The translations under genes were made by a program, and so were the position numbers. From an uncultured SAR86 cluster bacterium (GTDB taxonomy: Bacteria; Pseudomonadota; Gammaproteobacteria; Magnimaribacterales; D2472): a DNA stretch of 64,000 nt. Numbering within the stretch: the first letter of the stretch is position 1; every line of letters begins with the position of its first letter. Positions 1 to 64,000 of this stretch are shown piece by piece. The notes beneath the pieces were generated by a model. It saw only the letters and a list, made by a program, of their open reading frames with translations. It made no database searches and was not told the origin of the DNA. Where the stretch lies: assembly GCA_902599315.1 (NCBI GenBank), contig CACKEY010000004.1, positions 1-64,000 of the forward strand, in the 5' to 3' direction.

Positions 1-1
1 A

Positions 2-493
2 AAAGTTGTTCTTAAGCAGCTTCAAAGAGAACCTGTCAAAGGGAAGTTTCTTCACGCTGACTTTCAGAGAGTTTCAAGAAAAACAAAGTTAAAAGTAGTT
101 GTTCCATTTAGATTTGTTGGTGAGGAAGAATGTGAAGGTGTAAAAATTGATGGAGGTGTTATTGCTAAGGCTATTTCAGAAATAGAAATTTCATGCTTGG
201 CTGGAAATATTCCTGAAGCTATTGAAGTTGATATTACAAACTTAATGCTTAACGAGGCAATACGTTTATCAAATATAACCTTGCCAGAAGGAGCTGAAAT
301 TCCTGGTTTTGACGAAGAGAATGATCAGATGATTGTTTCTGTCAATCCGCCGAGAGCAGAAGAGGAAGAGCCAGAGATACTCCCTGAGGGTGAAGAAGGC
401 GAAGAGGGAGAAGTTGCCGAGGGAGAAGATTCATCGGTGGATCAAAGTAATTCTGATAGTGAGTCTTCAGAAGAAGCAGAGAAAAGTGATTAA
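2..493 (+). CDS. rplY: 50S ribosomal protein L25 (Ctc family), 5' end missing
   Basis: Reading frame open from the left edge to the TAA at 491-493, 163 residues visible. L25/CTC proteins bind 5S rRNA in the large subunit. The visible part is the C-terminal beta domain of the longer CTC type, with recognisable stretches such as GKFLHADFQRVS, KVVVPFRFVG and CLAGNIPEAIEVD. The last 45 or so residues are a very acidic tail rich in Glu, Ser and Asp, longer and more acidic than usual. The gene precedes pth by 14 bp, the same rplY/pth/ychF neighbourhood seen in many bacteria. A TTG at 197 is internal and not the start; the true start lies outside the window. Confidence 0.93.
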   Translation, partial: KVVLKQLQREPVKGKFLHADFQRVSRKTKLKVVVPFRFVGEEECEGVKIDGGVIAKAISEIEISCLAGNIPEAIEVDITNLMLNEAIRLSNITLPEGAEIPGFDEENDQMIVSVNPPRAEEEEPEILPEGEEGEEGEVAEGEDSSVDQSNSDSESSEEAEKSD

Positions 494-507
494 AGTCAAA
501 AAAATCT

Positions 508-1071
508 GTGCCTAATATCTGTATTATTGGATTAGGAAATCCTGGCAATAAATATAATGGTACCCGTCATAATATTGGAAAAGATTGGGTAAAAAATGTT
601 GCAATCGACACTGATTTAAATCTTCAAGTAAAGAAAAAAATTGAATCCACAGTTGGTTTATCTGGTAATGAAAAAATTCTATGGGGATATCCCAATCAGT
701 ATGTAAATGAATCGGGTATTTCAATTAACAAAATTCTAAAAACCAATAATTTTGATCTTGAACAAATAATAATTATTCATGATGATTTAGATCTACCTCT
801 TGGCACTTTGAAATTAAAAATTGGTGGTGGGCATGGTGGACACAACGGATTAAAAAGTATCATATCTTACGCAGGTAAATCATTTATAAGGCTAAGAGTT
901 GGAATTGGTCATCCTGGCAGTAAAGTTGATGTAACAAATTGGGTTTTAGGCAAATTTAAAACCGCTGAAAAAGACTTAGTTATAAAAAGCTATTACGAGT
1001 TCAATCATATCATTGAGCTCTTGAGCAACAACGATATTCATACAGCACAATTAAAACTGCATACAGAATAA
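508..1071 (+). CDS. pth: Peptidyl-tRNA hydrolase
   Basis: Releases tRNA from peptidyl-tRNA dropped by ribosomes; cytosolic. 187 residues, normal family length. The N-terminal GLGNPG (residues 8-13) and the following RHN with the catalytic His at about residue 21 are present. So are YPNQYVNESG (substrate Asn) and HDDLDLPLG with the catalytic-dyad Asp, then the GGGHGGHNGLKS loop. The start is GTG at 508, chosen because the conserved strand begins three residues in; no clear Shine-Dalgarno is seen. It follows rplY by 14 bp and its TAA directly abuts the ATG of ychF, so the three are probably co-transcribed. Confidence 0.96.
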   Translation: MPNICIIGLGNPGNKYNGTRHNIGKDWVKNVAIDTDLNLQVKKKIESTVGLSGNEKILWGYPNQYVNESGISINKILKTNNFDLEQIIIIHDDLDLPLGTLKLKIGGGHGGHNGLKSIISYAGKSFIRLRVGIGHPGSKVDVTNWVLGKFKTAEKDLVIKSYYEFNHIIELLSNNDIHTAQLKLHTE

Positions 1072-2157
1072 ATGGGATTTAAATGTGGAATTTTAGGCTT
1101 ACCTAATGTGGGCAAATCAACCTTATTTAATGCTATAACTAGGTCCTCTATCCCAGCAGAAAACTTTCCCTTTTGCACAATTGAGCCAAATCTTGGAATC
1201 GTGAATGTTCCTGATCAAAGGCTAGATAAAATAAATAATATTGTAAATTCTGAAAATGTGATACCAACTACAATGAGCTTCGTTGATATTGCTGGGCTAG
1301 TAAAAGGTGCATCAAAGGGAGAAGGTTTGGGGAATGCATTCTTGTCCAACATCAGAGAGATGAATGCCCTTCTTCATGTTGTAAGGTGTTTTGATGATGA
1401 AAATGTGGTGCATGTAGATGGTACGATCAACCCACTGAAGGATGTTGAAACAATCAATCTTGAATTAATTTTTGCTGACCTTGAGGTCCTTGAAAAAAAA
1501 GATCAGAAATTAGAAAAATTAATTAGATCTGGGGATCGAGATGCAAAAAGACAAAAAATAATAATCCAAGGTCTAATGGAGTTGATGGAAAATGGCAATT
1601 TACCAAATCTTGATATATTTGATATTGAAGAAATAAAATTTATTGAGAGCATGAATTTGCTTTCAACAAAACCAATGGTTTTAGTTGCAAATTTATCTGA
1701 CGACCAATCAAGAAATAATCTTGACGAGCTCAATAATTATGCAGAGATTAATAACATTAAAATTATTCCAGCTGTAATTAAAGTTGAGCATGAGCTAGCA
1801 ACACTGGAAGAAGAAGAGCAAATAGAATATCTAGAACTGCTCGAAATGGATGAGCCTGTACTAAATAAAATTATTCTTGCAGGATATAAATTACTAAACT
1901 TAGAAACATTCTTTACCTCTGGACCGAGGGAATCTAGAGCTTGGACAATTCCTAAAGACTCCTTAGCGCCTCAGGCTGCAGGAGTCATTCATACTGATTT
2001 TGAAAGAGGTTTTATTAAGGCCGAAGTTATATCATTTACAGATTTCATTGATTGTAATGGAGAATCTGGTGCTAAGAAAGATGGTAAATTGAGACTAGAA
2101 GGAAAGGACTATTTAGTAAAGGATGGGGACATAATTCACTTCAAATTTAATGTTTGA
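1072..2157 (+). CDS. ychF: Redox-responsive ATPase YchF (OLA1 family)
   Basis: 361 residues, full length for this Obg-related P-loop family. Walker A GLPNVGKST lies at residues 9-17 and the G3 segment DIAGLVKGAS follows. The base-recognition motif is NLSDD rather than the NKxD of GTPases, which fits the known ATP preference of YchF. The C-terminal 80 or so residues form the TGS domain, ending GDIIHFKFNV. Known members bind ribosomes and affect oxidative stress responses and leaderless mRNA initiation; no such role is shown here. It starts immediately after the pth stop. The TGA overlaps the -35 box of the downstream tRNA promoter. Confidence 0.97.
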   Translation: MGFKCGILGLPNVGKSTLFNAITRSSIPAENFPFCTIEPNLGIVNVPDQRLDKINNIVNSENVIPTTMSFVDIAGLVKGASKGEGLGNAFLSNIREMNALLHVVRCFDDENVVHVDGTINPLKDVETINLELIFADLEVLEKKDQKLEKLIRSGDRDAKRQKIIIQGLMELMENGNLPNLDIFDIEEIKFIESMNLLSTKPMVLVANLSDDQSRNNLDELNNYAEINNIKIIPAVIKVEHELATLEEEEQIEYLELLEMDEPVLNKIILAGYKLLNLETFFTSGPRESRAWTIPKDSLAPQAAGVIHTDFERGFIKAEVISFTDFIDCNGESGAKKDGKLRLEGKDYLVKDGDIIHFKFNV

Positions 2158-2181
2158 CTTATAAATCAAGTTCTTTATTAT
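2154..2181 (+). promoter_or_regulatory. Promoter for tRNA-Met
   Basis: TTGACT at 2154-2159, a 16-bp spacer, then TATTAT at 2176-2181, about 10 bp before the first base of the tRNA. The -35 box overlaps the ychF stop codon. Confidence 0.6.
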
Positions 2182-2191
2182 CATATCACTT

Positions 2192-2268
2192 GGCTATGTA
2201 GCTCAGATGGTTAGAGCACAGCACTCATAACGCTGGGGTCGGTGGTTCAATTCCACCCATAGCCACCA
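2192..2268 (+). tRNA. tRNA-Met (elongator), anticodon CAU
   Basis: 77 nt with encoded CCA. Acceptor stem GGCTATG/CATAGCC pairs fully. D-arm GCTCAGATGGTTAGAGC, anticodon loop CTCATAA and T-loop GGTTCAATTCC are all recognisable. The sequence follows the elongator Met pattern (GTAGCTCAG..GGTTAGAGCACA..ACTCATAA..GGGGTC) and lacks the initiator's 1-72 mismatch and GGG/CCC anticodon stem. The innermost anticodon-stem pair is A-C, a small oddity. The CAU loop would also suit tRNA-Ile2, but the body matches Met better. Confidence 0.93.
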
Positions 2269-2336
2269 CTATATTAAATTTCAAAAAACAGATATTTCAG
2301 ATAAAAGTCTATCTAGAATGTAACAATCTTTTTTTA

Positions 2337-2570
2337 CTATTCTTTTTTTAAAAAAATCAAAATTATTATTAGAGATACCAACACTAATAAGCCGTCTTCT
2401 CCGAGCATGGTTAATATTTCTGAAACATTTTTGTATACATCTCCAACAAATGGAGTGTTAGGACCAAAAATAATACCCAGCAATAATGAAACTGCAACTA
2501 ATGGTAATAATAATTTTAATAGCTTGTTAAAAAAAGCAGTAAGCTTTATTAGAGAGTTATTAAGATTCAT
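2337..2570 (-). CDS. Small two-helix membrane protein, family unknown (77 aa)
   Basis: I do not recognise a family. Residues about 15-35 and 58-74 are strongly hydrophobic, so two membrane helices joined by a loop are likely. The loop begins FGPNTPFVGDV and is followed by DGLLVLV. The 72-residue gene just upstream on the same strand has the same plan (FG, a seven-residue gap, V/IG, then VGLLVLA), suggesting an old duplication. No Shine-Dalgarno is visible before the ATG at 2570. A hairpin terminator lies directly upstream, so expression may rely on read-through from the sister gene. Coding status is inferred from the frame and membrane pattern only. Confidence 0.6.
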   Translation of the reverse strand: MNLNNSLIKLTAFFNKLLKLLLPLVAVSLLLGIIFGPNTPFVGDVYKNVSEILTMLGEDGLLVLVSLIIILIFLKKE

Positions 2571-2573
2571 TTT

Positions 2574-2608
2574 TATAAAAAGCCAGAAAGGGCCTAATGG
2601 CCCTTTCT
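2574..2608 (-). terminator. Rho-independent terminator between the two small membrane protein genes
   Basis: Perfect 10-bp inverted repeat AGAAAGGGCC / GGCCCTTTCT (2585-2594 and 2599-2608) with loop TAAT. Read on the minus strand it is followed by GGCTTTTTATAAAA. It lies 22 bp after the stop of the 72-residue gene and 14 bp before the ATG of the 77-residue gene, so it may act as an attenuator. Confidence 0.75.
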
Positions 2609-2630
2609 AACAAAGATTAAGCATAAATGC

Positions 2631-2849
2631 TTATCTGTTAACTAAGCTGTATAGAACTGCTAGTACAAGTAATCCTACAACACCATTTGATGCTAAAGAC
2701 TCGACCAAAGATGTAATATTTCCTATTACATCTAGTCCCATCATATCGCCAAAAGCAAGGCTTCCAACAATACCAAGTCCTAAGATACCAATGATGACAC
2801 TAGTTAAATTACTAACTAGGTCGCTTAACATTCTAAATGCATTATCCAT
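2631..2849 (-). CDS. Small two-helix membrane protein, family unknown (72 aa)
   Basis: Unrecognised family. Hydrophobic segments lie at about residues 16-33 and 55-69, with a short amphipathic N-terminus (MDNAFRMLSDLV) and a Gly-rich first helix (IIGILGLGIVGSLAFG). A good ribosome site, GGGGGA, lies 5 nt before the ATG at 2849, which supports translation. A weak promoter (TTGTCC, 17 bp, TTTTAT, reading leftward from 2913 to 2885) sits in the 170-bp gap towards pnp, and a terminator follows the stop. Similar layout to the downstream 77-residue gene. Possible functions such as small membrane regulator or holin-like pore former cannot be told apart from sequence. Confidence 0.7.
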   Translation of the reverse strand: MDNAFRMLSDLVSNLTSVIIGILGLGIVGSLAFGDMMGLDVIGNITSLVESLASNGVVGLLVLAVLYSLVNR

Positions 2850-3019
2850 AATTTCCCCCTATGGTTTGCATGGTTAGTTAACCTATAAAACCACAAAATG
2901 AAATTGCGGACAAGATATATGAGTTAAAAATATCTGAAAATTTGACTTTTGATAGATAAATATTGTCAATATAATTAATACTTCTTATATATTATAAGCA
3001 TTACTTATATTTAAATTAA

Positions 3020-5107
3020 TCAGGTTTCTAGTACTTTCTTAGAAAGTTTCATCTTACCTCGGTCAAATCCTATTAGCTTTACCTTGATGATGTCTCCTTC
3101 ACTAAGGACATCAGAAACATTCTCAACCCTCTCTGAAGAAATTTCAGAAACATGCAATAATCCATCTTTACCAGGCAAAATATTCACAAAAGCGCCAAAA
3201 TCTACAATCTTGACAACTTTTCCCTCATAAACTTTATTGAGTTCAGGATCTTCTATTATACCCTCAATGATTTCAAGCGCCGCTTTCATAATGGATTGCG
3301 TTTCTCCAAATATAGTAACAACTCCATTATCATCTACATCAACTGATGCTCCGGTATCAGCTTGCATACCTTTTATTACTGCTCCACCCTTACCTATAAT
3401 TTCCTTAATTTTGTCCTGGTCTACTGTGATCTTTTTCATTGCAGGAGTATTATCTGACAATTCTTTTGGCGAGGAAATTACTTCGTTCATTTTCTCTAGA
3501 ATATGCATACGAGCATTTTTTGCTTTCTCTAGTGCAGATTCCATGATTTCAGATGTAATGCCTTGGACTTTAATATCCATTTGCAAAGCCGTAACACCCT
3601 CTTTTGTGCCTGCGACTTTGAAGTCCATATCGCCAAGATGATCTTCGTCACCAAGAATGTCTGTTAAAACAGCAAAACTATTTTCTTCTTTAATTAAGCC
3701 CATTGCTACTCCAGCTACTGGATTAGTTATAGGAACACCTGCATCCATTAAAGATAGGGATGTTCCGCAGACTGAGGCCATAGAACTTGATCCGTTTGAT
3801 TCTGTGATTTCAGAAACAACCCTCAAGGTATAACCAAATTCTTCTGAGTCAGGTAGAACAGCTTTGATAGCTCTTTTTGCTAAATTTCCATGGCCAATCT
3901 CTCTTCGCTTTGGTCCTAATGGCATCCCAATCTCGCCAACACTATATGCTGGGAAATTGTAATGCAGCATAAAGGTATTAGATTCTTCGCCATTAAGCCC
4001 TTCTATTCTTTGAGCATCTCTTGTTGATCCAAGAGTTGCTGCAACTAATGCTTGTGTTTCTCCACGCGTAAATAAAGAGGATCCATGTACGCTTGGAAGA
4101 ACATCAGTTTCAACATATATTGGTCTAACCGTATCTAAATCTCTTCCATCTATTCGAGGCTCGTTAGCCAAAATACTTTTTCTAACAACGTCTTTTTCTA
4201 CCATTTTGAAGGCATTCATTAATTTACCTCTCTCTAAATCCTCTAATTCGTCGAAAGCCTCATTTATTTTGATCCTAACAGCATTGATAGCTTCGCCTCT
4301 ACTTGCTTTATCAGCAATTTTAAATGCACTTGCTATTTCTTCTGTAAAAGAATCCGCAATCTTATTCTTAAATTCAGCTGTTATGGCGTCTTCAGAAAAC
4401 TCCCATGGAGTAGGATTTACTTTAGCCCTTAAATCTAAGCAGGCTTTAATAACTTTTTGCATTTCTTGATGGCCATAAAGCACTGAGCCTAACATGAGAT
4501 CTTCACTTAACTCACTTGCTTCGGACTCAACCATTAATACAGCATCTTCGGTTCCTGCTACAACCATATCCAACAAAGATTCTTTTAACTCTTCGGGTGA
4601 GGGATTTAGAACATAATTGCTATCGACAAAACCAACCCTCGCAGCCCCAAGAGGACCTTGAAATGGAACTCCCGAGATTGAAAGCGCTGCAGAGGCACCA
4701 ATCAAAGATGCTATATCAGGATTAATATTTTTATCAGAAGACAATACTGTACAAAAAATCTGTATTTCATTTTTGAAGTCCTCTGGAAATAAGGGTCTAA
4801 TTGGTCTATCTATTAACCTGGAGGTCAATGTCTCCTGTTCAGTTGGCCTCGCTTCTCTTTTAAAATATCCACCAGGAATTTTTCCTGCAGCATAAAATTT
4901 TTCTTGATAGAAAACTGCCAAAGGAAAGAAATCTTTGTATGGATCTGCCTCCTTTCTAGCTACCATTGTTGTCAATACAACCAAATTATCAATGGTGACA
5001 ATGATGCTTGAAGTAGCTTGTCTCGCAATTTTGCCAGTTTCGATTTTGACAGTTTTATTTCCGTATTCAAATTCTACAGATTGAGTATTTAATTTATTTT
5101 CTTCCAC
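3020..5107 (-). CDS. pnp: Polyribonucleotide nucleotidyltransferase (PNPase)
   Basis: Phosphorolytic 3'-5' exoribonuclease of the degradosome. 695 residues with two RNase PH core domains, a KH domain (IKEIIGKGGAVIKGM, about residues 562-576) and a C-terminal S1 domain (GKVVKIVDFGAFVNILPG). The core motif FMLHYNFPAYSVGEIG and the catalytic-region GDMDFKVAGT are present. Translation starts at a GTG (5107) preceded by AAGGA at good spacing. It lies only 12 nt after rpsO, leaving no room for the long RNase III hairpin that controls E. coli pnp. It is the last gene of the operon; no obvious hairpin terminator follows its TAA. Confidence 0.98.
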   Translation of the reverse strand: MEENKLNTQSVEFEYGNKTVKIETGKIARQATSSIIVTIDNLVVLTTMVARKEADPYKDFFPLAVFYQEKFYAAGKIPGGYFKREARPTEQETLTSRLIDRPIRPLFPEDFKNEIQIFCTVLSSDKNINPDIASLIGASAALSISGVPFQGPLGAARVGFVDSNYVLNPSPEELKESLLDMVVAGTEDAVLMVESEASELSEDLMLGSVLYGHQEMQKVIKACLDLRAKVNPTPWEFSEDAITAEFKNKIADSFTEEIASAFKIADKASRGEAINAVRIKINEAFDELEDLERGKLMNAFKMVEKDVVRKSILANEPRIDGRDLDTVRPIYVETDVLPSVHGSSLFTRGETQALVAATLGSTRDAQRIEGLNGEESNTFMLHYNFPAYSVGEIGMPLGPKRREIGHGNLAKRAIKAVLPDSEEFGYTLRVVSEITESNGSSSMASVCGTSLSLMDAGVPITNPVAGVAMGLIKEENSFAVLTDILGDEDHLGDMDFKVAGTKEGVTALQMDIKVQGITSEIMESALEKAKNARMHILEKMNEVISSPKELSDNTPAMKKITVDQDKIKEIIGKGGAVIKGMQADTGASVDVDDNGVVTIFGETQSIMKAALEIIEGIIEDPELNKVYEGKVVKIVDFGAFVNILPGKDGLLHVSEISSERVENVSDVLSEGDIIKVKLIGFDRGKMKLSKKVLET

Positions 5108-5119
5108 GATTTTCCTTAT

Positions 5120-5389
5120 TTATCCCCTTAATTTAAGAGATTTGATTATGTCTTGATAACTTTCTGGGTTTTTCTTTTTCAAATAAGCTAAAAGCTTTCT
5201 TCTTAAGTTAACCATTCTGATAAGACCCGTTCTTGAGTGATGATCTTTTTTATGAATTTTAAAATGAGATTGTAATTTATTTATATTTTCTGTGAGAAGA
5301 GCTATTTGCACTTCTGGAGAGCCGGTATCAGTATCATTATTCTGAAACTCTTTAACAATTTTATTTTTTTCTTCTTTTAATAAAGCCAT
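5120..5389 (-). CDS. rpsO: 30S ribosomal protein S15
   Basis: 89 residues, the exact family length, running from [11 protein letters not shown] to IKSLKLRG. It binds 16S rRNA and nucleates the platform. Hallmarks are [36 protein letters not shown] and the basic C-terminus. The frame is open 16 codons further upstream, but the ATG at 5389 is the start because it matches the family and has AAGGAG 8 nt before it. It is followed by pnp after 12 nt. A hairpin just upstream of the ribosome site could serve S15 autoregulation. Confidence 0.98.
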
Positions 5390-5405
5390 GTATATTTTCT
5401 CCTTG

Positions 5406-5440
5406 GATATGCTCCTTAATCCTCTCAAACCTCGCATATC
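5406..5440 (-). promoter_or_regulatory. Possible rpsO leader hairpin
   Basis: In the 90-nt truB-rpsO gap the minus-strand transcript can form a 7-bp stem GATATGC/GCATATC enclosing about 21 purine-rich nt. It ends just before the AAGGAG ribosome site. S15 represses its own mRNA in several bacteria through leader structures; equivalence here is only inferred from position. Confidence 0.35.
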
Positions 5441-5479
5441 TGAAGTTTAAGTGGGTGTAGCTTATTACTTATTTAATCA

Positions 5480-6322
5480 TTAAACAAGGTATTCATGCCT
5501 AAAGCCCTTGCTAGAGTTTTTTCCTATTGCAATAAATTGATTTGAAGCGTCATATACTCTTAACAAATTTTCATGATTTAAGTTTATTTCAATTGATTTG
5601 CCATGGAGGAATGCCCTGCTATCAATTTCGTCTAGATGGATAGAATCTAAATCATCGAAAGCATTTTCCAATGATATTAAGTTTTTTAAACTTATTTCGT
5701 CCAGTGAGCGAGCATCGGAGAGTAAGAATTTTTCCTGACTTGTTCTGATTAATTTTGATAAATTCGCACCACAACCAAGCTCTGATCCAAAATCCCTTGC
5801 GATAGATCTTATGTAAGTACCCTTTGAACAGTTAATATCAAATGAAACTTTTGGCATTTTTATCGAAATATTATTTATATTTTTAACACATATCCTTCTA
5901 GCTGCTTTTTCAATCTTGATACCATCTCTTGCATACTTATATAAGGGTTTGCCTTTATGCTTTAAAGCAGAAAAATTTGGAGGGAATTGATAGCTCTCGC
6001 CCAAAAAGCTTAATAAGGTTTTTTTTGCTTGCAGGTCATTTATTGTTACATCTTTGCAAGATATAACTTTTCCTTCTGCATCATCAGTATCTGTTTGGAT
6101 GCCGAGAGTGACCTCAGCTCGATATGACTTTTCACTCTGTAAAAGAAGAGATGCAAATTTAGTTGCTCTATTAATTGCAATTATCAAAAGACCAGCCGCC
6201 ATTGGATCTAAAGTCCCCAAATGTCCAACCTTATTAAGATTGAATTTTTTTTTTATTATTTGTACAACCCTTGATGAAGTTATCCCAGGGGCTTTATTTA
6301 CTAATAGAAATCCGCTAATCAC
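5480..6322 (-). CDS. truB: tRNA pseudouridine-55 synthase
   Basis: Makes pseudouridine 55 in the T-loop of tRNAs. 280 residues. The catalytic motif GHLGTLDPMAAGLL is present with the nucleophile Asp at residue 39. The N-terminal SGFLLVNKAPGITSS and the later KCxKGTYIR-like segment (NCSKGTYIRSIARD) are typical of TruB. The C-terminal part (DSRAFLHGKSIEI) is a divergent PUA-like domain, shorter than in E. coli. The start overlaps the end of rbfA by 8 bp. It sits in the conserved infB-rbfA-truB-rpsO order. Confidence 0.96.
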   Translation of the reverse strand: MISGFLLVNKAPGITSSRVVQIIKKKFNLNKVGHLGTLDPMAAGLLIIAINRATKFASLLLQSEKSYRAEVTLGIQTDTDDAEGKVISCKDVTINDLQAKKTLLSFLGESYQFPPNFSALKHKGKPLYKYARDGIKIEKAARRICVKNINNISIKMPKVSFDINCSKGTYIRSIARDFGSELGCGANLSKLIRTSQEKFLLSDARSLDEISLKNLISLENAFDDLDSIHLDEIDSRAFLHGKSIEINLNHENLLRVYDASNQFIAIGKNSSKGFRHEYLV

Positions 6323-6656
6323 TTAAAGAGTTTAATAATGCATCAATATTGTTATATCTCTCAAGACTCTTATCATATTTAAAGATGAGTTTTGGAACTC
6401 TTCTAATTTGCATAAATTTTGAAAGCTTAGACCTTACCATTGAAGCAAATTTTTCCAGAGATTTGTAATCAGGTGCATCAGAAATATCGCCATCAATAAT
6501 GGTATAAAAAACTGTCGCAACACCAAGGTCAGATGAGCATTTAACATCAACTATATTTAAGAATTTATATCGAGGATCTCTAGCTTGAGAAGAAATAATT
6601 TGAGATATTTCTTTTTTTAAGAAATCTTCAACCTTCGGTACTCTTGTTGAAGACAT
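6315..6656 (-). CDS. rbfA: Ribosome-binding factor A
   Basis: Small KH-fold assembly factor for the 30S subunit. 113 residues beginning MSSTRVPKVEDFLKKEIS. The segment ARDPRYKFLNIVDVKCSSDLG and the closing RRVPKLIFKYDKSLE are characteristic. The frame is open further upstream inside infB, but the ATG at 6656 gives the family length and lies 4 nt after the infB stop. No Shine-Dalgarno is seen, so translational coupling with infB is likely. It overlaps truB by 8 bp. Confidence 0.94.
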   Translation of the reverse strand: MSSTRVPKVEDFLKKEISQIISSQARDPRYKFLNIVDVKCSSDLGVATVFYTIIDGDISDAPDYKSLEKFASMVRSKLSKFMQIRRVPKLIFKYDKSLERYNNIDALLNSLSD

Positions 6657-6660
6657 GTTA

Positions 6661-8961
6661 TTAAATGCTTTGAGCCTCTTCTTTTCTGTCAAAAACTTCA
6701 ACCTTATCACCTGGTCGAATATCTTTATAATTCTTAATACCAACGCCACATTCTGTTCCAGATTTGACTTCAACAACATCATCTTTAAATCTTCTAAGTG
6801 AATCAAGCTCGCCTTGATGTATAACAACGTCATCCCTTAAAACTCTTACAGGCTTATTTTTTAATATAGATCCTTCGTCTACCATACAGCCGGCAACTTG
6901 ACCAAACTTTGGAGAATTAAATACTTCTAATACTAATGCTATTCCAATAATCTCCTCTTTAACAATTGGATCTAACAAACCGCTTAATCTAGCTTTTACC
7001 TCATCAATAAGTTCGTAAATAATGCTATGGTAAGACAAAACTAAGTCTTCACCCTCAATAATCTTCTTTGAAGCACTATCTGATCGAACATTAAAACCTA
7101 TAATGATTGATTCTGTAGCTAAGGCCAGATTTGCATCAGATTCAGAAATTCCTCCAACCCCTGAGGCAACAATTTTAATAGAAGCATCGTCATTTCCAAT
7201 ATCAGCTAGAGCTGCAACAATGGCTTCTGAAGTGCCAGCAACATCTGATTTTAAGATAACATTGAGTACTTTTTTATCAGATTGGCCCATGGATTCAAAT
7301 ATATTGCCTATGCTTTCATCTCTTTGTTTTAACACCTTTCGATCTTTAATTTTATTTTCTCTAAATGCAGCAATTTCCCGGGCTTCTTTATCATTCTTGA
7401 CAACTTGGAAGGTCTCACCTGCGTCAGGAACATTACTCAGACCTAATATCTCTACTGCAAATGAGGGTACAGCGCTTTTTAATTTACTACCATCGGAGCT
7501 AATAATACTTTTTACTTTTCCAACAGCAGATCCACAAACCACCATATCTCCAACCTTCAAAGTACCATTTTGAATAAGCAATGTTGCTACGGCACCTCTA
7601 AATTTATCTAATTCAGATTCAATTACAACTCCCTGAGCTTGTCCCTCGAAGTGCGCTTTTAGCTCCAAAAGCTCAGACTCTAAAACAACGGCTTCCAAAA
7701 GTTGATCAATTCCGTCACCTTGAAGTGCAGAAACTGGTACCATTTGGATGTTGCCACCCCAGTCCTCTGGAGTTAAATCTTTTGCAGCTAAGTCTCCCTT
7801 GATTTTTTCTACATCTGCTCCTTGAAGATCCATTTTGTTTATTGCAACAACAATAGAAACGCCAGCAGCTTTAGCATGATTGATAGCTTCCTCAGTTTGA
7901 GGCATGACTCCATCATTTGCAGCTACGACTAAAATAATAACATCAGTAGTATTGGCTCCCCTTGCTCGCATAGAAGAAAATGCAGCATGACCTGGAGTAT
8001 CAATAAATGTAATAACAGAATTGCCCACAGGTACTTGATAGGCCCCGATATGCTGGGTAATACCTCCAGCTTCTCCGTCAACTACTTTAGTTTTTCGAAT
8101 AAAATCAAGCAAGGTTGTCTTTCCATGGTCAACATGCCCCATAACCGTGATGACTGGCGCTCTTGTTTGAGGCTCATCAGTATAATTTATGTTACCAATA
8201 ATCTCATCTTCTACAGATGAATCACTTAACGCGACTCCATTATGACCAAGCTCTTCAGCAACTAAAATTCCTGTCTCTTGATCTATAGAGTCATTTATAG
8301 ATGCAGCAACTCCTATGCTCATCAACGCTTTTACAACCTCTCCACCCTTTATAAACATTAGCTTAGCGAGCTCACCAACCTGAATCATTTCTGGAACTTC
8401 TATATCACGCTTTATAAATTCAACAGGTTTTGCAAATTGATGTTCAGTCCCTTCGTTGAAACTAGTTTCACGTCTAGAGTAATCTTTTGCTGCTCGTGAT
8501 AATTGATCTTTAACATTTACCTGTGACTGAGATTTTTGTTGAGAAGATAACTTGGGCTGTTGTACTTTCTTGGCAGCTTGCTGTTCTTGTTTTATGCGAA
8601 TAGCTTCTTTAATTTGATCTTCCCTTTTTTGCTGCTGTTCTTTTAAATTTTCAGCAGCTGCCTGCCTTTTCGCTTCAATATTATCTGTAAGGCCATCAGA
8701 TGAATTTGGAGATAATGCGGTAGGTTGAGATAAAGTGCCTTTAGATTTAACGGTTACTCCTCCACTGCCTGAGGACGATGTAACAGCAGGAGCTGCAGAA
8801 CTCTTTCGTTCTTTTAATGATTTAAGTATTGCTAATTTGTCAGCAGGAGTAATTTCATCTGAAGATTTGCTATGCGAAAGCCCAGCAGCCTTCATTCGCT
8901 CTAATAAAGCATCGTCCTTAATTTTTAAGGTTTTTGCGAAATCTTTTACAGTAAGCCCCAA
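6661..8961 (-). CDS. infB: Translation initiation factor IF-2
   Basis: GTPase that places fMet-tRNA on the 30S subunit. 766 residues. It has an IF2N helical domain (residues 1-52), a Gln/Lys/Ala-rich linker (about 55-160), a second IF2N-like segment (about 185-235), and the G domain with GHVDHGKT at 275-282, DTPGH and NKMD. Domains II to IV follow. It is shorter than E. coli IF-2 alpha, mainly in the linker. The start is a TTG at 8961: it matches the family N-terminus (GLTVKDFAKTL) and has AAGGAAG about 8 nt upstream, whereas no ATG fits. It lies 17 nt after nusA. Confidence 0.97.
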   Translation of the reverse strand: MGLTVKDFAKTLKIKDDALLERMKAAGLSHSKSSDEITPADKLAILKSLKERKSSAAPAVTSSSGSGGVTVKSKGTLSQPTALSPNSSDGLTDNIEAKRQAAAENLKEQQQKREDQIKEAIRIKQEQQAAKKVQQPKLSSQQKSQSQVNVKDQLSRAAKDYSRRETSFNEGTEHQFAKPVEFIKRDIEVPEMIQVGELAKLMFIKGGEVVKALMSIGVAASINDSIDQETGILVAEELGHNGVALSDSSVEDEIIGNINYTDEPQTRAPVITVMGHVDHGKTTLLDFIRKTKVVDGEAGGITQHIGAYQVPVGNSVITFIDTPGHAAFSSMRARGANTTDVIILVVAANDGVMPQTEEAINHAKAAGVSIVVAINKMDLQGADVEKIKGDLAAKDLTPEDWGGNIQMVPVSALQGDGIDQLLEAVVLESELLELKAHFEGQAQGVVIESELDKFRGAVATLLIQNGTLKVGDMVVCGSAVGKVKSIISSDGSKLKSAVPSFAVEILGLSNVPDAGETFQVVKNDKEAREIAAFRENKIKDRKVLKQRDESIGNIFESMGQSDKKVLNVILKSDVAGTSEAIVAALADIGNDDASIKIVASGVGGISESDANLALATESIIIGFNVRSDSASKKIIEGEDLVLSYHSIIYELIDEVKARLSGLLDPIVKEEIIGIALVLEVFNSPKFGQVAGCMVDEGSILKNKPVRVLRDDVVIHQGELDSLRRFKDDVVEVKSGTECGVGIKNYKDIRPGDKVEVFDRKEEAQSI

Positions 8962-8978
8962 TTCGATTACTTCCTTTT

Positions 8979-10442
8979 TTAGTTAAACCAGCTTTCTCTT
9001 GCTTTCATAATAATATCTGCTGCCTTCTTCTCGTTTATTTTAATTACATCTAAAAGCTCATCAACAGCAAGCTCAGCAATATCGTCTTTACTTTTAAGAG
9101 CATTGGAAACAAGAGTTTCTACTTCCTCCTCGCTGAAGCCTAATTCTGTTAAAGACTCTAAATTTGATTCTTCTTGAGTTATCTCACCCATAGCTTCCAT
9201 CAAAGCTGCGTCTGCTGCTGCAGTTTTAATTTCTTCAGCTCTCTCCTCGTCAATTTCCATAGTAGAGGAAAGCTTTCCATCTTCAGCATAGGCAACATCA
9301 TCAAAAGTTAAAAATCCACCTCTAATTAATGCTTCAGCCTCTTTTTCATCGATACTCAAATTATCCATAAGCTTGGCTTGAAACTCTGCCTCAACAACTC
9401 TCTCTTTTGCCTCAGCTTCATTGCTGCTGATAATATTTAATTCCCAACCAACAAGTCTAGAAGCAAGTCTGATATTTTGACCTCTTGAGCCAATTGCTAG
9501 GGCTAAATTTTCTTCATTTACAGCTAATTCCATGGAACGAGAATCTTCATCCATAACAATTGATTCAACTTTTGCGGGTGCAAGAGAATTAATCACCATT
9601 TGAGCAGGATTATCATCGTAAATAATAATATCTATTCTTTCATTTTCCAGCTCGCCTGAAACCGCCTGTACTCTTGAACCGCGCATTCCAACACAAGCTC
9701 CAACAGGGTCTATGCGTCCATCATTTGTTTTAACAGCAATTTTTGATCTGGAACCAGCATCTCTAGCAATACCTCTTATTTCAATTACATCCTCATTAAT
9801 TTCAGGAACTTCAATTCTAAATAACTCTGTTACCATTTCGGGGCAGGTTCTGCTGAGCATGAGTTGTGAGCCCCTGCCTTCTATTTCCTTAATCTGAAGA
9901 ACGGCACGAATTCTATCATTAATTTTACAAATCTCGCCTGGAAGCAATTGATCTCTTGGAAGAATTGCTTCAACATCATTCCCAATGTCAACGATAATAT
10001 TATCCCTAGTTACTCTTTTAACTGTTCCATTCATGAGGGAGTTATCTTGAGATTTAAACATTGCCACAATTGTATCCCTTTCAGCCTCTCTAACTTTTTG
10101 CATCATCACTTGACGTGCGGCTTGAGTTTCAATTCGTCCAAAGACAACATTATCTACATCTTTTGAGAATGTATCGCCAGTGCTCATTTCAGAATCAGCT
10201 TCTGAAATATGAGTCTCCTTGTGAAAGTCTTCAGAATCCTCATTTTCTACAAGCCAATGTCTATGAGTGGTGTATTCTCCTGTTGATTTGTCAATAGAAA
10301 CAGATATATCTGCATCTTCATGGAAATGCCGGAGAGATGCGCTTGCAATAGCTATTTCTAGGGCGCTAAATATTATTTCTTCTTCGATACCTTTCTCATT
10401 AGAAACAGATTCAACAACTGCTAAAATTTCAATGCTTTCCAT
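8979..10442 (-). CDS. nusA: Transcription termination/antitermination factor NusA
   Basis: Binds RNA polymerase and nascent RNA, modulating pausing and termination. 487 residues: N-terminal polymerase-binding domain (1-125), S1 domain (about 135-200, with GTVKRVTRDNIIVDIG), two KH domains (GACVGMRGSRVQAV and LAIGSRGQNIRLASRL), then two C-terminal helix-hairpin-helix acidic repeats. The second ends at KARESWFN. The presence of the repeats is the proteobacterial form. The ATG shares one base with the TAA of rimP (TAATG), implying coupled translation. Confidence 0.97.
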   Translation of the reverse strand: MESIEILAVVESVSNEKGIEEEIIFSALEIAIASASLRHFHEDADISVSIDKSTGEYTTHRHWLVENEDSEDFHKETHISEADSEMSTGDTFSKDVDNVVFGRIETQAARQVMMQKVREAERDTIVAMFKSQDNSLMNGTVKRVTRDNIIVDIGNDVEAILPRDQLLPGEICKINDRIRAVLQIKEIEGRGSQLMLSRTCPEMVTELFRIEVPEINEDVIEIRGIARDAGSRSKIAVKTNDGRIDPVGACVGMRGSRVQAVSGELENERIDIIIYDDNPAQMVINSLAPAKVESIVMDEDSRSMELAVNEENLALAIGSRGQNIRLASRLVGWELNIISSNEAEAKERVVEAEFQAKLMDNLSIDEKEAEALIRGGFLTFDDVAYAEDGKLSSTMEIDEERAEEIKTAAADAALMEAMGEITQEESNLESLTELGFSEEEVETLVSNALKSKDDIAELAVDELLDVIKINEKKAADIIMKARESWFN

Positions 10443-10918
10443 TATTTGTTTTCCCTCATAAGTTCTTCAAAATTTGGTTTCAAACGACACAAATCAAGAT
10501 CTACGAAATTTAAGATCATTTTTTCTTCCCCACTCTGAAATAAAATCTCATCATTGTCTATATTTATAAGCTTGGCTACAAGACTTGTCTTCCCATTTTT
10601 CATCTTTCGTAACTTTAAATCAAAATCTTCTTTGAGAAATGCAGAAAGTTGATCTACTTTAAAAATCTTCCTGTCTATGCCAGGCGTAGAAACCTCTAAC
10701 ACGTAATCTTGATCAAAAAACGTATCATTTAGAGCCAGATCATAATTCAAATCTTTGGCTACCTTTTCACAATCATCTATTGTTGCGCCTGCGATAGCAT
10801 CAATAAAGACTCTTATTGTAGGTCTTTTTTTGCCTCTAACTAACTCGATACCCCATAGCTCACATCCATGACTGGTGACAACGGGTTCGATAGTACCTTC
10901 TAGTTCTTCAATTCTCAT
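10442..10918 (-). CDS. rimP: Ribosome maturation factor RimP
   Basis: 30S maturation factor, 158 residues. Family features include GCELWGIELVRGKKRPTIRV, the DCEKVAKDLNYDL helix and the YVLEVSTPGIDR motif, followed by the C-terminal SH3-like domain. It lies directly after tRNA-fMet and before nusA, the order found in E. coli (metY-rimP-nusA-infB). The ATG at 10918 follows a short hairpin terminator, so the gene must be reached by read-through from the tRNA promoter or by an unseen promoter. Confidence 0.95.
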   Translation of the reverse strand: MRIEELEGTIEPVVTSHGCELWGIELVRGKKRPTIRVFIDAIAGATIDDCEKVAKDLNYDLALNDTFFDQDYVLEVSTPGIDRKIFKVDQLSAFLKEDFDLKLRKMKNGKTSLVAKLINIDNDEILFQSGEEKMILNFVDLDLCRLKPNFEELMRENK

Positions 10919-10920
10919 AT

Positions 10921-10951
10921 CTCTAAAAATAAAAATGGGGCAAATGCCCCA
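10921..10951 (-). terminator. Hairpin terminator between tRNA-fMet and rimP
   Basis: On the minus strand a 6-bp stem TGGGGC/GCCCCA with loop ATTT (10936-10951) is followed by TTTTTATTTTTAGAG. It lies 16 nt beyond the tRNA 3' end and 18 nt before rimP. It probably trims or partly terminates tRNA transcripts while letting some polymerase into the nusA operon. Confidence 0.7.
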
Positions 10952-10967
10952 GTCGTATCTAATTTAC

Positions 10968-11044
<77 letters not shown>

Positions 11045-11060
11045 TCGCAGAGGATTAGAG

Positions 11061-11088
11061 TGTATAGAAACCAAGTGCTTAAGGTCAA
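11061..11088 (-). promoter_or_regulatory. Promoter for tRNA-fMet/nusA operon
   Basis: Minus strand TTGACC (11083-11088), 16-bp spacer, TATACA (11061-11066). The predicted start is about 8-10 nt before the tRNA. It is one of the closest matches to sigma-70 consensus in the window. Confidence 0.75.
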
Positions 11089-11104
11089 GTTAATTCAAAT
11101 TTAT

Positions 11105-11134
11105 TTAAGCATTAAAAACTTATCTTGTTATAAT
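11105..11134 (+). promoter_or_regulatory. Promoter for tRNA-Leu
   Basis: Perfect -10 TATAAT at 11129-11134, ten bases before the tRNA. The -35 is weak (TTAAGC at 11105-11110, 18-bp spacer). It is divergent from the tRNA-fMet promoter within the same 100 bp. Confidence 0.6.
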
Positions 11135-11144
11135 TCCTCACTTT

Positions 11145-11231
11145 GCCGAAGTGGTGGAATTGGTAGACACGCTAGCTTGAGGGGTTAGTGAGCGAAAGCT
11201 CGTGCGGGTTCAAGTCCCGCTTTCGGCACCA
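11145..11231 (+). tRNA. tRNA-Leu, anticodon GAG
   Basis: 87 nt class II tRNA with encoded CCA. Acceptor GCCGAAG/TTTCGGC has a G-U at the last pair. D-arm TGGTGGAATTGGTAGACACG is typical for Leu. Anticodon loop TTGAGGG gives GAG. The variable arm GTGAGCGAAAGCTCGT forms a clear hairpin. The same isoacceptor (leuU) sits beside secG and metY in E. coli, but there it reads with them, whereas here it points the opposite way and converges on secG with a one-base gap. Confidence 0.97.
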
Positions 11232-11232
11232 T

Positions 11233-11538
11233 TCATTCAATTGGGATTTCAGCAGCTTTTGATGCTTCTTGAATCTCCTCTTTGGTAAATAACTCATCAG
11301 TATTAGCATTTTTTAAAAGCACTGCTTGAGCTAAGTTTAAAATTAAAAAAAGAGCAGCAATGATTGCCGTTAATTTTCCCAGAAAATTAGAGGGCCCAAC
11401 AGCTCCAAACATTGAATTTGAGGATCCGCCACCAAAAGCCGAACCTAAATCAGAACCCTTTCCCTGCTGCAATATAACTAAAGCAATAAGCATGATTGCT
11501 AAAATAATGCAGATAATTTTGATTACTGTAATGATCAT
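11233..11538 (-). CDS. secG: Preprotein translocase subunit SecG
   Basis: 101 residues, inner membrane, part of SecYEG. Two helices (about residues 2-22 and 53-72) flank the conserved loop QQGKGSDLGSAFGGGSSNSMFG. The C-terminus is a short charged tail. The stop is one base from the 3' end of the convergent tRNA-Leu gene. It starts 3 bp after tpiA with no Shine-Dalgarno, so it depends on the tpiA transcript. Confidence 0.95.
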   Translation of the reverse strand: MIITVIKIICIILAIMLIALVILQQGKGSDLGSAFGGGSSNSMFGAVGPSNFLGKLTAIIAALFLILNLAQAVLLKNANTDELFTKEEIQEASKAAEIPIE

Positions 11539-11541
11539 TTT

Positions 11542-12291
11542 TTAATATAACTCATTTAAAATATTTGCTATTTGCGCAAATTCCTTTCCATTAAGCGAAG
11601 CGCCTCCGACTAAAGCTCCATCAATATGTTCTAAAGAAAATAAAGATGATGCATTCTTAGAATTAACACTCCCTCCATATAAAACTGACTTTAAACCAAT
11701 TTTTGGAAATCGAGATTGTACTACATCTTTAATCATTTTATGAACGGTATTTACTTCTTCTGGATTAGGAGTTTTTCCAGTTCCAATTGCCCAAACAGGT
11801 TCATAGGCAATTATCAGTGAATTAAGCTCAATAAGATCTTGCAAGGCTTCACTGATCTGGGATTCGAGAACATCATAAGTATTATTTTTTTGATTTTCAT
11901 CAGCAGTCTCGCCGATACATAAAATTGGCATTACAGAATTATTATTTGCCTGATTTAATTTTTTTGAAATAGTTTTGTTAGATTCATGAAAAAAAATACG
12001 TCTTTCAGAATGACCAATTAAGCTAAATTTACAATCCAAATCTTTAATCATCGAAGCTGAGATTTCCCCAGTTCTTGCTCCAGAGTCCTCATCACAAATA
12101 TTTTGCGCGCCTATCTCAATCCCACATTCACCAATAACTTTTCTAAAATGATCTATGTATATACAAGCTGGCGCAATACCAATTGATTTAAAATTTGAAC
12201 TTGAAAAATTTTTAAAAAACTCTTGGGCCCATTGATCATTAAATTCTTTTGAGCCATTTAGCTTCCAATTTGCTATTAATCTCAACGACAT
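11542..12291 (-). CDS. tpiA: Triosephosphate isomerase
   Basis: Interconverts DHAP and glyceraldehyde 3-phosphate; cytosolic. 249 residues. The N-terminal Lys is in ANWKLNG, the catalytic His in IGHSERR, the catalytic Glu in AYEPVWAIGTGK, and the phosphate-binding YGGSVN and GALVGGASL are all present. The gene lies between glmM and secG, a common gammaproteobacterial arrangement. The ATG is 3 bp after the glmM stop and there is no Shine-Dalgarno. Confidence 0.97.
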   Translation of the reverse strand: MSLRLIANWKLNGSKEFNDQWAQEFFKNFSSSNFKSIGIAPACIYIDHFRKVIGECGIEIGAQNICDEDSGARTGEISASMIKDLDCKFSLIGHSERRIFFHESNKTISKKLNQANNNSVMPILCIGETADENQKNNTYDVLESQISEALQDLIELNSLIIAYEPVWAIGTGKTPNPEEVNTVHKMIKDVVQSRFPKIGLKSVLYGGSVNSKNASSLFSLEHIDGALVGGASLNGKEFAQIANILNELY

Positions 12292-12294
12292 TTT

Positions 12295-13611
12295 TTATTT
12301 TTTAAGAATTTTCTCAATGTCTTTTGCATATTTGGCTGCAGTCACTTCATCATCTGACTCAATCATTATTCTAATTTTATTCTCAGTGCCTGAGGCTCTT
12401 ACAAGAATTCTACCAACGGTTATATCTGATTCAATCTCCTTTATTTTTTGCTGGATCTCAGCATCAGACAGGATGCCTTTGTTAATAACGTCTACATTGA
12501 TATTTATTTGAGGCATTTTTTTATAATTTTGTAAAATATCTTCGGGATCTTTTTCTAAAATCAACAAGGAAGATATTACTTTTAATGCCGCTATTGTTCC
12601 GTCACCAGTGCTTACTAGATCTCTACAAATAATATGGCCCGAGGGTTCTCCTCCAAGCATCCATCCCTCTTTTTTAAGCATTTGGCTAACATGCTTATCG
12701 CCCACATCTGCTCTTTTGAACTTATAACCTAGTTTTTTAATCGCCTCTTCAAACCCAAAGTTTGACATTGCAGTACCAATAATGCCTGACCAGGGTCCAG
12801 TTCTATTGGGATTAGCATAAGCTAGGATGTACATAATGTCGTCGCCATCTAAAAGACAACCTTTTCTATCGATCAAGACCACTCTATCACCATCACCGTC
12901 AAGGGCAATTCCAAAATCTGCTCTTTGTTTTATAACTTCTTCTTGAACTTTTTCAGGATGAGTAGAACCACATTCATAATTTATATTGTATCCATCTGGT
13001 TCAGTACCGATAGAAATAACCTCTGCGCCAAGCTCTCTAAAAATTGAAGGGCTAACTTTATAGCAAGCACCATTTGCACAATCTAATACTATTCTTAATG
13101 AATCAAAAGAAACATCTGGAGGGACTGTTGATTTACAAAACTCTATGTATCTATCGCCAGATTCATCAAATCTTTGAGCTTTACCAAGCTCGGCAGTTTG
13201 GACTGGTTTTAGATCGCCAGAAAGCAACTTTTCAATTTTTCTTTCTGCATCCTTAGGAATTTTTTCTCCATTTCCGTCAAAAAGCTTGATTCCATTATCC
13301 AAATAGTCATTATGGGATGCGCTTATAACAAGCCCAAACTGATTGCGCAACGATCGAGTTAAATATGCAACCCCAGGAGTAGGTAATGGTCCAAGCAATC
13401 TTACATTAACACCAGCTGCTATGAAACCAGCTTGAAGAGCTGATTCAAGCATATAACCAGATACTCGAGTATCTTTACCAATTAGAACGGTTTCCCAGCC
13501 CATGTCTTTTAAGACTAATCCGGATGCGTGACCTATTTTTAAACAAACCTCAGGCGTAATTTTAGATTCTACGGGGCCACGAATTCCGTCAGTGCCAAAT
13601 TTTATAATCAT
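12295..13611 (-). CDS. glmM: Phosphoglucosamine mutase
   Basis: Converts glucosamine 6-phosphate to glucosamine 1-phosphate for UDP-GlcNAc, feeding peptidoglycan and LPS. 438 residues. The phosphoserine loop ISASHN has the active Ser at residue 99. The metal loop DGDGDRV, the sugar-binding GEPSGH and the C-terminal RASGTENKIRIM phosphate site are present. folP, which usually lies between ftsH and glmM in gammaproteobacteria, is absent: only 9 bp separate the genes. TATAAT overlaps the ftsH stop 8 nt before the ATG and may be coincidental. Confidence 0.97.
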   Translation of the reverse strand: MIIKFGTDGIRGPVESKITPEVCLKIGHASGLVLKDMGWETVLIGKDTRVSGYMLESALQAGFIAAGVNVRLLGPLPTPGVAYLTRSLRNQFGLVISASHNDYLDNGIKLFDGNGEKIPKDAERKIEKLLSGDLKPVQTAELGKAQRFDESGDRYIEFCKSTVPPDVSFDSLRIVLDCANGACYKVSPSIFRELGAEVISIGTEPDGYNINYECGSTHPEKVQEEVIKQRADFGIALDGDGDRVVLIDRKGCLLDGDDIMYILAYANPNRTGPWSGIIGTAMSNFGFEEAIKKLGYKFKRADVGDKHVSQMLKKEGWMLGGEPSGHIICRDLVSTGDGTIAALKVISSLLILEKDPEDILQNYKKMPQININVDVINKGILSDAEIQQKIKEIESDITVGRILVRASGTENKIRIMIESDDEVTAAKYAKDIEKILKK

Positions 13612-13620
13612 GGAAAAAGA

Positions 13621-15534
13621 TTATAACTCTTCTGCAGGCCCCTTAATTGAAGTTTTTTTAGAAGTTTTATTTTTTGGCGTTTTTGGCTCGTCCCAATCTT
13701 TTGGAGCTCTTGGTTTGGCTCCAGCCATAATGTCATCAATTTGATCAGCATCTATTGTCTCATAGGTAAGAAGTGACTCCGCCATGGTGTGCAATTTGTC
13801 AATATTATCATTGAGGATCTTTTTAGCCTTTTTATAGTTAGTATTAATAATTTTTTTAACTTCAGTATCAATACTATTAGAGGTTTCTCCACCAATACCC
13901 TTTGGAGCCATTGATGCAGATCTTCCTAGAAAAGGACTCGAATCATCTTCTCCGTATTTTAAGGGACCTAAATCTGACATTCCCCATTTTGTGACCATGT
14001 TTGTAGCTATGCCAGTTGCTACTTCAATATCATTTGACGCGCCAGTTGTGATCGCATCTTTACCATTAATAATTTCTTCTGCAATTCTGCCACCAAAAAG
14101 TGCTGCAATTCTACTGTGAAGATATTGCTTACTTTGCATGTACTTATCTTCCTCAGGTAAGAACATTGTTACCCCAAGTGCTCGGCCTCTCGGAATAATG
14201 GTAACTTTATATACAGGATCATGTTCTGGGCTAAGGCGACCTACTATGGCATGCCCAGCTTCGTGATAGGCAGTTATGCTTTTCTGCTCTTCTGTCATAA
14301 TCATTGATTTTCTCTCGGGACCCATCATAATTTTATCTTTGGCGAGATCTAAATGGCTTTGTTCAACCTTTTTATCTCCATATCTGGCAGCAAATAAAGC
14401 AGCCTCATTGATCAAATTTGCTAGGTCTGCTCCGGAAAAACCAGGGGTCCCTCTTGCAATTACCAAAGCATCTACATCCTTAGAAAGAGGAACTTTCTTC
14501 ATATGAACTTTTAAAATTTGCTCTCTACCTCTTAAATCAGGTAGATCAACAACAACCTGTCTATCAAAACGACCAGGTCTTAGCAAAGCAGGATCTAAAA
14601 CATCTGGTCTGTTAGTCGCTGCAACTACAATAACTCCATCATTACCATCAAAACCATCCATTTCAACTAATAACTGATTGAGCGTTTGCTCTCTTTCATC
14701 ATGTCCACCACCCATTCCAGCGCCTCTATGGCGTCCAACAGCATCGATCTCATCAATAAAAACAATACATGGAGAGTTTTTTTGAGCTTGTTCAAACATA
14801 TCTCTTACCCTTGAAGCACCGACACCAACAAACATCTCAACAAAATCTGAGCCAGAAATTGAGAAAAATGGAACTTTGGCTTCCCCAGCAATTGCTCTAG
14901 CTAAGAGTGTTTTTCCGGTCCCAGGAGGACCAACCATCAAAACGCCTCTAGGAATTTTACCGCCAAGTTTCTGGAATTTTGTAGGATCTTTTAAAAAATC
15001 AACTAATTCTTGAACATCTTGTTTTGCTTCCTCGCATCCAGCAACATCTTCAAAAGTTGTTGTGACTTTTCCGCCTTCCATTAACTTTGCCTTACTTTTT
15101 CCAAATGCCATTGGGCCACCTCTTCCAGACATGCCACCTTGCATTTGTCGCATGAAGAAAAAGAAAATTCCTAGCAGTAAAAGAATTGGGAAGGCGCCAA
15201 CTAAGAGTTGAGACCAAATTGAAGGTTGCTCTACGCTTTCGAAAACAGTAATAATACCGTGCTCTTCAATTGCATTATCGACTAACTCGTCTTTTTTATA
15301 AATTGGATGACGCGTTTCGAATCTTGTTCCATCTAGGCGGTCACCAAAGATAGTCATCTGATCGCCTTTATAAATTACCTTTGCAACTCTGTCAGAGAGA
15401 ACTTCTTGTTTAAATTGGCTGTAAGAAATCATTTCTCTCTTGGACGAAGATGCATTTTCTACATTGTTAAAAATAAAGATTAAGGCTGAACCTAGCAAAA
15501 CCCAAACTAAAGCATTTTTAAAAACTTGATTCAT
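13621..15534 (-). CDS. ftsH: ATP-dependent zinc metalloprotease FtsH
   Basis: Membrane AAA+ protease that degrades misfolded membrane proteins and regulatory targets. 637 residues. Membrane helices at about 8-24 and 108-127 enclose a periplasmic domain. Walker A GPPGTGKT is at 202-209, Walker B VFIDEID at about 258-264, the second region of homology ends RPGRFDRQ, and the zinc motif HEAGH is at 424-428. The start has AAAGG 5 nt upstream. It follows rlmE by 2 bp, the usual rlmE-ftsH pair. Confidence 0.98.
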
Positions 15535-15536
15535 AA

Positions 15537-16103
15537 TTACCTTTCTCCGTATAAATAAATTTCCCCTGACTTACTTTTTGATGCAGCAGGTTTAAAAGTT
15601 TGTACTATATTAAAATTTTTTTCCATGTTAGATCTTATTTTTTTGAATAAACTATTTTGAAAAGTCTTGAGAATTAAAGTTCCATTACTCCTATTAAGAT
15701 AGTTTACAGCCGTTTCAACAGTAATTGAATTTAGCTCATATATATTTTCTTCATCAACAGCACTTATACCTGTTAGATTTGGGGCTAAATCAGAAATAAC
15801 AAGGTCAAATTTTGTTTTTAATAATGAAATATCGTTTATTGCATCAATGTTTGCTACATCTTCTTGAAAAAAGTAAACATCTTTAATTGGTTCCATGGGT
15901 AATAGATCTACTGCGTATACCGTTGATTTAGGCTGAAGGATTTTTACAAGCTGAGACCAACCACCCGGTGCAGAACCGATATCTAAGACTAAACCTTTAC
16001 TGTTAAGCGCTTTAGTTTTTATTAATATTTCTTCTAACTTAAATACTGCTCGAGAGCGGAGGCCGAGTTTTTTTGCTCTTATAGCCCAAGAATCTGTATG
16101 CAT
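15537..16103 (-). CDS. rlmE: 23S rRNA (uridine-2'-O) methyltransferase RlmE
   Basis: Methylates U2552 in the ribosomal A loop. 188 residues, slightly short because the basic N-terminal tail is reduced. The catalytic Lys is near [11 protein letters not shown], the SAM site is [11 protein letters not shown], the Asp lies in [11 protein letters not shown], and the second Lys in LILKTFQ. The final Glu is in [10 protein letters not shown]. No Shine-Dalgarno before the ATG. It lies 5 bp after greA. Confidence 0.95.
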
Positions 16104-16108
16104 AAATT

Positions 16109-16585
16109 TTACAGATGTTGCACTTTTTCAATTTCAAGATCAATTTCTCCAGATGGAGTAGAAATTGAGACCTCATCACCAACATTTTTTCCCATTAATC
16201 CCTGAGCAATAGGTGTGTGAATGGAAATTAAACCGGCTTCTGGATCAGATTCTAAATTACCAACTATTTTGTAAGTTATAGATTTATCATTGTTAAGATC
16301 ATACAAATCTATAGTCGCGCCAAATACAACTCTGCCAGTTTCAGGTATTTCTTTGACATCTATGACCTGCGCATTAGCAAGCGCATGCTCAATTTCTTGG
16401 ATTTTTGCCTCGATGAATCCTTGTTGTTCTTTTGCAGCATGATACTCAGCGTTTTCTTTAAGATCGCCATGAGCTCTAGCCTCAGCGATAGCTTGAGATA
16501 TTTCAGGTCTATCTTTAGTCTTCAACTTACGAAGTTTTTCAGTAAGCTTTTGCTCTCCTGATTTGGTTATAGGAAATTTTTCCAT
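16109..16585 (-). CDS. greA: Transcription elongation factor GreA
   Basis: Stimulates RNA cleavage by backtracked RNA polymerase. 158 residues: N-terminal coiled coil (1-75, with [20 protein letters not shown] carrying the acidic tip) and C-terminal FKBP-like domain ending [12 protein letters not shown]. It lies between carB and rlmE as in many gammaproteobacteria. The ATG has no Shine-Dalgarno but is preceded by TATAAT with exactly 6 nt between, so a leaderless transcript is possible. Confidence 0.96.
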
Positions 16586-16591
16586 TTGTTT

Positions 16592-16597
16592 ATTATA
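16592..16597 (-). promoter_or_regulatory. Possible -10 box for a leaderless greA mRNA
   Basis: Minus-strand TATAAT, then AAACAA, then the greA ATG. The position would place the start of transcription at or next to the A of the ATG. No good -35 is seen. Confidence 0.4.
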
Positions 16598-16611
16598 GCA
16601 AATGAAGGTAA

Positions 16612-19600
16612 TTAATTTATTTCTTGAAGAGAATTATAAATCCAGTCATTTGAATTTGTGCTCATTGCTTCTAAAATTGCAAATGCGCCAAAGATGGTTG
16701 TTACACAAAATAATTTATTTTGTAATGCTGTTCTTCTTATAGAAGCTGAATCCTCTATAGACTGTCTTCCCTCAGTGGTATTAATTAAAAGGTTTACTCT
16801 ATTATTTAATAACTCATCAACAATGTGAGGTCTTCCTTCAGAAACTTTGTTGATGATTTGAGCATCATGCCCGAGCTGATTAATAGCTTCAGCAGTTCCT
16901 TTTGTAGCGATTAATGAAAAGCCTTGCTCTAGAAGTAATGGAACCAGATTAGTAAGATATTTTTTATCAGACTCTTTTACGCTGACAAATGCTAGCCCTG
17001 AATCAGGAAATACCTTATTTGCTGCTCTTTGAGCTTTTGCATATGCCTCACCAAAACTTGAGCCGATACCCATTACCTCTCCTGTAGATTTCATTTCTGG
17101 ACCAAGGATAGGATCAACAGCAGGGAATTTATCAAATGGGAGAACAGCTTCTTTTACGAAAAAATAATTTTTAGGCAATAAATTAGAGAAGCCAATATCT
17201 TTTAATGTTTTTCCAACCATAGTCTTTGTGGCAGACTTCACTAAGGATTCTCCCAAACATTTTGATATAAATGGAACTGTCCTAGATGCCCTAGGATTTA
17301 CCTCAATGATAAAGACATTATTATCTTGAACTGCAAATTGTATATTCATCAATCCAATCACATTTAACTCTGAGGCAATCTTTTTTGCTTGCTTTTCAAT
17401 TGTGTTGATAACTATCTCTGAGAGGCTATATGGTGGCAAGGAGCAAGCAGAATCACCTGAATGGATTCCAGCCTGCTCAATATGCTGCAAAATACCTCCA
17501 ATTTGAATATTTTCTCCATCGGAAATAACATCCACATCAACTTCAATTGCATCAGTTAAATATCCATCAAGTAAAATTGGTTTTTTGTCAGAAACTTCCA
17601 CGGCTTCTTTTATATACTTTTCAAGTTCAACTTGAGTATGTACAAGTTCCATTGCTCTTCCACCAAGGACATATGATGGTCTTACAACAATCGGAAAACC
17701 AATTTCTCCTGATACCTTTATAGCTTCTTCAAGATTTCTTACAGTGCTATTAGGAGGTTGTTTAAGTTTTAATTGATTAGCAAGAGATTGAAAACGTTCT
17801 CTGTCCTCTGATCTGTCAATAGCATCTACATCTGTGCCAAGAATTTTTACATTATTGGATAATAGGACTTCGGATAGTTTTAGAGGCGTCTGTCCTCCAA
17901 ATTGTATTATTACCCCCTCGGGTTTTTCTAAATCAATAATATCTAAAACTTTTTCTTCAGTAATAGGCTCAAAGTAAAGTCTGTTGGACGTATCATAATC
18001 CGTCGATACAGTTTCAGGATTGCAGTTAATCATTATGGATTCATAACCCTCTTCCTGAAGTGCAAAAGAGGCGTGAACACAGCAATAGTCGAACTCTATT
18101 CCCTGTCCTATTCTATTTGGACCGCTACCTAACACAATAACTTTTTTATTACTTGTTGGTCGAGATTCACATTCACCTTCATAAGCTGAATACATGTATG
18201 CAGTTTCGGTAGCAAATTCAGCAGCACAGGTATCCACTCTTTTAAAAGCTGGAATAACACCTAATTTTTTTCTAAATTCTCTAACTTTCTGTGGGGATGA
18301 CCTTGTTAAATTAGCAATCCTACTATCAGAAAAACCTTTTTGTTTAAGGTTGAACATTTTCTCGAAATCAATTTCATTTAGCTTCATATCCTGCAAAATA
18401 TTTTCTTCATCGATAAGCTCAATAATTTGATGCAAAAACCAAAAATCTATTCCAGTTAATTGGTTTATTTGCTCTGCATCCCAACCCAGTCTTATTGCCT
18501 CAGCAACATATAAGATTCTTTTTGAACCTGGAAAAGTTAGCTGATAACGCAGTGTCTCATTTTGACTTGATGAATTATCCATGATGTTTTCAAAGCCATG
18601 TAAATCTTCTTCTAGACTTTGAAGAGCTTTTTGCAGAGACTCTTGGAAAGTTCTTCCTATTCCCATTACCTCTCCAACAGATTTCATTTGAGTTGTCAGC
18701 CTGTCATCTGCCTGTGGGAATTTTTCAAAAGCAAACTTAGGAATTTTAGTAACAATATAATCAATGGAAGGTTCAAATGATGCAGGTGTTAGGCCCTTAG
18801 TTATATCATTTTGTAATTCATCCAATGTAAATCCAACTGAAAGTAGAGCTGCTACTTTAGCGATTGGGAAACCTGTTGCTTTGGATGCCAATGCAGACGA
18901 TCTGCTTACTCTTGGATTCATCTCAATGACGACAACTCTTCCATTTTCAGGATTAATGCCAAATTGAACATTGCTTCCGCCAGTTTCTACCCCTATTTCT
19001 CTTAAAATTTTGAATGATTGATCTCGTAAAATTTGATATTCCTTATCAGTTAATGTTTGTGCCGGAGCTATAGTGATTGAATCACCAGTATGAACTCCCA
19101 TAGGATCAAAATTTTCTATAGAACATATTATGATGCAGTTATCATTTTTATCTCTGACTACTTCTAACTCATACTCCTTCCAACCAAGCAAAGATTCATC
19201 AATTAGCAACTCTGTTGTTGGAGAAAGATCTAGTCCTTTTTCACAAATTTCTCTAAATTCCTGAACATTGTATGCAACTCCTCCTCCTGATCCACCAAGT
19301 GTGAATGAAGGACGAATTATGCACGGAAAACCAAGGCCCTCTTGAACTGTTAAAGCCTCCTCCATTGAGTGTGCAATTCCAGATCTAGGAGTTTCAATAC
19401 CAATACCTTTCATAGTTTTATCAAACAACTCTCTATCTTCTGCCTTATCAATTGCCTCTCTAGATGCTCCTATTAACTCAACATTGTATTTTTGTAAAAC
19501 TCCTTCTTTTGCTAAAGTTAAAGCTGTATTAAGACCAGTTTGTCCTCCCATTGTGGGCAACAATGCATCGGGAAGCTCTTTTGCGATAATTTTTTCAATT

Positions 19601-19818
19601 GATTTCCAGTGAATAGGTTCAATATAGGTTGCATCAGCGAGAAGAGGATCAGTCATAATCGTTGCAGGATTAGAGTTGACTAAAATGACCCTAAAACCCT
19701 CTGCTTTTAAAGCTTTACAGGCTTGTGCACCAGAGTAATCAAACTCGCAAGCTTGTCCTATAATTATTGGTCCAGCACCAATTATTAAAACGGATTTTAT
19801 ATCAGTTCTTTTTGGCAT
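16612..19818 (-). CDS. carB: Carbamoyl-phosphate synthase large subunit
   Basis: Makes carbamoyl phosphate from bicarbonate, ATP and CarA-derived ammonia for pyrimidines and arginine. About 1068 residues with two homologous ATP-grasp halves ([20 protein letters not shown] and [20 protein letters not shown] mark each), an oligomerisation region and a C-terminal MGS-like allosteric domain. The ATG at 19818 is preferred because the protein then starts MPKRTDIKS like its family; a TTG three codons earlier is possible. It overlaps carA by 17 bp. Confidence 0.97.
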
Positions 19819-20926
19819 AGCTTTCAATCATTAAATTAAATTTTGTAAACAACTCCTCTAATTCATGAGGTCCTGGACTGGCTTCTGGATGTCCTTGAAA
19901 GCTAAACGCAGGCTTATCTTTAAAAGTAATGCCTTGCAAACTCTTATCAAAAAGTGATATGTGAGTAGGCTCTATATTTTTAGGAAGGCTAGACGAATCA
20001 ACTGCGAAACCGTGATTTTGACTGGTAATGTAAACCACCTTGGACTTGAGATCTTGTACAGGATGATTAGCGCCATGATGACCGAATTTCATCTTATATG
20101 TCGAGCATCCTCCAGAAAGAGCAAGAAGCTGATGCCCTAAACATATTCCAAAAATTGGCATATTAATATCAAGTAGCTGTCTAATTAAATTGATAGCATA
20201 ATCACATGGTTCAGGATCTCCTGGCCCATTAGATAAAAATACTCCATCAGGTTTTAACTTTATGAGCTCCTCAAAACTGATTTGAGCATTTACTACATAT
20301 ACTTTTCCGACATGTTTTCTCAGAAGTCTTAAAATATTTTTCTTGACTCCAAAATCTATAGCAACGATAAGTTTGTCATTTTTAGATGCAAGATAATTTG
20401 GCCAAGCGCCCTCTTCCCATGAAAAGGAATTTTTAGTTGAGACTTCTTTAGCAAGATCTAGTCCCTCCAACCCATTAAATTTATCAAGCGCTTCTTTAGC
20501 CAAGTAATGAGAGCCTTTCTCTCCTGGCGCAATGCATGCTTTTAAGGATCCATGATCTCTTAGCTTTGCAGTTAATGCTCTAGTATTTACATTTGAAATT
20601 CCAATGATTCCTTTTGATTTAAGAAAACTTTCTAACGACTGAGTTGCTCGCCAATTGCTATACTTATCTGGCAAATCTTTGATAACAATTCCTGAGGCAA
20701 AAATACTATCGGATTCATTATCTTCATCATTAATCCCTGTGTTGCCGATGTGAGGATGGGTAAAAGCTATGATTTGCTTTGCATATGAAGGGTCTGTAAT
20801 AATCTCTTGGTAACCTGACATTGAAGTATTAAAAACTATTTCACCAACTGATGGTTCTTTTGCACCAAAGCCAATACCCTCAATAATTGAACCATCCTCA
20901 AGAACAAGAACAGCTGGAAAAGACAC
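19802..20926 (-). CDS. carA: Carbamoyl-phosphate synthase small subunit
   Basis: Class I glutamine amidotransferase that supplies ammonia to CarB. 374 residues. The N-terminal domain contains [17 protein letters not shown]. The amidotransferase domain has nucleophile Cys in [12 protein letters not shown] and His/Glu in [11 protein letters not shown]. The start is GTG at 20926 with GAGGAG 8 nt before it. It is the first gene of the unit running to secG and is divergent from map across a 140-bp gap in which I see no convincing promoter for carA. dapB, its usual E. coli neighbour, is not here. Confidence 0.97.
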
Positions 20927-21066
20927 TAAATTTTCTCCTCAAAATGGAAAGAAAATAAAGCAAATAATTGTGAAATTTTAAGATTTAATGAGCTAAAATT
21001 ATGCGCTAACATTAAAAGGATACTTTATATTGATATGAACCTCAGGTCCATTAAATTTTTAAAAAA

Positions 21067-21837
21067 ATGAGTATTAATTTAAAAAATTCTGATCAAATAT
21101 CTAAGATGCAAATTGCTGGTCAATTGGCAGCTGAAGTAATAGAAATGATTGGACCATTTGTAGTGCCTGGGGTAAGCACTGCAGAGCTAGATAAAAGATG
21201 TTATGACTTTATTGTAACTGAGCAAAAGGCTACACCAGCAAATGTAGGCTACAACGGATTTGAGAAAACTATTTGCTCAAGTGTTAATCAAGTAATTTGT
21301 CATGGTATTCCAACCGAAAAGAAAATTCTTAAAGACGGAGACATAATCAATATAGATGTAACAGTAATTCGTGATGGATGGCATGGAGATACATCAAAAA
21401 TGTTCTTAGTAGGAAAAGCGCAACCCCATAATGAGAGATTGGTAAAAGTAGCACAAGAGTGTTTATATAAAGCAATTGATATTGTTAAACCTGGGGCTCA
21501 TCTTGGTGATATAGGTGCAGTCATTCAAGAGCATGCTGAAAAAAATCACTATTCAGTAGTTGAAGACTATTGTGGTCACGGAATTGGGAGGGTATATCAT
21601 GAGGATCCGCAAATCCTTCATTATGGAAAATTTGGAAGAGGAATTGAAATTCAAGAAGGCATGTGTTTCACGATCGAACCCATGATCAACCAAGGATCAA
21701 AATATACAAAAATTCTAAGTGATGGCTGGACCGTTGAAACAAAAGATGGAAGAAATTCCGCTCAATGGGAACATACACTTGCAGTTACCTCATCTGGCGT
21801 TGAAATTCTTACTAAGCGCAGCGAAGAACACTTTTGA
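21067..21837 (+). CDS. map: Methionine aminopeptidase, type I
   Basis: Removes the initiator Met from nascent proteins. 256 residues. The metal ligands of the pita-bread fold are visible: two Asp (INIDVTVIRDGWHGDTS), His (YCGHGIGRVYHEDPQ), Glu (CFTIEPMI) and Glu (QWEHTLAVT). It heads a plus-strand run into glnD, dapD and dapE, as in E. coli. The ATG is preceded by a T/A-rich tract without a Shine-Dalgarno. TATATT at 21026-21031 is a possible -10. The TGA overlaps the TTG start of glnD. Confidence 0.97.
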   Translation: MSINLKNSDQISKMQIAGQLAAEVIEMIGPFVVPGVSTAELDKRCYDFIVTEQKATPANVGYNGFEKTICSSVNQVICHGIPTEKKILKDGDIINIDVTVIRDGWHGDTSKMFLVGKAQPHNERLVKVAQECLYKAIDIVKPGAHLGDIGAVIQEHAEKNHYSVVEDYCGHGIGRVYHEDPQILHYGKFGRGIEIQEGMCFTIEPMINQGSKYTKILSDGWTVETKDGRNSAQWEHTLAVTSSGVEILTKRSEEHF

Positions 21838-24353
21838 TAGACTCGTTAGAAAAAATAAACCTTGATTTTAATGAAAATTATCAAGCTATTTTTAATGCCC
21901 CAAAATTAACACAAAAATACTTAAATAAAAGATCAGATAAATTTGATCAAATAATAATTAACGAATTCAAAACAAGAAAACTTGAAGATGATTTTGCAAT
22001 AGTTGCTTTAGGTGGTTACGGTCGACAAGAATTGTTCCCCTCCTCTGATATTGATCTATCCATCATACAATTAAGTAAAAAAAGTAAAAAAATTGAAGAT
22101 GTTAAAAATTTTATTGGGTGGCTTTGGACCCTTAATGTAAAAATAGGCCATTCCGTTAGAACCTTTAAAGATATTAATAAAATTACAAAATCTGATTTAA
22201 AAGAATTTACCTCTTACTTATCTCATCGCGTCATTTACTGTAAAGAGGATAAAATTAGTCAGTTGAGCCTTAATTTAAAAAAAATATCTAATAATTGGAA
22301 TAAAACAAAATTTTTTAAGGCTAAAAAAATTGAGCAATATGGTCGCCATCAATCATTTAACTCAACAGAATTTAGTCTTGAGCCTGATTTAAAAGAATCA
22401 CCAGGCTGCTTAAGAGATTTTCAAACAGCCCTATGGATATTAGAACATTGCTTTGAGATATATAAACTAGAGGATTGTGTAAAAACAAAGCTATTTAAAA
22501 AAGTAGAGATTGCGGGCGTAAAAAAATCATATAGTTATATTAAATTCCTAAGATATATTCTTAACTTAAATAGCAAATCAAATCGTATCAGTTTCGAGAA
22601 TCAACTTTTACTAGCAAAAAAATCAAAACTAAAGTCTTCCAAAAAATCGTCAGCTGTTGAAAAATTCATGAGAGCCTTTTTTTTACACGCATCTAATCTT
22701 TCAGATTTTAATGAATTTGTTTTTCAAGCCTATGAGGATCAACTCTCTATTTTTAAAAAAACATATTCTACACATTATTATATTTTTAAAGATCGTTTAG
22801 GTATTTCAGATCGTATTGATCTAGTTAAAAACCCAGAATTTATTCTAGAGAGTTTTATAAAAGTTGGGAAGCTAAAAAAAATTAATGGCTTAGATTTTAA
22901 ATCTATCAAAAAAATCCAATCGTCATTGCTTAAAATTGATCCAAAATACTTTTTATCTCCTCAGGCTGGGCAGCAGTTCATTGAGATTTTAAAATCTACT
23001 ACTAATCTCTCAACTAATATCAAAAAACTCAAACAACTAGGCATATTAAGATTGCTGATACCAGAATTTGGAGAGATTGAGGGTCAGATGCAATTTGATA
23101 TGTTTCATATTTATACAGTAGATGAACATACCTTTAAGGTTGTAAGAAACATGAGACAAATGCAGATCGGTAAAATTGATCAGACTTTAGAAATTGAACA
23201 TGAACTAATAAATAAATTACCAAAAATTGAACTTTTATATTTAGCTGGAATATTTCATGATCTGGGAAAAGGTAAAGGAGGCGATCATTCTGAAATAGGT
23301 GAAAAAATTGTGAATCGGTTTTGTAATAGACTTAACTTTTCTTCTCATGATACCGAACTACTATGTTGGCTTGTTAAAAATCATCTTTTAATGTCGTCAA
23401 TGTCCCAAAAATCTGATGTTCATGACCCTGAAACCACGAAGCAATTCATCAAAAATGTAGACTCAATTGAAAAGCTTAATTACATATACATGCTAACAAT
23501 AAATGATATTCGTGGAACTAATCCAAATTTATGGAATTCTTGGAAGCATGACTTATTAAAACAACTTTTTATGTCATCTCGTAAAAAATTAAATTTCGAA
23601 GAAATGCAATCCAGTCAATTTATCATTAATGAAAGAAAATCAAAATCAGTAGAATCAATCTCTGAAAAAGAAAATTTGTTACTAGAAAAAGTTTGGGGGC
23701 AATTATCAGATACTTATTTCTCAAAATATCAGGTAAAGCAACTAACAGATCAAGCAAAGACAATTGCTGACTCAGAGGGAAAAACTTCAATATTTATAAA
23801 AACTAGAAAAAACTTAATTGAAATATTTATTTTTACTCCAAACCAACCAGGACTATTCTTTAAAACTGTTCAAAGCTTCGAACAACTCTCAATTGAAACA
23901 ATTGATTCAGATATTCATACAACAGATGATGGATTATATGCATTGAATACCTTCATATGTAGGCATAAAATCCTTGGCGGCAATCTAATACAAAGGGATA
24001 TTCAAAACATTAAGAAAAAAATTGCCTCTGTGATAACCTCTCAATCTAATAAATCATTTACAAAAGTGAGATCAAAAAATAAAAAAATCTTTCAATATCG
24101 AACCAAGGTTAATATAACTAATAATAATGAAAAAAATAGAACAAACATAACATTAGAAACATTAGATAAACCTAATTTGCTTTCGAAAGTTGCAAAAATA
24201 TTTTTAGACCAAGGGGTAAGTATTGATTCTGCAAGAATAACAACGCTTGGTGAAAAAGTAGAAGATAATTTTACAGTTATTGATGAAAAAACAAAATTAG
24301 CATTAAGCAAAAATAAAGCGCAGCTTTTACAAAATAAATTTAAAAGTCTTTAA
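21834..24353 (+). CDS. glnD: PII uridylyltransferase/uridylyl-removing enzyme GlnD
   Basis: Senses glutamine and modifies PII proteins to control nitrogen assimilation. 839 residues: nucleotidyltransferase domain (GGYGRQEL at 60-67 with metal-binding Asp 72 and 74), central GlnE-like helical domain, HD phosphohydrolase domain (DEHTFKVV, HDLGKG) and two C-terminal ACT domains. The sequence is very Lys/Asn/Ile rich. The start is probably the TTG at 21834, which overlaps the map TGA; no ATG lies near and the beginning of the conserved domain follows at the expected distance. Confidence 0.94.
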   Translation: MIDSLEKINLDFNENYQAIFNAPKLTQKYLNKRSDKFDQIIINEFKTRKLEDDFAIVALGGYGRQELFPSSDIDLSIIQLSKKSKKIEDVKNFIGWLWTLNVKIGHSVRTFKDINKITKSDLKEFTSYLSHRVIYCKEDKISQLSLNLKKISNNWNKTKFFKAKKIEQYGRHQSFNSTEFSLEPDLKESPGCLRDFQTALWILEHCFEIYKLEDCVKTKLFKKVEIAGVKKSYSYIKFLRYILNLNSKSNRISFENQLLLAKKSKLKSSKKSSAVEKFMRAFFLHASNLSDFNEFVFQAYEDQLSIFKKTYSTHYYIFKDRLGISDRIDLVKNPEFILESFIKVGKLKKINGLDFKSIKKIQSSLLKIDPKYFLSPQAGQQFIEILKSTTNLSTNIKKLKQLGILRLLIPEFGEIEGQMQFDMFHIYTVDEHTFKVVRNMRQMQIGKIDQTLEIEHELINKLPKIELLYLAGIFHDLGKGKGGDHSEIGEKIVNRFCNRLNFSSHDTELLCWLVKNHLLMSSMSQKSDVHDPETTKQFIKNVDSIEKLNYIYMLTINDIRGTNPNLWNSWKHDLLKQLFMSSRKKLNFEEMQSSQFIINERKSKSVESISEKENLLLEKVWGQLSDTYFSKYQVKQLTDQAKTIADSEGKTSIFIKTRKNLIEIFIFTPNQPGLFFKTVQSFEQLSIETIDSDIHTTDDGLYALNTFICRHKILGGNLIQRDIQNIKKKIASVITSQSNKSFTKVRSKNKKIFQYRTKVNITNNNEKNRTNITLETLDKPNLLSKVAKIFLDQGVSIDSARITTLGEKVEDNFTVIDEKTKLALSKNKAQLLQNKFKSL

Positions 24354-24378
24354 AACTGCAATAAAAATTAAGACCTAA

Positions 24379-24384
24379 TATAAT
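24379..24384 (+). promoter_or_regulatory. Possible -10 box for a leaderless dapD mRNA
   Basis: TATAAT followed by AGCCAC and then the dapD ATG. The 6-nt gap would put the transcription start at the ATG. No Shine-Dalgarno is present, and the -35 is weak (CTGCAA 17 bp upstream). Confidence 0.45.
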
Positions 24385-24390
24385 AGCCAC

Positions 24391-25398
24391 ATGAAAAACT
24401 TCCCATTAATTGGTATTGGAATAACAACCATAGGTAAAGCAGGCGCCACATTAGATGCTAGCTTCCCATATATTTTGTTTCTAAATGGCGAAAGTAAACT
24501 TGATAAGTATTTTGAGAAATTGAATGGCTTGATGGAAAATGATCTCATGCAAATAGATGATCCAAATTTGCTAGATATTGATGATGGAGACTTCAATAGC
24601 ACTCTCAGAAACCTTGGAAAAAATAAAGTTTTGGTTTTATGCAGAATGTCTGAAAATAAACCTATAAAAAACATTGAAGAGGCGTACTTAAAACTGCACT
24701 TAATCTCTTATAAATTTTTTCTTCCAAATTCTTTAAATCTTGAGAATTTATTTGATAATTTAGTAAATGTTGCATGGACTAACCAGGGTCCAGTAGAAAT
24801 TAACGAGATTGAAAAAGAAATTCTTCATTCTAAAAAAAATAATCAACCCTTTGAAATAAAATCGGTTGATAAGTTCCCTCCTCTTACCGACTATATTGTT
24901 CCGCCTGGTGTTCGAATTGCCGATACCAGAAGAGTGAGGTTAGGCGCTTACCTAAGTGAAGGTACAACTGTAATGCATGAAGGTTTTGTTAATTTTAATG
25001 CCGGCACTTTGGGACCCGCAATGATTGAAGGAAGAATCTCTGCAGGAGTGGTTGTAGGAAAAAACTCTGATTTGGGTGGTGGATGCAGCACAATGGGAAC
25101 ACTATCTGGAGGCAATAATATTAAAATATCTATTGGTGAAAATTGTCTATTGGGAGCGAATTCAGGTTTAGGAATTCCAATTGGAGACAACTGTATTATA
25201 GAGGCTGGTCTCTATATAACTGGCGGCTCAAAAGTTACTAAATTTTCTCAGGATAACGAACCTGACTCAATCGTAAAAGCGTCAGAACTAGCAGGCAAAG
25301 ATAACTTATTGTTTATTAGAAACTCTCAAAATGGAGTCATTGAAGCAAGAATTAATCCTAAATCTGTGGCCCTGAATGAAACTCTTCATAAAAATTAA
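24391..25398 (+). CDS. dapD: Tetrahydrodipicolinate N-succinyltransferase
   Basis: Succinylates tetrahydrodipicolinate in the lysine/diaminopimelate pathway. 335 residues, the longer form found in Pseudomonas and actinobacteria rather than the 274-residue E. coli form. The C-terminal half is a left-handed beta-helix of hexapeptide repeats, including GVRIADTRRVRLGAYLSEGT and AGTLGPAMIEGRISAGVVVG. It lies between glnD and dapE, so two succinylase-branch enzymes are adjacent. Translation may be leaderless. Confidence 0.95.
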   Translation: MKNFPLIGIGITTIGKAGATLDASFPYILFLNGESKLDKYFEKLNGLMENDLMQIDDPNLLDIDDGDFNSTLRNLGKNKVLVLCRMSENKPIKNIEEAYLKLHLISYKFFLPNSLNLENLFDNLVNVAWTNQGPVEINEIEKEILHSKKNNQPFEIKSVDKFPPLTDYIVPPGVRIADTRRVRLGAYLSEGTTVMHEGFVNFNAGTLGPAMIEGRISAGVVVGKNSDLGGGCSTMGTLSGGNNIKISIGENCLLGANSGLGIPIGDNCIIEAGLYITGGSKVTKFSQDNEPDSIVKASELAGKDNLLFIRNSQNGVIEARINPKSVALNETLHKN

Positions 25399-25404
25399 GA
25401 ACTT

Positions 25405-26541
25405 ATGTCAGCTTTAGAACTAGCTCAGTCACTTATAAAAATTAAATCAGTCTCTCCAAATGATGAAGGCTGTTTCGATCTAATAGAGGCACAACTTATT
25501 CCACTAGGATTTGCAATCGAGAGAGTGCCAGAGCTGAACTGTGAAACATTGTTGGCAAAATTTGGAGACTCAGGAAAAGTATTTTGCTTCTTAGGCCATA
25601 CAGACATCGTGCCCTCAGGCCCAGAGGAAGAATGGACATCTCCACCGTTTGAAGCAAACATTATAGACGGCGAACTCATTGGCAGAGGAGCAGCTGACAT
25701 GAAAGGAAGTGTTGCTGTTTTTATTGAATCCTTAAAAAAATTTTTAAAAGAATACCCAAAGCCTAATTTTCAAATTTGGATAATGCTAACAAGCAATGAA
25801 GAAGGTGAGCCTGAAGATGGAAAAATTGATACTTTAATTAATTCATTAACTGCTCAAAAAAATTTTATTGACTATTGTTTGGTTGGTGAGGCAAGCTCAT
25901 CTCAAAGCGTTGGAGATGTTCTGAGGGTTGGTAGAAGAGGATCTTTAAGCGGCAATCTTAAATTAATTGGTAAGCAAGGCCACGTTGCATACCCACAAAA
26001 AGTCCTAAGTCCAATCTTAGAGGCTGGCCCCATAATAAATGAGCTTAAAAATACAGTATGGGATAAAGGTAACAAATTTTTTGATCCTACCTCTTTTCAA
26101 ATTTCAAATATAGAATCAGGAACCGGAGCTACAAATGTTGTACCTGGAAACTTAACAATGCTGTTCAATTTTAGATTTTCTCCAGAATCAACAGCAGAGT
26201 CTTTACAAGAGAGATTTGTAAACATTCTTAAAAAATCAAAATGTGAATTTGAAATAGATTGGACATTAAGTGCCAATCCATACTTAACAAAAAAAACTGA
26301 CTTTCTTTCTATGATCCAAACTGCTTTGAAGAAAATTAATGGTGAAGAAGCTGAGGTAAATAATGGTGGAGGTACATCCGATGGGAGATGGGTTTCACCT
26401 TCGGGCTCTGAAGTTATTGAACTTGGGCCGATAAACAAGACCATTCATCAAATTGACGAGAGGATATCTTTGGAAGATTTAGAAAAGCTTCAAGAAATTT
26501 ATCAACAAATTCTTATTGAAATCAATAATCTAATCCACTAG
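25405..26541 (+). CDS. dapE: Succinyl-diaminopimelate desuccinylase
   Basis: Hydrolyses N-succinyl-L,L-diaminopimelate; M20 family dinuclear zinc enzyme. 378 residues. Ligands are visible as GHTDIVPSG (His), GRGAADMKGS (bridging Asp), SNEEGEPEDG (catalytic and metal Glu), VGEASS (Glu) and TIHQIDE (His). The dimerisation/lid domain lies at about residues 180-295. It starts 6 bp after dapD. It ends 6 bp from the convergent peptide transporter gene. Confidence 0.95.
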   Translation: MSALELAQSLIKIKSVSPNDEGCFDLIEAQLIPLGFAIERVPELNCETLLAKFGDSGKVFCFLGHTDIVPSGPEEEWTSPPFEANIIDGELIGRGAADMKGSVAVFIESLKKFLKEYPKPNFQIWIMLTSNEEGEPEDGKIDTLINSLTAQKNFIDYCLVGEASSSQSVGDVLRVGRRGSLSGNLKLIGKQGHVAYPQKVLSPILEAGPIINELKNTVWDKGNKFFDPTSFQISNIESGTGATNVVPGNLTMLFNFRFSPESTAESLQERFVNILKKSKCEFEIDWTLSANPYLTKKTDFLSMIQTALKKINGEEAEVNNGGGTSDGRWVSPSGSEVIELGPINKTIHQIDERISLEDLEKLQEIYQQILIEINNLIH

Positions 26542-26547
26542 CTATAA

Positions 26548-28014
26548 TTATTCTTTTGCAGTTTTAATAACGAATGATAGCGCTATCAATGCAAAAGCTA
26601 TAATCAGATAATACTGAATCATAAATTCAAAAATTGGTGAAATAGTCTCCAGTCCTCCATCAAGAGCCTCTCCTCCAAGTAATCCTGCAAGGACTCCTCC
26701 TATTGCACTTGCTAGAAACCAAAGACCAAACATTTGACCCATATATCGTTTGGGGCCATATCGAGAAAAAGCTGACAAACCAATTGGAGATAAGGCAAGC
26801 TCACCCCACGTTTGAAAAAGATATGTTAATAAAAGCCACTGCATCCCAACCGGAGATGATTCAAGCGCAATATTGACAGCAATGATCATCACGAAAAAAC
26901 TTAGGGCCATAAATAAAAGTCCAATTGCAAATTTTAATGGTAAAGATGGATCCAAATTTTTTCTAGCCAATTGCGCCCAAATCCCAGCAAAAATAGGTGC
27001 AAACAGAACAACAATAACCGGATTTGCAAATTGAAGCCATCCAACTGGAATCTCATATCCAAGAATTGCCAAATTTGTATAATCTCTGGCAAAAATATTT
27101 AATGAGCCAGCAGATTGATCAAAACCAGACCAGAATGCTGCTGCACCGATAAAAAGCAAGAATAACAAAATTAAATTTTTTCTCTCAGTGGCATTTAAAC
27201 CTGCAAATAGAAATAAATACACAAAATATAAACCAGCAATAATTGTAAGGAAGTAAGCAAATTGTTCGGCAAAAAATCTTGGATCAATGGTAAAAAATCC
27301 TAGCAAGCCTGCTCCAATGACTAAAAACATTCCTATTAGAGAAACTTTCAAATAATTTGTATATTTTTTACGTTTTTCATCTGACATTTCGTTAGGATGC
27401 ATTCCAGCATCTCCTAATAAATTTCGATGTTTTATAAACTGAATAACGCCAAAAGCCATTCCAATACCTGCTGCGCCAAAACCCCAATGCCATCCTATTT
27501 TTTCACCCAGCCATGAACATATTAGAAACCCAAGAGTAGAACCTATGTTGATTGACATGTAAAAAATTGTATATCCTGCATCTCTTTTATCATCCTGACC
27601 TTCATAGAGTTGACCAACAATTGTAGATATGTTTCCTTTAAGTAGTCCGGTACCCAATACAACGAAAATTAGACCAAGAAAAAATGTCTGCTCAATAGGA
27701 ATAGCAAGAGTAAAGTGACCGAGGGCAATAATTAAAGCCCCTATTAATACTGCTTTTTGGTGACCAAGTATGTTATCTGCGATCCACCCACCAGGAACGA
27801 CCATGAAATAAACCATCCCAGAATAAATACCATAAATAGCTTGAGACTCAACTTGTGACCAACCAAGTCCTGGATTGAAGCCAGTAACAGCTCCGGTCAT
27901 ATACAAAACTAATAACGCTCTCATCCCGTAATAGGACATGCGCTCCCACATTTCAGTTAAAAACAAGGTTCTTAATCCAATTGGATGTCCAAAAAAAGTA
28001 TTACTTGTATTCAT
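26548..28014 (-). CDS. Proton-dependent oligopeptide transporter (POT/PTR family)
   Basis: Inner-membrane MFS symporter for di- and tripeptides. 488 residues from the ATG at 28014, with about 12-14 hydrophobic segments. The POT signature is clear: EMWERMSYYGMRALLVLYMT in helix 1 (the ExxER proton-coupling motif) and IFYMSINIGSTLG in helix 5. The later LLTYLFQTWGELALSPIGLS is also typical. The frame is open 18 codons earlier, but the family starts near MNTSNTFFGHPIGL. It is divergent from the RDD protein across only 41 bp. Substrate range cannot be read from sequence. Confidence 0.92.
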   Translation of the reverse strand: MNTSNTFFGHPIGLRTLFLTEMWERMSYYGMRALLVLYMTGAVTGFNPGLGWSQVESQAIYGIYSGMVYFMVVPGGWIADNILGHQKAVLIGALIIALGHFTLAIPIEQTFFLGLIFVVLGTGLLKGNISTIVGQLYEGQDDKRDAGYTIFYMSINIGSTLGFLICSWLGEKIGWHWGFGAAGIGMAFGVIQFIKHRNLLGDAGMHPNEMSDEKRKKYTNYLKVSLIGMFLVIGAGLLGFFTIDPRFFAEQFAYFLTIIAGLYFVYLFLFAGLNATERKNLILLFLLFIGAAAFWSGFDQSAGSLNIFARDYTNLAILGYEIPVGWLQFANPVIVVLFAPIFAGIWAQLARKNLDPSLPLKFAIGLLFMALSFFVMIIAVNIALESSPVGMQWLLLTYLFQTWGELALSPIGLSAFSRYGPKRYMGQMFGLWFLASAIGGVLAGLLGGEALDGGLETISPIFEFMIQYYLIIAFALIALSFVIKTAKE

Positions 28015-28055
28015 ATTATTTGAGGTATTATTTAGTGAAATACTACAGTAATCTA

Positions 28056-28472
28056 ATGGAAAAAACACCTTACGTTGGGCCCTTTCTTAGAATCATAGCT
28101 TCAATCTATGACTTCTTTTTGCTGCTTGGAGTTTGGTTTCTAGTTGGCTCGATTGCGCTATGGTTAAATGATGGAATTATTTTAAATCCTGCCCTAGGAA
28201 GTTTATTAGTATTTTTAAGTGGATGGGCATTTTACTCATATTTTTGGATGAAAAGTGGTCAAACTCTTGGTATGCAAGTTTGGAAATTTAGAATTATTAA
28301 TAATGCTGATGAAAACAAAGACAAAATAACTCTCAAGCAAACTTTTCTGAGATATACAGTCAATTGCGGAATGCTGGCTCTTCTTGGAATGCCACTATTT
28401 CTAATATATGTAGACTCAAAAAAACTTGCTGTAAACGATATTCTCTCCAAAACGAAGCTCGAAAAAATCTAA
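28056..28472 (+). CDS. RDD family membrane protein
   Basis: 138 residues from the ATG at 28056, with three hydrophobic helices. The family's Arg and Asp residues appear in FLRIIASIYDFFLLLGVWFL, and the TLGMQVWKFRI segment after helix 2 is typical of RDD proteins. RDD proteins are poorly understood; some are implicated in ion transport. A plausible promoter (TTGAGG, 18 bp, TACAGT) ends 6 nt before the ATG, so translation may be leaderless. The stop abuts the convergent lptG stop with no gap. Confidence 0.85.
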   Translation: MEKTPYVGPFLRIIASIYDFFLLLGVWFLVGSIALWLNDGIILNPALGSLLVFLSGWAFYSYFWMKSGQTLGMQVWKFRIINNADENKDKITLKQTFLRYTVNCGMLALLGMPLFLIYVDSKKLAVNDILSKTKLEKI

Positions 28473-29468
28473 TTAAATTTTTTGAAATCTATATGCCCCA
28501 ATGCCAATTAAAATTGTTATTGGCAAAAGATATGCTATTGCCATCGACAGTTGGTAAGTCAGGAATGATGCGATACTTAAATCTTTTACTAAGTCATAAA
28601 TAAATCCAATTGAGATGCCAAGAATGATTTGACGACCAACCCCGCTTGATCGTGTACTATCAAACATCAGACTGCCTGCCAAAAAGATTATTGCAATAAT
28701 TGATATTGGTAAGAATAGTTTTGCGTATATTAATGAATCGATTTTTTGCAGATCATTACCGGAAAGATATGTTTTCCTTAAAGACAACAAAGAATACAAA
28801 GAAGAATTTTCTAAAGTATTGCTTGATACAAAAAAAGAAGAAGGAAAATCAAAGATTTTTTGGGCATTTGAATCAGTTATATATAATTCGCCATTTTCTA
28901 AATTACCTTCAAAGTAATTGTCAGAGAAGCTTATTCGTTGCTGATTATCAAATTCTATAACTTTAATTGCTCGAACTTCTAGTTCATTTATTCGCTTGAG
29001 ACCAATCAAATTTTTATCTGTTATTTCCCATTGAACTTCCTCGCTGGAGTCAAAAGGTTGATTAAGTAATTTAGATTTTTTTGACAGATCTAAAAACATC
29101 GTCTCATCAAAAAATATCAACATGAACGAAAAAATTATTGGCCCTAATCCTGATACAAGAACAATTTTTATAGGGGAAAATCCTGCTGATCTTAAAAATA
29201 CTAGATTTCCCTGCTTATTAAACATGGAAAGTGCAATCAAGGTACCAATCAACATTGAACTTTCCAGGTATTGCATACCTTTACTAGGTTGTTCATAAAG
29301 CAAGACACTAAAAATTGTAAAAAAATCTTTCTCAGCAGATATATTTTCTAGCTCAAGAACAAGAGTTACTGAAAAATCAAGAAATAGTATTACAGTCCAT
29401 ACCATGGCTGAAATTACAAAACTCTTTTTTATAAGATGCCTTGAGTAAGTATTAAATATATTTTTCAT
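28473..29468 (-). CDS. lptG: LPS export ABC transporter permease LptG
   Basis: Inner-membrane subunit of the LptB2FG complex that extracts LPS and passes it to the LptC-A-D bridge. 331 residues: helices at the N-terminus (about 15-35, 60-80, 100-120), a periplasmic beta-jellyroll domain (about 130-240) and three C-terminal helices. SSMLIGTLIALSMF and AGSLMFDSTRSSGVGRQI match family positions. It overlaps lptF by 4 bp, the standard lptF-lptG order. Confidence 0.93.
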   Translation of the reverse strand: MKNIFNTYSRHLIKKSFVISAMVWTVILFLDFSVTLVLELENISAEKDFFTIFSVLLYEQPSKGMQYLESSMLIGTLIALSMFNKQGNLVFLRSAGFSPIKIVLVSGLGPIIFSFMLIFFDETMFLDLSKKSKLLNQPFDSSEEVQWEITDKNLIGLKRINELEVRAIKVIEFDNQQRISFSDNYFEGNLENGELYITDSNAQKIFDFPSSFFVSSNTLENSSLYSLLSLRKTYLSGNDLQKIDSLIYAKLFLPISIIAIIFLAGSLMFDSTRSSGVGRQIILGISIGFIYDLVKDLSIASFLTYQLSMAIAYLLPITILIGIGAYRFQKI

Positions 29469-30595
29469 GGTGAGCTAAGCCAAACTAAAAGAAAAAATAT
29501 TAAAAAGATTATTACAACCATTTTTATTCTTGAATTTAAAAGAAGATTCTTAAATGAGATTCTTCCATCTAACATAAATAACAGGCCTCCAAAAGTTAAA
29601 AATATCAGATGAACAGGCCAAAGGAAGTAATAAAAGAAGTCAAAGTTATCTGAGTAACTCTCCCTAAATCCAACCAATGCACTTAGATAAAATATGTAAA
29701 TTAATATACCGGTCACAAGACTGCCTTCTCTTCCTGCTCGTGGATTTTCTTTACCAAAAACAAAGCTAAGCAACATTAATGCTATGAGCATCAATGGTAT
29801 GCTGGCATTCCATTGATTCTGTATAAAATTAGATTGATTCTTGTAATCAAGTAATTTTAAGAGAGAAAGTGAATTACCTGAGGGTTGTTCCACTTCAATT
29901 GAGTGAGTTAACTTTTTAAAAGAAGCATCTATTTTATTAGCGCTATTTATATCTGGATAAATATATCCATTTTGAAAATTCAAAATCATTTTTTCATTCT
30001 GATTTGAAATTAAGAGTGATTCAGCTTTAATGAGTGACAAACTAGGATCATCTTGAACAAAAAATGTGACATCTGTCATTCGATCATCATCATATGATTC
30101 AAAGAAAAGATAACTTCCTGTTTCATCTAGATTTACCAACGTTTGAGGCTTCAGCATCGAAATCTTATCTTCATAGGATTGCTCAGCTATCAAGCTTTTA
30201 GATAGTGCCTTTCCATATGGAGCTAAAAAAATACTTATTAGCGAACATGCAATCAAAGCAATTACAAAAAATGGTGTGATGTATTTGATAAGTTTTAATC
30301 GAGATGCTCCTGCAGAAAAATAAGCATAGATTCCATTAGTGTTATAAAGCTCTGATATAACTAACAAGAGACTCAAAAAAAATGCAAATGGGATTAGCAA
30401 TCCTAAAAAATCAGGCAATCTAAATAAAATCACTGTAAAAATAATGTCTGGATTAAGGGTTCCTGCTGCAGCTTGTTCAAAATATCCAACAAGTCTAGAT
30501 GAAAAGATTAAAGCGGTAAGGATAATTAAGATTACGGCAAAACTCTTAAAAATCTGAGAGTTTAAATGAATTGCAAGAATATTCCTTTTATACAT
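29465..30595 (-). CDS. lptF: LPS export ABC transporter permease LptF
   Basis: Partner permease of LptG. 376 residues with helices at about 15-35, 55-78 and 100-125, a periplasmic jellyroll domain, and C-terminal helices from about 270. The pattern IPFAFFLSLLLVISELYNTN and NGIYAYFSAGASRLKL is the family coupling-helix region. It is divergent from pepA across 66 bp, as in E. coli and Pseudomonas. No clear Shine-Dalgarno before the ATG. Confidence 0.93.
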   Translation of the reverse strand: MYKRNILAIHLNSQIFKSFAVILIILTALIFSSRLVGYFEQAAAGTLNPDIIFTVILFRLPDFLGLLIPFAFFLSLLLVISELYNTNGIYAYFSAGASRLKLIKYITPFFVIALIACSLISIFLAPYGKALSKSLIAEQSYEDKISMLKPQTLVNLDETGSYLFFESYDDDRMTDVTFFVQDDPSLSLIKAESLLISNQNEKMILNFQNGYIYPDINSANKIDASFKKLTHSIEVEQPSGNSLSLLKLLDYKNQSNFIQNQWNASIPLMLIALMLLSFVFGKENPRAGREGSLVTGILIYIFYLSALVGFRESYSDNFDFFYYFLWPVHLIFLTFGGLLFMLDGRISFKNLLLNSRIKMVVIIFLIFFLLVWLSSP

Positions 30596-30608
30596 GCCTT
30601 TAGCGATC

Positions 30609-30637
30609 TTGATGCATTACAATAATTATCTTATCAG
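30609..30637 (+). promoter_or_regulatory. Probable promoter for pepA
   Basis: TTGATG (30609-30614), 17-bp spacer, TATCAG (30632-30637), followed by the AGGAG ribosome site of pepA at 30649-30653. Confidence 0.4.
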
Positions 30638-30661
30638 TAATTTTTATTAGGAGTATGGTTT

Positions 30662-32176
30662 ATGGCTTACAAAGTCTTATCAAGTCTAACAGCAAACAAT
30701 ATTAATTCTGCAGATCTATTAAAAGTAAAAACAGATCTCTTAATTATTGCTGTTAATAAAAAAACATCGTCAGCAAGTGAACTCAATGCACTGCAATCAA
30801 ATCCACAATCATTGATGAAAGAGTCAATAAAAGAAATCAATAGTGGATCAAGAAAATCTATCTTTCTACCTGCTCCAGCGAAGGTGGCTGCTAAAAATAT
30901 TTTGCTTATTAAAGAGCCAGATTCAAAAGCGGCCAGTTTTTTAGTTCTTCGATATTATGAAGAAATCATGAGCTTAATTAAATCAGCTAAAGCGAAAGAT
31001 TTTGCTTACCTTATGAGCTCGACTACTTCAAAAGACTTTGATTTAGTCTGGGCAGCTGAAGCTGCAGCTCGAACATTTGAATCTGCAGCTTATACTTTTA
31101 ATGCAACTAAAAATAAAACTGCAAAGCCAGTTACTGTTAAGAAAGGAACTATTTTAATTGGGGGCTTAACGTCAGCCAAACTTAAAGCTGTGAAAGCTGC
31201 TGTCAAGCTTGGTCACGCTGTTGGCGAGGGTATGAATGCAACTAAACACCTTGGTGACTTACCAGCAAATCATTGCACCCCAAGGATTATTGAACGCAAA
31301 ACAAAAGCACTCAAGAAAGATTTTCCAGCCCTCAAGATATCAAGCATGAATGAAAAAGATATGGAGCGATTAAAAATGGGATCGTATTTATCAGTTGGAA
31401 GAGGGAGTGATGAGCCATCTAGAATGATGACCATTGAGTACAAAGGTGGTGCCAAAAATAAGCAGCCCGTTGTATTGGTAGGAAAAGGAATTACGTTTGA
31501 TACAGGCGGAATCTCTATAAAACCGAGTCCAGCGATGGATGAAATGAAATGGGATATGTGTGGAGCAGCTTCTGTATTTGGAATTATGCAAACACTTGCT
31601 AGGCTTAAAGCTAAAGTAAATGTTGTAGGTTTGCTTGTTTGCGCAGAAAACATGCCATCTGCTCATGCTACTAAACCAGGTGATGTTGTAACTTCAATGT
31701 CAGGACAAACCATTGAAATTTTAAATACTGATGCCGAAGGTAGGCTGGTTCTATGTGATGCGTTGACTTACTCAAAGAAATTCAAACCTAGTCATGTTAT
31801 TGATATGGCAACCCTAACAGGTGCTGTAGTGATTGCGCTTGGAAGCCCTGCTAGTGGTGTTATGGCCAACAATCAGCCTCTTGCAGATAAAATCTTAGCT
31901 GCTGGCGAAAAATCTGGTGATAGAGCTTGGCAACTTCCACTATGGGAAGAATATGCACACTGCACCAAAACAAATTTTGCTGATCTCGCAAACATTGGTG
32001 GTGGAAGGGAAGCTGGTACCATTCATGCTGCATCTTTCTTATCTAACTTTACTAAAGATTTCAAATGGGCTCACATGGACATTGCAGCAAGTGCATGGAA
32101 TGGTGGCGCGAAAAAGGGTGGCACTGGTAGACCGGTACCTTTATTAGCTGAATTAATTTTAAATGGAAATTTATAA
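30662..32176 (+). CDS. pepA: Leucyl aminopeptidase (PepA, M17 family)
   Basis: Dinuclear-metal exopeptidase; some homologues also bind DNA. 504 residues. The N-terminal macro-like domain is followed by the catalytic domain with VGKGITFDTGGISIKPS (Lys and Asp ligands), KWDMCGAASVFG and NTDAEGRLVLCDAL (Asp, Glu and catalytic Arg). The N-terminal region has unusually many Lys, Ala and Ser. AGGAG 8 nt upstream fixes the ATG at 30662. It is followed by valS after 24 bp; holC, usual between them, is missing. Confidence 0.96.
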   Translation: MAYKVLSSLTANNINSADLLKVKTDLLIIAVNKKTSSASELNALQSNPQSLMKESIKEINSGSRKSIFLPAPAKVAAKNILLIKEPDSKAASFLVLRYYEEIMSLIKSAKAKDFAYLMSSTTSKDFDLVWAAEAAARTFESAAYTFNATKNKTAKPVTVKKGTILIGGLTSAKLKAVKAAVKLGHAVGEGMNATKHLGDLPANHCTPRIIERKTKALKKDFPALKISSMNEKDMERLKMGSYLSVGRGSDEPSRMMTIEYKGGAKNKQPVVLVGKGITFDTGGISIKPSPAMDEMKWDMCGAASVFGIMQTLARLKAKVNVVGLLVCAENMPSAHATKPGDVVTSMSGQTIEILNTDAEGRLVLCDALTYSKKFKPSHVIDMATLTGAVVIALGSPASGVMANNQPLADKILAAGEKSGDRAWQLPLWEEYAHCTKTNFADLANIGGGREAGTIHAASFLSNFTKDFKWAHMDIAASAWNGGAKKGGTGRPVPLLAELILNGNL

Positions 32177-32200
32177 GAACTTATTAGATCTTAAGAATTA

Positions 32201-34993
32201 ATGGATAAGAAGCCATATGATCCATCTGATATAGAGCAAAAACTCTATAAAGCATGGGAAGATTCTGGCCTTTTTGCACCAGGAGATAATCCTGAAGCTT
32301 ATTCACTTGCTATACCCCCTCCAAATGTGACTGGAACATTGCATATGGGCCATGGATTTCAGAATGCCATCATGGATTGTTTAATTCGATACTATCGAAT
32401 GTCTGGCAGAAATACTTTATGGCAAGTTGGAACAGATCATGCTGGTATTGCAACTGAGATGGTTGTAGAAAGACGACTCAATGCTGAAGGTAAAACAAAA
32501 AGTGATATCGGTAGAGAGGCTTTTGAAGAAGAAGTTTGGAATTGGAAGAAAGTCTCAGGTAATAAAATTACATCTCAACTTAGACGATTAGGATCGAGTC
32601 TAGATTGGAGTTCTGAACGATTCACTTTAGATGAGGAATATCAGCATGCCGTTTTAAGTGCATTTATTCAATTGTTTGAAGAAGGTCTTATTTACCAGGG
32701 TAAAAGGCTTGTGAATTGGGATCCTGTCTTAGAAACATCTCTCTCTGACCTTGAGGTAGTAAATAAAGATCTCACAATTAAAATTTGGGAAATAAAATAT
32801 CAACTTGAAGCAACTGATGAGTTTGTGACTGTTGCAACAACAAGACCTGAAACGCTGCTTGGAGATATGGCACTAGCAGTAAATCCCTCTGATAAGAGAT
32901 TTTCGCATCTCATTGGTAAGAAAGCTTCATTGCCATTATGCAATAGGCTTATTCCCATTGTTGCAGATAGCTATGTAGACCCAGAATTTGGAACCGGAGT
33001 CGTAAAAATCACGCCTGGTCATGATTTTAACGATTATGATTTGGGAAAAAGACATGGTCTTCACATGGACGAGTATATGCAGTGTCATACAGGAACTGAA
33101 GCTGACTTTATGCCTATTTCTATTCTTAATAAAACAGTTGAAGTTATTGGAGTTGCTCCGAAAAAATTCCATGGTATGGATAGATTCGAAGCTCGCAAAG
33201 TAATACTTGAGGATTTAAAAAAAGATAAGTTTCTTGTGTCTGAAAAAGAATACGAGAGTACTTTGCCCTATGGAGATAGGTCAGATCAAATTCTTGAACC
33301 CCTCCTAACAGATCAATGGTATGTAGATGCAAAAACACTAGCAAAACCTGCCATTGAAGCTGTCAAGAGAGGAGAGATACAATTTGTGCCAACTAATTGG
33401 GAAAAAACTTATTTTCAATGGATGAATAATATTCAAGATTGGTGCGTCAGCAGACAATTATGGTGGGGACATAGGATACCAATTTGGTACGATGAATCTA
33501 ATAAACCACATGCAGGCTTTTCTGAGAAAGATGTGAGAGAAAGGCATAATCTTAAAGGCAAGCTGCGCCAAGAAGAGGATGTCTTAGATACTTGGTTCTC
33601 TTCTAGTCTCTGGACATTTGCAACATTGGGATGGCCTGAAAAAAATAAAAAATTAAGCCTATTCCATCCTACAACAACGCTGGTAACTGGTTTTGATATT
33701 ATATTTTTTTGGGTGGCAAGAATGATCATGATGACCAAGCACTTCATGAAAGAAGTTCCATTTAAAGAAGTCTACATAACCGGTCTTATTAAAGATGAAA
33801 ACGGACAGAAAATGTCTAAATCAAAAGGCAATATCCTTGATCCAATTGATCTTATAGATGGAGTTTCTTTAGAGGAACTTCTGACTAAAAGAACTGAGGG
33901 GATGATGCAGCCCCAACTCAAAGAAAAAATTATCAAACAAACAAAAAACCAGTTTCCTAAGGGCATCGAAAGTTATGGCACGGATGCATTAAGATATACC
34001 TTTTACTCTCTTGCCTCTCCTGGTAGAGATATTAATTTTGATATAGGAAGAATTAAGGGCTATAGAAACTTTTGTAATAAAATTTGGAACGCTTTTAGAT
34101 TTATTGAAATGCAAATTGCCAGTCATGGCTATCAATCCAGCAAAGGCTCAAAAGATATTTTTTCTGACTGGATGGCATCAAAAATTAATCAAACTGCTGA
34201 AAATTGCCAAACGCATATAAAACAATATCGGTTTGATTTGGCCTCAGCAGAAATCTATGAATTAGTATGGTCAAATTTTTGTGACTGGTATATAGAATTT
34301 TGCAAAGTTGCCATTCAAAAGTCTAATAATGTTGGTCAAACAAATAGTTTGATAAAAAATTTAATATTAAACTTCTACAGTATCCTTGAATTATTGCATC
34401 CTTTCATGCCATTTATCACTGAGGAGCTCTCTTCTAAGTTAGCTGATTTAGGAAAGTTAGATAAATTAGGATTTTTAGTTGAAGGCGGCTTTTCTCATGC
34501 GCAAGCATCCAATCAAAACAGTGAAATACAATTAGATAAGGTCATAAATATTATTTCTGCCCTCAGAGTCATAAGGGCAGAAAATCAAAACATTAAAAAT
34601 GAAATGCTAAATCTCATTATTTCTAATGATCTAAACTCTGACACACAATCAATTATTATTGAAAATGAATTAGTGATCTCGGGTATTGCAAAATTGGGTA
34701 AGATTGAATTTTCTGACAAGATCCCAGCTGAATCAATTGAAAAAACTATGGATGGATACAAAATAATCATTCCATTGGAGGGATTAATTGATCCGGAAGA
34801 AGAAAAGGCAAGATTGCAAAAAGAGCTCGCTGATGTAGAGAATGATATTAAAATCGTTAACGCTAAACTAGCTAATAAACAATTTGTCGATAAAGCTCCA
34901 GCAGAGGTTGTAAAAAAAGAAAAATCAAAAATTTTAGATGCTGAAAATAAAAAAACAATGTTAGAAAAAAGTATTGCTAAGCTTCAGCCTTAG
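32201..34993 (+). CDS. valS: Valyl-tRNA synthetase
   Basis: Class I synthetase charging tRNA-Val, with an editing CP1 domain. 930 residues. HIGH motif as HMGH at 48-51, KMSKS at about 537-541, editing-domain TTRPETLLGD, and the C-terminal coiled coil from about residue 860 rich in Lys and Glu. The start has only a weak ribosome site. The last 17 bp overlap the 3' end of the convergent hydrolase gene. Confidence 0.97.
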   Translation: MDKKPYDPSDIEQKLYKAWEDSGLFAPGDNPEAYSLAIPPPNVTGTLHMGHGFQNAIMDCLIRYYRMSGRNTLWQVGTDHAGIATEMVVERRLNAEGKTKSDIGREAFEEEVWNWKKVSGNKITSQLRRLGSSLDWSSERFTLDEEYQHAVLSAFIQLFEEGLIYQGKRLVNWDPVLETSLSDLEVVNKDLTIKIWEIKYQLEATDEFVTVATTRPETLLGDMALAVNPSDKRFSHLIGKKASLPLCNRLIPIVADSYVDPEFGTGVVKITPGHDFNDYDLGKRHGLHMDEYMQCHTGTEADFMPISILNKTVEVIGVAPKKFHGMDRFEARKVILEDLKKDKFLVSEKEYESTLPYGDRSDQILEPLLTDQWYVDAKTLAKPAIEAVKRGEIQFVPTNWEKTYFQWMNNIQDWCVSRQLWWGHRIPIWYDESNKPHAGFSEKDVRERHNLKGKLRQEEDVLDTWFSSSLWTFATLGWPEKNKKLSLFHPTTTLVTGFDIIFFWVARMIMMTKHFMKEVPFKEVYITGLIKDENGQKMSKSKGNILDPIDLIDGVSLEELLTKRTEGMMQPQLKEKIIKQTKNQFPKGIESYGTDALRYTFYSLASPGRDINFDIGRIKGYRNFCNKIWNAFRFIEMQIASHGYQSSKGSKDIFSDWMASKINQTAENCQTHIKQYRFDLASAEIYELVWSNFCDWYIEFCKVAIQKSNNVGQTNSLIKNLILNFYSILELLHPFMPFITEELSSKLADLGKLDKLGFLVEGGFSHAQASNQNSEIQLDKVINIISALRVIRAENQNIKNEMLNLIISNDLNSDTQSIIIENELVISGIAKLGKIEFSDKIPAESIEKTMDGYKIIIPLEGLIDPEEEKARLQKELADVENDIKIVNAKLANKQFVDKAPAEVVKKEKSKILDAENKKTMLEKSIAKLQP

Positions 34994-35948
34994 GCTGACT
35001 CATAAGAAAATCTCGAATAGCTGCACCAACCATTGAAGGTTCAGCATAAGTAATATCATGCTTGCCTCCTTCTAAAATCAGTAATTCAGATTGAGGAATA
35101 TAATTTGTCAGCTCTTTACGTCCCATAAATGGAACAACTTCATCCTCAGTTCCCCAAATAGTCAGGATTGGTTTATTTAAATTTCCGACATCACCAAACA
35201 TTTCCTGAGTGCTGAAAAAATTAAAATTACGAGCAGTTGATAGTAAAGCATTGATGAAACCTTTATATTGCATTTGTATTTCCACTTTTTTTATAAACTC
35301 TTTTTTTGATAATGCTAAAGGATCTTCTCTTGGAGGCTCACTCTTCTCCTCATTACCCTGAAAAACCAGACTTGATCCAAAAACATTTAGGAGCCACTCT
35401 CCTACTAAAGGTTTCATAATCCACCAATCCTTTGTTGGATTTTCAACCATAAAACCTGCAGGAGCAATCAAAGAAATGCTTTCAACCATGTCAGGAAATT
35501 CACTGGTAAAGTGACCTACTACAGGACCGCCCATTGAGTAACCAACCAAATGCACTGATTCAGAAATTTTTTGAGAATCCAATAACTCTTTAAGAGATTG
35601 CACAAAAACATCCCTAGTATATTTAATCCTTGGTCTCTCAGAATATCCTCGACCATAGTGATCAAACACAAGGACCGAGTAGCCCGCATCTAATAAAAAG
35701 CCTTTCATTCCATCCCAAACAAAATGAGGAGTTGAAAATCCATGGACTAAAACAACCGTTTCATTATTTGAAACTTTTTCATCAGGATAATGCCAACGAT
35801 AGTAAAGATTGCCTTCTTTTAAGGACACCCATGCACCTGCTGTGGGAATATCAGATGCCGTTAATGTCTTAAGTTTATTCATTTGCACAAAATATGGGAG
35901 ACCCAATAGTAAAAGAATAATCGAAAGAGTTACTAGAATTTTTGTCAC
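34977..35948 (-). CDS. Membrane-anchored alpha/beta hydrolase
   Basis: 323 residues. Residues 4-22 form a single hydrophobic segment without a signal-peptidase site, so anchoring with the enzyme outside the cytoplasm is likely. Oxyanion HGFSTPHFVWDG, nucleophile elbow GYSMGG, acid in GTEDEVVP and His in GGKHDITYA make a complete catalytic triad. Substrate unknown; its place in an operon with GlpD, an FGGY kinase and an alkyl-DHAP-synthase-like protein makes a lipid or glycerol ester reasonable. The GTG start overlaps the kinase stop (GTGA). It overlaps valS by 17 bp at the 3' end. Confidence 0.85.
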   Translation of the reverse strand: MTKILVTLSIILLLLGLPYFVQMNKLKTLTASDIPTAGAWVSLKEGNLYYRWHYPDEKVSNNETVVLVHGFSTPHFVWDGMKGFLLDAGYSVLVFDHYGRGYSERPRIKYTRDVFVQSLKELLDSQKISESVHLVGYSMGGPVVGHFTSEFPDMVESISLIAPAGFMVENPTKDWWIMKPLVGEWLLNVFGSSLVFQGNEEKSEPPREDPLALSKKEFIKKVEIQMQYKGFINALLSTARNFNFFSTQEMFGDVGNLNKPILTIWGTEDEVVPFMGRKELTNYIPQSELLILEGGKHDITYAEPSMVGAAIRDFLMSQPKAEA

Positions 35949-37495
35949 AAATTTCCTAATACTGATTTAATTGCCTCATAGCTAGGTTTAAGGTTGCCAT
36001 ACATTTTTTTGTATACCTTATGGTACAAATCATTATAAATTTCTTTATTTGTATCTATTGGATCAAACCTATCACCTGCGTGAGTCATTTTTTCAACTGC
36101 ATAAGTAAAATCTTGATATAAACCAATTCCAACAGCACTCGCAATAGCAGCACCTAAAGAAGATGTTTCAAATGTGTGTGGACGAAAAACGGTCATACCA
36201 AATATATCTGCGGTTATTTGCATAACTTCATCACTTTGAGATCCACCTCCTGATACAACTAATCGAGAAATAGATTTTTTGGTCCGTTTTTCAAGAAGTT
36301 CTTTGCTCTCCCTTAAAGCATATGTTAAACCTTCAATCATGGCGCGATAAAGATGTGCCCTAGTATGATCTTCATTAAATCCAATAATTGCCCCTCTTGT
36401 TTCAGGACCATCTCCATTAGAAGGCGACCAATAAGGTTGTAGCATTAATCCATCAGAACCCGGTGGAACTTTGGCTAGTAACTCATCAAATAAAGTTTCA
36501 GGTTGAAGATTTTTTTCTTTTGCTAATTGCTCTTCTTGAAGTCCAAACTCTTTTTTAAACCAGCTCACCATCCAATATCCTCGTTGAATCATCATCTCAA
36601 TATTAAATGTGTTAGGTATCACCCCAGGATATGCTGGATAAAAAGGTATCGCCTCAAGATATTTATCAGAAGTGATATTCAATGTAGCAAGGCTGCCATA
36701 ACTCAAACTACCTGTCTCATTATCAATACATCCAGTGCCTAAAACCTCACAGGCTTTATCTGAACCACAAGCAATTAAAGGAAGTCCTTCTGGGATTCCG
36801 GTTTGTTCAGCTGCTGCTTCAGTGATTTCACCTAGCACAGATCCTGCAGGTAAAACTTCAGGCAGCATTTCAGATCGAATTGGCATGGCTCGCCATTTCC
36901 AATCTTTCTGATCAGCCCACTCTTGTGTCTTATAATCAAATGGAATAAACCCCACAGTACTCGCAACAGCATCTTTGTAATTACCAGTGAGTTTATAATT
37001 GTGATAACCAGATAAAAGTAGGAATTTATGAACTTGCTTCCAAATCTCAGGCTCATTTTGTTGAATCCAATTAGCTTCAGCCTCAGCATGCATTAAATCA
37101 ACCAATGGCTTGGCTCCAATAATACCCATAATGACTGACTCTAACTTTCCTAATTTTGGTTTAGTTTGCACTTGGCGTTGATCTAGCCAAGTGATAGCAG
37201 GTCGCAGTGGTTGATTATCTATACCCATTGGAACTATAGTTGCTCGCTGTGTAGTTACTGAAACAGCTGCAATTAATTCCTTTGATATTGATAATTTTGG
37301 CCACAATTCCAAGCATGCTTGACAAAGCGAATTCCAAAAATACTCAGCATTTTGCTCTGCCCATCCTTTTTGATTAGAGAAATATGGCTCAATTTCAATT
37401 TTACTTTTTGCAATAAGTTGGCCCTGTCCATCAAAAACCATAGCTCTAACACTCTGAGTTCCGTTATCAATACTTAAAAAATATTTTCCATTCAT
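35945..37495 (-). CDS. FGGY-family carbohydrate kinase
   Basis: 516 residues with the two actin-like domains of the FGGY fold: FLSIDNGTQSVRAMVFD at the N-terminus (phosphate 1), TTQRATIVPM and the C-terminal GGGSQSDEVMQITADIFG. The family phosphorylates sugars and polyols such as glycerol, xylulose or ribulose. Substrate cannot be assigned from sequence. Its position 12 bp after GlpD argues for glycerol, dihydroxyacetone or a related polyol, which would give glycerol 3-phosphate or DHAP. It is not a typical GlpK. No Shine-Dalgarno stands out. Confidence 0.85.
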   Translation of the reverse strand: MNGKYFLSIDNGTQSVRAMVFDGQGQLIAKSKIEIEPYFSNQKGWAEQNAEYFWNSLCQACLELWPKLSISKELIAAVSVTTQRATIVPMGIDNQPLRPAITWLDQRQVQTKPKLGKLESVIMGIIGAKPLVDLMHAEAEANWIQQNEPEIWKQVHKFLLLSGYHNYKLTGNYKDAVASTVGFIPFDYKTQEWADQKDWKWRAMPIRSEMLPEVLPAGSVLGEITEAAAEQTGIPEGLPLIACGSDKACEVLGTGCIDNETGSLSYGSLATLNITSDKYLEAIPFYPAYPGVIPNTFNIEMMIQRGYWMVSWFKKEFGLQEEQLAKEKNLQPETLFDELLAKVPPGSDGLMLQPYWSPSNGDGPETRGAIIGFNEDHTRAHLYRAMIEGLTYALRESKELLEKRTKKSISRLVVSGGGSQSDEVMQITADIFGMTVFRPHTFETSSLGAAIASAVGIGLYQDFTYAVEKMTHAGDRFDPIDTNKEIYNDLYHKVYKKMYGNLKPSYEAIKSVLGNL

Positions 37496-37507
37496 GACAG
37501 ACAGATT

Positions 37508-39100
37508 CTAAGTGTTGATAGGAAGGCTATAGTGCTTTTTCCAAATTGTTTCATAGCGACTTACTTCTTTTTGCCATCGCTCCTCATCCCAGCTCTCATA
37601 ACTTAAGAAAATTTCTTTCAAAGCTGGGTACAATTCAGAGCCTCCATTAGAAAGACACATACCTAGACGAGTTCTTCTTAACAAAAGATCATCAAGATGC
37701 TCAACAGCCTCATTTTTTACTGCCCATCGACATTCAGCTAAAGAAAATTCTGTCTCGCCTAGATTGTTTTTTTCAACCTGAGAACTTTCTTTTAAAATTT
37801 CAATTGCTTTCATACCGTATCGTCCCAACAAACGTTGTCCCCAATTTCTATTTTTTGGAGTTAATGACTGCGGAGTGATTTCGGGTGTTTGAAACATTCT
37901 ATCATCAACAAAATCTTTAGCTTTTGGTAAGCTTTCCTTAGCTGCAGCTAAAACATCCAATGCAATCAATCTAAAAGTAGTAAGTTTCCCACCGCTTACA
38001 GTAATTAACCCATTATCAGACCATACAGCATGATCTCTACGCTCTTTAGAAGGATCTTTGTTTTTCTTTGAACCAATTACAGGTCTTACTCCTGCCCATG
38101 TTGACAAGATATCACTTGACTTCAACGGATTATCGGGAAATTGGCTGTTGTATGCTTTTAATAAATAATCTACCTCCAGATCAGAGATGCTGGCCTCTAT
38201 ATCCAAATCCTCATCATGATCTAAATCTGTGGTGCCAATGACAGTTGTTCCCTCCCATGGATAAACATAAATACCTCGCTTGTCTTCAACATGGAAAAAT
38301 GTCAACACGTCGCTAATTGGACATAAGGATTTTGGAATAATTATGTGGCTGCCTCGAAGAGGTCTTATACGTTTTTCTTTATTAACAATATTTCTCAGTC
38401 GATCTGCCCAAGCACCTGTTGCATTAATAACAACCCGAGAATTTAATTCAATAAAATCAGAATAATCATCAGCTTTAATTCTTACTCCAGAAACTTTGCC
38501 ATCTGTTAATAAAAGATTATCTACTTTTGTATAATTTAGAGCATATCCTCCATCATCAATACTATCTTGCAAAACACGAAGTACCAAACGAGAATCGTCA
38601 ACCATGGCATCAGTGAAACAATTTGCTCCATTAAGTTTATTATCATCTAATCCATGAAAACGTTTCTGTAACTCCTCATTATTAAAGTATTTATTATCCC
38701 GAGTACCTGCAAAAAAATCATAAATAGTAAGAATTACTTTCATTACAAATCGACCTGGAAATAAACCTTTTCTAAAAGTTAAATAAAAAGATATTGGATC
38801 CACCAATCCTGGGGCCTCGTTTAAAAGACGTTGCCGCTCCTGAACAGATTCCTTTGTAAGTTTATAATCTCCAGATGCAAGGTAACGAAGGCCTCCGTGA
38901 ACCATTTTTGAGGACCTGCTGGAGGTACCCCACGAAAAATCTTGTTGCTCCAGCAACAGTGCTTTGAAACCTCTTCGCCTTGCTTCCCTAAGAATTCCCG
39001 CACCTGTGATCCCCCCTCCAATAACAATAATATCCCAATCTAAATGATCACCTTTTTGCATTTCTGAAAGAAGTTCTTTGCGGTTAGTAAATCCAGTCAT
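37508..39100 (-). CDS. glpD: FAD-dependent glycerol-3-phosphate dehydrogenase (GlpD/GlpA family)
   Basis: Oxidises glycerol 3-phosphate to DHAP, passing electrons to quinone at the membrane. 530 residues. The FAD-binding VIGGGITGAGILREARRRG lies near residue 26, then SSRSSKMVHGGLRYL, the central GTTDLDHDEDLDIEAS and the C-terminal SGGKLTTFR. The C-terminal helical domain (about 420-520) is the usual DAO_C. It lies 6 bp after the alkyl-DHAP-synthase-like gene and 12 bp before the kinase, so DHAP chemistry is probably the common theme. Confidence 0.9.
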   Translation of the reverse strand: MTGFTNRKELLSEMQKGDHLDWDIIVIGGGITGAGILREARRRGFKALLLEQQDFSWGTSSRSSKMVHGGLRYLASGDYKLTKESVQERQRLLNEAPGLVDPISFYLTFRKGLFPGRFVMKVILTIYDFFAGTRDNKYFNNEELQKRFHGLDDNKLNGANCFTDAMVDDSRLVLRVLQDSIDDGGYALNYTKVDNLLLTDGKVSGVRIKADDYSDFIELNSRVVINATGAWADRLRNIVNKEKRIRPLRGSHIIIPKSLCPISDVLTFFHVEDKRGIYVYPWEGTTVIGTTDLDHDEDLDIEASISDLEVDYLLKAYNSQFPDNPLKSSDILSTWAGVRPVIGSKKNKDPSKERRDHAVWSDNGLITVSGGKLTTFRLIALDVLAAAKESLPKAKDFVDDRMFQTPEITPQSLTPKNRNWGQRLLGRYGMKAIEILKESSQVEKNNLGETEFSLAECRWAVKNEAVEHLDDLLLRRTRLGMCLSNGGSELYPALKEIFLSYESWDEERWQKEVSRYETIWKKHYSLPINT

Positions 39101-39106
39101 AATATT

Positions 39107-40720
39107 TTAATCATTTTCAGGTAATAATTTTCCTGGATTCATTTGTCCATGAGGATCAAATTGCTGACATAAGCTATTAATTGCAGCAATACCAAACTCT
39201 CCCTTTTCTGCTGTTAGGTAGTTTTTGTGATCGCTGCCAACACCATGCTGGTGACTAATGGTGCCGCCATGAGCAACAATCTGATCAGCGCCAGCTTTTT
39301 TTAATTTCATCCATCTATTCTTTCCTAACTCAAAGCTTTCACCTATGCGAAACAAATAGGTAGTGTAAATACTCGATCCCTGACCATATACATGAGATAA
39401 ATGCGTATAAGCATGAACTTGCTCACCTTCATCATCCAAGGCCATTCGAATTGCTTCTTCTATATTTTCTGCAGCTTCAGAAACTTTTGACCAATCAACT
39501 GCCGTCTCCATGGTGTCAACTATATACCCCTCTGCACCAAGAGGGTCACGAAGATACGGAGCACGGAATCGACCGTGCACCCAGTTCTCTCCAAGACCAG
39601 ACTGATCTACAAAACCACCTAGGGCAGCACAATGATCGATTGCAAGTTCATATACAGTTTCGCAATGACGAGCTGAGCCAGTTACTCCAAATGTCATCAT
39701 CACTTTTCCTTCACCAATACCCTTTTCAGATAAAGATTTCTCCAATGCAATCACCCCACTGCTATCACTGCCGGCACCCATATATAATAGACTTGTTGTT
39801 TCAAGTGGGTTACTTAATCGAACCATAGACAATGCAACTCGCTGTTGAATCAATTCCCTTGCAGCATTAATACCAATTTGCCAAGAAGGAAAGAAGACTA
39901 CTTGGAATTTTTCTTTCTCAGGCATAGGCGTTATCCGTACAGTAACTTCAGTAATAATACCAATACGGCCCTCGGAGCCAAGAATCATCTCACGAATATC
40001 AGGACCGGCTGAAGATGCTGGGATGGTAGGAATTGTCATGGTGCCATTAAAAGTTTCGATAATCCCTCCAGCAAACATGTTTTCAATGCGGCCATAATGA
40101 AGAGACTGTTGACCGCTTGATCGACTTGCCACCCATCCCCCTAAGGTAGATAGCTCCCAAGATTGTGGAAAGTGACCTAATGTGTAGCCATGTTTTTTCA
40201 GTGTTTCCTCTACAACAGGACCTGGAGTTCCGGCTCCAAAGGTAGCCAGTTGACTTTCAGTATCAATGCTCAATAAGGAACTCATCTTTCCCATATCTAT
40301 TGTTAGTATTGGTCTGTCGCTCTTCATAGGATTTATGTGACCAACAACTGATGTTCCGCCACCATAAGGAATAACAACTAAGTTATTCTCTTTACTATAA
40401 GCAAGAAGTTCTCTTACCTGCTCTGCAGATTCTGGAAATGCAACGCCATCAGGAAATGTATCAACATTGCCACTATGCATATCTAACCAATCTGGCAAAC
40501 TCTGACCTCGCGCATGTCGAACTCGTGTTTCCGGATCGGTTTTAATTAAAGAATGGTCATCAAGACGAGATGCGGGTACTTTAGAAATTACCTCTTTTAA
40601 GGTTGCCTGATTAAGTGAAGTTCCTGGTCCTACCAAAGCCTCTAATAACGCTCGCAGTCCATCGCTAAGCTCCATAGTTAGCTCACTATTTTCATTTCCC
40701 CATCCATTCCACAAACGCAT
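39107..40720 (-). CDS. FAD-binding oxidase related to alkyl-DHAP synthase
   Basis: 537 residues, VAO-type flavoprotein (FAD_binding_4 plus FAD-oxidase C domain). It begins MRLWNGWGNEN, closely like the MKWNGWG entry of alkylglycerone-phosphate synthases (AGPS). It has the FAD loop PYGGGTSVVGH at about 118-128, then STLGGWVASRSSGQQ, and near the C-terminus SHQHGVG at about 489-495, where AGPS carries a His cluster. In ether lipid synthesis AGPS swaps the acyl chain of acyl-DHAP for a fatty alcohol. Other members oxidise hydroxy acids, so function is likely rather than certain. ATG at 40720 is chosen for its GGTGA site; a GTG three codons earlier is possible. Confidence 0.82.
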   Translation of the reverse strand: MRLWNGWGNENSELTMELSDGLRALLEALVGPGTSLNQATLKEVISKVPASRLDDHSLIKTDPETRVRHARGQSLPDWLDMHSGNVDTFPDGVAFPESAEQVRELLAYSKENNLVVIPYGGGTSVVGHINPMKSDRPILTIDMGKMSSLLSIDTESQLATFGAGTPGPVVEETLKKHGYTLGHFPQSWELSTLGGWVASRSSGQQSLHYGRIENMFAGGIIETFNGTMTIPTIPASSAGPDIREMILGSEGRIGIITEVTVRITPMPEKEKFQVVFFPSWQIGINAARELIQQRVALSMVRLSNPLETTSLLYMGAGSDSSGVIALEKSLSEKGIGEGKVMMTFGVTGSARHCETVYELAIDHCAALGGFVDQSGLGENWVHGRFRAPYLRDPLGAEGYIVDTMETAVDWSKVSEAAENIEEAIRMALDDEGEQVHAYTHLSHVYGQGSSIYTTYLFRIGESFELGKNRWMKLKKAGADQIVAHGGTISHQHGVGSDHKNYLTAEKGEFGIAAINSLCQQFDPHGQMNPGKLLPEND

Positions 40721-40779
40721 TGATTTCACCAAGTCATAATTTAAATTTAATAACGCATAGCGATCTAGTTTTAAACATA

Positions 40780-40810
40780 AGTATAGCCTTTTTCGTAATC
40801 AAAAAATCAA
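40780..40810 (-). promoter_or_regulatory. Possible promoter for the AGPS-like/glpD/kinase/hydrolase unit
   Basis: Minus strand TTGATT (40805-40810), 19-bp spacer, TATACT (40780-40785), about 60 nt before the ATG. The 124-bp gap from 40721 to 40844 holds nothing else recognised. Confidence 0.4.
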
Positions 40811-40844
40811 TGATAAATTAAGGCTTATAAAGTAATTACTTAAA

Positions 40845-41825
40845 TTATTTGCTTAATAATCCTTTTTCCTGAGCCCATTCATGAGTCATTTTCATACCCT
40901 CCTCAAATGAAATTTCAGGCCTCCATCCAAGGACACGTTCTGCTTTTTTAATTGAAAACCAACTCTTGGTTGAAAGCTGTTTTACTGTTGATGGAGAAGC
41001 TTCATTTAGATTGCCCAAAAGATCGGCTAATTTTGATGCTATGGCTGAGATTTTTAAAGCTAGCTTGGTCGAAACTACCACGGGTCTCTTTTTACCTAAC
41101 CATCGATAGTGAGGAGTGAAATAGTCTTTGGTAAACATATAACCCTCGCATGATAAATTAAAAATTTCGCCAGCTGCATCTGGATGCCTCGATGCAATTG
41201 CGATACCCCTAACTAAGTCATCAATATATATGGGTCTAAAAAATCCCTCTCCTTTTTCGGGCAACATAAACTGATTTTTAGCAATTGCTTCTAAGGGAGC
41301 AATAATCCAAGGACGGCTACCTGGGCCATATGCATCTCCTGGCCGAATAATCACTACTTCAATATCATCATTAGCCTGCTCGCTTAAGACAACATGCTCA
41401 GAAGCTAGTTTTGTCAGCACATAGCTTCCACCATCGGCATGCACAGGATGAGTCTCATCTAACTCACCCTCTGCAGAATTTCCGTAAGCAACTATTGATG
41501 AAATTTGAACGAAGCGTCTAACTTTATGCTCTTTTGCTGCTTGAATTAAGTTACGAGTTGCCAATACATTAACTTGCCACATATCGGAATCTTGCATTGC
41601 ATTAGAGACCAAAGCAGCTGTGTGAATAATCACATCACATTCTTGTAATTGTTGGCTAATTGTATCTGGCTGAGATATATCACCCTCAACAATATCATCA
41701 TCATTACCAAAGAGATCAACGCCAACAGTATCTTGACCATGATTTTGGTAATAACGCATTAATGACCCACCAATGAATCCATTAGCTCCAGTTATAAGTA
41801 TTTTTTTGATAGCTTGTTCACTCAT
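40845..41825 (-). CDS. NAD-dependent epimerase/dehydratase family protein (extended SDR)
   Basis: 326 residues. NAD(P) loop ITGANGFIGGSL, the HTAALVS stretch after the fourth strand, catalytic Ser in ISSIVAYG and YVLTK as the YxxxK pair. The C-terminal substrate domain (RPIYIDDLVRGIAIAS and GWRPEISFEEGM) is typical of sugar epimerases and 3-beta-hydroxysteroid dehydrogenase-like proteins. The exact substrate is unknown. It is the last gene of the unit starting at 45992, with a 31-bp gap to the SDR upstream of it. Confidence 0.85.
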   Translation of the reverse strand: MSEQAIKKILITGANGFIGGSLMRYYQNHGQDTVGVDLFGNDDDIVEGDISQPDTISQQLQECDVIIHTAALVSNAMQDSDMWQVNVLATRNLIQAAKEHKVRRFVQISSIVAYGNSAEGELDETHPVHADGGSYVLTKLASEHVVLSEQANDDIEVVIIRPGDAYGPGSRPWIIAPLEAIAKNQFMLPEKGEGFFRPIYIDDLVRGIAIASRHPDAAGEIFNLSCEGYMFTKDYFTPHYRWLGKKRPVVVSTKLALKISAIASKLADLLGNLNEASPSTVKQLSTKSWFSIKKAERVLGWRPEISFEEGMKMTHEWAQEKGLLSK

Positions 41826-41856
41826 ATGGAAACCTTAGCAAAATAATTCTTACTTT

Positions 41857-42651
41857 TCAGTCCATACTCTTGCGGTAGAAAGAACCAAAAATCCTTGTTA
41901 CTAATGATTTTGAAAAAAGACGAGTAATGATGGTGGTGAACTTATTAGCAAGACCAGGAACTACAATATCTTTACCTGCAAAACATGCTTTTATACCAAT
42001 CTCAGCAACATCTTTAGCCGACATCATCATGCTTGATGGAATTCGAAGAGTGGCGCCTTGCTCAGGATTGTTCATCATTTTTGTAGCTGTATAGCCAGGG
42101 CATAACGCTGTTACTTGAACCCCGCTATTTGCAGCAACCATTTCATTTGATAATGCTTGAGAAAACGACACAGCATATGCTTTTGATGCAGCGTAAACAT
42201 TCTGATTTGGAATAGCCATCCATCCAGCTAATGAAGCAACATTAAGTATATGTCCACTACCCTGCAATGCCATCTGATTTGCAAAAAGATGAGTCAAGCT
42301 AGTGAGAGCCATGATATTGACTGAAATTATTGCTTCCTGCTTTTCAAGACTCAGTTTAGTAAAAAATCCATTTTGCAAAAGGCCTGCATTATTTACTAAG
42401 AAATCTACTTGTGATCCATTTGCTTCAACAGTTTGGAAAAGGTCTTGTGCTGCATTTTCCTTGGACAAATCTGCAACAATCACAGAGGAATTCACTTCAA
42501 ATTCATTCCTTATCCTGTCAGCTAATTGATTAAGTTTATCTTCACCCCGTGCAACAAGAATAAGATCATATCCGAGGCTGGCTAAAATCTTTACAAATTC
42601 GGCTCCGATTCCTTCAGAAGCTCCTGTAACTAATGCAGTTTTATTCGACAT
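41857..42651 (-). CDS. Classical short-chain dehydrogenase/reductase
   Basis: 264 residues. TGASEGIG cofactor loop, NNAG, catalytic Ser in NVASLAGW and YAASK. An Arg follows the second strand (VARGEDKLNQLADRI), favouring NADP(H). The C-terminal tail (ITRLFSKSLVTRIFGSFYRK) is long, basic and hydrophobic, as in membrane-associated reductases such as the acyl-DHAP reductase Ayr1 or DltE-like proteins. Given the AGPS-like gene nearby, acyl- or alkyl-DHAP reduction is a sensible hypothesis. AAGGA precedes the ATG. It lies 11 bp after the DUF3604 gene. Confidence 0.87.
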   Translation of the reverse strand: MSNKTALVTGASEGIGAEFVKILASLGYDLILVARGEDKLNQLADRIRNEFEVNSSVIVADLSKENAAQDLFQTVEANGSQVDFLVNNAGLLQNGFFTKLSLEKQEAIISVNIMALTSLTHLFANQMALQGSGHILNVASLAGWMAIPNQNVYAASKAYAVSFSQALSNEMVAANSGVQVTALCPGYTATKMMNNPEQGATLRIPSSMMMSAKDVAEIGIKACFAGKDIVVPGLANKFTTIITRLFSKSLVTRIFGSFYRKSMD

Positions 42652-42661
42652 AACATGTTCC

Positions 42662-44641
42662 TTAATTATTTTTTTTCAGCCAAATTGGTGATGACCAAGC
42701 TCTCTCTTGAATTGTAACTGGTATATCTGATCTAGGTTTCTCACCAGCTCTAATGGAGTCCCACGTTGACCATCTACAAACAGGATTTTCAATAATTCGA
42801 GCGTAATAAAATGCATCTTGATTAACCTTAAATTCTGGATCCTGCCATAAGACTTTCATTTCCTTATCTCCTGAATCTGCACTAATCGAGCAATCACTTA
42901 AATCAACCCAAGCTTTATTTTCTGGACAACGATGAGTCTCTTGATCAACAATCAATCCATCGGAACATGCAACATCAAAAACTTTTTCTTTATGCTTTCC
43001 ATCTTCTAACCATCCTTTAATGATTTGAGCTCTTTGCAATGGCGCCCCAACAATATCAGCAAGCGCCCATACTAAAAAGGTTGGATTTTTATTTTCTTTA
43101 TTATTGAGGGTTCCGCCCATAGGAATGTTGTTTGCATATGCATCTTGAATAAGAGAAAGGTCATTTAGTGATGAATTTTCTAAATCATAACCCGCAAAGA
43201 ATCTCACTTTTATTCTTGGACCGCTTGTTGCAAAAGTTTCTTTGCGTCTAAAAGCATCATAAATAGCTTCACGAGTGTTTTCTTCTGCCCAGACACCGGC
43301 AAGACCAGATGCAGAAAAATGTATCAGTCTCTCGCTTGCAGCAAGATAGTTTTTTCCATCAACCTCGGCGATTGTATTTGGTCTTAAAAATTTTAAAAAA
43401 GTTCCATAAAATCGATTAAACGGAATTGAGCCTCTTAACTCAGCAGTGCCATCTAAAAGACCTACTTTTGAGAAAAAGACTTCTTCACTATCTGAAGGCC
43501 CTCCAACATGTGAGTCACTTGATCCTATTAAACCAAACTTGTATGGATTGGTAAGACCGCTTTCCTCCAAAAATAAACCCTTAAGATATGCATCTCTTAC
43601 GTAACTACCACTTAAATTAGAAATATTTTTCTCTTGGTCCACACCAGTTTTTACTTCGAAAGCTGCCCATTCATCATTTTTTGACAACAATGGATGAGTT
43701 TCCGAGGTTCCTTTAACTTGAGTAATTTCAACCAGTGGCTCATTTAATGAACGATTTTTAGAATAAGCCTCATCGATTGGACCTCCATTGTAGTTATCCA
43801 GTGAGAAAGCAACTCCACCTGAAATATTTGTATTGTGAGGAATGGCTAAGCTTTCAACTCCATCAGATCTGATAAGATTCATCCAATCCCATAATTTCTC
43901 TGGATTTGGGCTATCGGCTCTTGTAAAGATTTTTTGGGGGAGATTTCTTGTATCTTTAAATATAACGTTTCGATGTAAGTACTTGTTATAAAGGTCTAAT
44001 CCAGGAGTATATTCATATGCAGCAAATGTAGTGAATGTTCCAGGAATATAAGCATTGTCTGCAGCTTCGATGGTTTGTTGCCATACTGATCTTTCGATTT
44101 TTTCTATTAGCGAGCCATCAATTGATCCATTTTCTAGACCCTCGGTAACTTTTTTATAAAAGGGTCTGAAAATATTTCCTCTTTTAATCAAGGAAATAAT
44201 GCCGCTATCCACGGATTCATTCAGATTGTGTAAGGGTTTGGTAAATTCATATTTTGAGAACTCAGAAGTCGTATCTGCTGCAACTTTCATTAATCCCATA
44301 AAAATTCCATGATCAGTTACAGCATAGAAATCTAAAGGTCTGCTAAGTTGAATCAAATATCCGCTTGGATGGACTATTGCATTGCCTCGAGCATATTTGT
44401 AAGCATCTTTTGGAGTGTTAATAGTTCCAAAAGTGTAAGCGTCAAATGAATTTCCAGTGTGAACATGTAGATCACCAAAATAAGCATTTTTATTTGGATT
44501 AGGTAAAGGCCTAACGATATTGAGTTTTTCCACTGCGGGCTTAACTTCTTCAGGTTTAATTACATTTTTTGAGTTACTTGAATCAGAACATGCTGCTACT
44601 AGAAAAAAACACAGAATAAAATAAATTGCTTTGATTTTCAT
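42662..44641 (-). CDS. DUF3604 lipoprotein, PHP-like metallohydrolase (copy A)
   Basis: 659 residues from the ATG at 44641. The N-terminus MKIKAIYFILCFFLVAAC is a lipoprotein signal with Cys18 as the lipidated residue. The DUF3604 body holds motifs that resemble PHP phosphoesterases: GDLHVHT (His59, His61), TDHG (Asp110, His111), IPHN and GSSDSH. A C-terminal region with four cysteines (ACSDG, RCPE, DCS, VCRWSTWD) closes with TIQERAWSSPIW. Function of DUF3604 is not established; predicted to be a periplasmic or outer-membrane metal-dependent hydrolase. Upstream nine codons are open, but the later ATG gives the signal peptide. It follows the DsbA-like fusion by 7 bp. Confidence 0.88.
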   Translation of the reverse strand: MKIKAIYFILCFFLVAACSDSSNSKNVIKPEEVKPAVEKLNIVRPLPNPNKNAYFGDLHVHTGNSFDAYTFGTINTPKDAYKYARGNAIVHPSGYLIQLSRPLDFYAVTDHGIFMGLMKVAADTTSEFSKYEFTKPLHNLNESVDSGIISLIKRGNIFRPFYKKVTEGLENGSIDGSLIEKIERSVWQQTIEAADNAYIPGTFTTFAAYEYTPGLDLYNKYLHRNVIFKDTRNLPQKIFTRADSPNPEKLWDWMNLIRSDGVESLAIPHNTNISGGVAFSLDNYNGGPIDEAYSKNRSLNEPLVEITQVKGTSETHPLLSKNDEWAAFEVKTGVDQEKNISNLSGSYVRDAYLKGLFLEESGLTNPYKFGLIGSSDSHVGGPSDSEEVFFSKVGLLDGTAELRGSIPFNRFYGTFLKFLRPNTIAEVDGKNYLAASERLIHFSASGLAGVWAEENTREAIYDAFRRKETFATSGPRIKVRFFAGYDLENSSLNDLSLIQDAYANNIPMGGTLNNKENKNPTFLVWALADIVGAPLQRAQIIKGWLEDGKHKEKVFDVACSDGLIVDQETHRCPENKAWVDLSDCSISADSGDKEMKVLWQDPEFKVNQDAFYYARIIENPVCRWSTWDSIRAGEKPRSDIPVTIQERAWSSPIWLKKNN

Positions 44642-44648
44642 AATAGTT

Positions 44649-45992
44649 TTATGACAAACGCCTTGCAATCTCCTCTTTTAATAACCAAATTCTATCCTGA
44701 CCCCAGACATAAAATGGATCAGTGCCATCTTCATTGGTAATTTTAAAACTTGGAACACCCCAACAATTTCCTGAGTACATATCCTTAACATTATCATTGA
44801 GTATTTTTTTCCAGTGTTTTGTATTTAGATCTTTGCTTATCATTGTCCAATCAAGACCTAAATCAATAACCAGTTCTTCTAAAAAATTATCGTCGCCAAT
44901 ATTAATTCCATCTTGAAAGGAAGCTTTTAGCAAAGCCTCAATATATTCAAAGCCCTTTCCAGCCTCATCAATTGCTGGAAATAATGAATATGACTTTCTT
45001 GCTGGTTTTCCAATTGGAGAATGAATGGTTTTCATCTCATGTGCATATTTTCTTCCCTCTCTTGCAGCATCAGAGAGAATATATTTTGCTTTATTGGTTG
45101 GTATATTCATCATCCTCATAAGCATAGGTAAAACTGGTTTCATATGTAAATTAATAGGATAGTCGTCTCGAATCTCTCTTATTCTTTTTGTACTAACAAA
45201 GGTATAAGGACTATTTAACGAGGGATAGTAATAAAGGTTAACTTTTTTTTCAGAAAGTAGTGTTTTGGGAGCTTTTAGTTTTAAGGTGAAGATTTCATTT
45301 TTTTCAGATTTTTTTCTTGCACCAAGCTCAGTCAGTCTTTCTTCTAAATATGGAAGTCGATCTAAGCCCCAATAAAGTTCTTTTTCATAATAAAAAGCTG
45401 AACCAAAATAATAACCTTTTCCATTTCTAATTTCGTTGCCATTGTTTAACTTTTCCTTAATTTGGCCTGATGTCGCAAAGTAGGTGGAAGAAATAGCATC
45501 AAGTTTTTTAGAATCTCCACTCCACAGAGCAAAACTTACTTGGGTAGCTATATCCACAAAATTTTGTTCGTCAACTGCTGACAAAATAGAGTTAGCTATA
45601 ACGACGAGCTCTCTAGCTGGATAGGATTTTGCTGGAAATTCAATGTCATAAAATGGGGCAATTCGTTGGACATCTTGAAGACAGTAATAATTGTATAAAG
45701 TCGGTTCATGCAGTGCCTCGAAACTTTCTTCACCAACCAATACTGGCTTCAACTCAATATCAAATGATGCTTGAAGCTTATTAATTGAATGAATCGTTAG
45801 ATGCGAATAAGGATCATCAACTTTATGAAAATATAAAACTTCATGAGGCCTTTGGTCCTTTTGTCTCGAAGCTTCTACTTTTGCTCTAGTATCTTTAAAA
45901 ATTTCATAACTGGAAAATGTATTCATTATTTTATTTCGTAAGTTTGCACCTAACGTTCGCCTTGCCATAAAATTTCTGAAATATTTAATCAT
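44649..45992 (-). CDS. Tandem DsbA/HCCA-isomerase-like thioredoxin-fold protein
   Basis: 447 residues with two copies of the kappa-class GST/DsbA-like fold. Copy one spans about 52-220 (YFHKVDDPYSHLT to WGLDRL) and copy two about 251-447 (YYYPSLNSPYTFVS to WGQDRI). The closing W-G-x-D-R motif is typical of 2-hydroxychromene-2-carboxylate isomerases. Neither copy has CxxC. Only the second keeps the cis-Pro loop (GVPSF, 412-416), so the first may be structural. No signal peptide is seen, so it is probably cytosolic. It heads a unit into DUF3604, SDR and epimerase genes. A glutathione-dependent isomerase or transferase role is inferred. Confidence 0.8.
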   Translation of the reverse strand: MIKYFRNFMARRTLGANLRNKIMNTFSSYEIFKDTRAKVEASRQKDQRPHEVLYFHKVDDPYSHLTIHSINKLQASFDIELKPVLVGEESFEALHEPTLYNYYCLQDVQRIAPFYDIEFPAKSYPARELVVIANSILSAVDEQNFVDIATQVSFALWSGDSKKLDAISSTYFATSGQIKEKLNNGNEIRNGKGYYFGSAFYYEKELYWGLDRLPYLEERLTELGARKKSEKNEIFTLKLKAPKTLLSEKKVNLYYYPSLNSPYTFVSTKRIREIRDDYPINLHMKPVLPMLMRMMNIPTNKAKYILSDAAREGRKYAHEMKTIHSPIGKPARKSYSLFPAIDEAGKGFEYIEALLKASFQDGINIGDDNFLEELVIDLGLDWTMISKDLNTKHWKKILNDNVKDMYSGNCWGVPSFKITNEDGTDPFYVWGQDRIWLLKEEIARRLS

Positions 45993-46057
45993 TTTAAGAT
46001 TTTTCTCTAAATTTCTAAAAACCTAGTATAAGCATTCTTGCATTTTTAGTCCTACAA

Positions 46058-46085
46058 TTGACATAATAATTGGGCTTCATAAATA
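46058..46085 (+). promoter_or_regulatory. Possible promoter for the plus-strand DUF3604 gene
   Basis: Perfect -35 TTGACA (46058-46063) followed after 16 bp by a weak TAAATA (46080-46085) in the 96-bp divergent gap. On the other strand TATACT (about 46024-46029) is a candidate -10 for the DsbA-like fusion. Confidence 0.35.
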
Positions 46086-46088
46086 TAA

Positions 46089-48185
46089 ATGGTGGGAAAA
46101 ATGAAACTTAGCAAATCTTCTATTGGATTAATTATTGTCTCCTTTGTGTTTTATCTATATGCAACTGACTCCTTCAGTATATTCCAGAGAGATTCGGCTT
46201 TAGAGATAGTTGATTTCTCAATCGAAAATTCTACAGTCAATGTTGATATTCCATCCAATCCTTACAGAAATCCGTACTATGGTGATTTGCACGTTCATAC
46301 AAAATATTCATTTGATGCTTATATTTTTGGAGTAACTGCAACTCCATATGATGCATACAGATTTGCCACTGGTGAGGCAGTTAAACATCCATTGGGTTTT
46401 GATATGCAATTGAAAGAGCCATTGGATTTTTATGCAGTGACTGATCATGGTTTTTATATGGGGATGATAGAAAACTATGCTGATACTTCATCAAAGATGT
46501 CTAAGAATGAGTGGACAAAACCTATTCACAATATAAATAGACCTGAGAATGTAACTGTTGCTTCAACTGGAGAGCGAGCTGATTTATTTAGTTCTGTGTT
46601 AAGTCGAGAAATTATAAATAAACCCTATCCTTGGTGGCATCCAAACTTCTTAGGAGCATGGCTAACAAATAATATTCAGCTTGCTTTAACCTCATTTGAT
46701 TATGATGTTCACAAGTCTGCATGGGCAGATGTAGCGAAAGCCGCTGAAGAATTCAATGATCCGGGAAATTTCACAACCTTCATTGGTTATGAGTATACGA
46801 CCTCAACAGAAGTAGAAGGCGGTAATTTGCATCGAAATGTTATTTTTAATTCTTCCAATGCTCCAATTAGGCCTTGGACAAGAATTGATTCTCTTAACCC
46901 AGAAGATCTTTGGACATGGATGGACAGCTTAAGAGACAATGGCGTTGATTCTTTGGCTATGCCTCACAATAGCAATGGCTCAAATGGTCAAATGTTTGAG
47001 GTAGAGACATTTAGAGGAAATCCTATAAGTAAAGAGTATTCAGAAAAGAGAATGAGAAATGAGCCTGTTGTTGAAATGACTCAGGTCAAAGGAACATCCG
47101 ACACTCATCCCTTACTCTCTCCGGATGATGAATGGGCTGATTTTGAAATCATGGATAAAAGAGTTGGTAGCAGGCCACCAACTTATAGCATGCCACAAGG
47201 GGGCTATGTAAGGGATGCTTTTCTAAGAGGTTTAACTTTAGAGTGGGAAGGCCGAGGTAACCCATATAAATTTGGTTTAATAGGTTCTAGTGATACCCAT
47301 ACTGGAGCAGGCGCTTTCGATGAAAATAATTATTGGTCTAAAGTTGGTGTTCTTGATGGTACAGATATGGGAAGAGGAAGCGTACCTCTATCACAGGATC
47401 GAATTGATCAACTCACTCAATATTCAATAGACTTCAATCAGCCAGTAAGCACAAAAGAAATTGAAGGCAAAACTTATGCAGATGTCGGCTTTGATCAATG
47501 GGGTGCATCAGGATTGGCAGTAGCTTGGGCAGAAGAAAATACTCGAGATTCTATTTTTCAAGCATTTAAAAGAAAAGAAACATTTGCAACAACAGGAACT
47601 AGAATAGCAGTAAGGTTCTTTGCTGGCTTTGATATGAAATCAATTGATTTGAATTCTGAAGATATGGTTAAAAATGCATATGCAAAAGGGGTTACCATGG
47701 GCGCTGATTTATTCAGTCAAGCTAATCAGACTCCTCAATTTTTAGTATGGGCTCAACGGGATAAATTAGGGGCACCTCTTCAAAGGGTTCAAATTATCAA
47801 AGGGTGGGTTGAAACTGCCTCTGGTACTCCAAAAGAAAAGATTTATGATGTTGCATGTTCAGATGGCTTTGCAGCAGATCCTGTAACTAATCGCTGTCCT
47901 GATAATGGAGCAAGAGTAAATATTAATGATTGCTCTATTTCCAATGGTGTAGGAGCAGGAGAGCTCAAAACTACTTGGGAAGATCCAGATTTTGATCCAA
48001 CCGTAAAGGCTTTTTACTATGTTCGAGTTCTAGAAAATCCGACATGCAGGTGGTCTACTTGGGATGCATTGAAAGCCGGAGTAAAACCGAGGCCCGATCT
48101 GCATAAGACAATTCAAGAGCGCGCGTGGTCCTCTCCAATTTGGTATATACCTGATTCGAGCGATTTAGAGATAATCCCGTTATAA
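46089..48185 (+). CDS. DUF3604 exported/anchored protein, PHP-like metallohydrolase (copy B)
   Basis: 698 residues. An N-terminal hydrophobic helix (about 10-27) acts as signal anchor or uncleaved signal; no lipobox. It keeps the same motif set as copy A: GDLHVHT (His68, His70), TDHG (Asp119, His120), MPHN, GSSDTH. The C-terminal four-cysteine module (ACSDG, RCPD, DCS, TCRWSTWD) is shared. It has extra inserts around residues 160-200 and 355-370 compared with copy A. Start could be the ATG at 46101, which has GGTGGGA before it. It is followed by a parvulin and HupE, likely one operon. Confidence 0.88.
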   Translation: MVGKMKLSKSSIGLIIVSFVFYLYATDSFSIFQRDSALEIVDFSIENSTVNVDIPSNPYRNPYYGDLHVHTKYSFDAYIFGVTATPYDAYRFATGEAVKHPLGFDMQLKEPLDFYAVTDHGFYMGMIENYADTSSKMSKNEWTKPIHNINRPENVTVASTGERADLFSSVLSREIINKPYPWWHPNFLGAWLTNNIQLALTSFDYDVHKSAWADVAKAAEEFNDPGNFTTFIGYEYTTSTEVEGGNLHRNVIFNSSNAPIRPWTRIDSLNPEDLWTWMDSLRDNGVDSLAMPHNSNGSNGQMFEVETFRGNPISKEYSEKRMRNEPVVEMTQVKGTSDTHPLLSPDDEWADFEIMDKRVGSRPPTYSMPQGGYVRDAFLRGLTLEWEGRGNPYKFGLIGSSDTHTGAGAFDENNYWSKVGVLDGTDMGRGSVPLSQDRIDQLTQYSIDFNQPVSTKEIEGKTYADVGFDQWGASGLAVAWAEENTRDSIFQAFKRKETFATTGTRIAVRFFAGFDMKSIDLNSEDMVKNAYAKGVTMGADLFSQANQTPQFLVWAQRDKLGAPLQRVQIIKGWVETASGTPKEKIYDVACSDGFAADPVTNRCPDNGARVNINDCSISNGVGAGELKTTWEDPDFDPTVKAFYYVRVLENPTCRWSTWDALKAGVKPRPDLHKTIQERAWSSPIWYIPDSSDLEIIPL

Positions 48186-48200
48186 AGTTTAGGATTTGCA

Positions 48201-49001
48201 GTGAGTCTCAGGATAATTGTATTTTTTTTAATTGGCTTACTAATTTTCATACTTGATGTTGCGTTTAATTCTGAACAAGACTCAAAAGATATTTATATTT
48301 CAGACCAAGAATTAACTAGTTTGCTTTCGGCATGGCAGTCACAAGTTGGAAGACCTCCAAATGATGAAGAAATCGTAAATATTATAAATAACTTTGTTCA
48401 AGAGGAGATTTTATATAGAGAGGCATTGCTTTTAAATTTAGACGAGGAAGATCGAATTATTAAAAGAAGATTGGCGCAAAAAATTACTTTCTTGAAACAA
48501 GAAACTGTTCCAGAAGATCCATCTCAAGAAGAATTAAAAGGATTTTTTGAACAAAATAAAGATAACTACTATGTCCCTGCAACCTATTCGTTTTCTCATC
48601 ACTATTTTTCAAAAGAATCTAGCGCAAAAGAAAGAGCAACCAAAGCTTTTTACGATTATCAAACTAATGGAGTTGAATTAAAGGGCGATCCATTTTTTCT
48701 AGGAAAAAACTTTTATCAGAATAGTGCAAATGAAATTAAAAAAAATTTTGGAGAACTATTTTTCTCTACTATTAAAAATCTTTCTATAAATGAGTGGTCT
48801 GGACCACATGAATCTACATTTGGATATCACATAATAATATTGAAAGAAGTTAAAACTGGATTTTCGCCCCCTCTTGAAAAGGTCCTAATAAAAGTTCAGC
48901 AAGATTTTCTTTCACAGGCTCAGGATAAGGCTATTGCAAAATATATTAATGAAATAAGATCTCAATATAGGGTCATTATCAATCCAGATTATAAGTTTTA
49001 A
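48201..49001 (+). CDS. Parvulin-type peptidyl-prolyl isomerase
   Basis: 266 residues with an N-terminal signal anchor (about 5-20), a SurA/PrsA-like helical segment (about 30-95) and a PpiC-type rotamase region (about 115-235, ending WSGPHESTFGYHIIILKEV). The FGYH near the end of the rotamase domain is typical. The body of the domain is shortened and diverged, so isomerase activity is uncertain. It would act in the periplasm on folding of exported proteins, possibly the DUF3604 partner upstream. GTG start at 48201, 15 bp after that gene. Its TAA overlaps the HupE ATG. Confidence 0.8.
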   Translation: MSLRIIVFFLIGLLIFILDVAFNSEQDSKDIYISDQELTSLLSAWQSQVGRPPNDEEIVNIINNFVQEEILYREALLLNLDEEDRIIKRRLAQKITFLKQETVPEDPSQEELKGFFEQNKDNYYVPATYSFSHHYFSKESSAKERATKAFYDYQTNGVELKGDPFFLGKNFYQNSANEIKKNFGELFFSTIKNLSINEWSGPHESTFGYHIIILKEVKTGFSPPLEKVLIKVQQDFLSQAQDKAIAKYINEIRSQYRVIINPDYKF

Positions 49002-49954
49002 TGATTTACAAGCTTGCTAAAACATTAGTCATTCTTGTTTGTTCAACTGCATTATTCTCTCATGAGTTTAATCCGGCCCACTTAGTTGTGGATGAGCTTG
49101 CTGATAATGAATATCAAGTGAGTTGGATGTATCCAATAAAAAACATTGGCGCAAGAGCAGAAGTTTTTTTTCCAGATAATTGCAAAAGAGAGAGTCAACT
49201 GCCTAGTCAAAAGGGAAAATATTTGGTCGAAAGAATATCCCTCGATTGTGAAAGCTCTCTAAAAGGCCAAATAATTTCTGTAAACAATTTAAGTGTGCTC
49301 ACAGATGCATTGATAACAATTACCCATTCTAACGGAGAGGTGTTTGAAGGCCTTATGAACCTTAAAAGATCATCGATAGAGATTCCTTTTCAAAAGCAAG
49401 TTTATCCAATGGGATATTTCACTCTAGGCATTGATCATCTAATGAGTGGAAATGATCATATCCTTTTCATCTTAGGACTACTTTTTTTAATTTCTGGTTT
49501 TTTCAACGCAGTAAAAACAATCACTGCATTTACCCTTGCACATAGTATTACCCTAGGTTTATCAGTATTTGAACTAGTCTCGCTACCGCAAGCAACTGTA
49601 GAGGCAATAATTGCACTTACTATCATTTACCTAGGTTTAGAGGTCAGTGAAAGTAAAAAATATAAATCTACACCTTGGCTTGTTGCTTTTGGCTTTGGAT
49701 TATTGCATGGACTGGGTTTTGCTAATGCCCTCACTGGTATTGGTATTGGCAATGAACAGCTGATACTTTCTTTACTATTCTTTAACCTGGGCATTGAAGC
49801 AGGTCAGCTTTTGTTGGTTCCTATATTTGGATCAGTTATCTGGCTTTCGCAAAAACTTAACTTTTATAAACAATCAGCTACTTTTACATCGTTAATTTTA
49901 GGTGGCATGGGCTTTTTCTGGCTGATCGATAGAGTAAGTAGAATATTAATATAA
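49001..49954 (+). CDS. HupE/UreJ-2 family membrane protein
   Basis: 317 residues. A signal segment (about 5-20) is followed by SHEFNPAHLVV, the normal mature start of this family, and an extracytoplasmic domain to about residue 135. Five or six helices then carry the His-rich motifs GIDHLMSGNDHILFILG, TLAHSITL and LLHGLGFANAL. HupE/UreJ proteins are linked to nickel or cobalt uptake, but this long subfamily is uncharacterised and often sits next to DUF3604 and PPIase genes in my recollection. Last gene of the plus-strand unit; 16 bp from the convergent oxidoreductase gene. Confidence 0.87.
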   Translation: MIYKLAKTLVILVCSTALFSHEFNPAHLVVDELADNEYQVSWMYPIKNIGARAEVFFPDNCKRESQLPSQKGKYLVERISLDCESSLKGQIISVNNLSVLTDALITITHSNGEVFEGLMNLKRSSIEIPFQKQVYPMGYFTLGIDHLMSGNDHILFILGLLFLISGFFNAVKTITAFTLAHSITLGLSVFELVSLPQATVEAIIALTIIYLGLEVSESKKYKSTPWLVAFGFGLLHGLGFANALTGIGIGNEQLILSLLFFNLGIEAGQLLLVPIFGSVIWLSQKLNFYKQSATFTSLILGGMGFFWLIDRVSRILI

Positions 49955-49970
49955 GATCAGAATTTAAGAA

Positions 49971-50939
49971 TTAAAAATTACTTAATCTCTTTTCAATAAT
50001 GCTATCAGCCTCACTCATGATGCCATCGATTAGTTCTTGAACTGTTGGTATATCATTTACCAAGCCCGCAACCATTCCACAAGACCAAGCACCAGCCTCC
50101 ATAGTTCCTTCATGCATAATCTTTGGATAAACTCCAGCAACCTCATCAGCAATATCTTGGAAAGTAAGTTGATCCCCTAAGGCATTTTCCTTTTCCATAA
50201 GACGCTCTACTGCTTCATTATTAAGAACCCTTTCGGTGTTTCTTAATGAGCGCATAATTAACCTAGTATCCAATTCAGAAGCATTAACAATTGAATCTTT
50301 AACATTTTGATGCACTGGCGCTTCTTGAGTTGCTATAAATCTAGTACCCATATTCATGCCTTCTGCTCCAAGAGCCATGGCCGCAACTAAACTTCTTGCA
50401 TCAGCCATCCCCCCTGAGGCAACAAAAGGAATTTCAAGTTCGTCAGCTGCGCGAGGTAAAAGAATAAAATTAGGAATATCATCTTCACCAGGATGACCGC
50501 CGCATTCAAAACCATCAACCGACACAGCATCACATCCTATTGATTGTGCTTTTAATGAATGTCTTACCGAGGTGCACTTATGAATAATTTTTATTCCTGC
50601 ATCCTTTAAAGCAGGCAAATATTCAGCAGGATTTCTTCCAGCTGTTTCAACTATGGGAACATCTCCACCAATAATTACATCTACCAATCCAGGATAATCT
50701 GGAGGCGTTAATGAAGGTAAAAATGTAAGATTCACAGCAAAGGGTTTGTCGGTCATCTCCTTGCATCGAGCTATCTCATTTGCAAGCTTTTCAGGCGTTC
50801 CTTGTGTTAGACCCGTTATAGTTCCAAGGCCCCCTGCATTTGATACTGCTGCGGCTAACTCAGCAAATCCTACATGATGCATTCCGCCCTGTATAATAGG
50901 ATGCTCTATACCAAATAACTCTGTAATTTTTGTTTTCAT
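49971..50939 (-). CDS. Nitronate monooxygenase-like flavoprotein (His-containing)
   Basis: 322 residues, FMN-binding TIM barrel. PIIQGGMHHVGFAELAAAVSNAGGLG is the N-terminal signature (residues 14-39). Catalytic His149 lies in ECGGHPGED, followed by ASGGMADARSLVAAMALGAEG and the FMN phosphate region MGTRFIAT. Members oxidise nitronates or act as quinone or enoyl reductases; precise substrate unknown. AGGAG is 6 nt before the ATG. It is the last gene of the long minus-strand unit from 61479. Confidence 0.88.
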   Translation of the reverse strand: MKTKITELFGIEHPIIQGGMHHVGFAELAAAVSNAGGLGTITGLTQGTPEKLANEIARCKEMTDKPFAVNLTFLPSLTPPDYPGLVDVIIGGDVPIVETAGRNPAEYLPALKDAGIKIIHKCTSVRHSLKAQSIGCDAVSVDGFECGGHPGEDDIPNFILLPRAADELEIPFVASGGMADARSLVAAMALGAEGMNMGTRFIATQEAPVHQNVKDSIVNASELDTRLIMRSLRNTERVLNNEAVERLMEKENALGDQLTFQDIADEVAGVYPKIMHEGTMEAGAWSCGMVAGLVNDIPTVQELIDGIMSEADSIIEKRLSNF

Positions 50940-50953
50940 GTTTTCTCCTTTTT

Positions 50954-51742
50954 TTACTTCATATCAACTGGGGTTAAGAAATCTTCAAATTGCTTTTGAA
51001 GTCTCTGCATTCCAGATATCCATCTATCCCTATCATTACCCTTTCTAGAAACATACTCAGCTACTTCTGTATGAGGTAATACTAAAAATTTTTCTTCTGC
51101 AATGCATTTTAAAACTTCTTGAGCAACTTCATCTGGCTCCATCATTCCATCTACACCAGCAACACCAGGACCTTGAGCAGTCATTGCTGTTCTAACTGCC
51201 TGGGGACAAAGACAAGAAACACCAATACCCTTTTCTCCATAGGTTATCTTGATCCATTCAGCAAAACTAACTGCAGCTGCTTTAGTAACTGAATAGCCTG
51301 CTGCTCCTAACTGCGTCAGAAGCCCGGCTGCTGATGAAGTATTAACTAGATAGCCTTCTCCTCTTTCAATCATCTGAGGTAGAACATGTTTAGCTGCAAA
51401 GATATGAGATTGAACATTCACATCCCAAATATTCTGCCAATCCGATGCCTCAACTTCAAAAAATCCTGGCACCCCACCAATTCCTGCATTAGAACAAAAA
51501 ATATCAATGCCACCAACATGCTCGTCTGCCTTTTCAATCAGATTGATAATATCCTTTTCATTTCCAACGTTCGCTTTAACAGCAATACCATCCACTGAAT
51601 CAGCTGTTTCTTGTGCGCCATCGAGATTTATATCTACAGCAATTACTGATTTAGCTTCTGCTTGATGAAAAGCTTCGCATAGAGCCTTACCAATGCCACT
51701 AGCTGCACCTGTGACAATAACTCTTTTATTTTTTACATCCAT
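50954..51742 (-). CDS. Short-chain dehydrogenase/reductase
   Basis: 262 residues. TGAASGIG, an Asp at the end of strand two (VIAVDINLDGAQ) indicating NAD(H), NAGIGG, Ser in NTSSAAGL and YSVTK. This form resembles dehydrogenases of secondary alcohols. Starts with an ATG that shares a base with the TAA of the MBL gene (TAATG). Substrate not predictable; the neighbours suggest lipid or aromatic side-chain catabolism. Confidence 0.87.
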   Translation of the reverse strand: MDVKNKRVIVTGAASGIGKALCEAFHQAEAKSVIAVDINLDGAQETADSVDGIAVKANVGNEKDIINLIEKADEHVGGIDIFCSNAGIGGVPGFFEVEASDWQNIWDVNVQSHIFAAKHVLPQMIERGEGYLVNTSSAAGLLTQLGAAGYSVTKAAAVSFAEWIKITYGEKGIGVSCLCPQAVRTAMTAQGPGVAGVDGMMEPDEVAQEVLKCIAEEKFLVLPHTEVAEYVSRKGNDRDRWISGMQRLQKQFEDFLTPVDMK

Positions 51743-52794
51743 TAATTTATATCAGTAATTATTATTTCATCTGAGTCTAATGGCAAAATAACCATAGTGC
51801 CATCTTTTGTGGAACTCCATTCTTTCCTTATATCATTGACTCCTCGAAAAAACATTCTTTCTGTTAGATTATTTCTTGGTGCTGGAGTTAAATGATAAAA
51901 AAATACATGACCAACGTTAGCCAAGTTTGCAACCTTAGCAGCTTCTATTGGTGTTGTATGATACGTCTCAATATCATTTAAAATTGTAACTAATCCTTTA
52001 TTGCTTTCTAAAGCTTTTCTCATAATATCCAATTGATGATTTGCTTGCGCCTCATGAAATAAAACATCCGCATCTTTTGCATGTTTAATTACATTTTCGT
52101 CATAAATAGTATCTCCACTAATAACAATTGATCTCCCCTTGTAATCAAAACGAAATCCTAAAGCGGGATCAACTGGCTCATGAGTTACCTTGAAGGCAGT
52201 TACCTTTAAACCATCTTCATCAATAATTACAGGGTTTAATAAATCTATCGTAAAAGTGTTAAAACCAGCAATATCTTTTGGTGCTATTTCATTACCATGA
52301 TGCTCATATCTATATTGATAGTCCAACTGATATGCATCCTCAAAACCTTGAGTTACTAGTTCAACTCCTTCAGGACCATAAACATCCATGGGCTTCGTGT
52401 GAGAAGTATTAACCCATGTCATTAAATGGAGATCTGCAAGATCAGAGATATGATCAGAGTGAAGATGAGTTAGTAGAGTTGCACGAATCTTATTTGCATC
52501 TATTCTCCAATTACCTAGATTTGCAGCACTCCCATCTCCAATATCAACAACATAGTAATTACCTCCTGCATTGACCAAAATACACGTTTGCGCCCTTCCT
52601 GGAGATGGGAGTGGGGATCTAGAGCCACAAACCACAGCGGATAATGAATTATCATTTAAATCAGCCGTTGTGCTCCCCAAAGTTTGAGCAAATCTTAGCA
52701 TTAGTCGATCTTGGACAGCTGGAACTCTCGTTAAAACAGACACCAAGATAAAGCTAGTTAAAGCAAAAATTGATATATATTTAAGGAGTTTCAT
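51742..52794 (-). CDS. Anchored MBL-fold metallohydrolase (RNase Z-like)
   Basis: 350 residues from the ATG at 52794. One hydrophobic helix near residues 5-20 probably anchors or exports it. The metal motif THLHSDHISD, the segment GSRSPLPSPGRAQTC, the bridging Asp in ISGDTIYD and the later His in FFYHLTPAP are the metallo-beta-lactamase ligand set. The arrangement resembles RNase Z/arylsulfatase-like members but export rules out tRNA processing. The start is 4 bp after the membrane protein gene; an earlier in-frame codon overlaps that gene and is less likely. Confidence 0.87.
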   Translation of the reverse strand: MKLLKYISIFALTSFILVSVLTRVPAVQDRLMLRFAQTLGSTTADLNDNSLSAVVCGSRSPLPSPGRAQTCILVNAGGNYYVVDIGDGSAANLGNWRIDANKIRATLLTHLHSDHISDLADLHLMTWVNTSHTKPMDVYGPEGVELVTQGFEDAYQLDYQYRYEHHGNEIAPKDIAGFNTFTIDLLNPVIIDEDGLKVTAFKVTHEPVDPALGFRFDYKGRSIVISGDTIYDENVIKHAKDADVLFHEAQANHQLDIMRKALESNKGLVTILNDIETYHTTPIEAAKVANLANVGHVFFYHLTPAPRNNLTERMFFRGVNDIRKEWSSTKDGTMVILPLDSDEIIITDIN

Positions 52795-52798
52795 AATT

Positions 52799-53176
52799 TT
52801 AATCTTGTGTTGAAATTCGCGAACCAACAAAGATTAAAAATAGACCTACAACTACCTCTACAATAATTGCTGACATTACGAATGGTGCGTCGTAAATTAA
52901 AGTTGAAAGGGTTCTATACATAGCTGCTATCAATAAAAGCATTGAAGGTGCATAAAACCAGTGACGTGTTGTTGTAATCACTCCAACTAATGTCATTACC
53001 CCAACTGTGATAAAGAAACTTCCTATATCACCAATTTGTGTGCTCAGCCCAGCACCCTCTAACAAAGGCATGCCTAATTGCTCAGCAATACTTGCTGGAT
53101 TAACAATCCACTGGATTCCATTTATTAAAAAAAAGAGTCCTAAAAGGCCTGCGACTATTCTCAACACATTTTTCAT
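52799..53176 (-). CDS. Four-helix integral membrane protein (DUF4345-like)
   Basis: 125 residues with four hydrophobic segments (about 5-20, 50-68, 72-90, 98-117). The pattern of helix 1 followed by NPASIAEQLGMPLLEGAG and a second-helix IGSFFIT resembles the DUF4345/DoxX-like group, but I cannot confirm the family. AAGGAG lies 6 nt before the ATG. It sits in the tight minus-strand unit between DUF2855 and MBL genes. Function unknown. Confidence 0.75.
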   Translation of the reverse strand: MKNVLRIVAGLLGLFFLINGIQWIVNPASIAEQLGMPLLEGAGLSTQIGDIGSFFITVGVMTLVGVITTTRHWFYAPSMLLLIAAMYRTLSTLIYDAPFVMSAIIVEVVVGLFLIFVGSRISTQD

Positions 53177-53186
53177 TTAATTCTCC

Positions 53187-54290
53187 TTATTCAGTTAAGT
53201 TTACGATTATTCCTTCGCTAGGATTGATTTTTCCATCAACCATTTCTTTATAAGTACTGGTAAAGTTTTCTAAGCCATGAATTTCCTTGATCTGCATCCA
53301 CGTTTTACTTTGCAGCGCTCTAGCGGCCATGAAGGAATTTGTTTTTTTTGCATAATCATCATGTCCCCAGTCTCCAATTCGCTTTTGAATGTGGGCTGGA
53401 GCGAAAAAGAATTCTGTTCTTTCTCTTAGCATCGCTTGCCCTAAAGCATCTTCTGCAGTGGTTCCATTGTCCCAATGAGTCATGCCAACAGTTAAACACT
53501 TTATCATTTTACCCCCAAGCTCTCCATGAAGTTTTCCTAATATTTCTCTGTTGCCTGCCATATCAACCATTATAGAGCCAGCAGAATAATCTATATTCTT
53601 AAGCTCATCATATGAAATTACCTGATCATAACAGCCCAAACTTTCTATAAATTTTGTATTTCTTGCAGATGTTAAGCCAACAATTTTTGGCGAATTATCT
53701 ATATCGGCTAAACCCTGAGCCAGACCAATTGCTGTTTTGCTTGAAGCGCAAATAATAATTATTTGAGATGCTCCAAAATAGGCATCTTCTGCTAAAGCGT
53801 CACATAAACAAAATGCTGTAATATGCAGTGGAAATAAAAGTGCTCTGATTGCATCCATCGATGCATCATAGTTTTGATCTCCATCAAGTCTGATGTAATT
53901 ATTATAAACAGGCGGTAATTCTTTTCGATGTTCTTTACCATCACTAAAACTTTGATTTGAGATTTTAGTTGGCTTTAAAGTTAGTGAGTTTGCAGCTGGG
54001 AAATAACCAAACAGTCGCTCTCCAATATTTAAACCTTCGATATTTGAATCAGTAATTTCTGCAAATCCCCACACAGGTATGCAGCCCCATTCATTCTTTT
54101 CGTCATACCCTGCTGGAAAAAATTTCCAATATCCAATGGTATCCCCCGCTACTCCATAAGTAACGTTATTTGCTGTAAAAGCATAACTTTCAATCTTGAC
54201 AGCAATTTCATCATCATCAATTACAGTTGAATCAATATCTACAATTCTTGATTGTGTTAAGTCAGATTTTAAAGTTTGAAATTGATTCAC
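53187..54290 (-). CDS. DUF2855 family protein
   Basis: 367 residues. The organisation resembles medium-chain dehydrogenases: an N-terminal barrel part with NNVTYGVAGDTIGYWKFFP and a Rossmann part around 180-280 (ICASSKTAIGLAQGL, VGLTSARNTKFIESLG). The GxGxxG loop is replaced by SSKTAIG, so dinucleotide binding would be unusual. DUF2855 has no established function; members often occur in lipid or ketone catabolic regions. GTG start at 54290; the Shine-Dalgarno is weak. Confidence 0.83.
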   Translation of the reverse strand: MNQFQTLKSDLTQSRIVDIDSTVIDDDEIAVKIESYAFTANNVTYGVAGDTIGYWKFFPAGYDEKNEWGCIPVWGFAEITDSNIEGLNIGERLFGYFPAANSLTLKPTKISNQSFSDGKEHRKELPPVYNNYIRLDGDQNYDASMDAIRALLFPLHITAFCLCDALAEDAYFGASQIIIICASSKTAIGLAQGLADIDNSPKIVGLTSARNTKFIESLGCYDQVISYDELKNIDYSAGSIMVDMAGNREILGKLHGELGGKMIKCLTVGMTHWDNGTTAEDALGQAMLRERTEFFFAPAHIQKRIGDWGHDDYAKKTNSFMAARALQSKTWMQIKEIHGLENFTSTYKEMVDGKINPSEGIIVNLTE

Positions 54291-54309
54291 GGTATTATCC
54301 CAATATTAT

Positions 54310-54774
54310 TTATTTTTGTATCAGTGAAAGACTGAAAAGTATTATTAAAAGAAAAGCTACAAGGGGAGCACCGACTTCACCAGGAGTAGCACCAACTGTA
54401 TAAACCCCTTGAATAGTGATGTCTTCCCTTATCAAAGGATATCCAAATGCTCTAAAACTCCATTCAAATAACCATAGTAAATACATTAATGGAATGAGTG
54501 CTCTGTATCGAAAAATAACAATCCAGCATATAAGACAAATTATTAACTGCGCAAAACCCCATAGGGAAAAAAATCTATAAATTAACAACATAGGGTCAGC
54601 GTTACCTTCAATGGATAAAAAATTTCCTATTTCATGAAATCCATATTTCTCAAAAAGCATATGAATGATTGATCTCCATGTCATCAAAAGTGTGAATAAA
54701 ATGAATCCCCAAAGAGCTATATTATGGCCATTAAAGTTATTATCAGCCACCAGGGGAAAGATTTTGTTAAACAC
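54310..54774 (-). CDS. Four-helix membrane protein, family unknown
   Basis: 154 residues with hydrophobic segments at about 20-38, 66-88, 90-106 and 132-152. Between the third and fourth helices is a conserved-looking loop YPLIREDITIQGVYTVGATP. I do not recognise a family. GTG start shares a base with the TAG of the DUF1330 gene, so translation is probably coupled. It lies between DUF1330 and DUF2855 genes in the accessory operon. Confidence 0.7.
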   Translation of the reverse strand: MFNKIFPLVADNNFNGHNIALWGFILFTLLMTWRSIIHMLFEKYGFHEIGNFLSIEGNADPMLLIYRFFSLWGFAQLIICLICWIVIFRYRALIPLMYLLWLFEWSFRAFGYPLIREDITIQGVYTVGATPGEVGAPLVAFLLIILFSLSLIQK

Positions 54775-55187
54775 TACATAGCACCTTCTTTTGTTTCTAT
54801 ATTTAATTGCCCAAGCAACCCAGCAGATCTATGTTTTTCACTTTCTTGATAATCTTTATCCATCATCATTTCTAGCATAGCTTTTCTGTTAGGGTATCTC
54901 GCAATCGCAACACTGTCCCATAAATCCTCAACTTCTCCGAGCATTAATCGGCTAACATCTCCACCAAAAATTATCTCAGCTCCAACTTTTTTTAAATGTT
55001 CTTTTACTTCAGTTGCATAGATAAAATATGCCTCCCTGCCTGAAAGCTTTGAATCTCTTCCATCAGCATACTCTGCTTTATCTTTAAACTTTAAAAGATT
55101 TACCATTGATATTGGTGAGTCACTATCGCCCTCAAGGAATCCATCCATTTGCTCTTGATTAGGCATTAGCATATTTTTAACTTTCAT
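54774..55187 (-). CDS. DUF1330 family protein
   Basis: 137 residues, a dimeric alpha-beta barrel fold. Recognised by PISMVNLLKFKDKAEYADGRD, the YGREAY-like SGREAYFIYA, and VAIARYPNRKAMLEMMMDKDYQ. DUF1330 proteins are small cytosolic proteins of unknown activity, related in fold to antibiotic monooxygenases. A GGGAGAG ribosome site precedes the ATG. It lies 2 bp after a GST gene. Confidence 0.85.
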   Translation of the reverse strand: MKVKNMLMPNQEQMDGFLEGDSDSPISMVNLLKFKDKAEYADGRDSKLSGREAYFIYATEVKEHLKKVGAEIIFGGDVSRLMLGEVEDLWDSVAIARYPNRKAMLEMMMDKDYQESEKHRSAGLLGQLNIETKEGAM

Positions 55188-55189
55188 TG

Positions 55190-55804
55190 TTACTCTCCCA
55201 TGGTTATAGCTTTTTTGAATGCAGGTCTATCAGCAATCCTTGCAACATAATCTTTTATATTTTGCATCTCATCATTTACGCAACCAAGTCTATTTGCCAT
55301 AAAACAAGAATGTCCGAGCATCAAATCTGCAGCAGAAAAATCTCCAATTAAATAATCTTTATCTGCAAGATTTTCATTTACTGGAGCTAAAGATTTTGTT
55401 AGAAGGTTTTTCGCTTGATTTAATACAACTTCATCTCTTCTATCAGGTGGTAATAAAATTGTTTGAACTACAATTTGATTCATAGGAGGCATGACCATAC
55501 CCTCACAGTAGTGATACCACTGAAGATAAAAAGGAAATTCAGGAGCATCTGAATTAGGTTTCAAGCCTCCATTTTTATGTCTCTCAAGAACATAATCAAT
55601 TATTGCACCAGATTCAAAAATTGAAATATCGCCATCTTCTAATACAGGAACTCTTCCTAGTGCATGTCTGGATCTATGCTCTGGTGATTTCAGGCCTTCT
55701 TTGGTGAATGGCATTATATTTACCTCATATTCCAGACCTAACTCCTCTAAAAGCCAAACTACCCTTCCCGATCTAGTTCCAGCAACAAAATGTACTTTTA
55801 ACAT
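55190..55804 (-). CDS. Glutathione S-transferase family protein (1)
   Basis: 204 residues. Thioredoxin-like N-terminal domain starts KVHFVAGTRSGRVVWLLEELG, contains GRVPVLEDGDISIFESGAI (cis-Pro and the glutathione gamma-Glu ESGAI site) and is followed by an all-helical C-terminal domain with the N-capping region FSAADLMLG. The SRSGR stretch puts a Ser or Thr near the catalytic position, fitting theta/beta-like classes. AGGAGG upstream supports the ATG at 55804. First of three adjacent GST-type genes; xenobiotic or lipid electrophile conjugation is a reasonable role. Confidence 0.9.
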   Translation of the reverse strand: MLKVHFVAGTRSGRVVWLLEELGLEYEVNIMPFTKEGLKSPEHRSRHALGRVPVLEDGDISIFESGAIIDYVLERHKNGGLKPNSDAPEFPFYLQWYHYCEGMVMPPMNQIVVQTILLPPDRRDEVVLNQAKNLLTKSLAPVNENLADKDYLIGDFSAADLMLGHSCFMANRLGCVNDEMQNIKDYVARIADRPAFKKAITMGE

Positions 55805-55817
55805 TTCTTCCTCCTTT

Positions 55818-56501
55818 TTATTTTTTTACCATTTTTTCGGCATTCTTTGTAAACTCTTTCATTTTTTCATCGTTATTTAGAAGTTTTTCAATCTTTATAG
55901 GAACTGCAATACCTTTAAGCATTCCAGGCTGCTCATACATTGCTTTTCTCCATCGCTCAAGGTGGTCTAGTCCATCAACTGAAATTCCTGACCATTTGTA
56001 TGTTCTTACCCAACACCAATTAGCAATATCTGCTATTGAGTAGTCTGTTGCAAGCCACTCCTGTTTAGCTAAATGGTTGTCAAGCACTTCAAATAATCTT
56101 CTGCCTTCATTTTGGTATCGATCTATGGCCGGCTGAATTTTTTCTGGAAAATACCGAAAAAAGACATTTGCTTGACCCATCATAGGTCCAACTCCGCCCA
56201 TCTGAAACATCAACCATTCTAGAACTTTTGCTTTTTCATTTAGATCACTCGGCATGAGCTTCCCAGTTTTTTCTGCAAGATAAATCATGATGGCTCCTGA
56301 TTCAAAAATAGCCAAATTGTTTGCATCCCTGTCCACAATTGCAGGAATTCTTCCATTAGGACTAATTGCAAGAAAATCAGGCTTCTTTTGCTCATTCTTG
56401 GATAAATTAATGACATGGGTTTCATAATCTAATTCCATGGCTTCCAGCGTGCATGAAACTTTATGACCGTTGGGGGTTGGGGCTGTATAAAAATCAATCA
56501 T
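55818..56501 (-). CDS. Glutathione S-transferase family protein (2)
   Basis: 227 residues. N-terminal [21 protein letters not shown] resembles YfcG/YghU-type disulfide-bond oxidoreductases and nu-class GSTs, which use Thr and Asn. Then [13 protein letters not shown] and [19 protein letters not shown] (glutathione-binding) and an all-helical domain with [18 protein letters not shown] 6 nt before the ATG. Its start overlaps the end of the next GST-like gene by 8 bp, so the two are co-translated. Substrate unknown. Confidence 0.9.
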
Positions 56502-57543
56502 TTTTGCTCCTTACAATTAAATTCTCACATCCAGTCTTCTCTAAAAAATTTATAATTTGTTTTTGGTCATCTTCATTTAAAGAACTAAACTCATCATTAA
56601 TCCATTTCAAGCATTTTGCTTGATAGGGAAAGCTTTGTTGCTCCCATTCAGTGCCATCAATATTAGTTTTCCAAATTTTTTCTTTTGCATCAATAGCATT
56701 AGCATTTGCCAGTAGTGCAGGAATGTAAACTTTGCCTATTTCTTGAAAAAGATCAGACAAATTGTTTTCAACATCCTCAAAATTTATCCAATCTTCTTGA
56801 TGAACGTCTATCCCACTCATGTCCTCCATTTGATCGATCCAAGCGATAACTCGAGGAGACAAGGCATGTGCGATATTACTTGATGTAGGATCAAAACCAA
56901 CTAATTGGGTAAGCTGTCCATAAATTGCATAATCTGATGATGAAGGACGTTTACCAAACAAATATGGATTAAGTGACAAACAATGATCAAGTTTTTTTAA
57001 AAACCTTTTATAACTAGCTTCAATTATAGGAGCAGTTTTTTGATTAGAACCTACAACCCATAAACGACTAGTCTGCAATTCAGAAATATATTTTTTAAAT
57101 TCCAAGTGGCTCGCATCGTCTAAACCTACGTCATGCATGAGAGGCAAAATAGTCCCCGCCTTTTCTATATCATTTGAAAAATGCCATCGGTAATGGAACA
57201 TGTATTTAGTTACCCACTCATCACCAAAATCTTCAAGAACATAATTTAAAAAATTTAATTTTGGATCAGAAGGAATTACGCTCCTTGAAGTAAATTCATT
57301 TTCTAGATGACGAATAATTGGAGTTGAATCTGTAATAGCCTTATTCTGACCATCAACATTAAATATAATTACTGGTAGAAGCATTGGCTTTGGTTCTTCT
57401 AATTTCATCTTTTTGATTAAGTTTCGAGGATCTCCCCACTCAACTGTATAATAAATTCTTCGATACCTCATTAATGCAAGCATCTTTCTGGTATAAGGCG
57501 ATGCTGGATTGCCTACCACTGGTATAGGATTTAGGCTTTTCAT
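56494..57543 (-). CDS. Long GST-like protein (3)
   Basis: 349 residues from the ATG at 57543, about 130 longer than the neighbouring GSTs. N-terminal thioredoxin-like domain has [19 protein letters not shown] and [14 protein letters not shown], with LPVIIF for the cis-Pro loop. A helical C-domain runs to about residue 250 ([19 protein letters not shown]). A further 100-residue extension (about 250-349), rich in Asn, Glu and Trp, matches nothing I recognise. It begins 2 nt after the stop of the upstream flavoprotein gene. Role unknown; glutathione binding is plausible. Confidence 0.82.
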
Positions 57544-57545
57544 AA

Positions 57546-58469
57546 TCAAAATGTCTGGGAAGACATTTTTTTACAAGTCTGATTGAATTCTAAAATAGTT
57601 TCTTCAATGATTTGTGATACGGGTTTAATTTGATCAATTAAACCTGCTGATTGCCCAGTCAGAGCTGGTGCGGCATTCATATCGCCCCCAAAATAAAGAT
57701 CTTGAATCTTCATCATATCTGTCATTTCCATGACTCCAGCCTCATGAATTTTTTCTGTAAATTCAGTTTTTAAAGCACGGATACATGGCTTAGATTTTTT
57801 GTTAAGAATCCAAGTTCCCTGCTCATTAGAGTCAAGAATTGAATTCTTAAAATTGTCGTGAACTGGACTCTCTTTCGATGATACAAACCTTGTTCCCATT
57901 TGGATGCCTTCAGCTCCGGCAGCAAATGCAGCAGCCATACCTACTCCATCTACTATTCCTCCCGCAGCAATGATTGGCAAATCTGTATGTTTTCTGATTG
58001 CTTGAATTAAAACTATTAAACCTACTTCCTCTGGACTTTTAAATCCACCTCCTTCAGTTCCTTCAATAACCAGACCATCAACTCCTGCATCCACGGCCTT
58101 TATGGCTCCAGCTACGCTAGGCACAGCATGAAAAACTTTTACTCCAGCATCTTTTAAGATATGAATATATTTACCAGGATCGCCAGCAGAGGTTGTAACA
58201 AACTTGATCCCTTGCTCAAGCACTAATTCAATCATGCTCTCATCCCTTAAAAATAAAAGAGGCAAATTAACACCAAAAGGTTTATCAGTAAGTTTTGACA
58301 TAGCTAAGATCTCTGCCTTGCAATTTTCAGTCTCACCTGATGAAGTTTCAATAATGCCAAATCCGCCTGCATTTGAAACGGCTGCTGCTAGCTGACTTCT
58401 TGCAATCCATCCCATTGGAGCTTGGATAATTGGATATTTAACACCTAAAATTTCTGCAACTCTATTCAT
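57546..58469 (-). CDS. Nitronate monooxygenase-like flavoprotein lacking the catalytic His
   Basis: 307 residues, FMN TIM barrel. PIIQAPMGWIARSQLAAAVSNAGGFG is the N-terminal signature (13-38) and IAAGGIVDGVGMAAAFAAGAEG with MGTRFVSS forms the FMN phosphate site. At the place where family members have G-G-H it reads EGGGFKSPEE, so Phe143 replaces the active-site His that the paralogue 7 kb away keeps. Activity may differ, for example as an enoyl or quinone reductase. It lies 4 bp after the saccharopine dehydrogenase-like gene. Confidence 0.87.
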   Translation of the reverse strand: MNRVAEILGVKYPIIQAPMGWIARSQLAAAVSNAGGFGIIETSSGETENCKAEILAMSKLTDKPFGVNLPLLFLRDESMIELVLEQGIKFVTTSAGDPGKYIHILKDAGVKVFHAVPSVAGAIKAVDAGVDGLVIEGTEGGGFKSPEEVGLIVLIQAIRKHTDLPIIAAGGIVDGVGMAAAFAAGAEGIQMGTRFVSSKESPVHDNFKNSILDSNEQGTWILNKKSKPCIRALKTEFTEKIHEAGVMEMTDMMKIQDLYFGGDMNAAPALTGQSAGLIDQIKPVSQIIEETILEFNQTCKKMSSQTF

Positions 58470-58473
58470 CGAA

Positions 58474-59643
58474 TTAATTTTCCAGATTAAATTCTAGTCC
58501 TGCATTGGCTTCCAACCTAGCAATTAAATTTTCTCCCATTGAAGGTGCAGGGGTGTATATACCACCATCTAGTTTAGAACATTCTTTGATCAAACAAATT
58601 GCACTTTCAGCGATCATCTTAGAAGTAGATCCATATCCTGGATCTAAATCTCCTTTGACTGATGCATGCATCACAGAACCATCATCTAAATCAGCACAAA
58701 ATAAAACATCGTAATTACCATTCTCAATTGATTCTCTTGATGGCCCTTCTCCGGGCTCGGGTGCATCAGCCAAAGGATTCATTTTACTAACAAAATCTGC
58801 TGCTGCTTTACCTTCTTCACCTGTGCCTTGAATCCACATTTCGTTATAACAAAAATTTTTTCCATACATGTGTCCCATCAAGGCATTAGATCTATGAATA
58901 TTCTTAGTATTTATAGGCGCCATAAAAAATGGGGCTACCCAGGTTTCTAACTTTTCGTCGAATAAAGGCTTATTATCTCGAGGTTGTTCAGGTCCTATAT
59001 ATCCATTTGATAAAGCAAAGGGGTTTGCAAGCACTTCAAACAATTCAGGCTTCTTTTTGAGCGAAGCCATGGTTGCACCTAAGGAAGCTGCAGTACCTCC
59101 AGAAAACTCACCATTCATTGCCCGCACTCTTCCTCTTATGTTCAAAGCAGGTTTACCATGTTGAGAAATTACTTCTTTTTGCAGAAAATAGACTCCTAAA
59201 TCAAAAGGTATGCTGTCAAAGCCACAAGAAAAAACTATCCTCGAACCAGTTTCTTGAGCTAGAGCAGAATATTCATTGATCATCTCATGCATCCAACCAG
59301 GCTCACCGCAAAGATCAACATAATCAGTTCCGTGCATAGCACATTGTTTAATAATATTTAGGCCATACAGCTGATATGGGCCCACAGTTGTAAGAACGCA
59401 CTTTGTTTGTTGTACCATTTCAGCAATACTAGATTCATTATTACTATCAACAATTAATAAAGGTACGTCATTCGATATGCCTATTGCTTCCTTGACTGCG
59501 GTCAATTTTTCTTTCGATCTTCCTGCAATTGCCCATGAAATACTTTGATCTTGACCGTATTGCTTATGCATGTATTCAGCGACCAGCTTTCCGGTAAAAC
59601 CTGAAGCTCCATATATAATGATATCAAAATTCTTATTACTCAT
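58474..59643 (-). CDS. Saccharopine dehydrogenase-like NAD(P)-binding reductase
   Basis: 389 residues. Rossmann loop IYGASGFTGKLVAEYM near residue 10, AGRSKEKL favouring NADP(H), then TVGPYQLYG and DLCGEPGWM, the hallmarks of the trans-acting enoyl reductase/saccharopine dehydrogenase-like family. In mycobacteria a homologue reduces polyketide lipid intermediates; here the neighbour is an acyl-CoA synthetase, suggesting action on an acyl substrate. True saccharopine dehydrogenase activity is unlikely. GGGAGAG precedes the ATG. Confidence 0.87.
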   Translation of the reverse strand: MSNKNFDIIIYGASGFTGKLVAEYMHKQYGQDQSISWAIAGRSKEKLTAVKEAIGISNDVPLLIVDSNNESSIAEMVQQTKCVLTTVGPYQLYGLNIIKQCAMHGTDYVDLCGEPGWMHEMINEYSALAQETGSRIVFSCGFDSIPFDLGVYFLQKEVISQHGKPALNIRGRVRAMNGEFSGGTAASLGATMASLKKKPELFEVLANPFALSNGYIGPEQPRDNKPLFDEKLETWVAPFFMAPINTKNIHRSNALMGHMYGKNFCYNEMWIQGTGEEGKAAADFVSKMNPLADAPEPGEGPSRESIENGNYDVLFCADLDDGSVMHASVKGDLDPGYGSTSKMIAESAICLIKECSKLDGGIYTPAPSMGENLIARLEANAGLEFNLEN

Positions 59644-59670
59644 AAGACTCTCCCTTTTAAAATTATTGAA

Positions 59671-61479
59671 TCAGTATCCCGCTTGCTCAGAATTAATTGT
59701 TTGCAACCATTTAATATCTAAAACTTCATAATTAGCAGAATTAGGTTTCAAACAGTAAATTGGATCTGTGACTTTACTAATATCAAAAGCTTCATTTCTT
59801 AAATCATTTTTCTTCAGCTTAAAAGTTCCAGTTGTATCCATTTCCTGAATAATTCTTATAAAAAGAGGACGAGCATATTTAGGCAGGCTATTTTCTACAT
59901 ATTCTGAAAAAGCTTGCCAATCGAAGCTTACAGAATCCTCAAGACTAAATGCTGCCATGCCTGCCCTGCCCTCACACCCAGGAATCTTAACCCCGTAAAC
60001 ATTTGACATATTGACATCTTGAAAACCATTTAAAATCTCTCCTACCTCATTAGTAGAAACATTTTCTGACTTCCATCTAAATGTATCGCCAACCCTATCT
60101 ACAAATTGGTAATGAGTTTTACCCAACGCATAGCCTACATCAACGGTTTTAATTAAATCGCCTGTATTAAACCAAGCATCATCTTCTTCAAATACATCTC
60201 TTAATATCTTTTTTTCAGTGGCTTGAGCATCTGTGTAACCATTAAAAACTGCATTAGGGCCAATCCTTACAATCAGCAAACCAGGATCATGCGTAACTAT
60301 CTTTTTACAAAAGCCATCAGCACCTTTCAAAATATTATCTTCGGCAACATCATACTCAATTAAAGCAACATCAGCGTTGGTCATTCCAATAGTTTTATCC
60401 TTATTTAAAAGATTCATGAATAACGCATTTCCCTCACTTGCTCCATAAATCTCAACAATTCTTTCAACTGCAAATCTATCTTTAAATGTGTCCCAAACAT
60501 CTGGTCTGAGACCATTACCAACCATTACTTTTAATGGATTATTGAGCTCAGCTGGAGATGGATTATGGTTAGCCAGGTATCTACAAAGCTCGCCTATATA
60601 TACAAGAGCAGTAGTATTATACTTTCGAACTTCTTCCCAAAAAGTAGACGCAGAAAATTTTCTTTTAATAAAAGTGGATGCTCCAGCTTGGATAACTGCG
60701 CAAAGGCCTAACAAAAGACCAGTTGAATGGTAGAGAGGAAGGCTATTATGCATACAATCATTTTCGTCAATGCGATAACCGGCCATTTTTATATTTATTG
60801 AGGCAGCCAAAAGTTTTTGATTAGGGCAAATTGCCGCTTTTGGAACTCCTGTTGTACCAGAAGTAAAGATATAACATGCTATATCTTTTGCTTTTACTGA
60901 ATTAGTTTCATCAAGGTTATGATCATTCTTATGGTCTATAGCAGCGCTTAAATCCATGGCCCAATTTGGCAAAGGATATTTATCAGTATCTTCAACCCAT
61001 AAAAAATCTTCTTGCTTGGAGATATTAATCTTGTCTAAAACATCCTCCAGTGGTTGTGAACGCTCTGCACCAAAAATACATTTAATTGAATCAGATGAAT
61101 TTATGCAATGGATTAATGGATCACCAGTTAAACTCGTATTAATTAAGACGGCTATTGCGCCAATTTTATTTAAGGCCAGCAAAGATACTACAAAGCTTGG
61201 TCTATTTTCCATAAACAGAACAATTCTGTCGCCATGATTGACTCCCGTTTTATTAAGATATCTTGCTAGGGCATTTGCTGCTTTATTCGTTCGATCGTAG
61301 GTCCAATCCTCATTTTCAAAATATAAAAATGGCCTATCCGGAAATTTCGCTGAAGTGTCTTGAAAAGAGTGCGCTAAGGAAGCATTATCTTCAGGATCAG
61401 GAAATTTATATCTAAGGACTGGAATTAGATACCTTAGCTCGCCCAAAACTCTGAAAAATTCTTTAATCTGATCAAACAT
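59671..61479 (-). CDS. Very-long-chain/long-chain acyl-CoA synthetase (FATP-like)
   Basis: Activates fatty acids to acyl-CoA through acyl-AMP. 602 residues, ANL superfamily. P-loop YIFTSGTTGVPKA at about 203-215, the Y-G-A/S-T-E-like EIYGASEGN, WFNTGDL, and the C-terminal catalytic Lys in GTFKLKKNDLR. The FATP group signature RFVDRVGDTFRWKSENVST is present as QFVDRVGDTFRWKSEN. First gene of the 13-gene minus-strand unit, 28 bp before the saccharopine dehydrogenase-like gene. GGGGA precedes the ATG, and a strong promoter lies about 30 bp upstream. Confidence 0.92.
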   Translation of the reverse strand: MFDQIKEFFRVLGELRYLIPVLRYKFPDPEDNASLAHSFQDTSAKFPDRPFLYFENEDWTYDRTNKAANALARYLNKTGVNHGDRIVLFMENRPSFVVSLLALNKIGAIAVLINTSLTGDPLIHCINSSDSIKCIFGAERSQPLEDVLDKINISKQEDFLWVEDTDKYPLPNWAMDLSAAIDHKNDHNLDETNSVKAKDIACYIFTSGTTGVPKAAICPNQKLLAASINIKMAGYRIDENDCMHNSLPLYHSTGLLLGLCAVIQAGASTFIKRKFSASTFWEEVRKYNTTALVYIGELCRYLANHNPSPAELNNPLKVMVGNGLRPDVWDTFKDRFAVERIVEIYGASEGNALFMNLLNKDKTIGMTNADVALIEYDVAEDNILKGADGFCKKIVTHDPGLLIVRIGPNAVFNGYTDAQATEKKILRDVFEEDDAWFNTGDLIKTVDVGYALGKTHYQFVDRVGDTFRWKSENVSTNEVGEILNGFQDVNMSNVYGVKIPGCEGRAGMAAFSLEDSVSFDWQAFSEYVENSLPKYARPLFIRIIQEMDTTGTFKLKKNDLRNEAFDISKVTDPIYCLKPNSANYEVLDIKWLQTINSEQAGY

Positions 61480-61509
61480 TTTTCCCCAAAAAATGAAATT
61501 AGATATATA

Positions 61510-61538
61510 TTTATATAGATAAAAGAAGATTCTATCAA
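61510..61538 (-). promoter_or_regulatory. Strong promoter for the 61479-49971 accessory operon
   Basis: Minus strand TTGATA (61533-61538), exactly 17 bp, then TATAAA (61510-61515). Start predicted near 61503, leaving a leader of about 24 nt. Confidence 0.65.
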
Positions 61539-61581
61539 ATATCCTTTAGAACTTTGAAACTATATCTAAGAATTTCGGGCA

Positions 61582-62586
61582 CTAATTAACTAGAGCTAGT
61601 GATCCTGAGTTCAGTCCTAAGGCATTAGCTACTTTTATTGTTATAAATATTATTTTCTTATCCTTATTAATCGCATAGTTTTCCCTAACTACTGCAAAGT
61701 TTTTAATTGATGGATTTGCTATAAAACCAAAAAAATTAAGATCAATATTACGCTTTATCTCAACGGAATATAATTTTGCTGATTTAACTATGGGTATATT
61801 TTTAATCTTTGTTTCAAGGCATGGCCCGCCATCTAAAACATCAATCAAACCATTGGCCTCAAAGTTCTGTTTAGCCAATAAAGAATATGCCGGCAAAGCA
61901 TTAGGGTGGGGCTTTCCAATAACTCTTTGCAGTTTTTGAGGCATGTGCTCAATGATAAAAGGATATGATGGAATTGACTCCATAACAAAATGATTATCTA
62001 TGTAACTAATTTGATCGATATCAAAAAAATCCAGATTAAAAAAAGTTTTGCTAAATAAATTCCAAAAATAAGACTCCCCTTGTTTATTTTTAAAACCTCT
62101 TATTTCAACAAAAGCAGTTTTATCAAATCTCTTCTGATCTAAGGACATAAAAATAAATCTTGCATATGAAAGTAATGAACCTCTTCCTTTACCCCGAAAA
62201 TCTGGCTTTAGAAATAAAGTTCCTAATTCTGTGTAAGGTTTTTTATACAAATACATTGAAAGGACGTCTAGGTCTTTACCAAAGTTTAAAGACTTAGATT
62301 TGAGTGTTAAATTTGATTTCTTAAAAAAAACTGAAGGTTTTTTTTTAGAAACCGAAGTGTAAATTGCTGATAGTCCCACAATCTTATTATTATCCTCGAG
62401 AACAAATAAGTAGCTATCATGATTGGGTTTTTTAATATTCTTTTTCTGAGATCTTTCAGACCAAAGTAATCTCTTTTTTATTTCTTGGCTTGTTTTAGGC
62501 ATAGTGGTCATACCTGCACCAGAATTCTTGATTAAATGCTCAACATTTTTTAAGTCTGAGCTTTTTACAAGTCTAACTAGCTTCAT
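61582..62586 (-). CDS. astA: Arginine N-succinyltransferase-like protein
   Basis: 334 residues, AstA family of GNAT-fold enzymes that succinylate arginine with succinyl-CoA. Recognised by RLVKSSDL and SGAGMTTMPK at the start, YTELGTLFLKPDFRGKGRGSL, SYARFIFM, IGKPHPNALPAYSLL and DVLDGGPCLE, all matching E. coli AstA positions. It is diverged and Lys/Phe rich. No other ast pathway gene lies in the window. A perfect TATAAT sits 6 nt before the ATG, so the mRNA may be leaderless. Arginine catabolism or a different acyl acceptor are both possible. Confidence 0.88.
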   Translation of the reverse strand: MKLVRLVKSSDLKNVEHLIKNSGAGMTTMPKTSQEIKKRLLWSERSQKKNIKKPNHDSYLFVLEDNNKIVGLSAIYTSVSKKKPSVFFKKSNLTLKSKSLNFGKDLDVLSMYLYKKPYTELGTLFLKPDFRGKGRGSLLSYARFIFMSLDQKRFDKTAFVEIRGFKNKQGESYFWNLFSKTFFNLDFFDIDQISYIDNHFVMESIPSYPFIIEHMPQKLQRVIGKPHPNALPAYSLLAKQNFEANGLIDVLDGGPCLETKIKNIPIVKSAKLYSVEIKRNIDLNFFGFIANPSIKNFAVVRENYAINKDKKIIFITIKVANALGLNSGSLALVN

Positions 62587-62592
62587 GAGCTT

Positions 62593-62598
62593 ATTATA
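62593..62598 (-). promoter_or_regulatory. Possible -10 box for a leaderless astA mRNA
   Basis: Minus-strand TATAAT, then AAGCTC, then the astA ATG, the same 6-nt spacing as at dapD and greA. A second TATAAT lies 10 bp further upstream and could be used instead. Confidence 0.45.
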
Positions 62599-62640
62599 AC
62601 AATTATAGTTTTTTGAGAGTTCTATTAACGCTAAAAGGGA

Positions 62641-63513
62641 CTAATGACGAAGCTCGCAAACAATTTCGTTATAAAATTTTTGCATGCCTTCTATCTTTTG
62701 CTCCAAAGGAGCATCATTCATAATTCCGTATAACATCCAAGGATAAGTTGTCATGGTTGTGACACCTAAATCTTTCATCTTCTTGAAGCCATCCTTGCTA
62801 AAGGCATCCCAACAAGTAAAACAAATATACTCATAGTTTTTCTTATCTGGAAACTCTTTTCTTTTTAAGTTTACTTTGCTCATTAATTCTTCTAGCTCAC
62901 TTAAACTGTGCATATCTGAAATCCATCCATCATGACTTGCAGCTCTTTTTATTGCTGGTTCTGAAAAACCTCCCACATAAATAGGTATATCATTCTTTGG
63001 AGCAGGAAGCATTTCTAATTTTTTAAAGTTAAAAAATTTCCCATTGAAATCTACCATCTTCCCAGACCAAAGTAATTTCATAATCTCAAGCATTTCATCC
63101 GCTCTTGCGCCTCTTCGCCTAAATTCTTGTCCACCTGCCTCAAATTCCTCTGGCATCCAGCCCATGCCAACACCAAGATCAAATCTGCCATTGGAAACTG
63201 CATCGAGAGTTGAGACCTCTTTTGCAACCCTCAGTGGATTCCTTGCCGGGAGAACATATACGCTAGTATAAAATCTGATGTTTTTAGTTGCTCCAGCTAA
63301 AAAAGATAGAGTGCTAATAGGATCAGGCCAATCGGTACCCTGCTCCCATCTTACACTTCCATCATCAGTGTATGGATATGGTACAGAAAATGTTTCTGGG
63401 TGGATTAAATGATCCGAGACTGCAAGAAAATCATAACCAATTTCATCTGCAGCAATCCCCAATGGCTTAATTTCATCCATTGGTAAAATTGATAAAGGTA
63501 TTGCAAATTTCAT
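62641..63513 (-). CDS. LLM-class flavin/F420-dependent oxidoreductase
   Basis: 290 residues, luciferase-like TIM barrel. Family pattern: GYDFLAVSDHL, IRFYTSVYVLPARNPLRVAKE, LGVGMGWMPEEFEAGGQ and KNDIPIYVGGFSEPAIKRAA. Such proteins are usually named F420-dependent in actinobacteria, but gammaproteobacterial members may use FMN instead; the cofactor cannot be fixed from sequence. Substrate unknown. Overlaps the HupE/UreJ gene by 4 bp (ATGA), so the two are coupled. It lies 54 bp upstream of astA. Confidence 0.87.
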   Translation of the reverse strand: MKFAIPLSILPMDEIKPLGIAADEIGYDFLAVSDHLIHPETFSVPYPYTDDGSVRWEQGTDWPDPISTLSFLAGATKNIRFYTSVYVLPARNPLRVAKEVSTLDAVSNGRFDLGVGMGWMPEEFEAGGQEFRRRGARADEMLEIMKLLWSGKMVDFNGKFFNFKKLEMLPAPKNDIPIYVGGFSEPAIKRAASHDGWISDMHSLSELEELMSKVNLKRKEFPDKKNYEYICFTCWDAFSKDGFKKMKDLGVTTMTTYPWMLYGIMNDAPLEQKIEGMQKFYNEIVCELRH

Positions 63514-64000
63514 ATTCCTATTGCCCTAGTGATAAACCAAAAAGTACCCATAGAGAATACTACAACACCAGCAAAATTATGAATAGAATTAAAATAGGCA
63601 TTTGAGAGAAACCTTTTTGATAAAGCTAATAAGCTCAAGATTCCAAATGCAACTGCAAGTTGACCAATCTCAACGCCGATATTAAAACTTAAAATAATTG
63701 GCAACAATTTATCTTGAGGTAAACCTACTTCAGATATAGCTCCTGCAAATCCTAATCCATGAATTAATCCAAAAAATACAGTTATTAATAATGGCAGCCA
63801 TAGAGAGTTATAATGCATAGTCAAGCTTAGATAAATAGTTAAAAATAAGGCTAAACCAAAAATTAACATAGGGTCTAAAGTTCCAAAAATTACTAGAGGG
63901 GTAAATGCTAAAACTGCAAAGATGAAATTTTTTATGAGTCTGTCAAATTCATAATTGTGTTTAAAAAACTTCTCTAAGGCCAAAAGTAATATCGAAAATC
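63510..64000 (-). CDS. HupE/UreJ family membrane protein, N-terminal part beyond the window
   Basis: 163 residues visible, open to the right edge. Five or six hydrophobic helices are seen, and the family motif GLIHGLGFAGA followed by LSFNIGVEIGQLAVA matches the HupE gene at 49001 (LLHGLGFANA, FFNLGIEAGQLLL). The missing part should carry the signal and the GIDHxxxGxDH motif. A TTG at 63983 is internal, not the start. It precedes the LLM oxidoreductase in a probable operon. Confidence 0.85.
   Translation of the reverse strand, partial: FSILLLALEKFFKHNYEFDRLIKNFIFAVLAFTPLVIFGTLDPMLIFGLALFLTIYLSLTMHYNSLWLPLLITVFFGLIHGLGFAGAISEVGLPQDKLLPIILSFNIGVEIGQLAVAFGILSLLALSKRFLSNAYFNSIHNFAGVVVFSMGTFWFITRAIGI

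Follow-up and report, generated by a model that had tools for sequence, protein, structure and literature searches.

A recurrent DUF3604-parvulin-HupE gene trio in a SAR86-type bacterium as a candidate module for a predicted exported PHP-type hydrolase

In hydrogenase and urease accessory systems a metal permease, either HupE or UreJ, is encoded beside the metalloenzyme. Among enzymes of the PHP superfamily, the Sb-PDE of Sphingobium sp. TCM1 is an exported zinc phosphodiesterase (441 aa, PF02811) with a disulfide that is probably essential (PMC5460133), and the CehA/McbA family includes carbamate and ester hydrolases with important histidine residues (PMC8292978). The anglerase-HupE proteins have an N-terminal histidine and are Cu/Ni-binding (PMC12537917). 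DUF3604 is an uncharacterised family that appears in the literature we searched as a table entry only, and we found no published description of a DUF3604-parvulin-HupE trio, the literature on HupE and peptidyl-prolyl isomerases being judged by title. Here we describe such a trio in a 64,000-nucleotide stretch of DNA (the window) from a SAR86-type marine gammaproteobacterium.

The open reading frames at this locus are present at the coordinates first assigned to them and form two divergent transcription units (Table 1). The parvulin gene begins 15 bp after the DUF3604 A gene, and in the window the HupE and parvulin genes overlap by 1 bp. The two DUF3604 genes were initially described as facing away from each other across 96 bp, but this is incorrect; the 96 bp gap lies between the start of the DsbA-like gene (45992, minus strand) and that of DUF3604 A (46089, plus strand), and the two DUF3604 genes are about 1.4 kb apart. 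A shared promoter within the gap was considered and rejected, as matches in a promoter scan are no commoner than in shuffled sequences.

Table 1. Features of the DUF3604 locus, with window coordinates and the evidence for each.
Feature	Coordinates	Strand	Evidence
DUF3604 protein A, 698 aa	46089..48185	+	PF12228 E 1.3e-225
Membrane-anchored parvulin (PpiC/SurA/PrsA-type PPIase)	48201..49001	+	PF13145 E 5.8e-12
HupE/UreJ_2 permease	49001..49954	+	PF13795 E 9.4e-43
DUF3604 protein B, lipoprotein	42662..44668	-	PF12228 E 1.7e-219, lipobox, tree position
Tandem DsbA-fold protein	44649..45992	-	PF01323 E 2.5e-15
Intergenic region, 96 bp, between the two divergent transcription units	45993..46088	.	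ORF coordinates
SDR 1, downstream of DUF3604 B	41857..42651	-	PF00106 E 8e-49
SDR/epimerase 2, downstream of SDR 1	40845..41825	-	PF01370 E 2.5e-36
Further minus-strand run, four genes	34977..40732	-	ORF list, profile matches
FAD-linked oxidase	39107-40732	-	Continuation of minus-strand run
GlpD-like dehydrogenase	37508-39100	-	Continuation of minus-strand run
FGGY kinase	35945-37495	-	Continuation of minus-strand run
Alpha/beta hydrolase	34977-35948	-	Continuation of minus-strand run

In profile searches, DUF3604 A matches PF12228 with 750.8 bits (positions 2-591 of 591) and DUF3604 B with 730.6 bits (positions 1-590 of 591), against a gathering score of 20.4, and the four PHP-type motifs originally proposed (GDLHVHT, TDHG, PHN and SSDxH) are found in both proteins. 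Each of nine ligand-type residues (H68, H70, D119, H120, E235, H248, H293, D402 and H404) is retained by 104-106 of 106 homologues, placing the motifs far above chance, and the series that they form, HxH, (T)DH, E, H, H, DxH, is colinear with that of TrpH-type PHP proteins. DUF3604 A is predicted to have a catalytic domain of about 450 residues, which contains long insertions, and an additional beta domain at the C-terminus. Because a Foldseek search with the full-length model gave weak beta-sandwich matches only and no PHP match, the catalytic domain was folded alone, yielding a model with a pLDDT of 90.8 and a pTM of 0.92. When this model is compared with the PDB, a check proposed at the outset, its top six matches are all PHP-type proteins; the best is 3e38 (E 1.7e-3, probability 1.00, with no match below 1e-3), and others include RNase AM (7ug9), 3e0f/3o0f and 2yb1, with TM scores of 0.35-0.44 that indicate matches of moderate strength. 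By sequence, neither single nor profile searches of DUF3604 against the PDB found a relative, and the Pfam PHP model does not match it, while profile-profile comparison gives E 2.6e-4 with the PHP family (hhalign) and E 1.5e-4 with the CehA/McbA family, the alignments covering motifs I-II only. Since the fold match coincides with nine invariant, colinear PHP-type metal ligands and these weak profile matches, the proposal that DUF3604 is a PHP-like metal enzyme gains support, and the family most probably consists of divergent PHP metallohydrolases that are exported, as predicted from sequence and model. One protein was expected to be a lipoprotein and the other anchored, and indeed B has a lipobox (VAAC) and A an N-terminal hydrophobic anchor.

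The real unit of the locus is the DUF3604-parvulin-HupE trio on the plus strand (46089-49954). A survey of gene neighbourhoods, also suggested with the original prediction, shows that a parvulin-HupE pair adjoins DUF3604 in 35 of 74 judgeable loci, on the same strand in 33 of these, and that the linkage recurs across two phyla, in Gammaproteobacteria, Alphaproteobacteria and Acidobacteriota (taxa include SAR86, Steroidobacter, Hyphomonas, Pacificimonas and Acidobacteria MAGs), such that parvulin and the HupE metal permease are, as anticipated, regular DUF3604 partners. Neither result named beforehand as refuting the proposal, a predicted fold in which the four motifs do not gather at a metal site or a linkage restricted to close relatives, was obtained, motif clustering being judged indirectly. 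Across the trio loci the parvulin and HupE genes mostly overlap by 1-4 bp, and linkage is kept despite altered gene order (loci L037, L068, L109 and L121) or opposite strands (L038 and L075). In a draw of 150 genomes, nine carry a full DUF3604 gene and eight of these also have the pair; no such pair was seen at the PF13795 loci inspected in genomes lacking a full DUF3604 gene. Because bacteria that are only distantly related keep these three genes side by side, the trio probably constitutes one working unit, although the 39 loci (of 74) without an adjoining pair indicate that the helpers are not required in cis by every DUF3604 member. Presence or absence of the pair changes 16 times on the DUF3604 tree, and its distribution is thus not that of one inherited block. 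Distances are correlated between parvulin and HupE (r 0.85) and between DUF3604 and HupE (r 0.41), with none of 2000 permutations giving values as high.

Both partner assignments stand. The parvulin adjoining DUF3604 A matches PF13145 with 46.9 bits (cut-off 27), its profile matches among solved parvulins include Cell-binding factor 2 (2.5e-10), HP_0175, SurA and PrsA, and residues 1-25 form an N-terminal hydrophobic segment. The HupE/UreJ membrane protein matches PF13795 (HupE_UreJ_2) with 146 bits (gathering cut-off 24.5), and in the HupE tree a single branch separates the HupE proteins of the trio from the others. Residues H146, D152, H153, H181, H236 and E266, in conserved His/Asp transmembrane motifs, are invariant in the aligned HupE proteins, and a Cys pair is near-invariant. 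A periplasmic N-terminal domain is predicted to begin with His after the signal peptide, and 18 of 20 aligned HupE proteins have His at the likely mature N-terminus, which suggests a metal role for the trio HupE by likeness to the Cu/Ni-binding anglerase-HupE proteins (PMC12537917).

Our preferred reading, to which we assign a probability of roughly 0.6, is that 46089-49954 encodes one functional module, an extracytoplasmic PHP hydrolase with dedicated folding and metal-supply helpers. A metal hydrolase with its own folding helper and metal permease was first proposed for the locus at large; the recurrent linkage favours this for the plus-strand trio, and the minus-strand half does not share in it. 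DUF3604 would be a membrane-tethered extracytoplasmic PHP metallohydrolase whose organic substrate is cleaved at a phospho-ester, carboxyl-ester or carbamate bond. The parvulin, itself anchored in the membrane, would aid folding of this large, probably disulfide-containing two-domain protein outside the cytoplasm, and the HupE-type permease, through its N-terminal-His ectodomain, would handle the transition metal that DUF3604 needs. Sequence and model show the export or anchoring, the PHP-type fold and ligands, what the parvulin and HupE are, and that the three genes keep their linkage; we infer catalysis, the metal and substrate, and a dependence of DUF3604 on both helpers. More tentatively, HupE might deliver a transition metal to the PHP enzyme in the periplasm, or condition it there for that enzyme, with parvulin coupling metal insertion to folding; if so, the trio would be a periplasmic counterpart of the hydrogenase and urease accessory systems, dedicated to extracytoplasmic metallocentre maturation. 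Counting against the preferred reading, HupE proteins are described as importers into the cytoplasm and DUF3604 sits outside.

A possible but doubtful alternative is that the trio serves nutrient scavenging, with DUF3604 hydrolysing an extracellular substrate, HupE importing a metal ion released from its ligand, or a small product, to the benefit of the cell and not of the enzyme, and parvulin folding either protein. This accords with the description of HupE proteins as importers and the proposal that anglerase-HupE fishes metals for uptake (PMC12537917), and TonB receptors (8), acyl-CoA dehydrogenases (10), P450s (7) and sulfatases (6) do occur near DUF3604 among 94 loci, but no catabolic gene nears the frequency of the parvulin-HupE pair (35-38 loci). 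The covariation of parvulin with HupE, which is tighter than that of either with DUF3604, is compatible with both readings. That correlation also favours an explanation we think unlikely, in which the actual module is parvulin with HupE, the former folding or gating the ectodomain of the latter, and DUF3604 is often present but dispensable, as a client or passenger. The variable side and strand of the DUF3604 gene and a second parvulin-HupE pair without DUF3604 in the same genome (C4:63510-65988) are in keeping with it; however, about 35 PF13795 loci inspected outside DUF3604 neighbourhoods have no parvulin, except for a distant SAR86 GNAT-parvulin case.

We regard it as very improbable that all of the divergent locus, with DUF3604 B, the DsbA-like protein and the SDRs counted in, forms one exported-hydrolase system with folding and redox helpers. 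In its favour, G174 preserves the divergent layout, match coordinates point to it in G158 and G196 as well, and L176 has the parvulin-HupE pair in a single tandem run with both DUF3604 genes. Against this, DUF3604 A and B fall in different subfamilies of the tree, the closest kin of B (L094, L097, L098 and L100) have no trio alongside, and the two units are on separate contigs in AG-464-M18 (L051 and L098); the DsbA-like/DUF3604 B pair, present in some SAR86 (L094, L098 and L174), is seen apart from the trio in L094 and L098. The tandem DsbA-like protein and two SDRs are all present as described (PF01323 and SDR matches), but the former has DPYS and SPYT motifs in place of CxxC, and neither a signal peptide nor a hydrophobic N-terminus was found. 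A role as a disulfide foldase was rejected on these grounds, and the protein resembles the HCCA-isomerase/kappa-GST type. The idea that the two DUF3604 genes arose by recent tandem duplication was likewise rejected, given the different subfamilies. The DUF3604 B reading frame (44668, minus strand) starts with TTG, which makes the lipobox cysteine Cys27; translation more likely begins at the ATG at 44641, which gives MKIKAIYFILCFFLVAAC. A single two-copy system is not supported; the divergent arrangement is confined to some SAR86, and the minus-strand run of DUF3604, DsbA-like and SDR genes forms a unit of its own that happens to lie next to the trio in this genus and is probably part of a catabolic operon. 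As to chance or hitch-hiking with no functional coupling, about half of DUF3604 genes do lack the pair, but in our view the locus survey refutes it, with the trio present in two phyla, gene overlaps, linkage surviving rearrangement, and a pair label that changes too often on the tree for one inherited block.

Of 61 genomes sampled from this SAR86-type family, 51 have DUF3604. One streamlined genome, about 1.4 Mb in size, retains four full and two divergent copies, so DUF3604 probably matters for the degradative range of these highly abundant marine bacteria. Its placement among PHP proteins suggests chemistry that can be tested, and its conserved partners, parvulin and HupE, offer a testable model for the folding and metallation of an exported metalloenzyme.

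The PHP superfamily (TrpH/RNase AM, BVU_3505 3e38 and the AMP-binding 2yb1) provides the best structural matches to DUF3604 and has the same residue order, although DUF3604 differs in being exported, in its long insertions and extra C-terminal beta domain, and in going unrecognised by the Pfam PHP model. Sb-PDE is similarly an exported PHP-superfamily enzyme, but it is not a DUF3604 protein and has no reported parvulin or HupE partner (PMC5460133). That this well-studied enzyme is Zn-bound without reported helpers is a point against the module reading (PMC5460133). CehA/McbA (NF038032) has weak profile matches in 11 of 17 DUF3604 members, over motifs I-II in the window protein, whose score of 18 bits is far under the curated 80-bit cut-off for membership. 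The Ang-1 anglerase-HupE/UreJ_2 protein is a PF13795 permease of Pseudomonadota with an exported, His-first N-terminal domain (PMC12537917), an architecture also predicted for the trio HupE, whereas no solved chain is matched in sequence by the ectodomain of the trio HupE; the neighbours given for Ang-1 (DUF4198, indigoidine A-like and PfkB) include neither DUF3604 nor a PPIase (PMC12537917). With the hydrogenase and urease accessory systems the trio shares a metal permease gene beside a metalloenzyme gene, and differs in that its enzyme is predicted to be extracytoplasmic and its second helper is a parvulin.

The window (positions 1-64000 of contig C4) belongs to a 1.44-Mb draft genome, and its proteins are most closely related to those of SAR86 cluster bacteria. 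The original prediction treated two divergent DUF3604 genes, a foldase, HupE and a DsbA-like protein as one system, and all of the genes that it named are present, each matching its family. The 96 bp said to separate the two DUF3604 genes lie instead between the DsbA-like gene and the plus-strand DUF3604 gene, and the DsbA-like protein lacks both CxxC and an export signal.

Coordinates of features in the window and in surveyed loci (L, locus numbering; C4 and C1, contigs of the window's own genome)
Feature	Coordinates	Strand	Content
DUF3604-parvulin-HupE trio	46089-49954	+	
Minus-strand DUF3604 gene	42662-44668	-	lipoprotein
Eight-gene run around it	34977-45992	-	after DUF3604, same strand: two SDRs, FAD-linked oxidase, GlpD-like dehydrogenase, FGGY kinase, alpha/beta hydrolase
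Nitronate-monooxygenase-like gene	49971-50939	-	adjoins trio
Same, genome G141	L043 11695-12669		directly before DUF3604
Second HupE gene	63510-64000	-	adjoins GNAT-parvulin gene
Second HupE/GNAT-parvulin locus	L033 3511-5989 (= C4:63510-65988)		luciferase-like oxidoreductase follows
DUF3604/HupE ORF, genome G031	L050 8036-9022	-	DUF3604 N-terminus in frame with HupE C-terminus
DUF3604-like proteins, C1	L048 7022-9253; L049 7215-9377		743 aa; 720 aa

By sequence and model, the DUF3604 proteins are exported or anchored, and the plus-strand protein has a PHP-type fold and ligand set. Its residues H68, H70, D119, H120, E235, H248, H293, D402 and H404 are invariant (104-106 of 106 homologues) and follow the same order as the ligands of TrpH-type PHP phosphoesterases (H6, H8, D37, H38, E63, H74, H194, D251, H253). 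In profile-profile comparisons, alignments spanning motifs I-II were obtained with the TrpH-type PHP family (E 2.6e-4) and with CehA-like domains (E 1.5e-4), and weak NCBIfam CehA/McbA matches occur in 11 of 17 DUF3604 members, the window protein scoring 18 bits where the cut-off is 80. No solved relative was found by single-sequence or profile search. A model of the catalytic domain (residues 57-506), built from 68 sequences, has a pLDDT of 90.8 and a pTM of 0.92, and all six of its top PDB matches are of PHP type: BVU_3505 comes first (3e38; E 1.7e-3, probability 1.00), and RNase AM is among them. Sequence and model together argue strongly for placing DUF3604 within the PHP superfamily, as a divergent branch of exported proteins, although the assignment is not final because no PDB match has an E-value below 1e-3.

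Linkage was surveyed in 80 loci from named genomes and regions around DUF3604 genes from a phylum-wide draw. Both parvulin and HupE genes adjoin DUF3604 in 35 of 74 judgeable loci, and parvulin without HupE in two more. The commonest order is DUF3604-parvulin-HupE, with parvulin and HupE overlapping mostly by 1-4 bp, as in the window; four loci keep the trio in altered order (L037, L068, L109, L121) and two with DUF3604 on the opposite strand (L038, L075). Hosts include SAR86, Steroidobacter gossypii, Hyphomonas oceanitis, Pacificimonas pallii and Acidobacteria MAGs (L109, L121), and the linkage therefore spans two phyla. When neighbouring proteins were clustered, parvulin (38 loci) and HupE (35) stood far above SDRs (16), acyl-CoA dehydrogenases (10) and TonB receptors (8), the next commonest. 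Nine genomes of the 150-genome draw contain a full DUF3604 gene, and eight of these have the parvulin-HupE pair; elsewhere, no parvulin was seen beside the HupE_UreJ_2 loci inspected, the SAR86 GNAT-parvulin locus excepted. Trio HupE proteins occupy one side of a branch in the HupE tree, with all others opposite. Pairwise distances correlate at r 0.85 for parvulin-HupE, 0.41 for DUF3604-HupE and 0.38 for DUF3604-parvulin (0 of 2000 permutations as high). Presence of the pair changes 16 times on the DUF3604 tree (82 rows) and the pair is absent at 39 of 74 judgeable loci, and it is thus not required beside every DUF3604 gene.

The minus-strand DUF3604 protein belongs to a separate SAR86 subfamily, whose closest relatives have no adjoining trio. 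The DsbA-like gene beside it also occurs in L094, L098 and L174, the last with an extra glutathione transferase gene between the two units, which are in tandem in L176. Downstream gaps in the run are at most 112 bp, and its gene content suggests a catabolic operon that may act on a glycerol-containing compound.

Several related genes were observed in passing. The parvulin beside the second HupE gene has an ElaA-like GNAT acetyltransferase fused in front of it (433 aa), a fusion that is full-length in 14 of 41 SAR86-family genomes, most of the others matching the GNAT part alone. The DUF3604/HupE ORF of G031 is apparently the relic of a deletion inside a former DUF3604-parvulin-HupE operon. The two proteins on C1 are very divergent, matching the family only in an N-terminal stretch and at roughly positions 320-414, and in G180 (same genus) and G185 (same family) several DUF3604 copies are interrupted by stop codons, being either pseudogenes or assembly frame errors. 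The trio's nitronate-monooxygenase-like neighbour recurs in G141, a distant genome of the same phylum.

We propose that DUF3604 would cleave an ester-type bond in an organic substrate outside the cytoplasm, with the parvulin folding the enzyme and HupE handling the metal that it needs. The parvulin has a membrane anchor and is a relative of SurA, PrsA and HP_0175. The trio HupE carries its family's conserved His/Asp transmembrane motifs and a near-invariant Cys pair in its N-terminal domain; the ectodomain has no sequence match among solved chains. There are two main rival explanations: that the trio scavenges, with HupE working for the cell, and that parvulin and HupE form a module of which DUF3604 is a frequent client. 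Each component of the trio comes from a known family; neither their combination nor the PHP assignment of DUF3604 was found in the open-access papers searched. Sb-PDE, a Zn phosphodiesterase, is a characterised exported PHP enzyme (PMC5460133). In anglerase-HupE proteins, the N-terminal His of the Ang-1 domain serves to bind Cu and Ni (PMC12537917). The trio HupE, which may belong to Ang-1, has the same layout, with a His at the likely mature N-terminus; this His lies at the likely signal-peptide cleavage site, placed by eye, in 18 of 20 aligned homologues.
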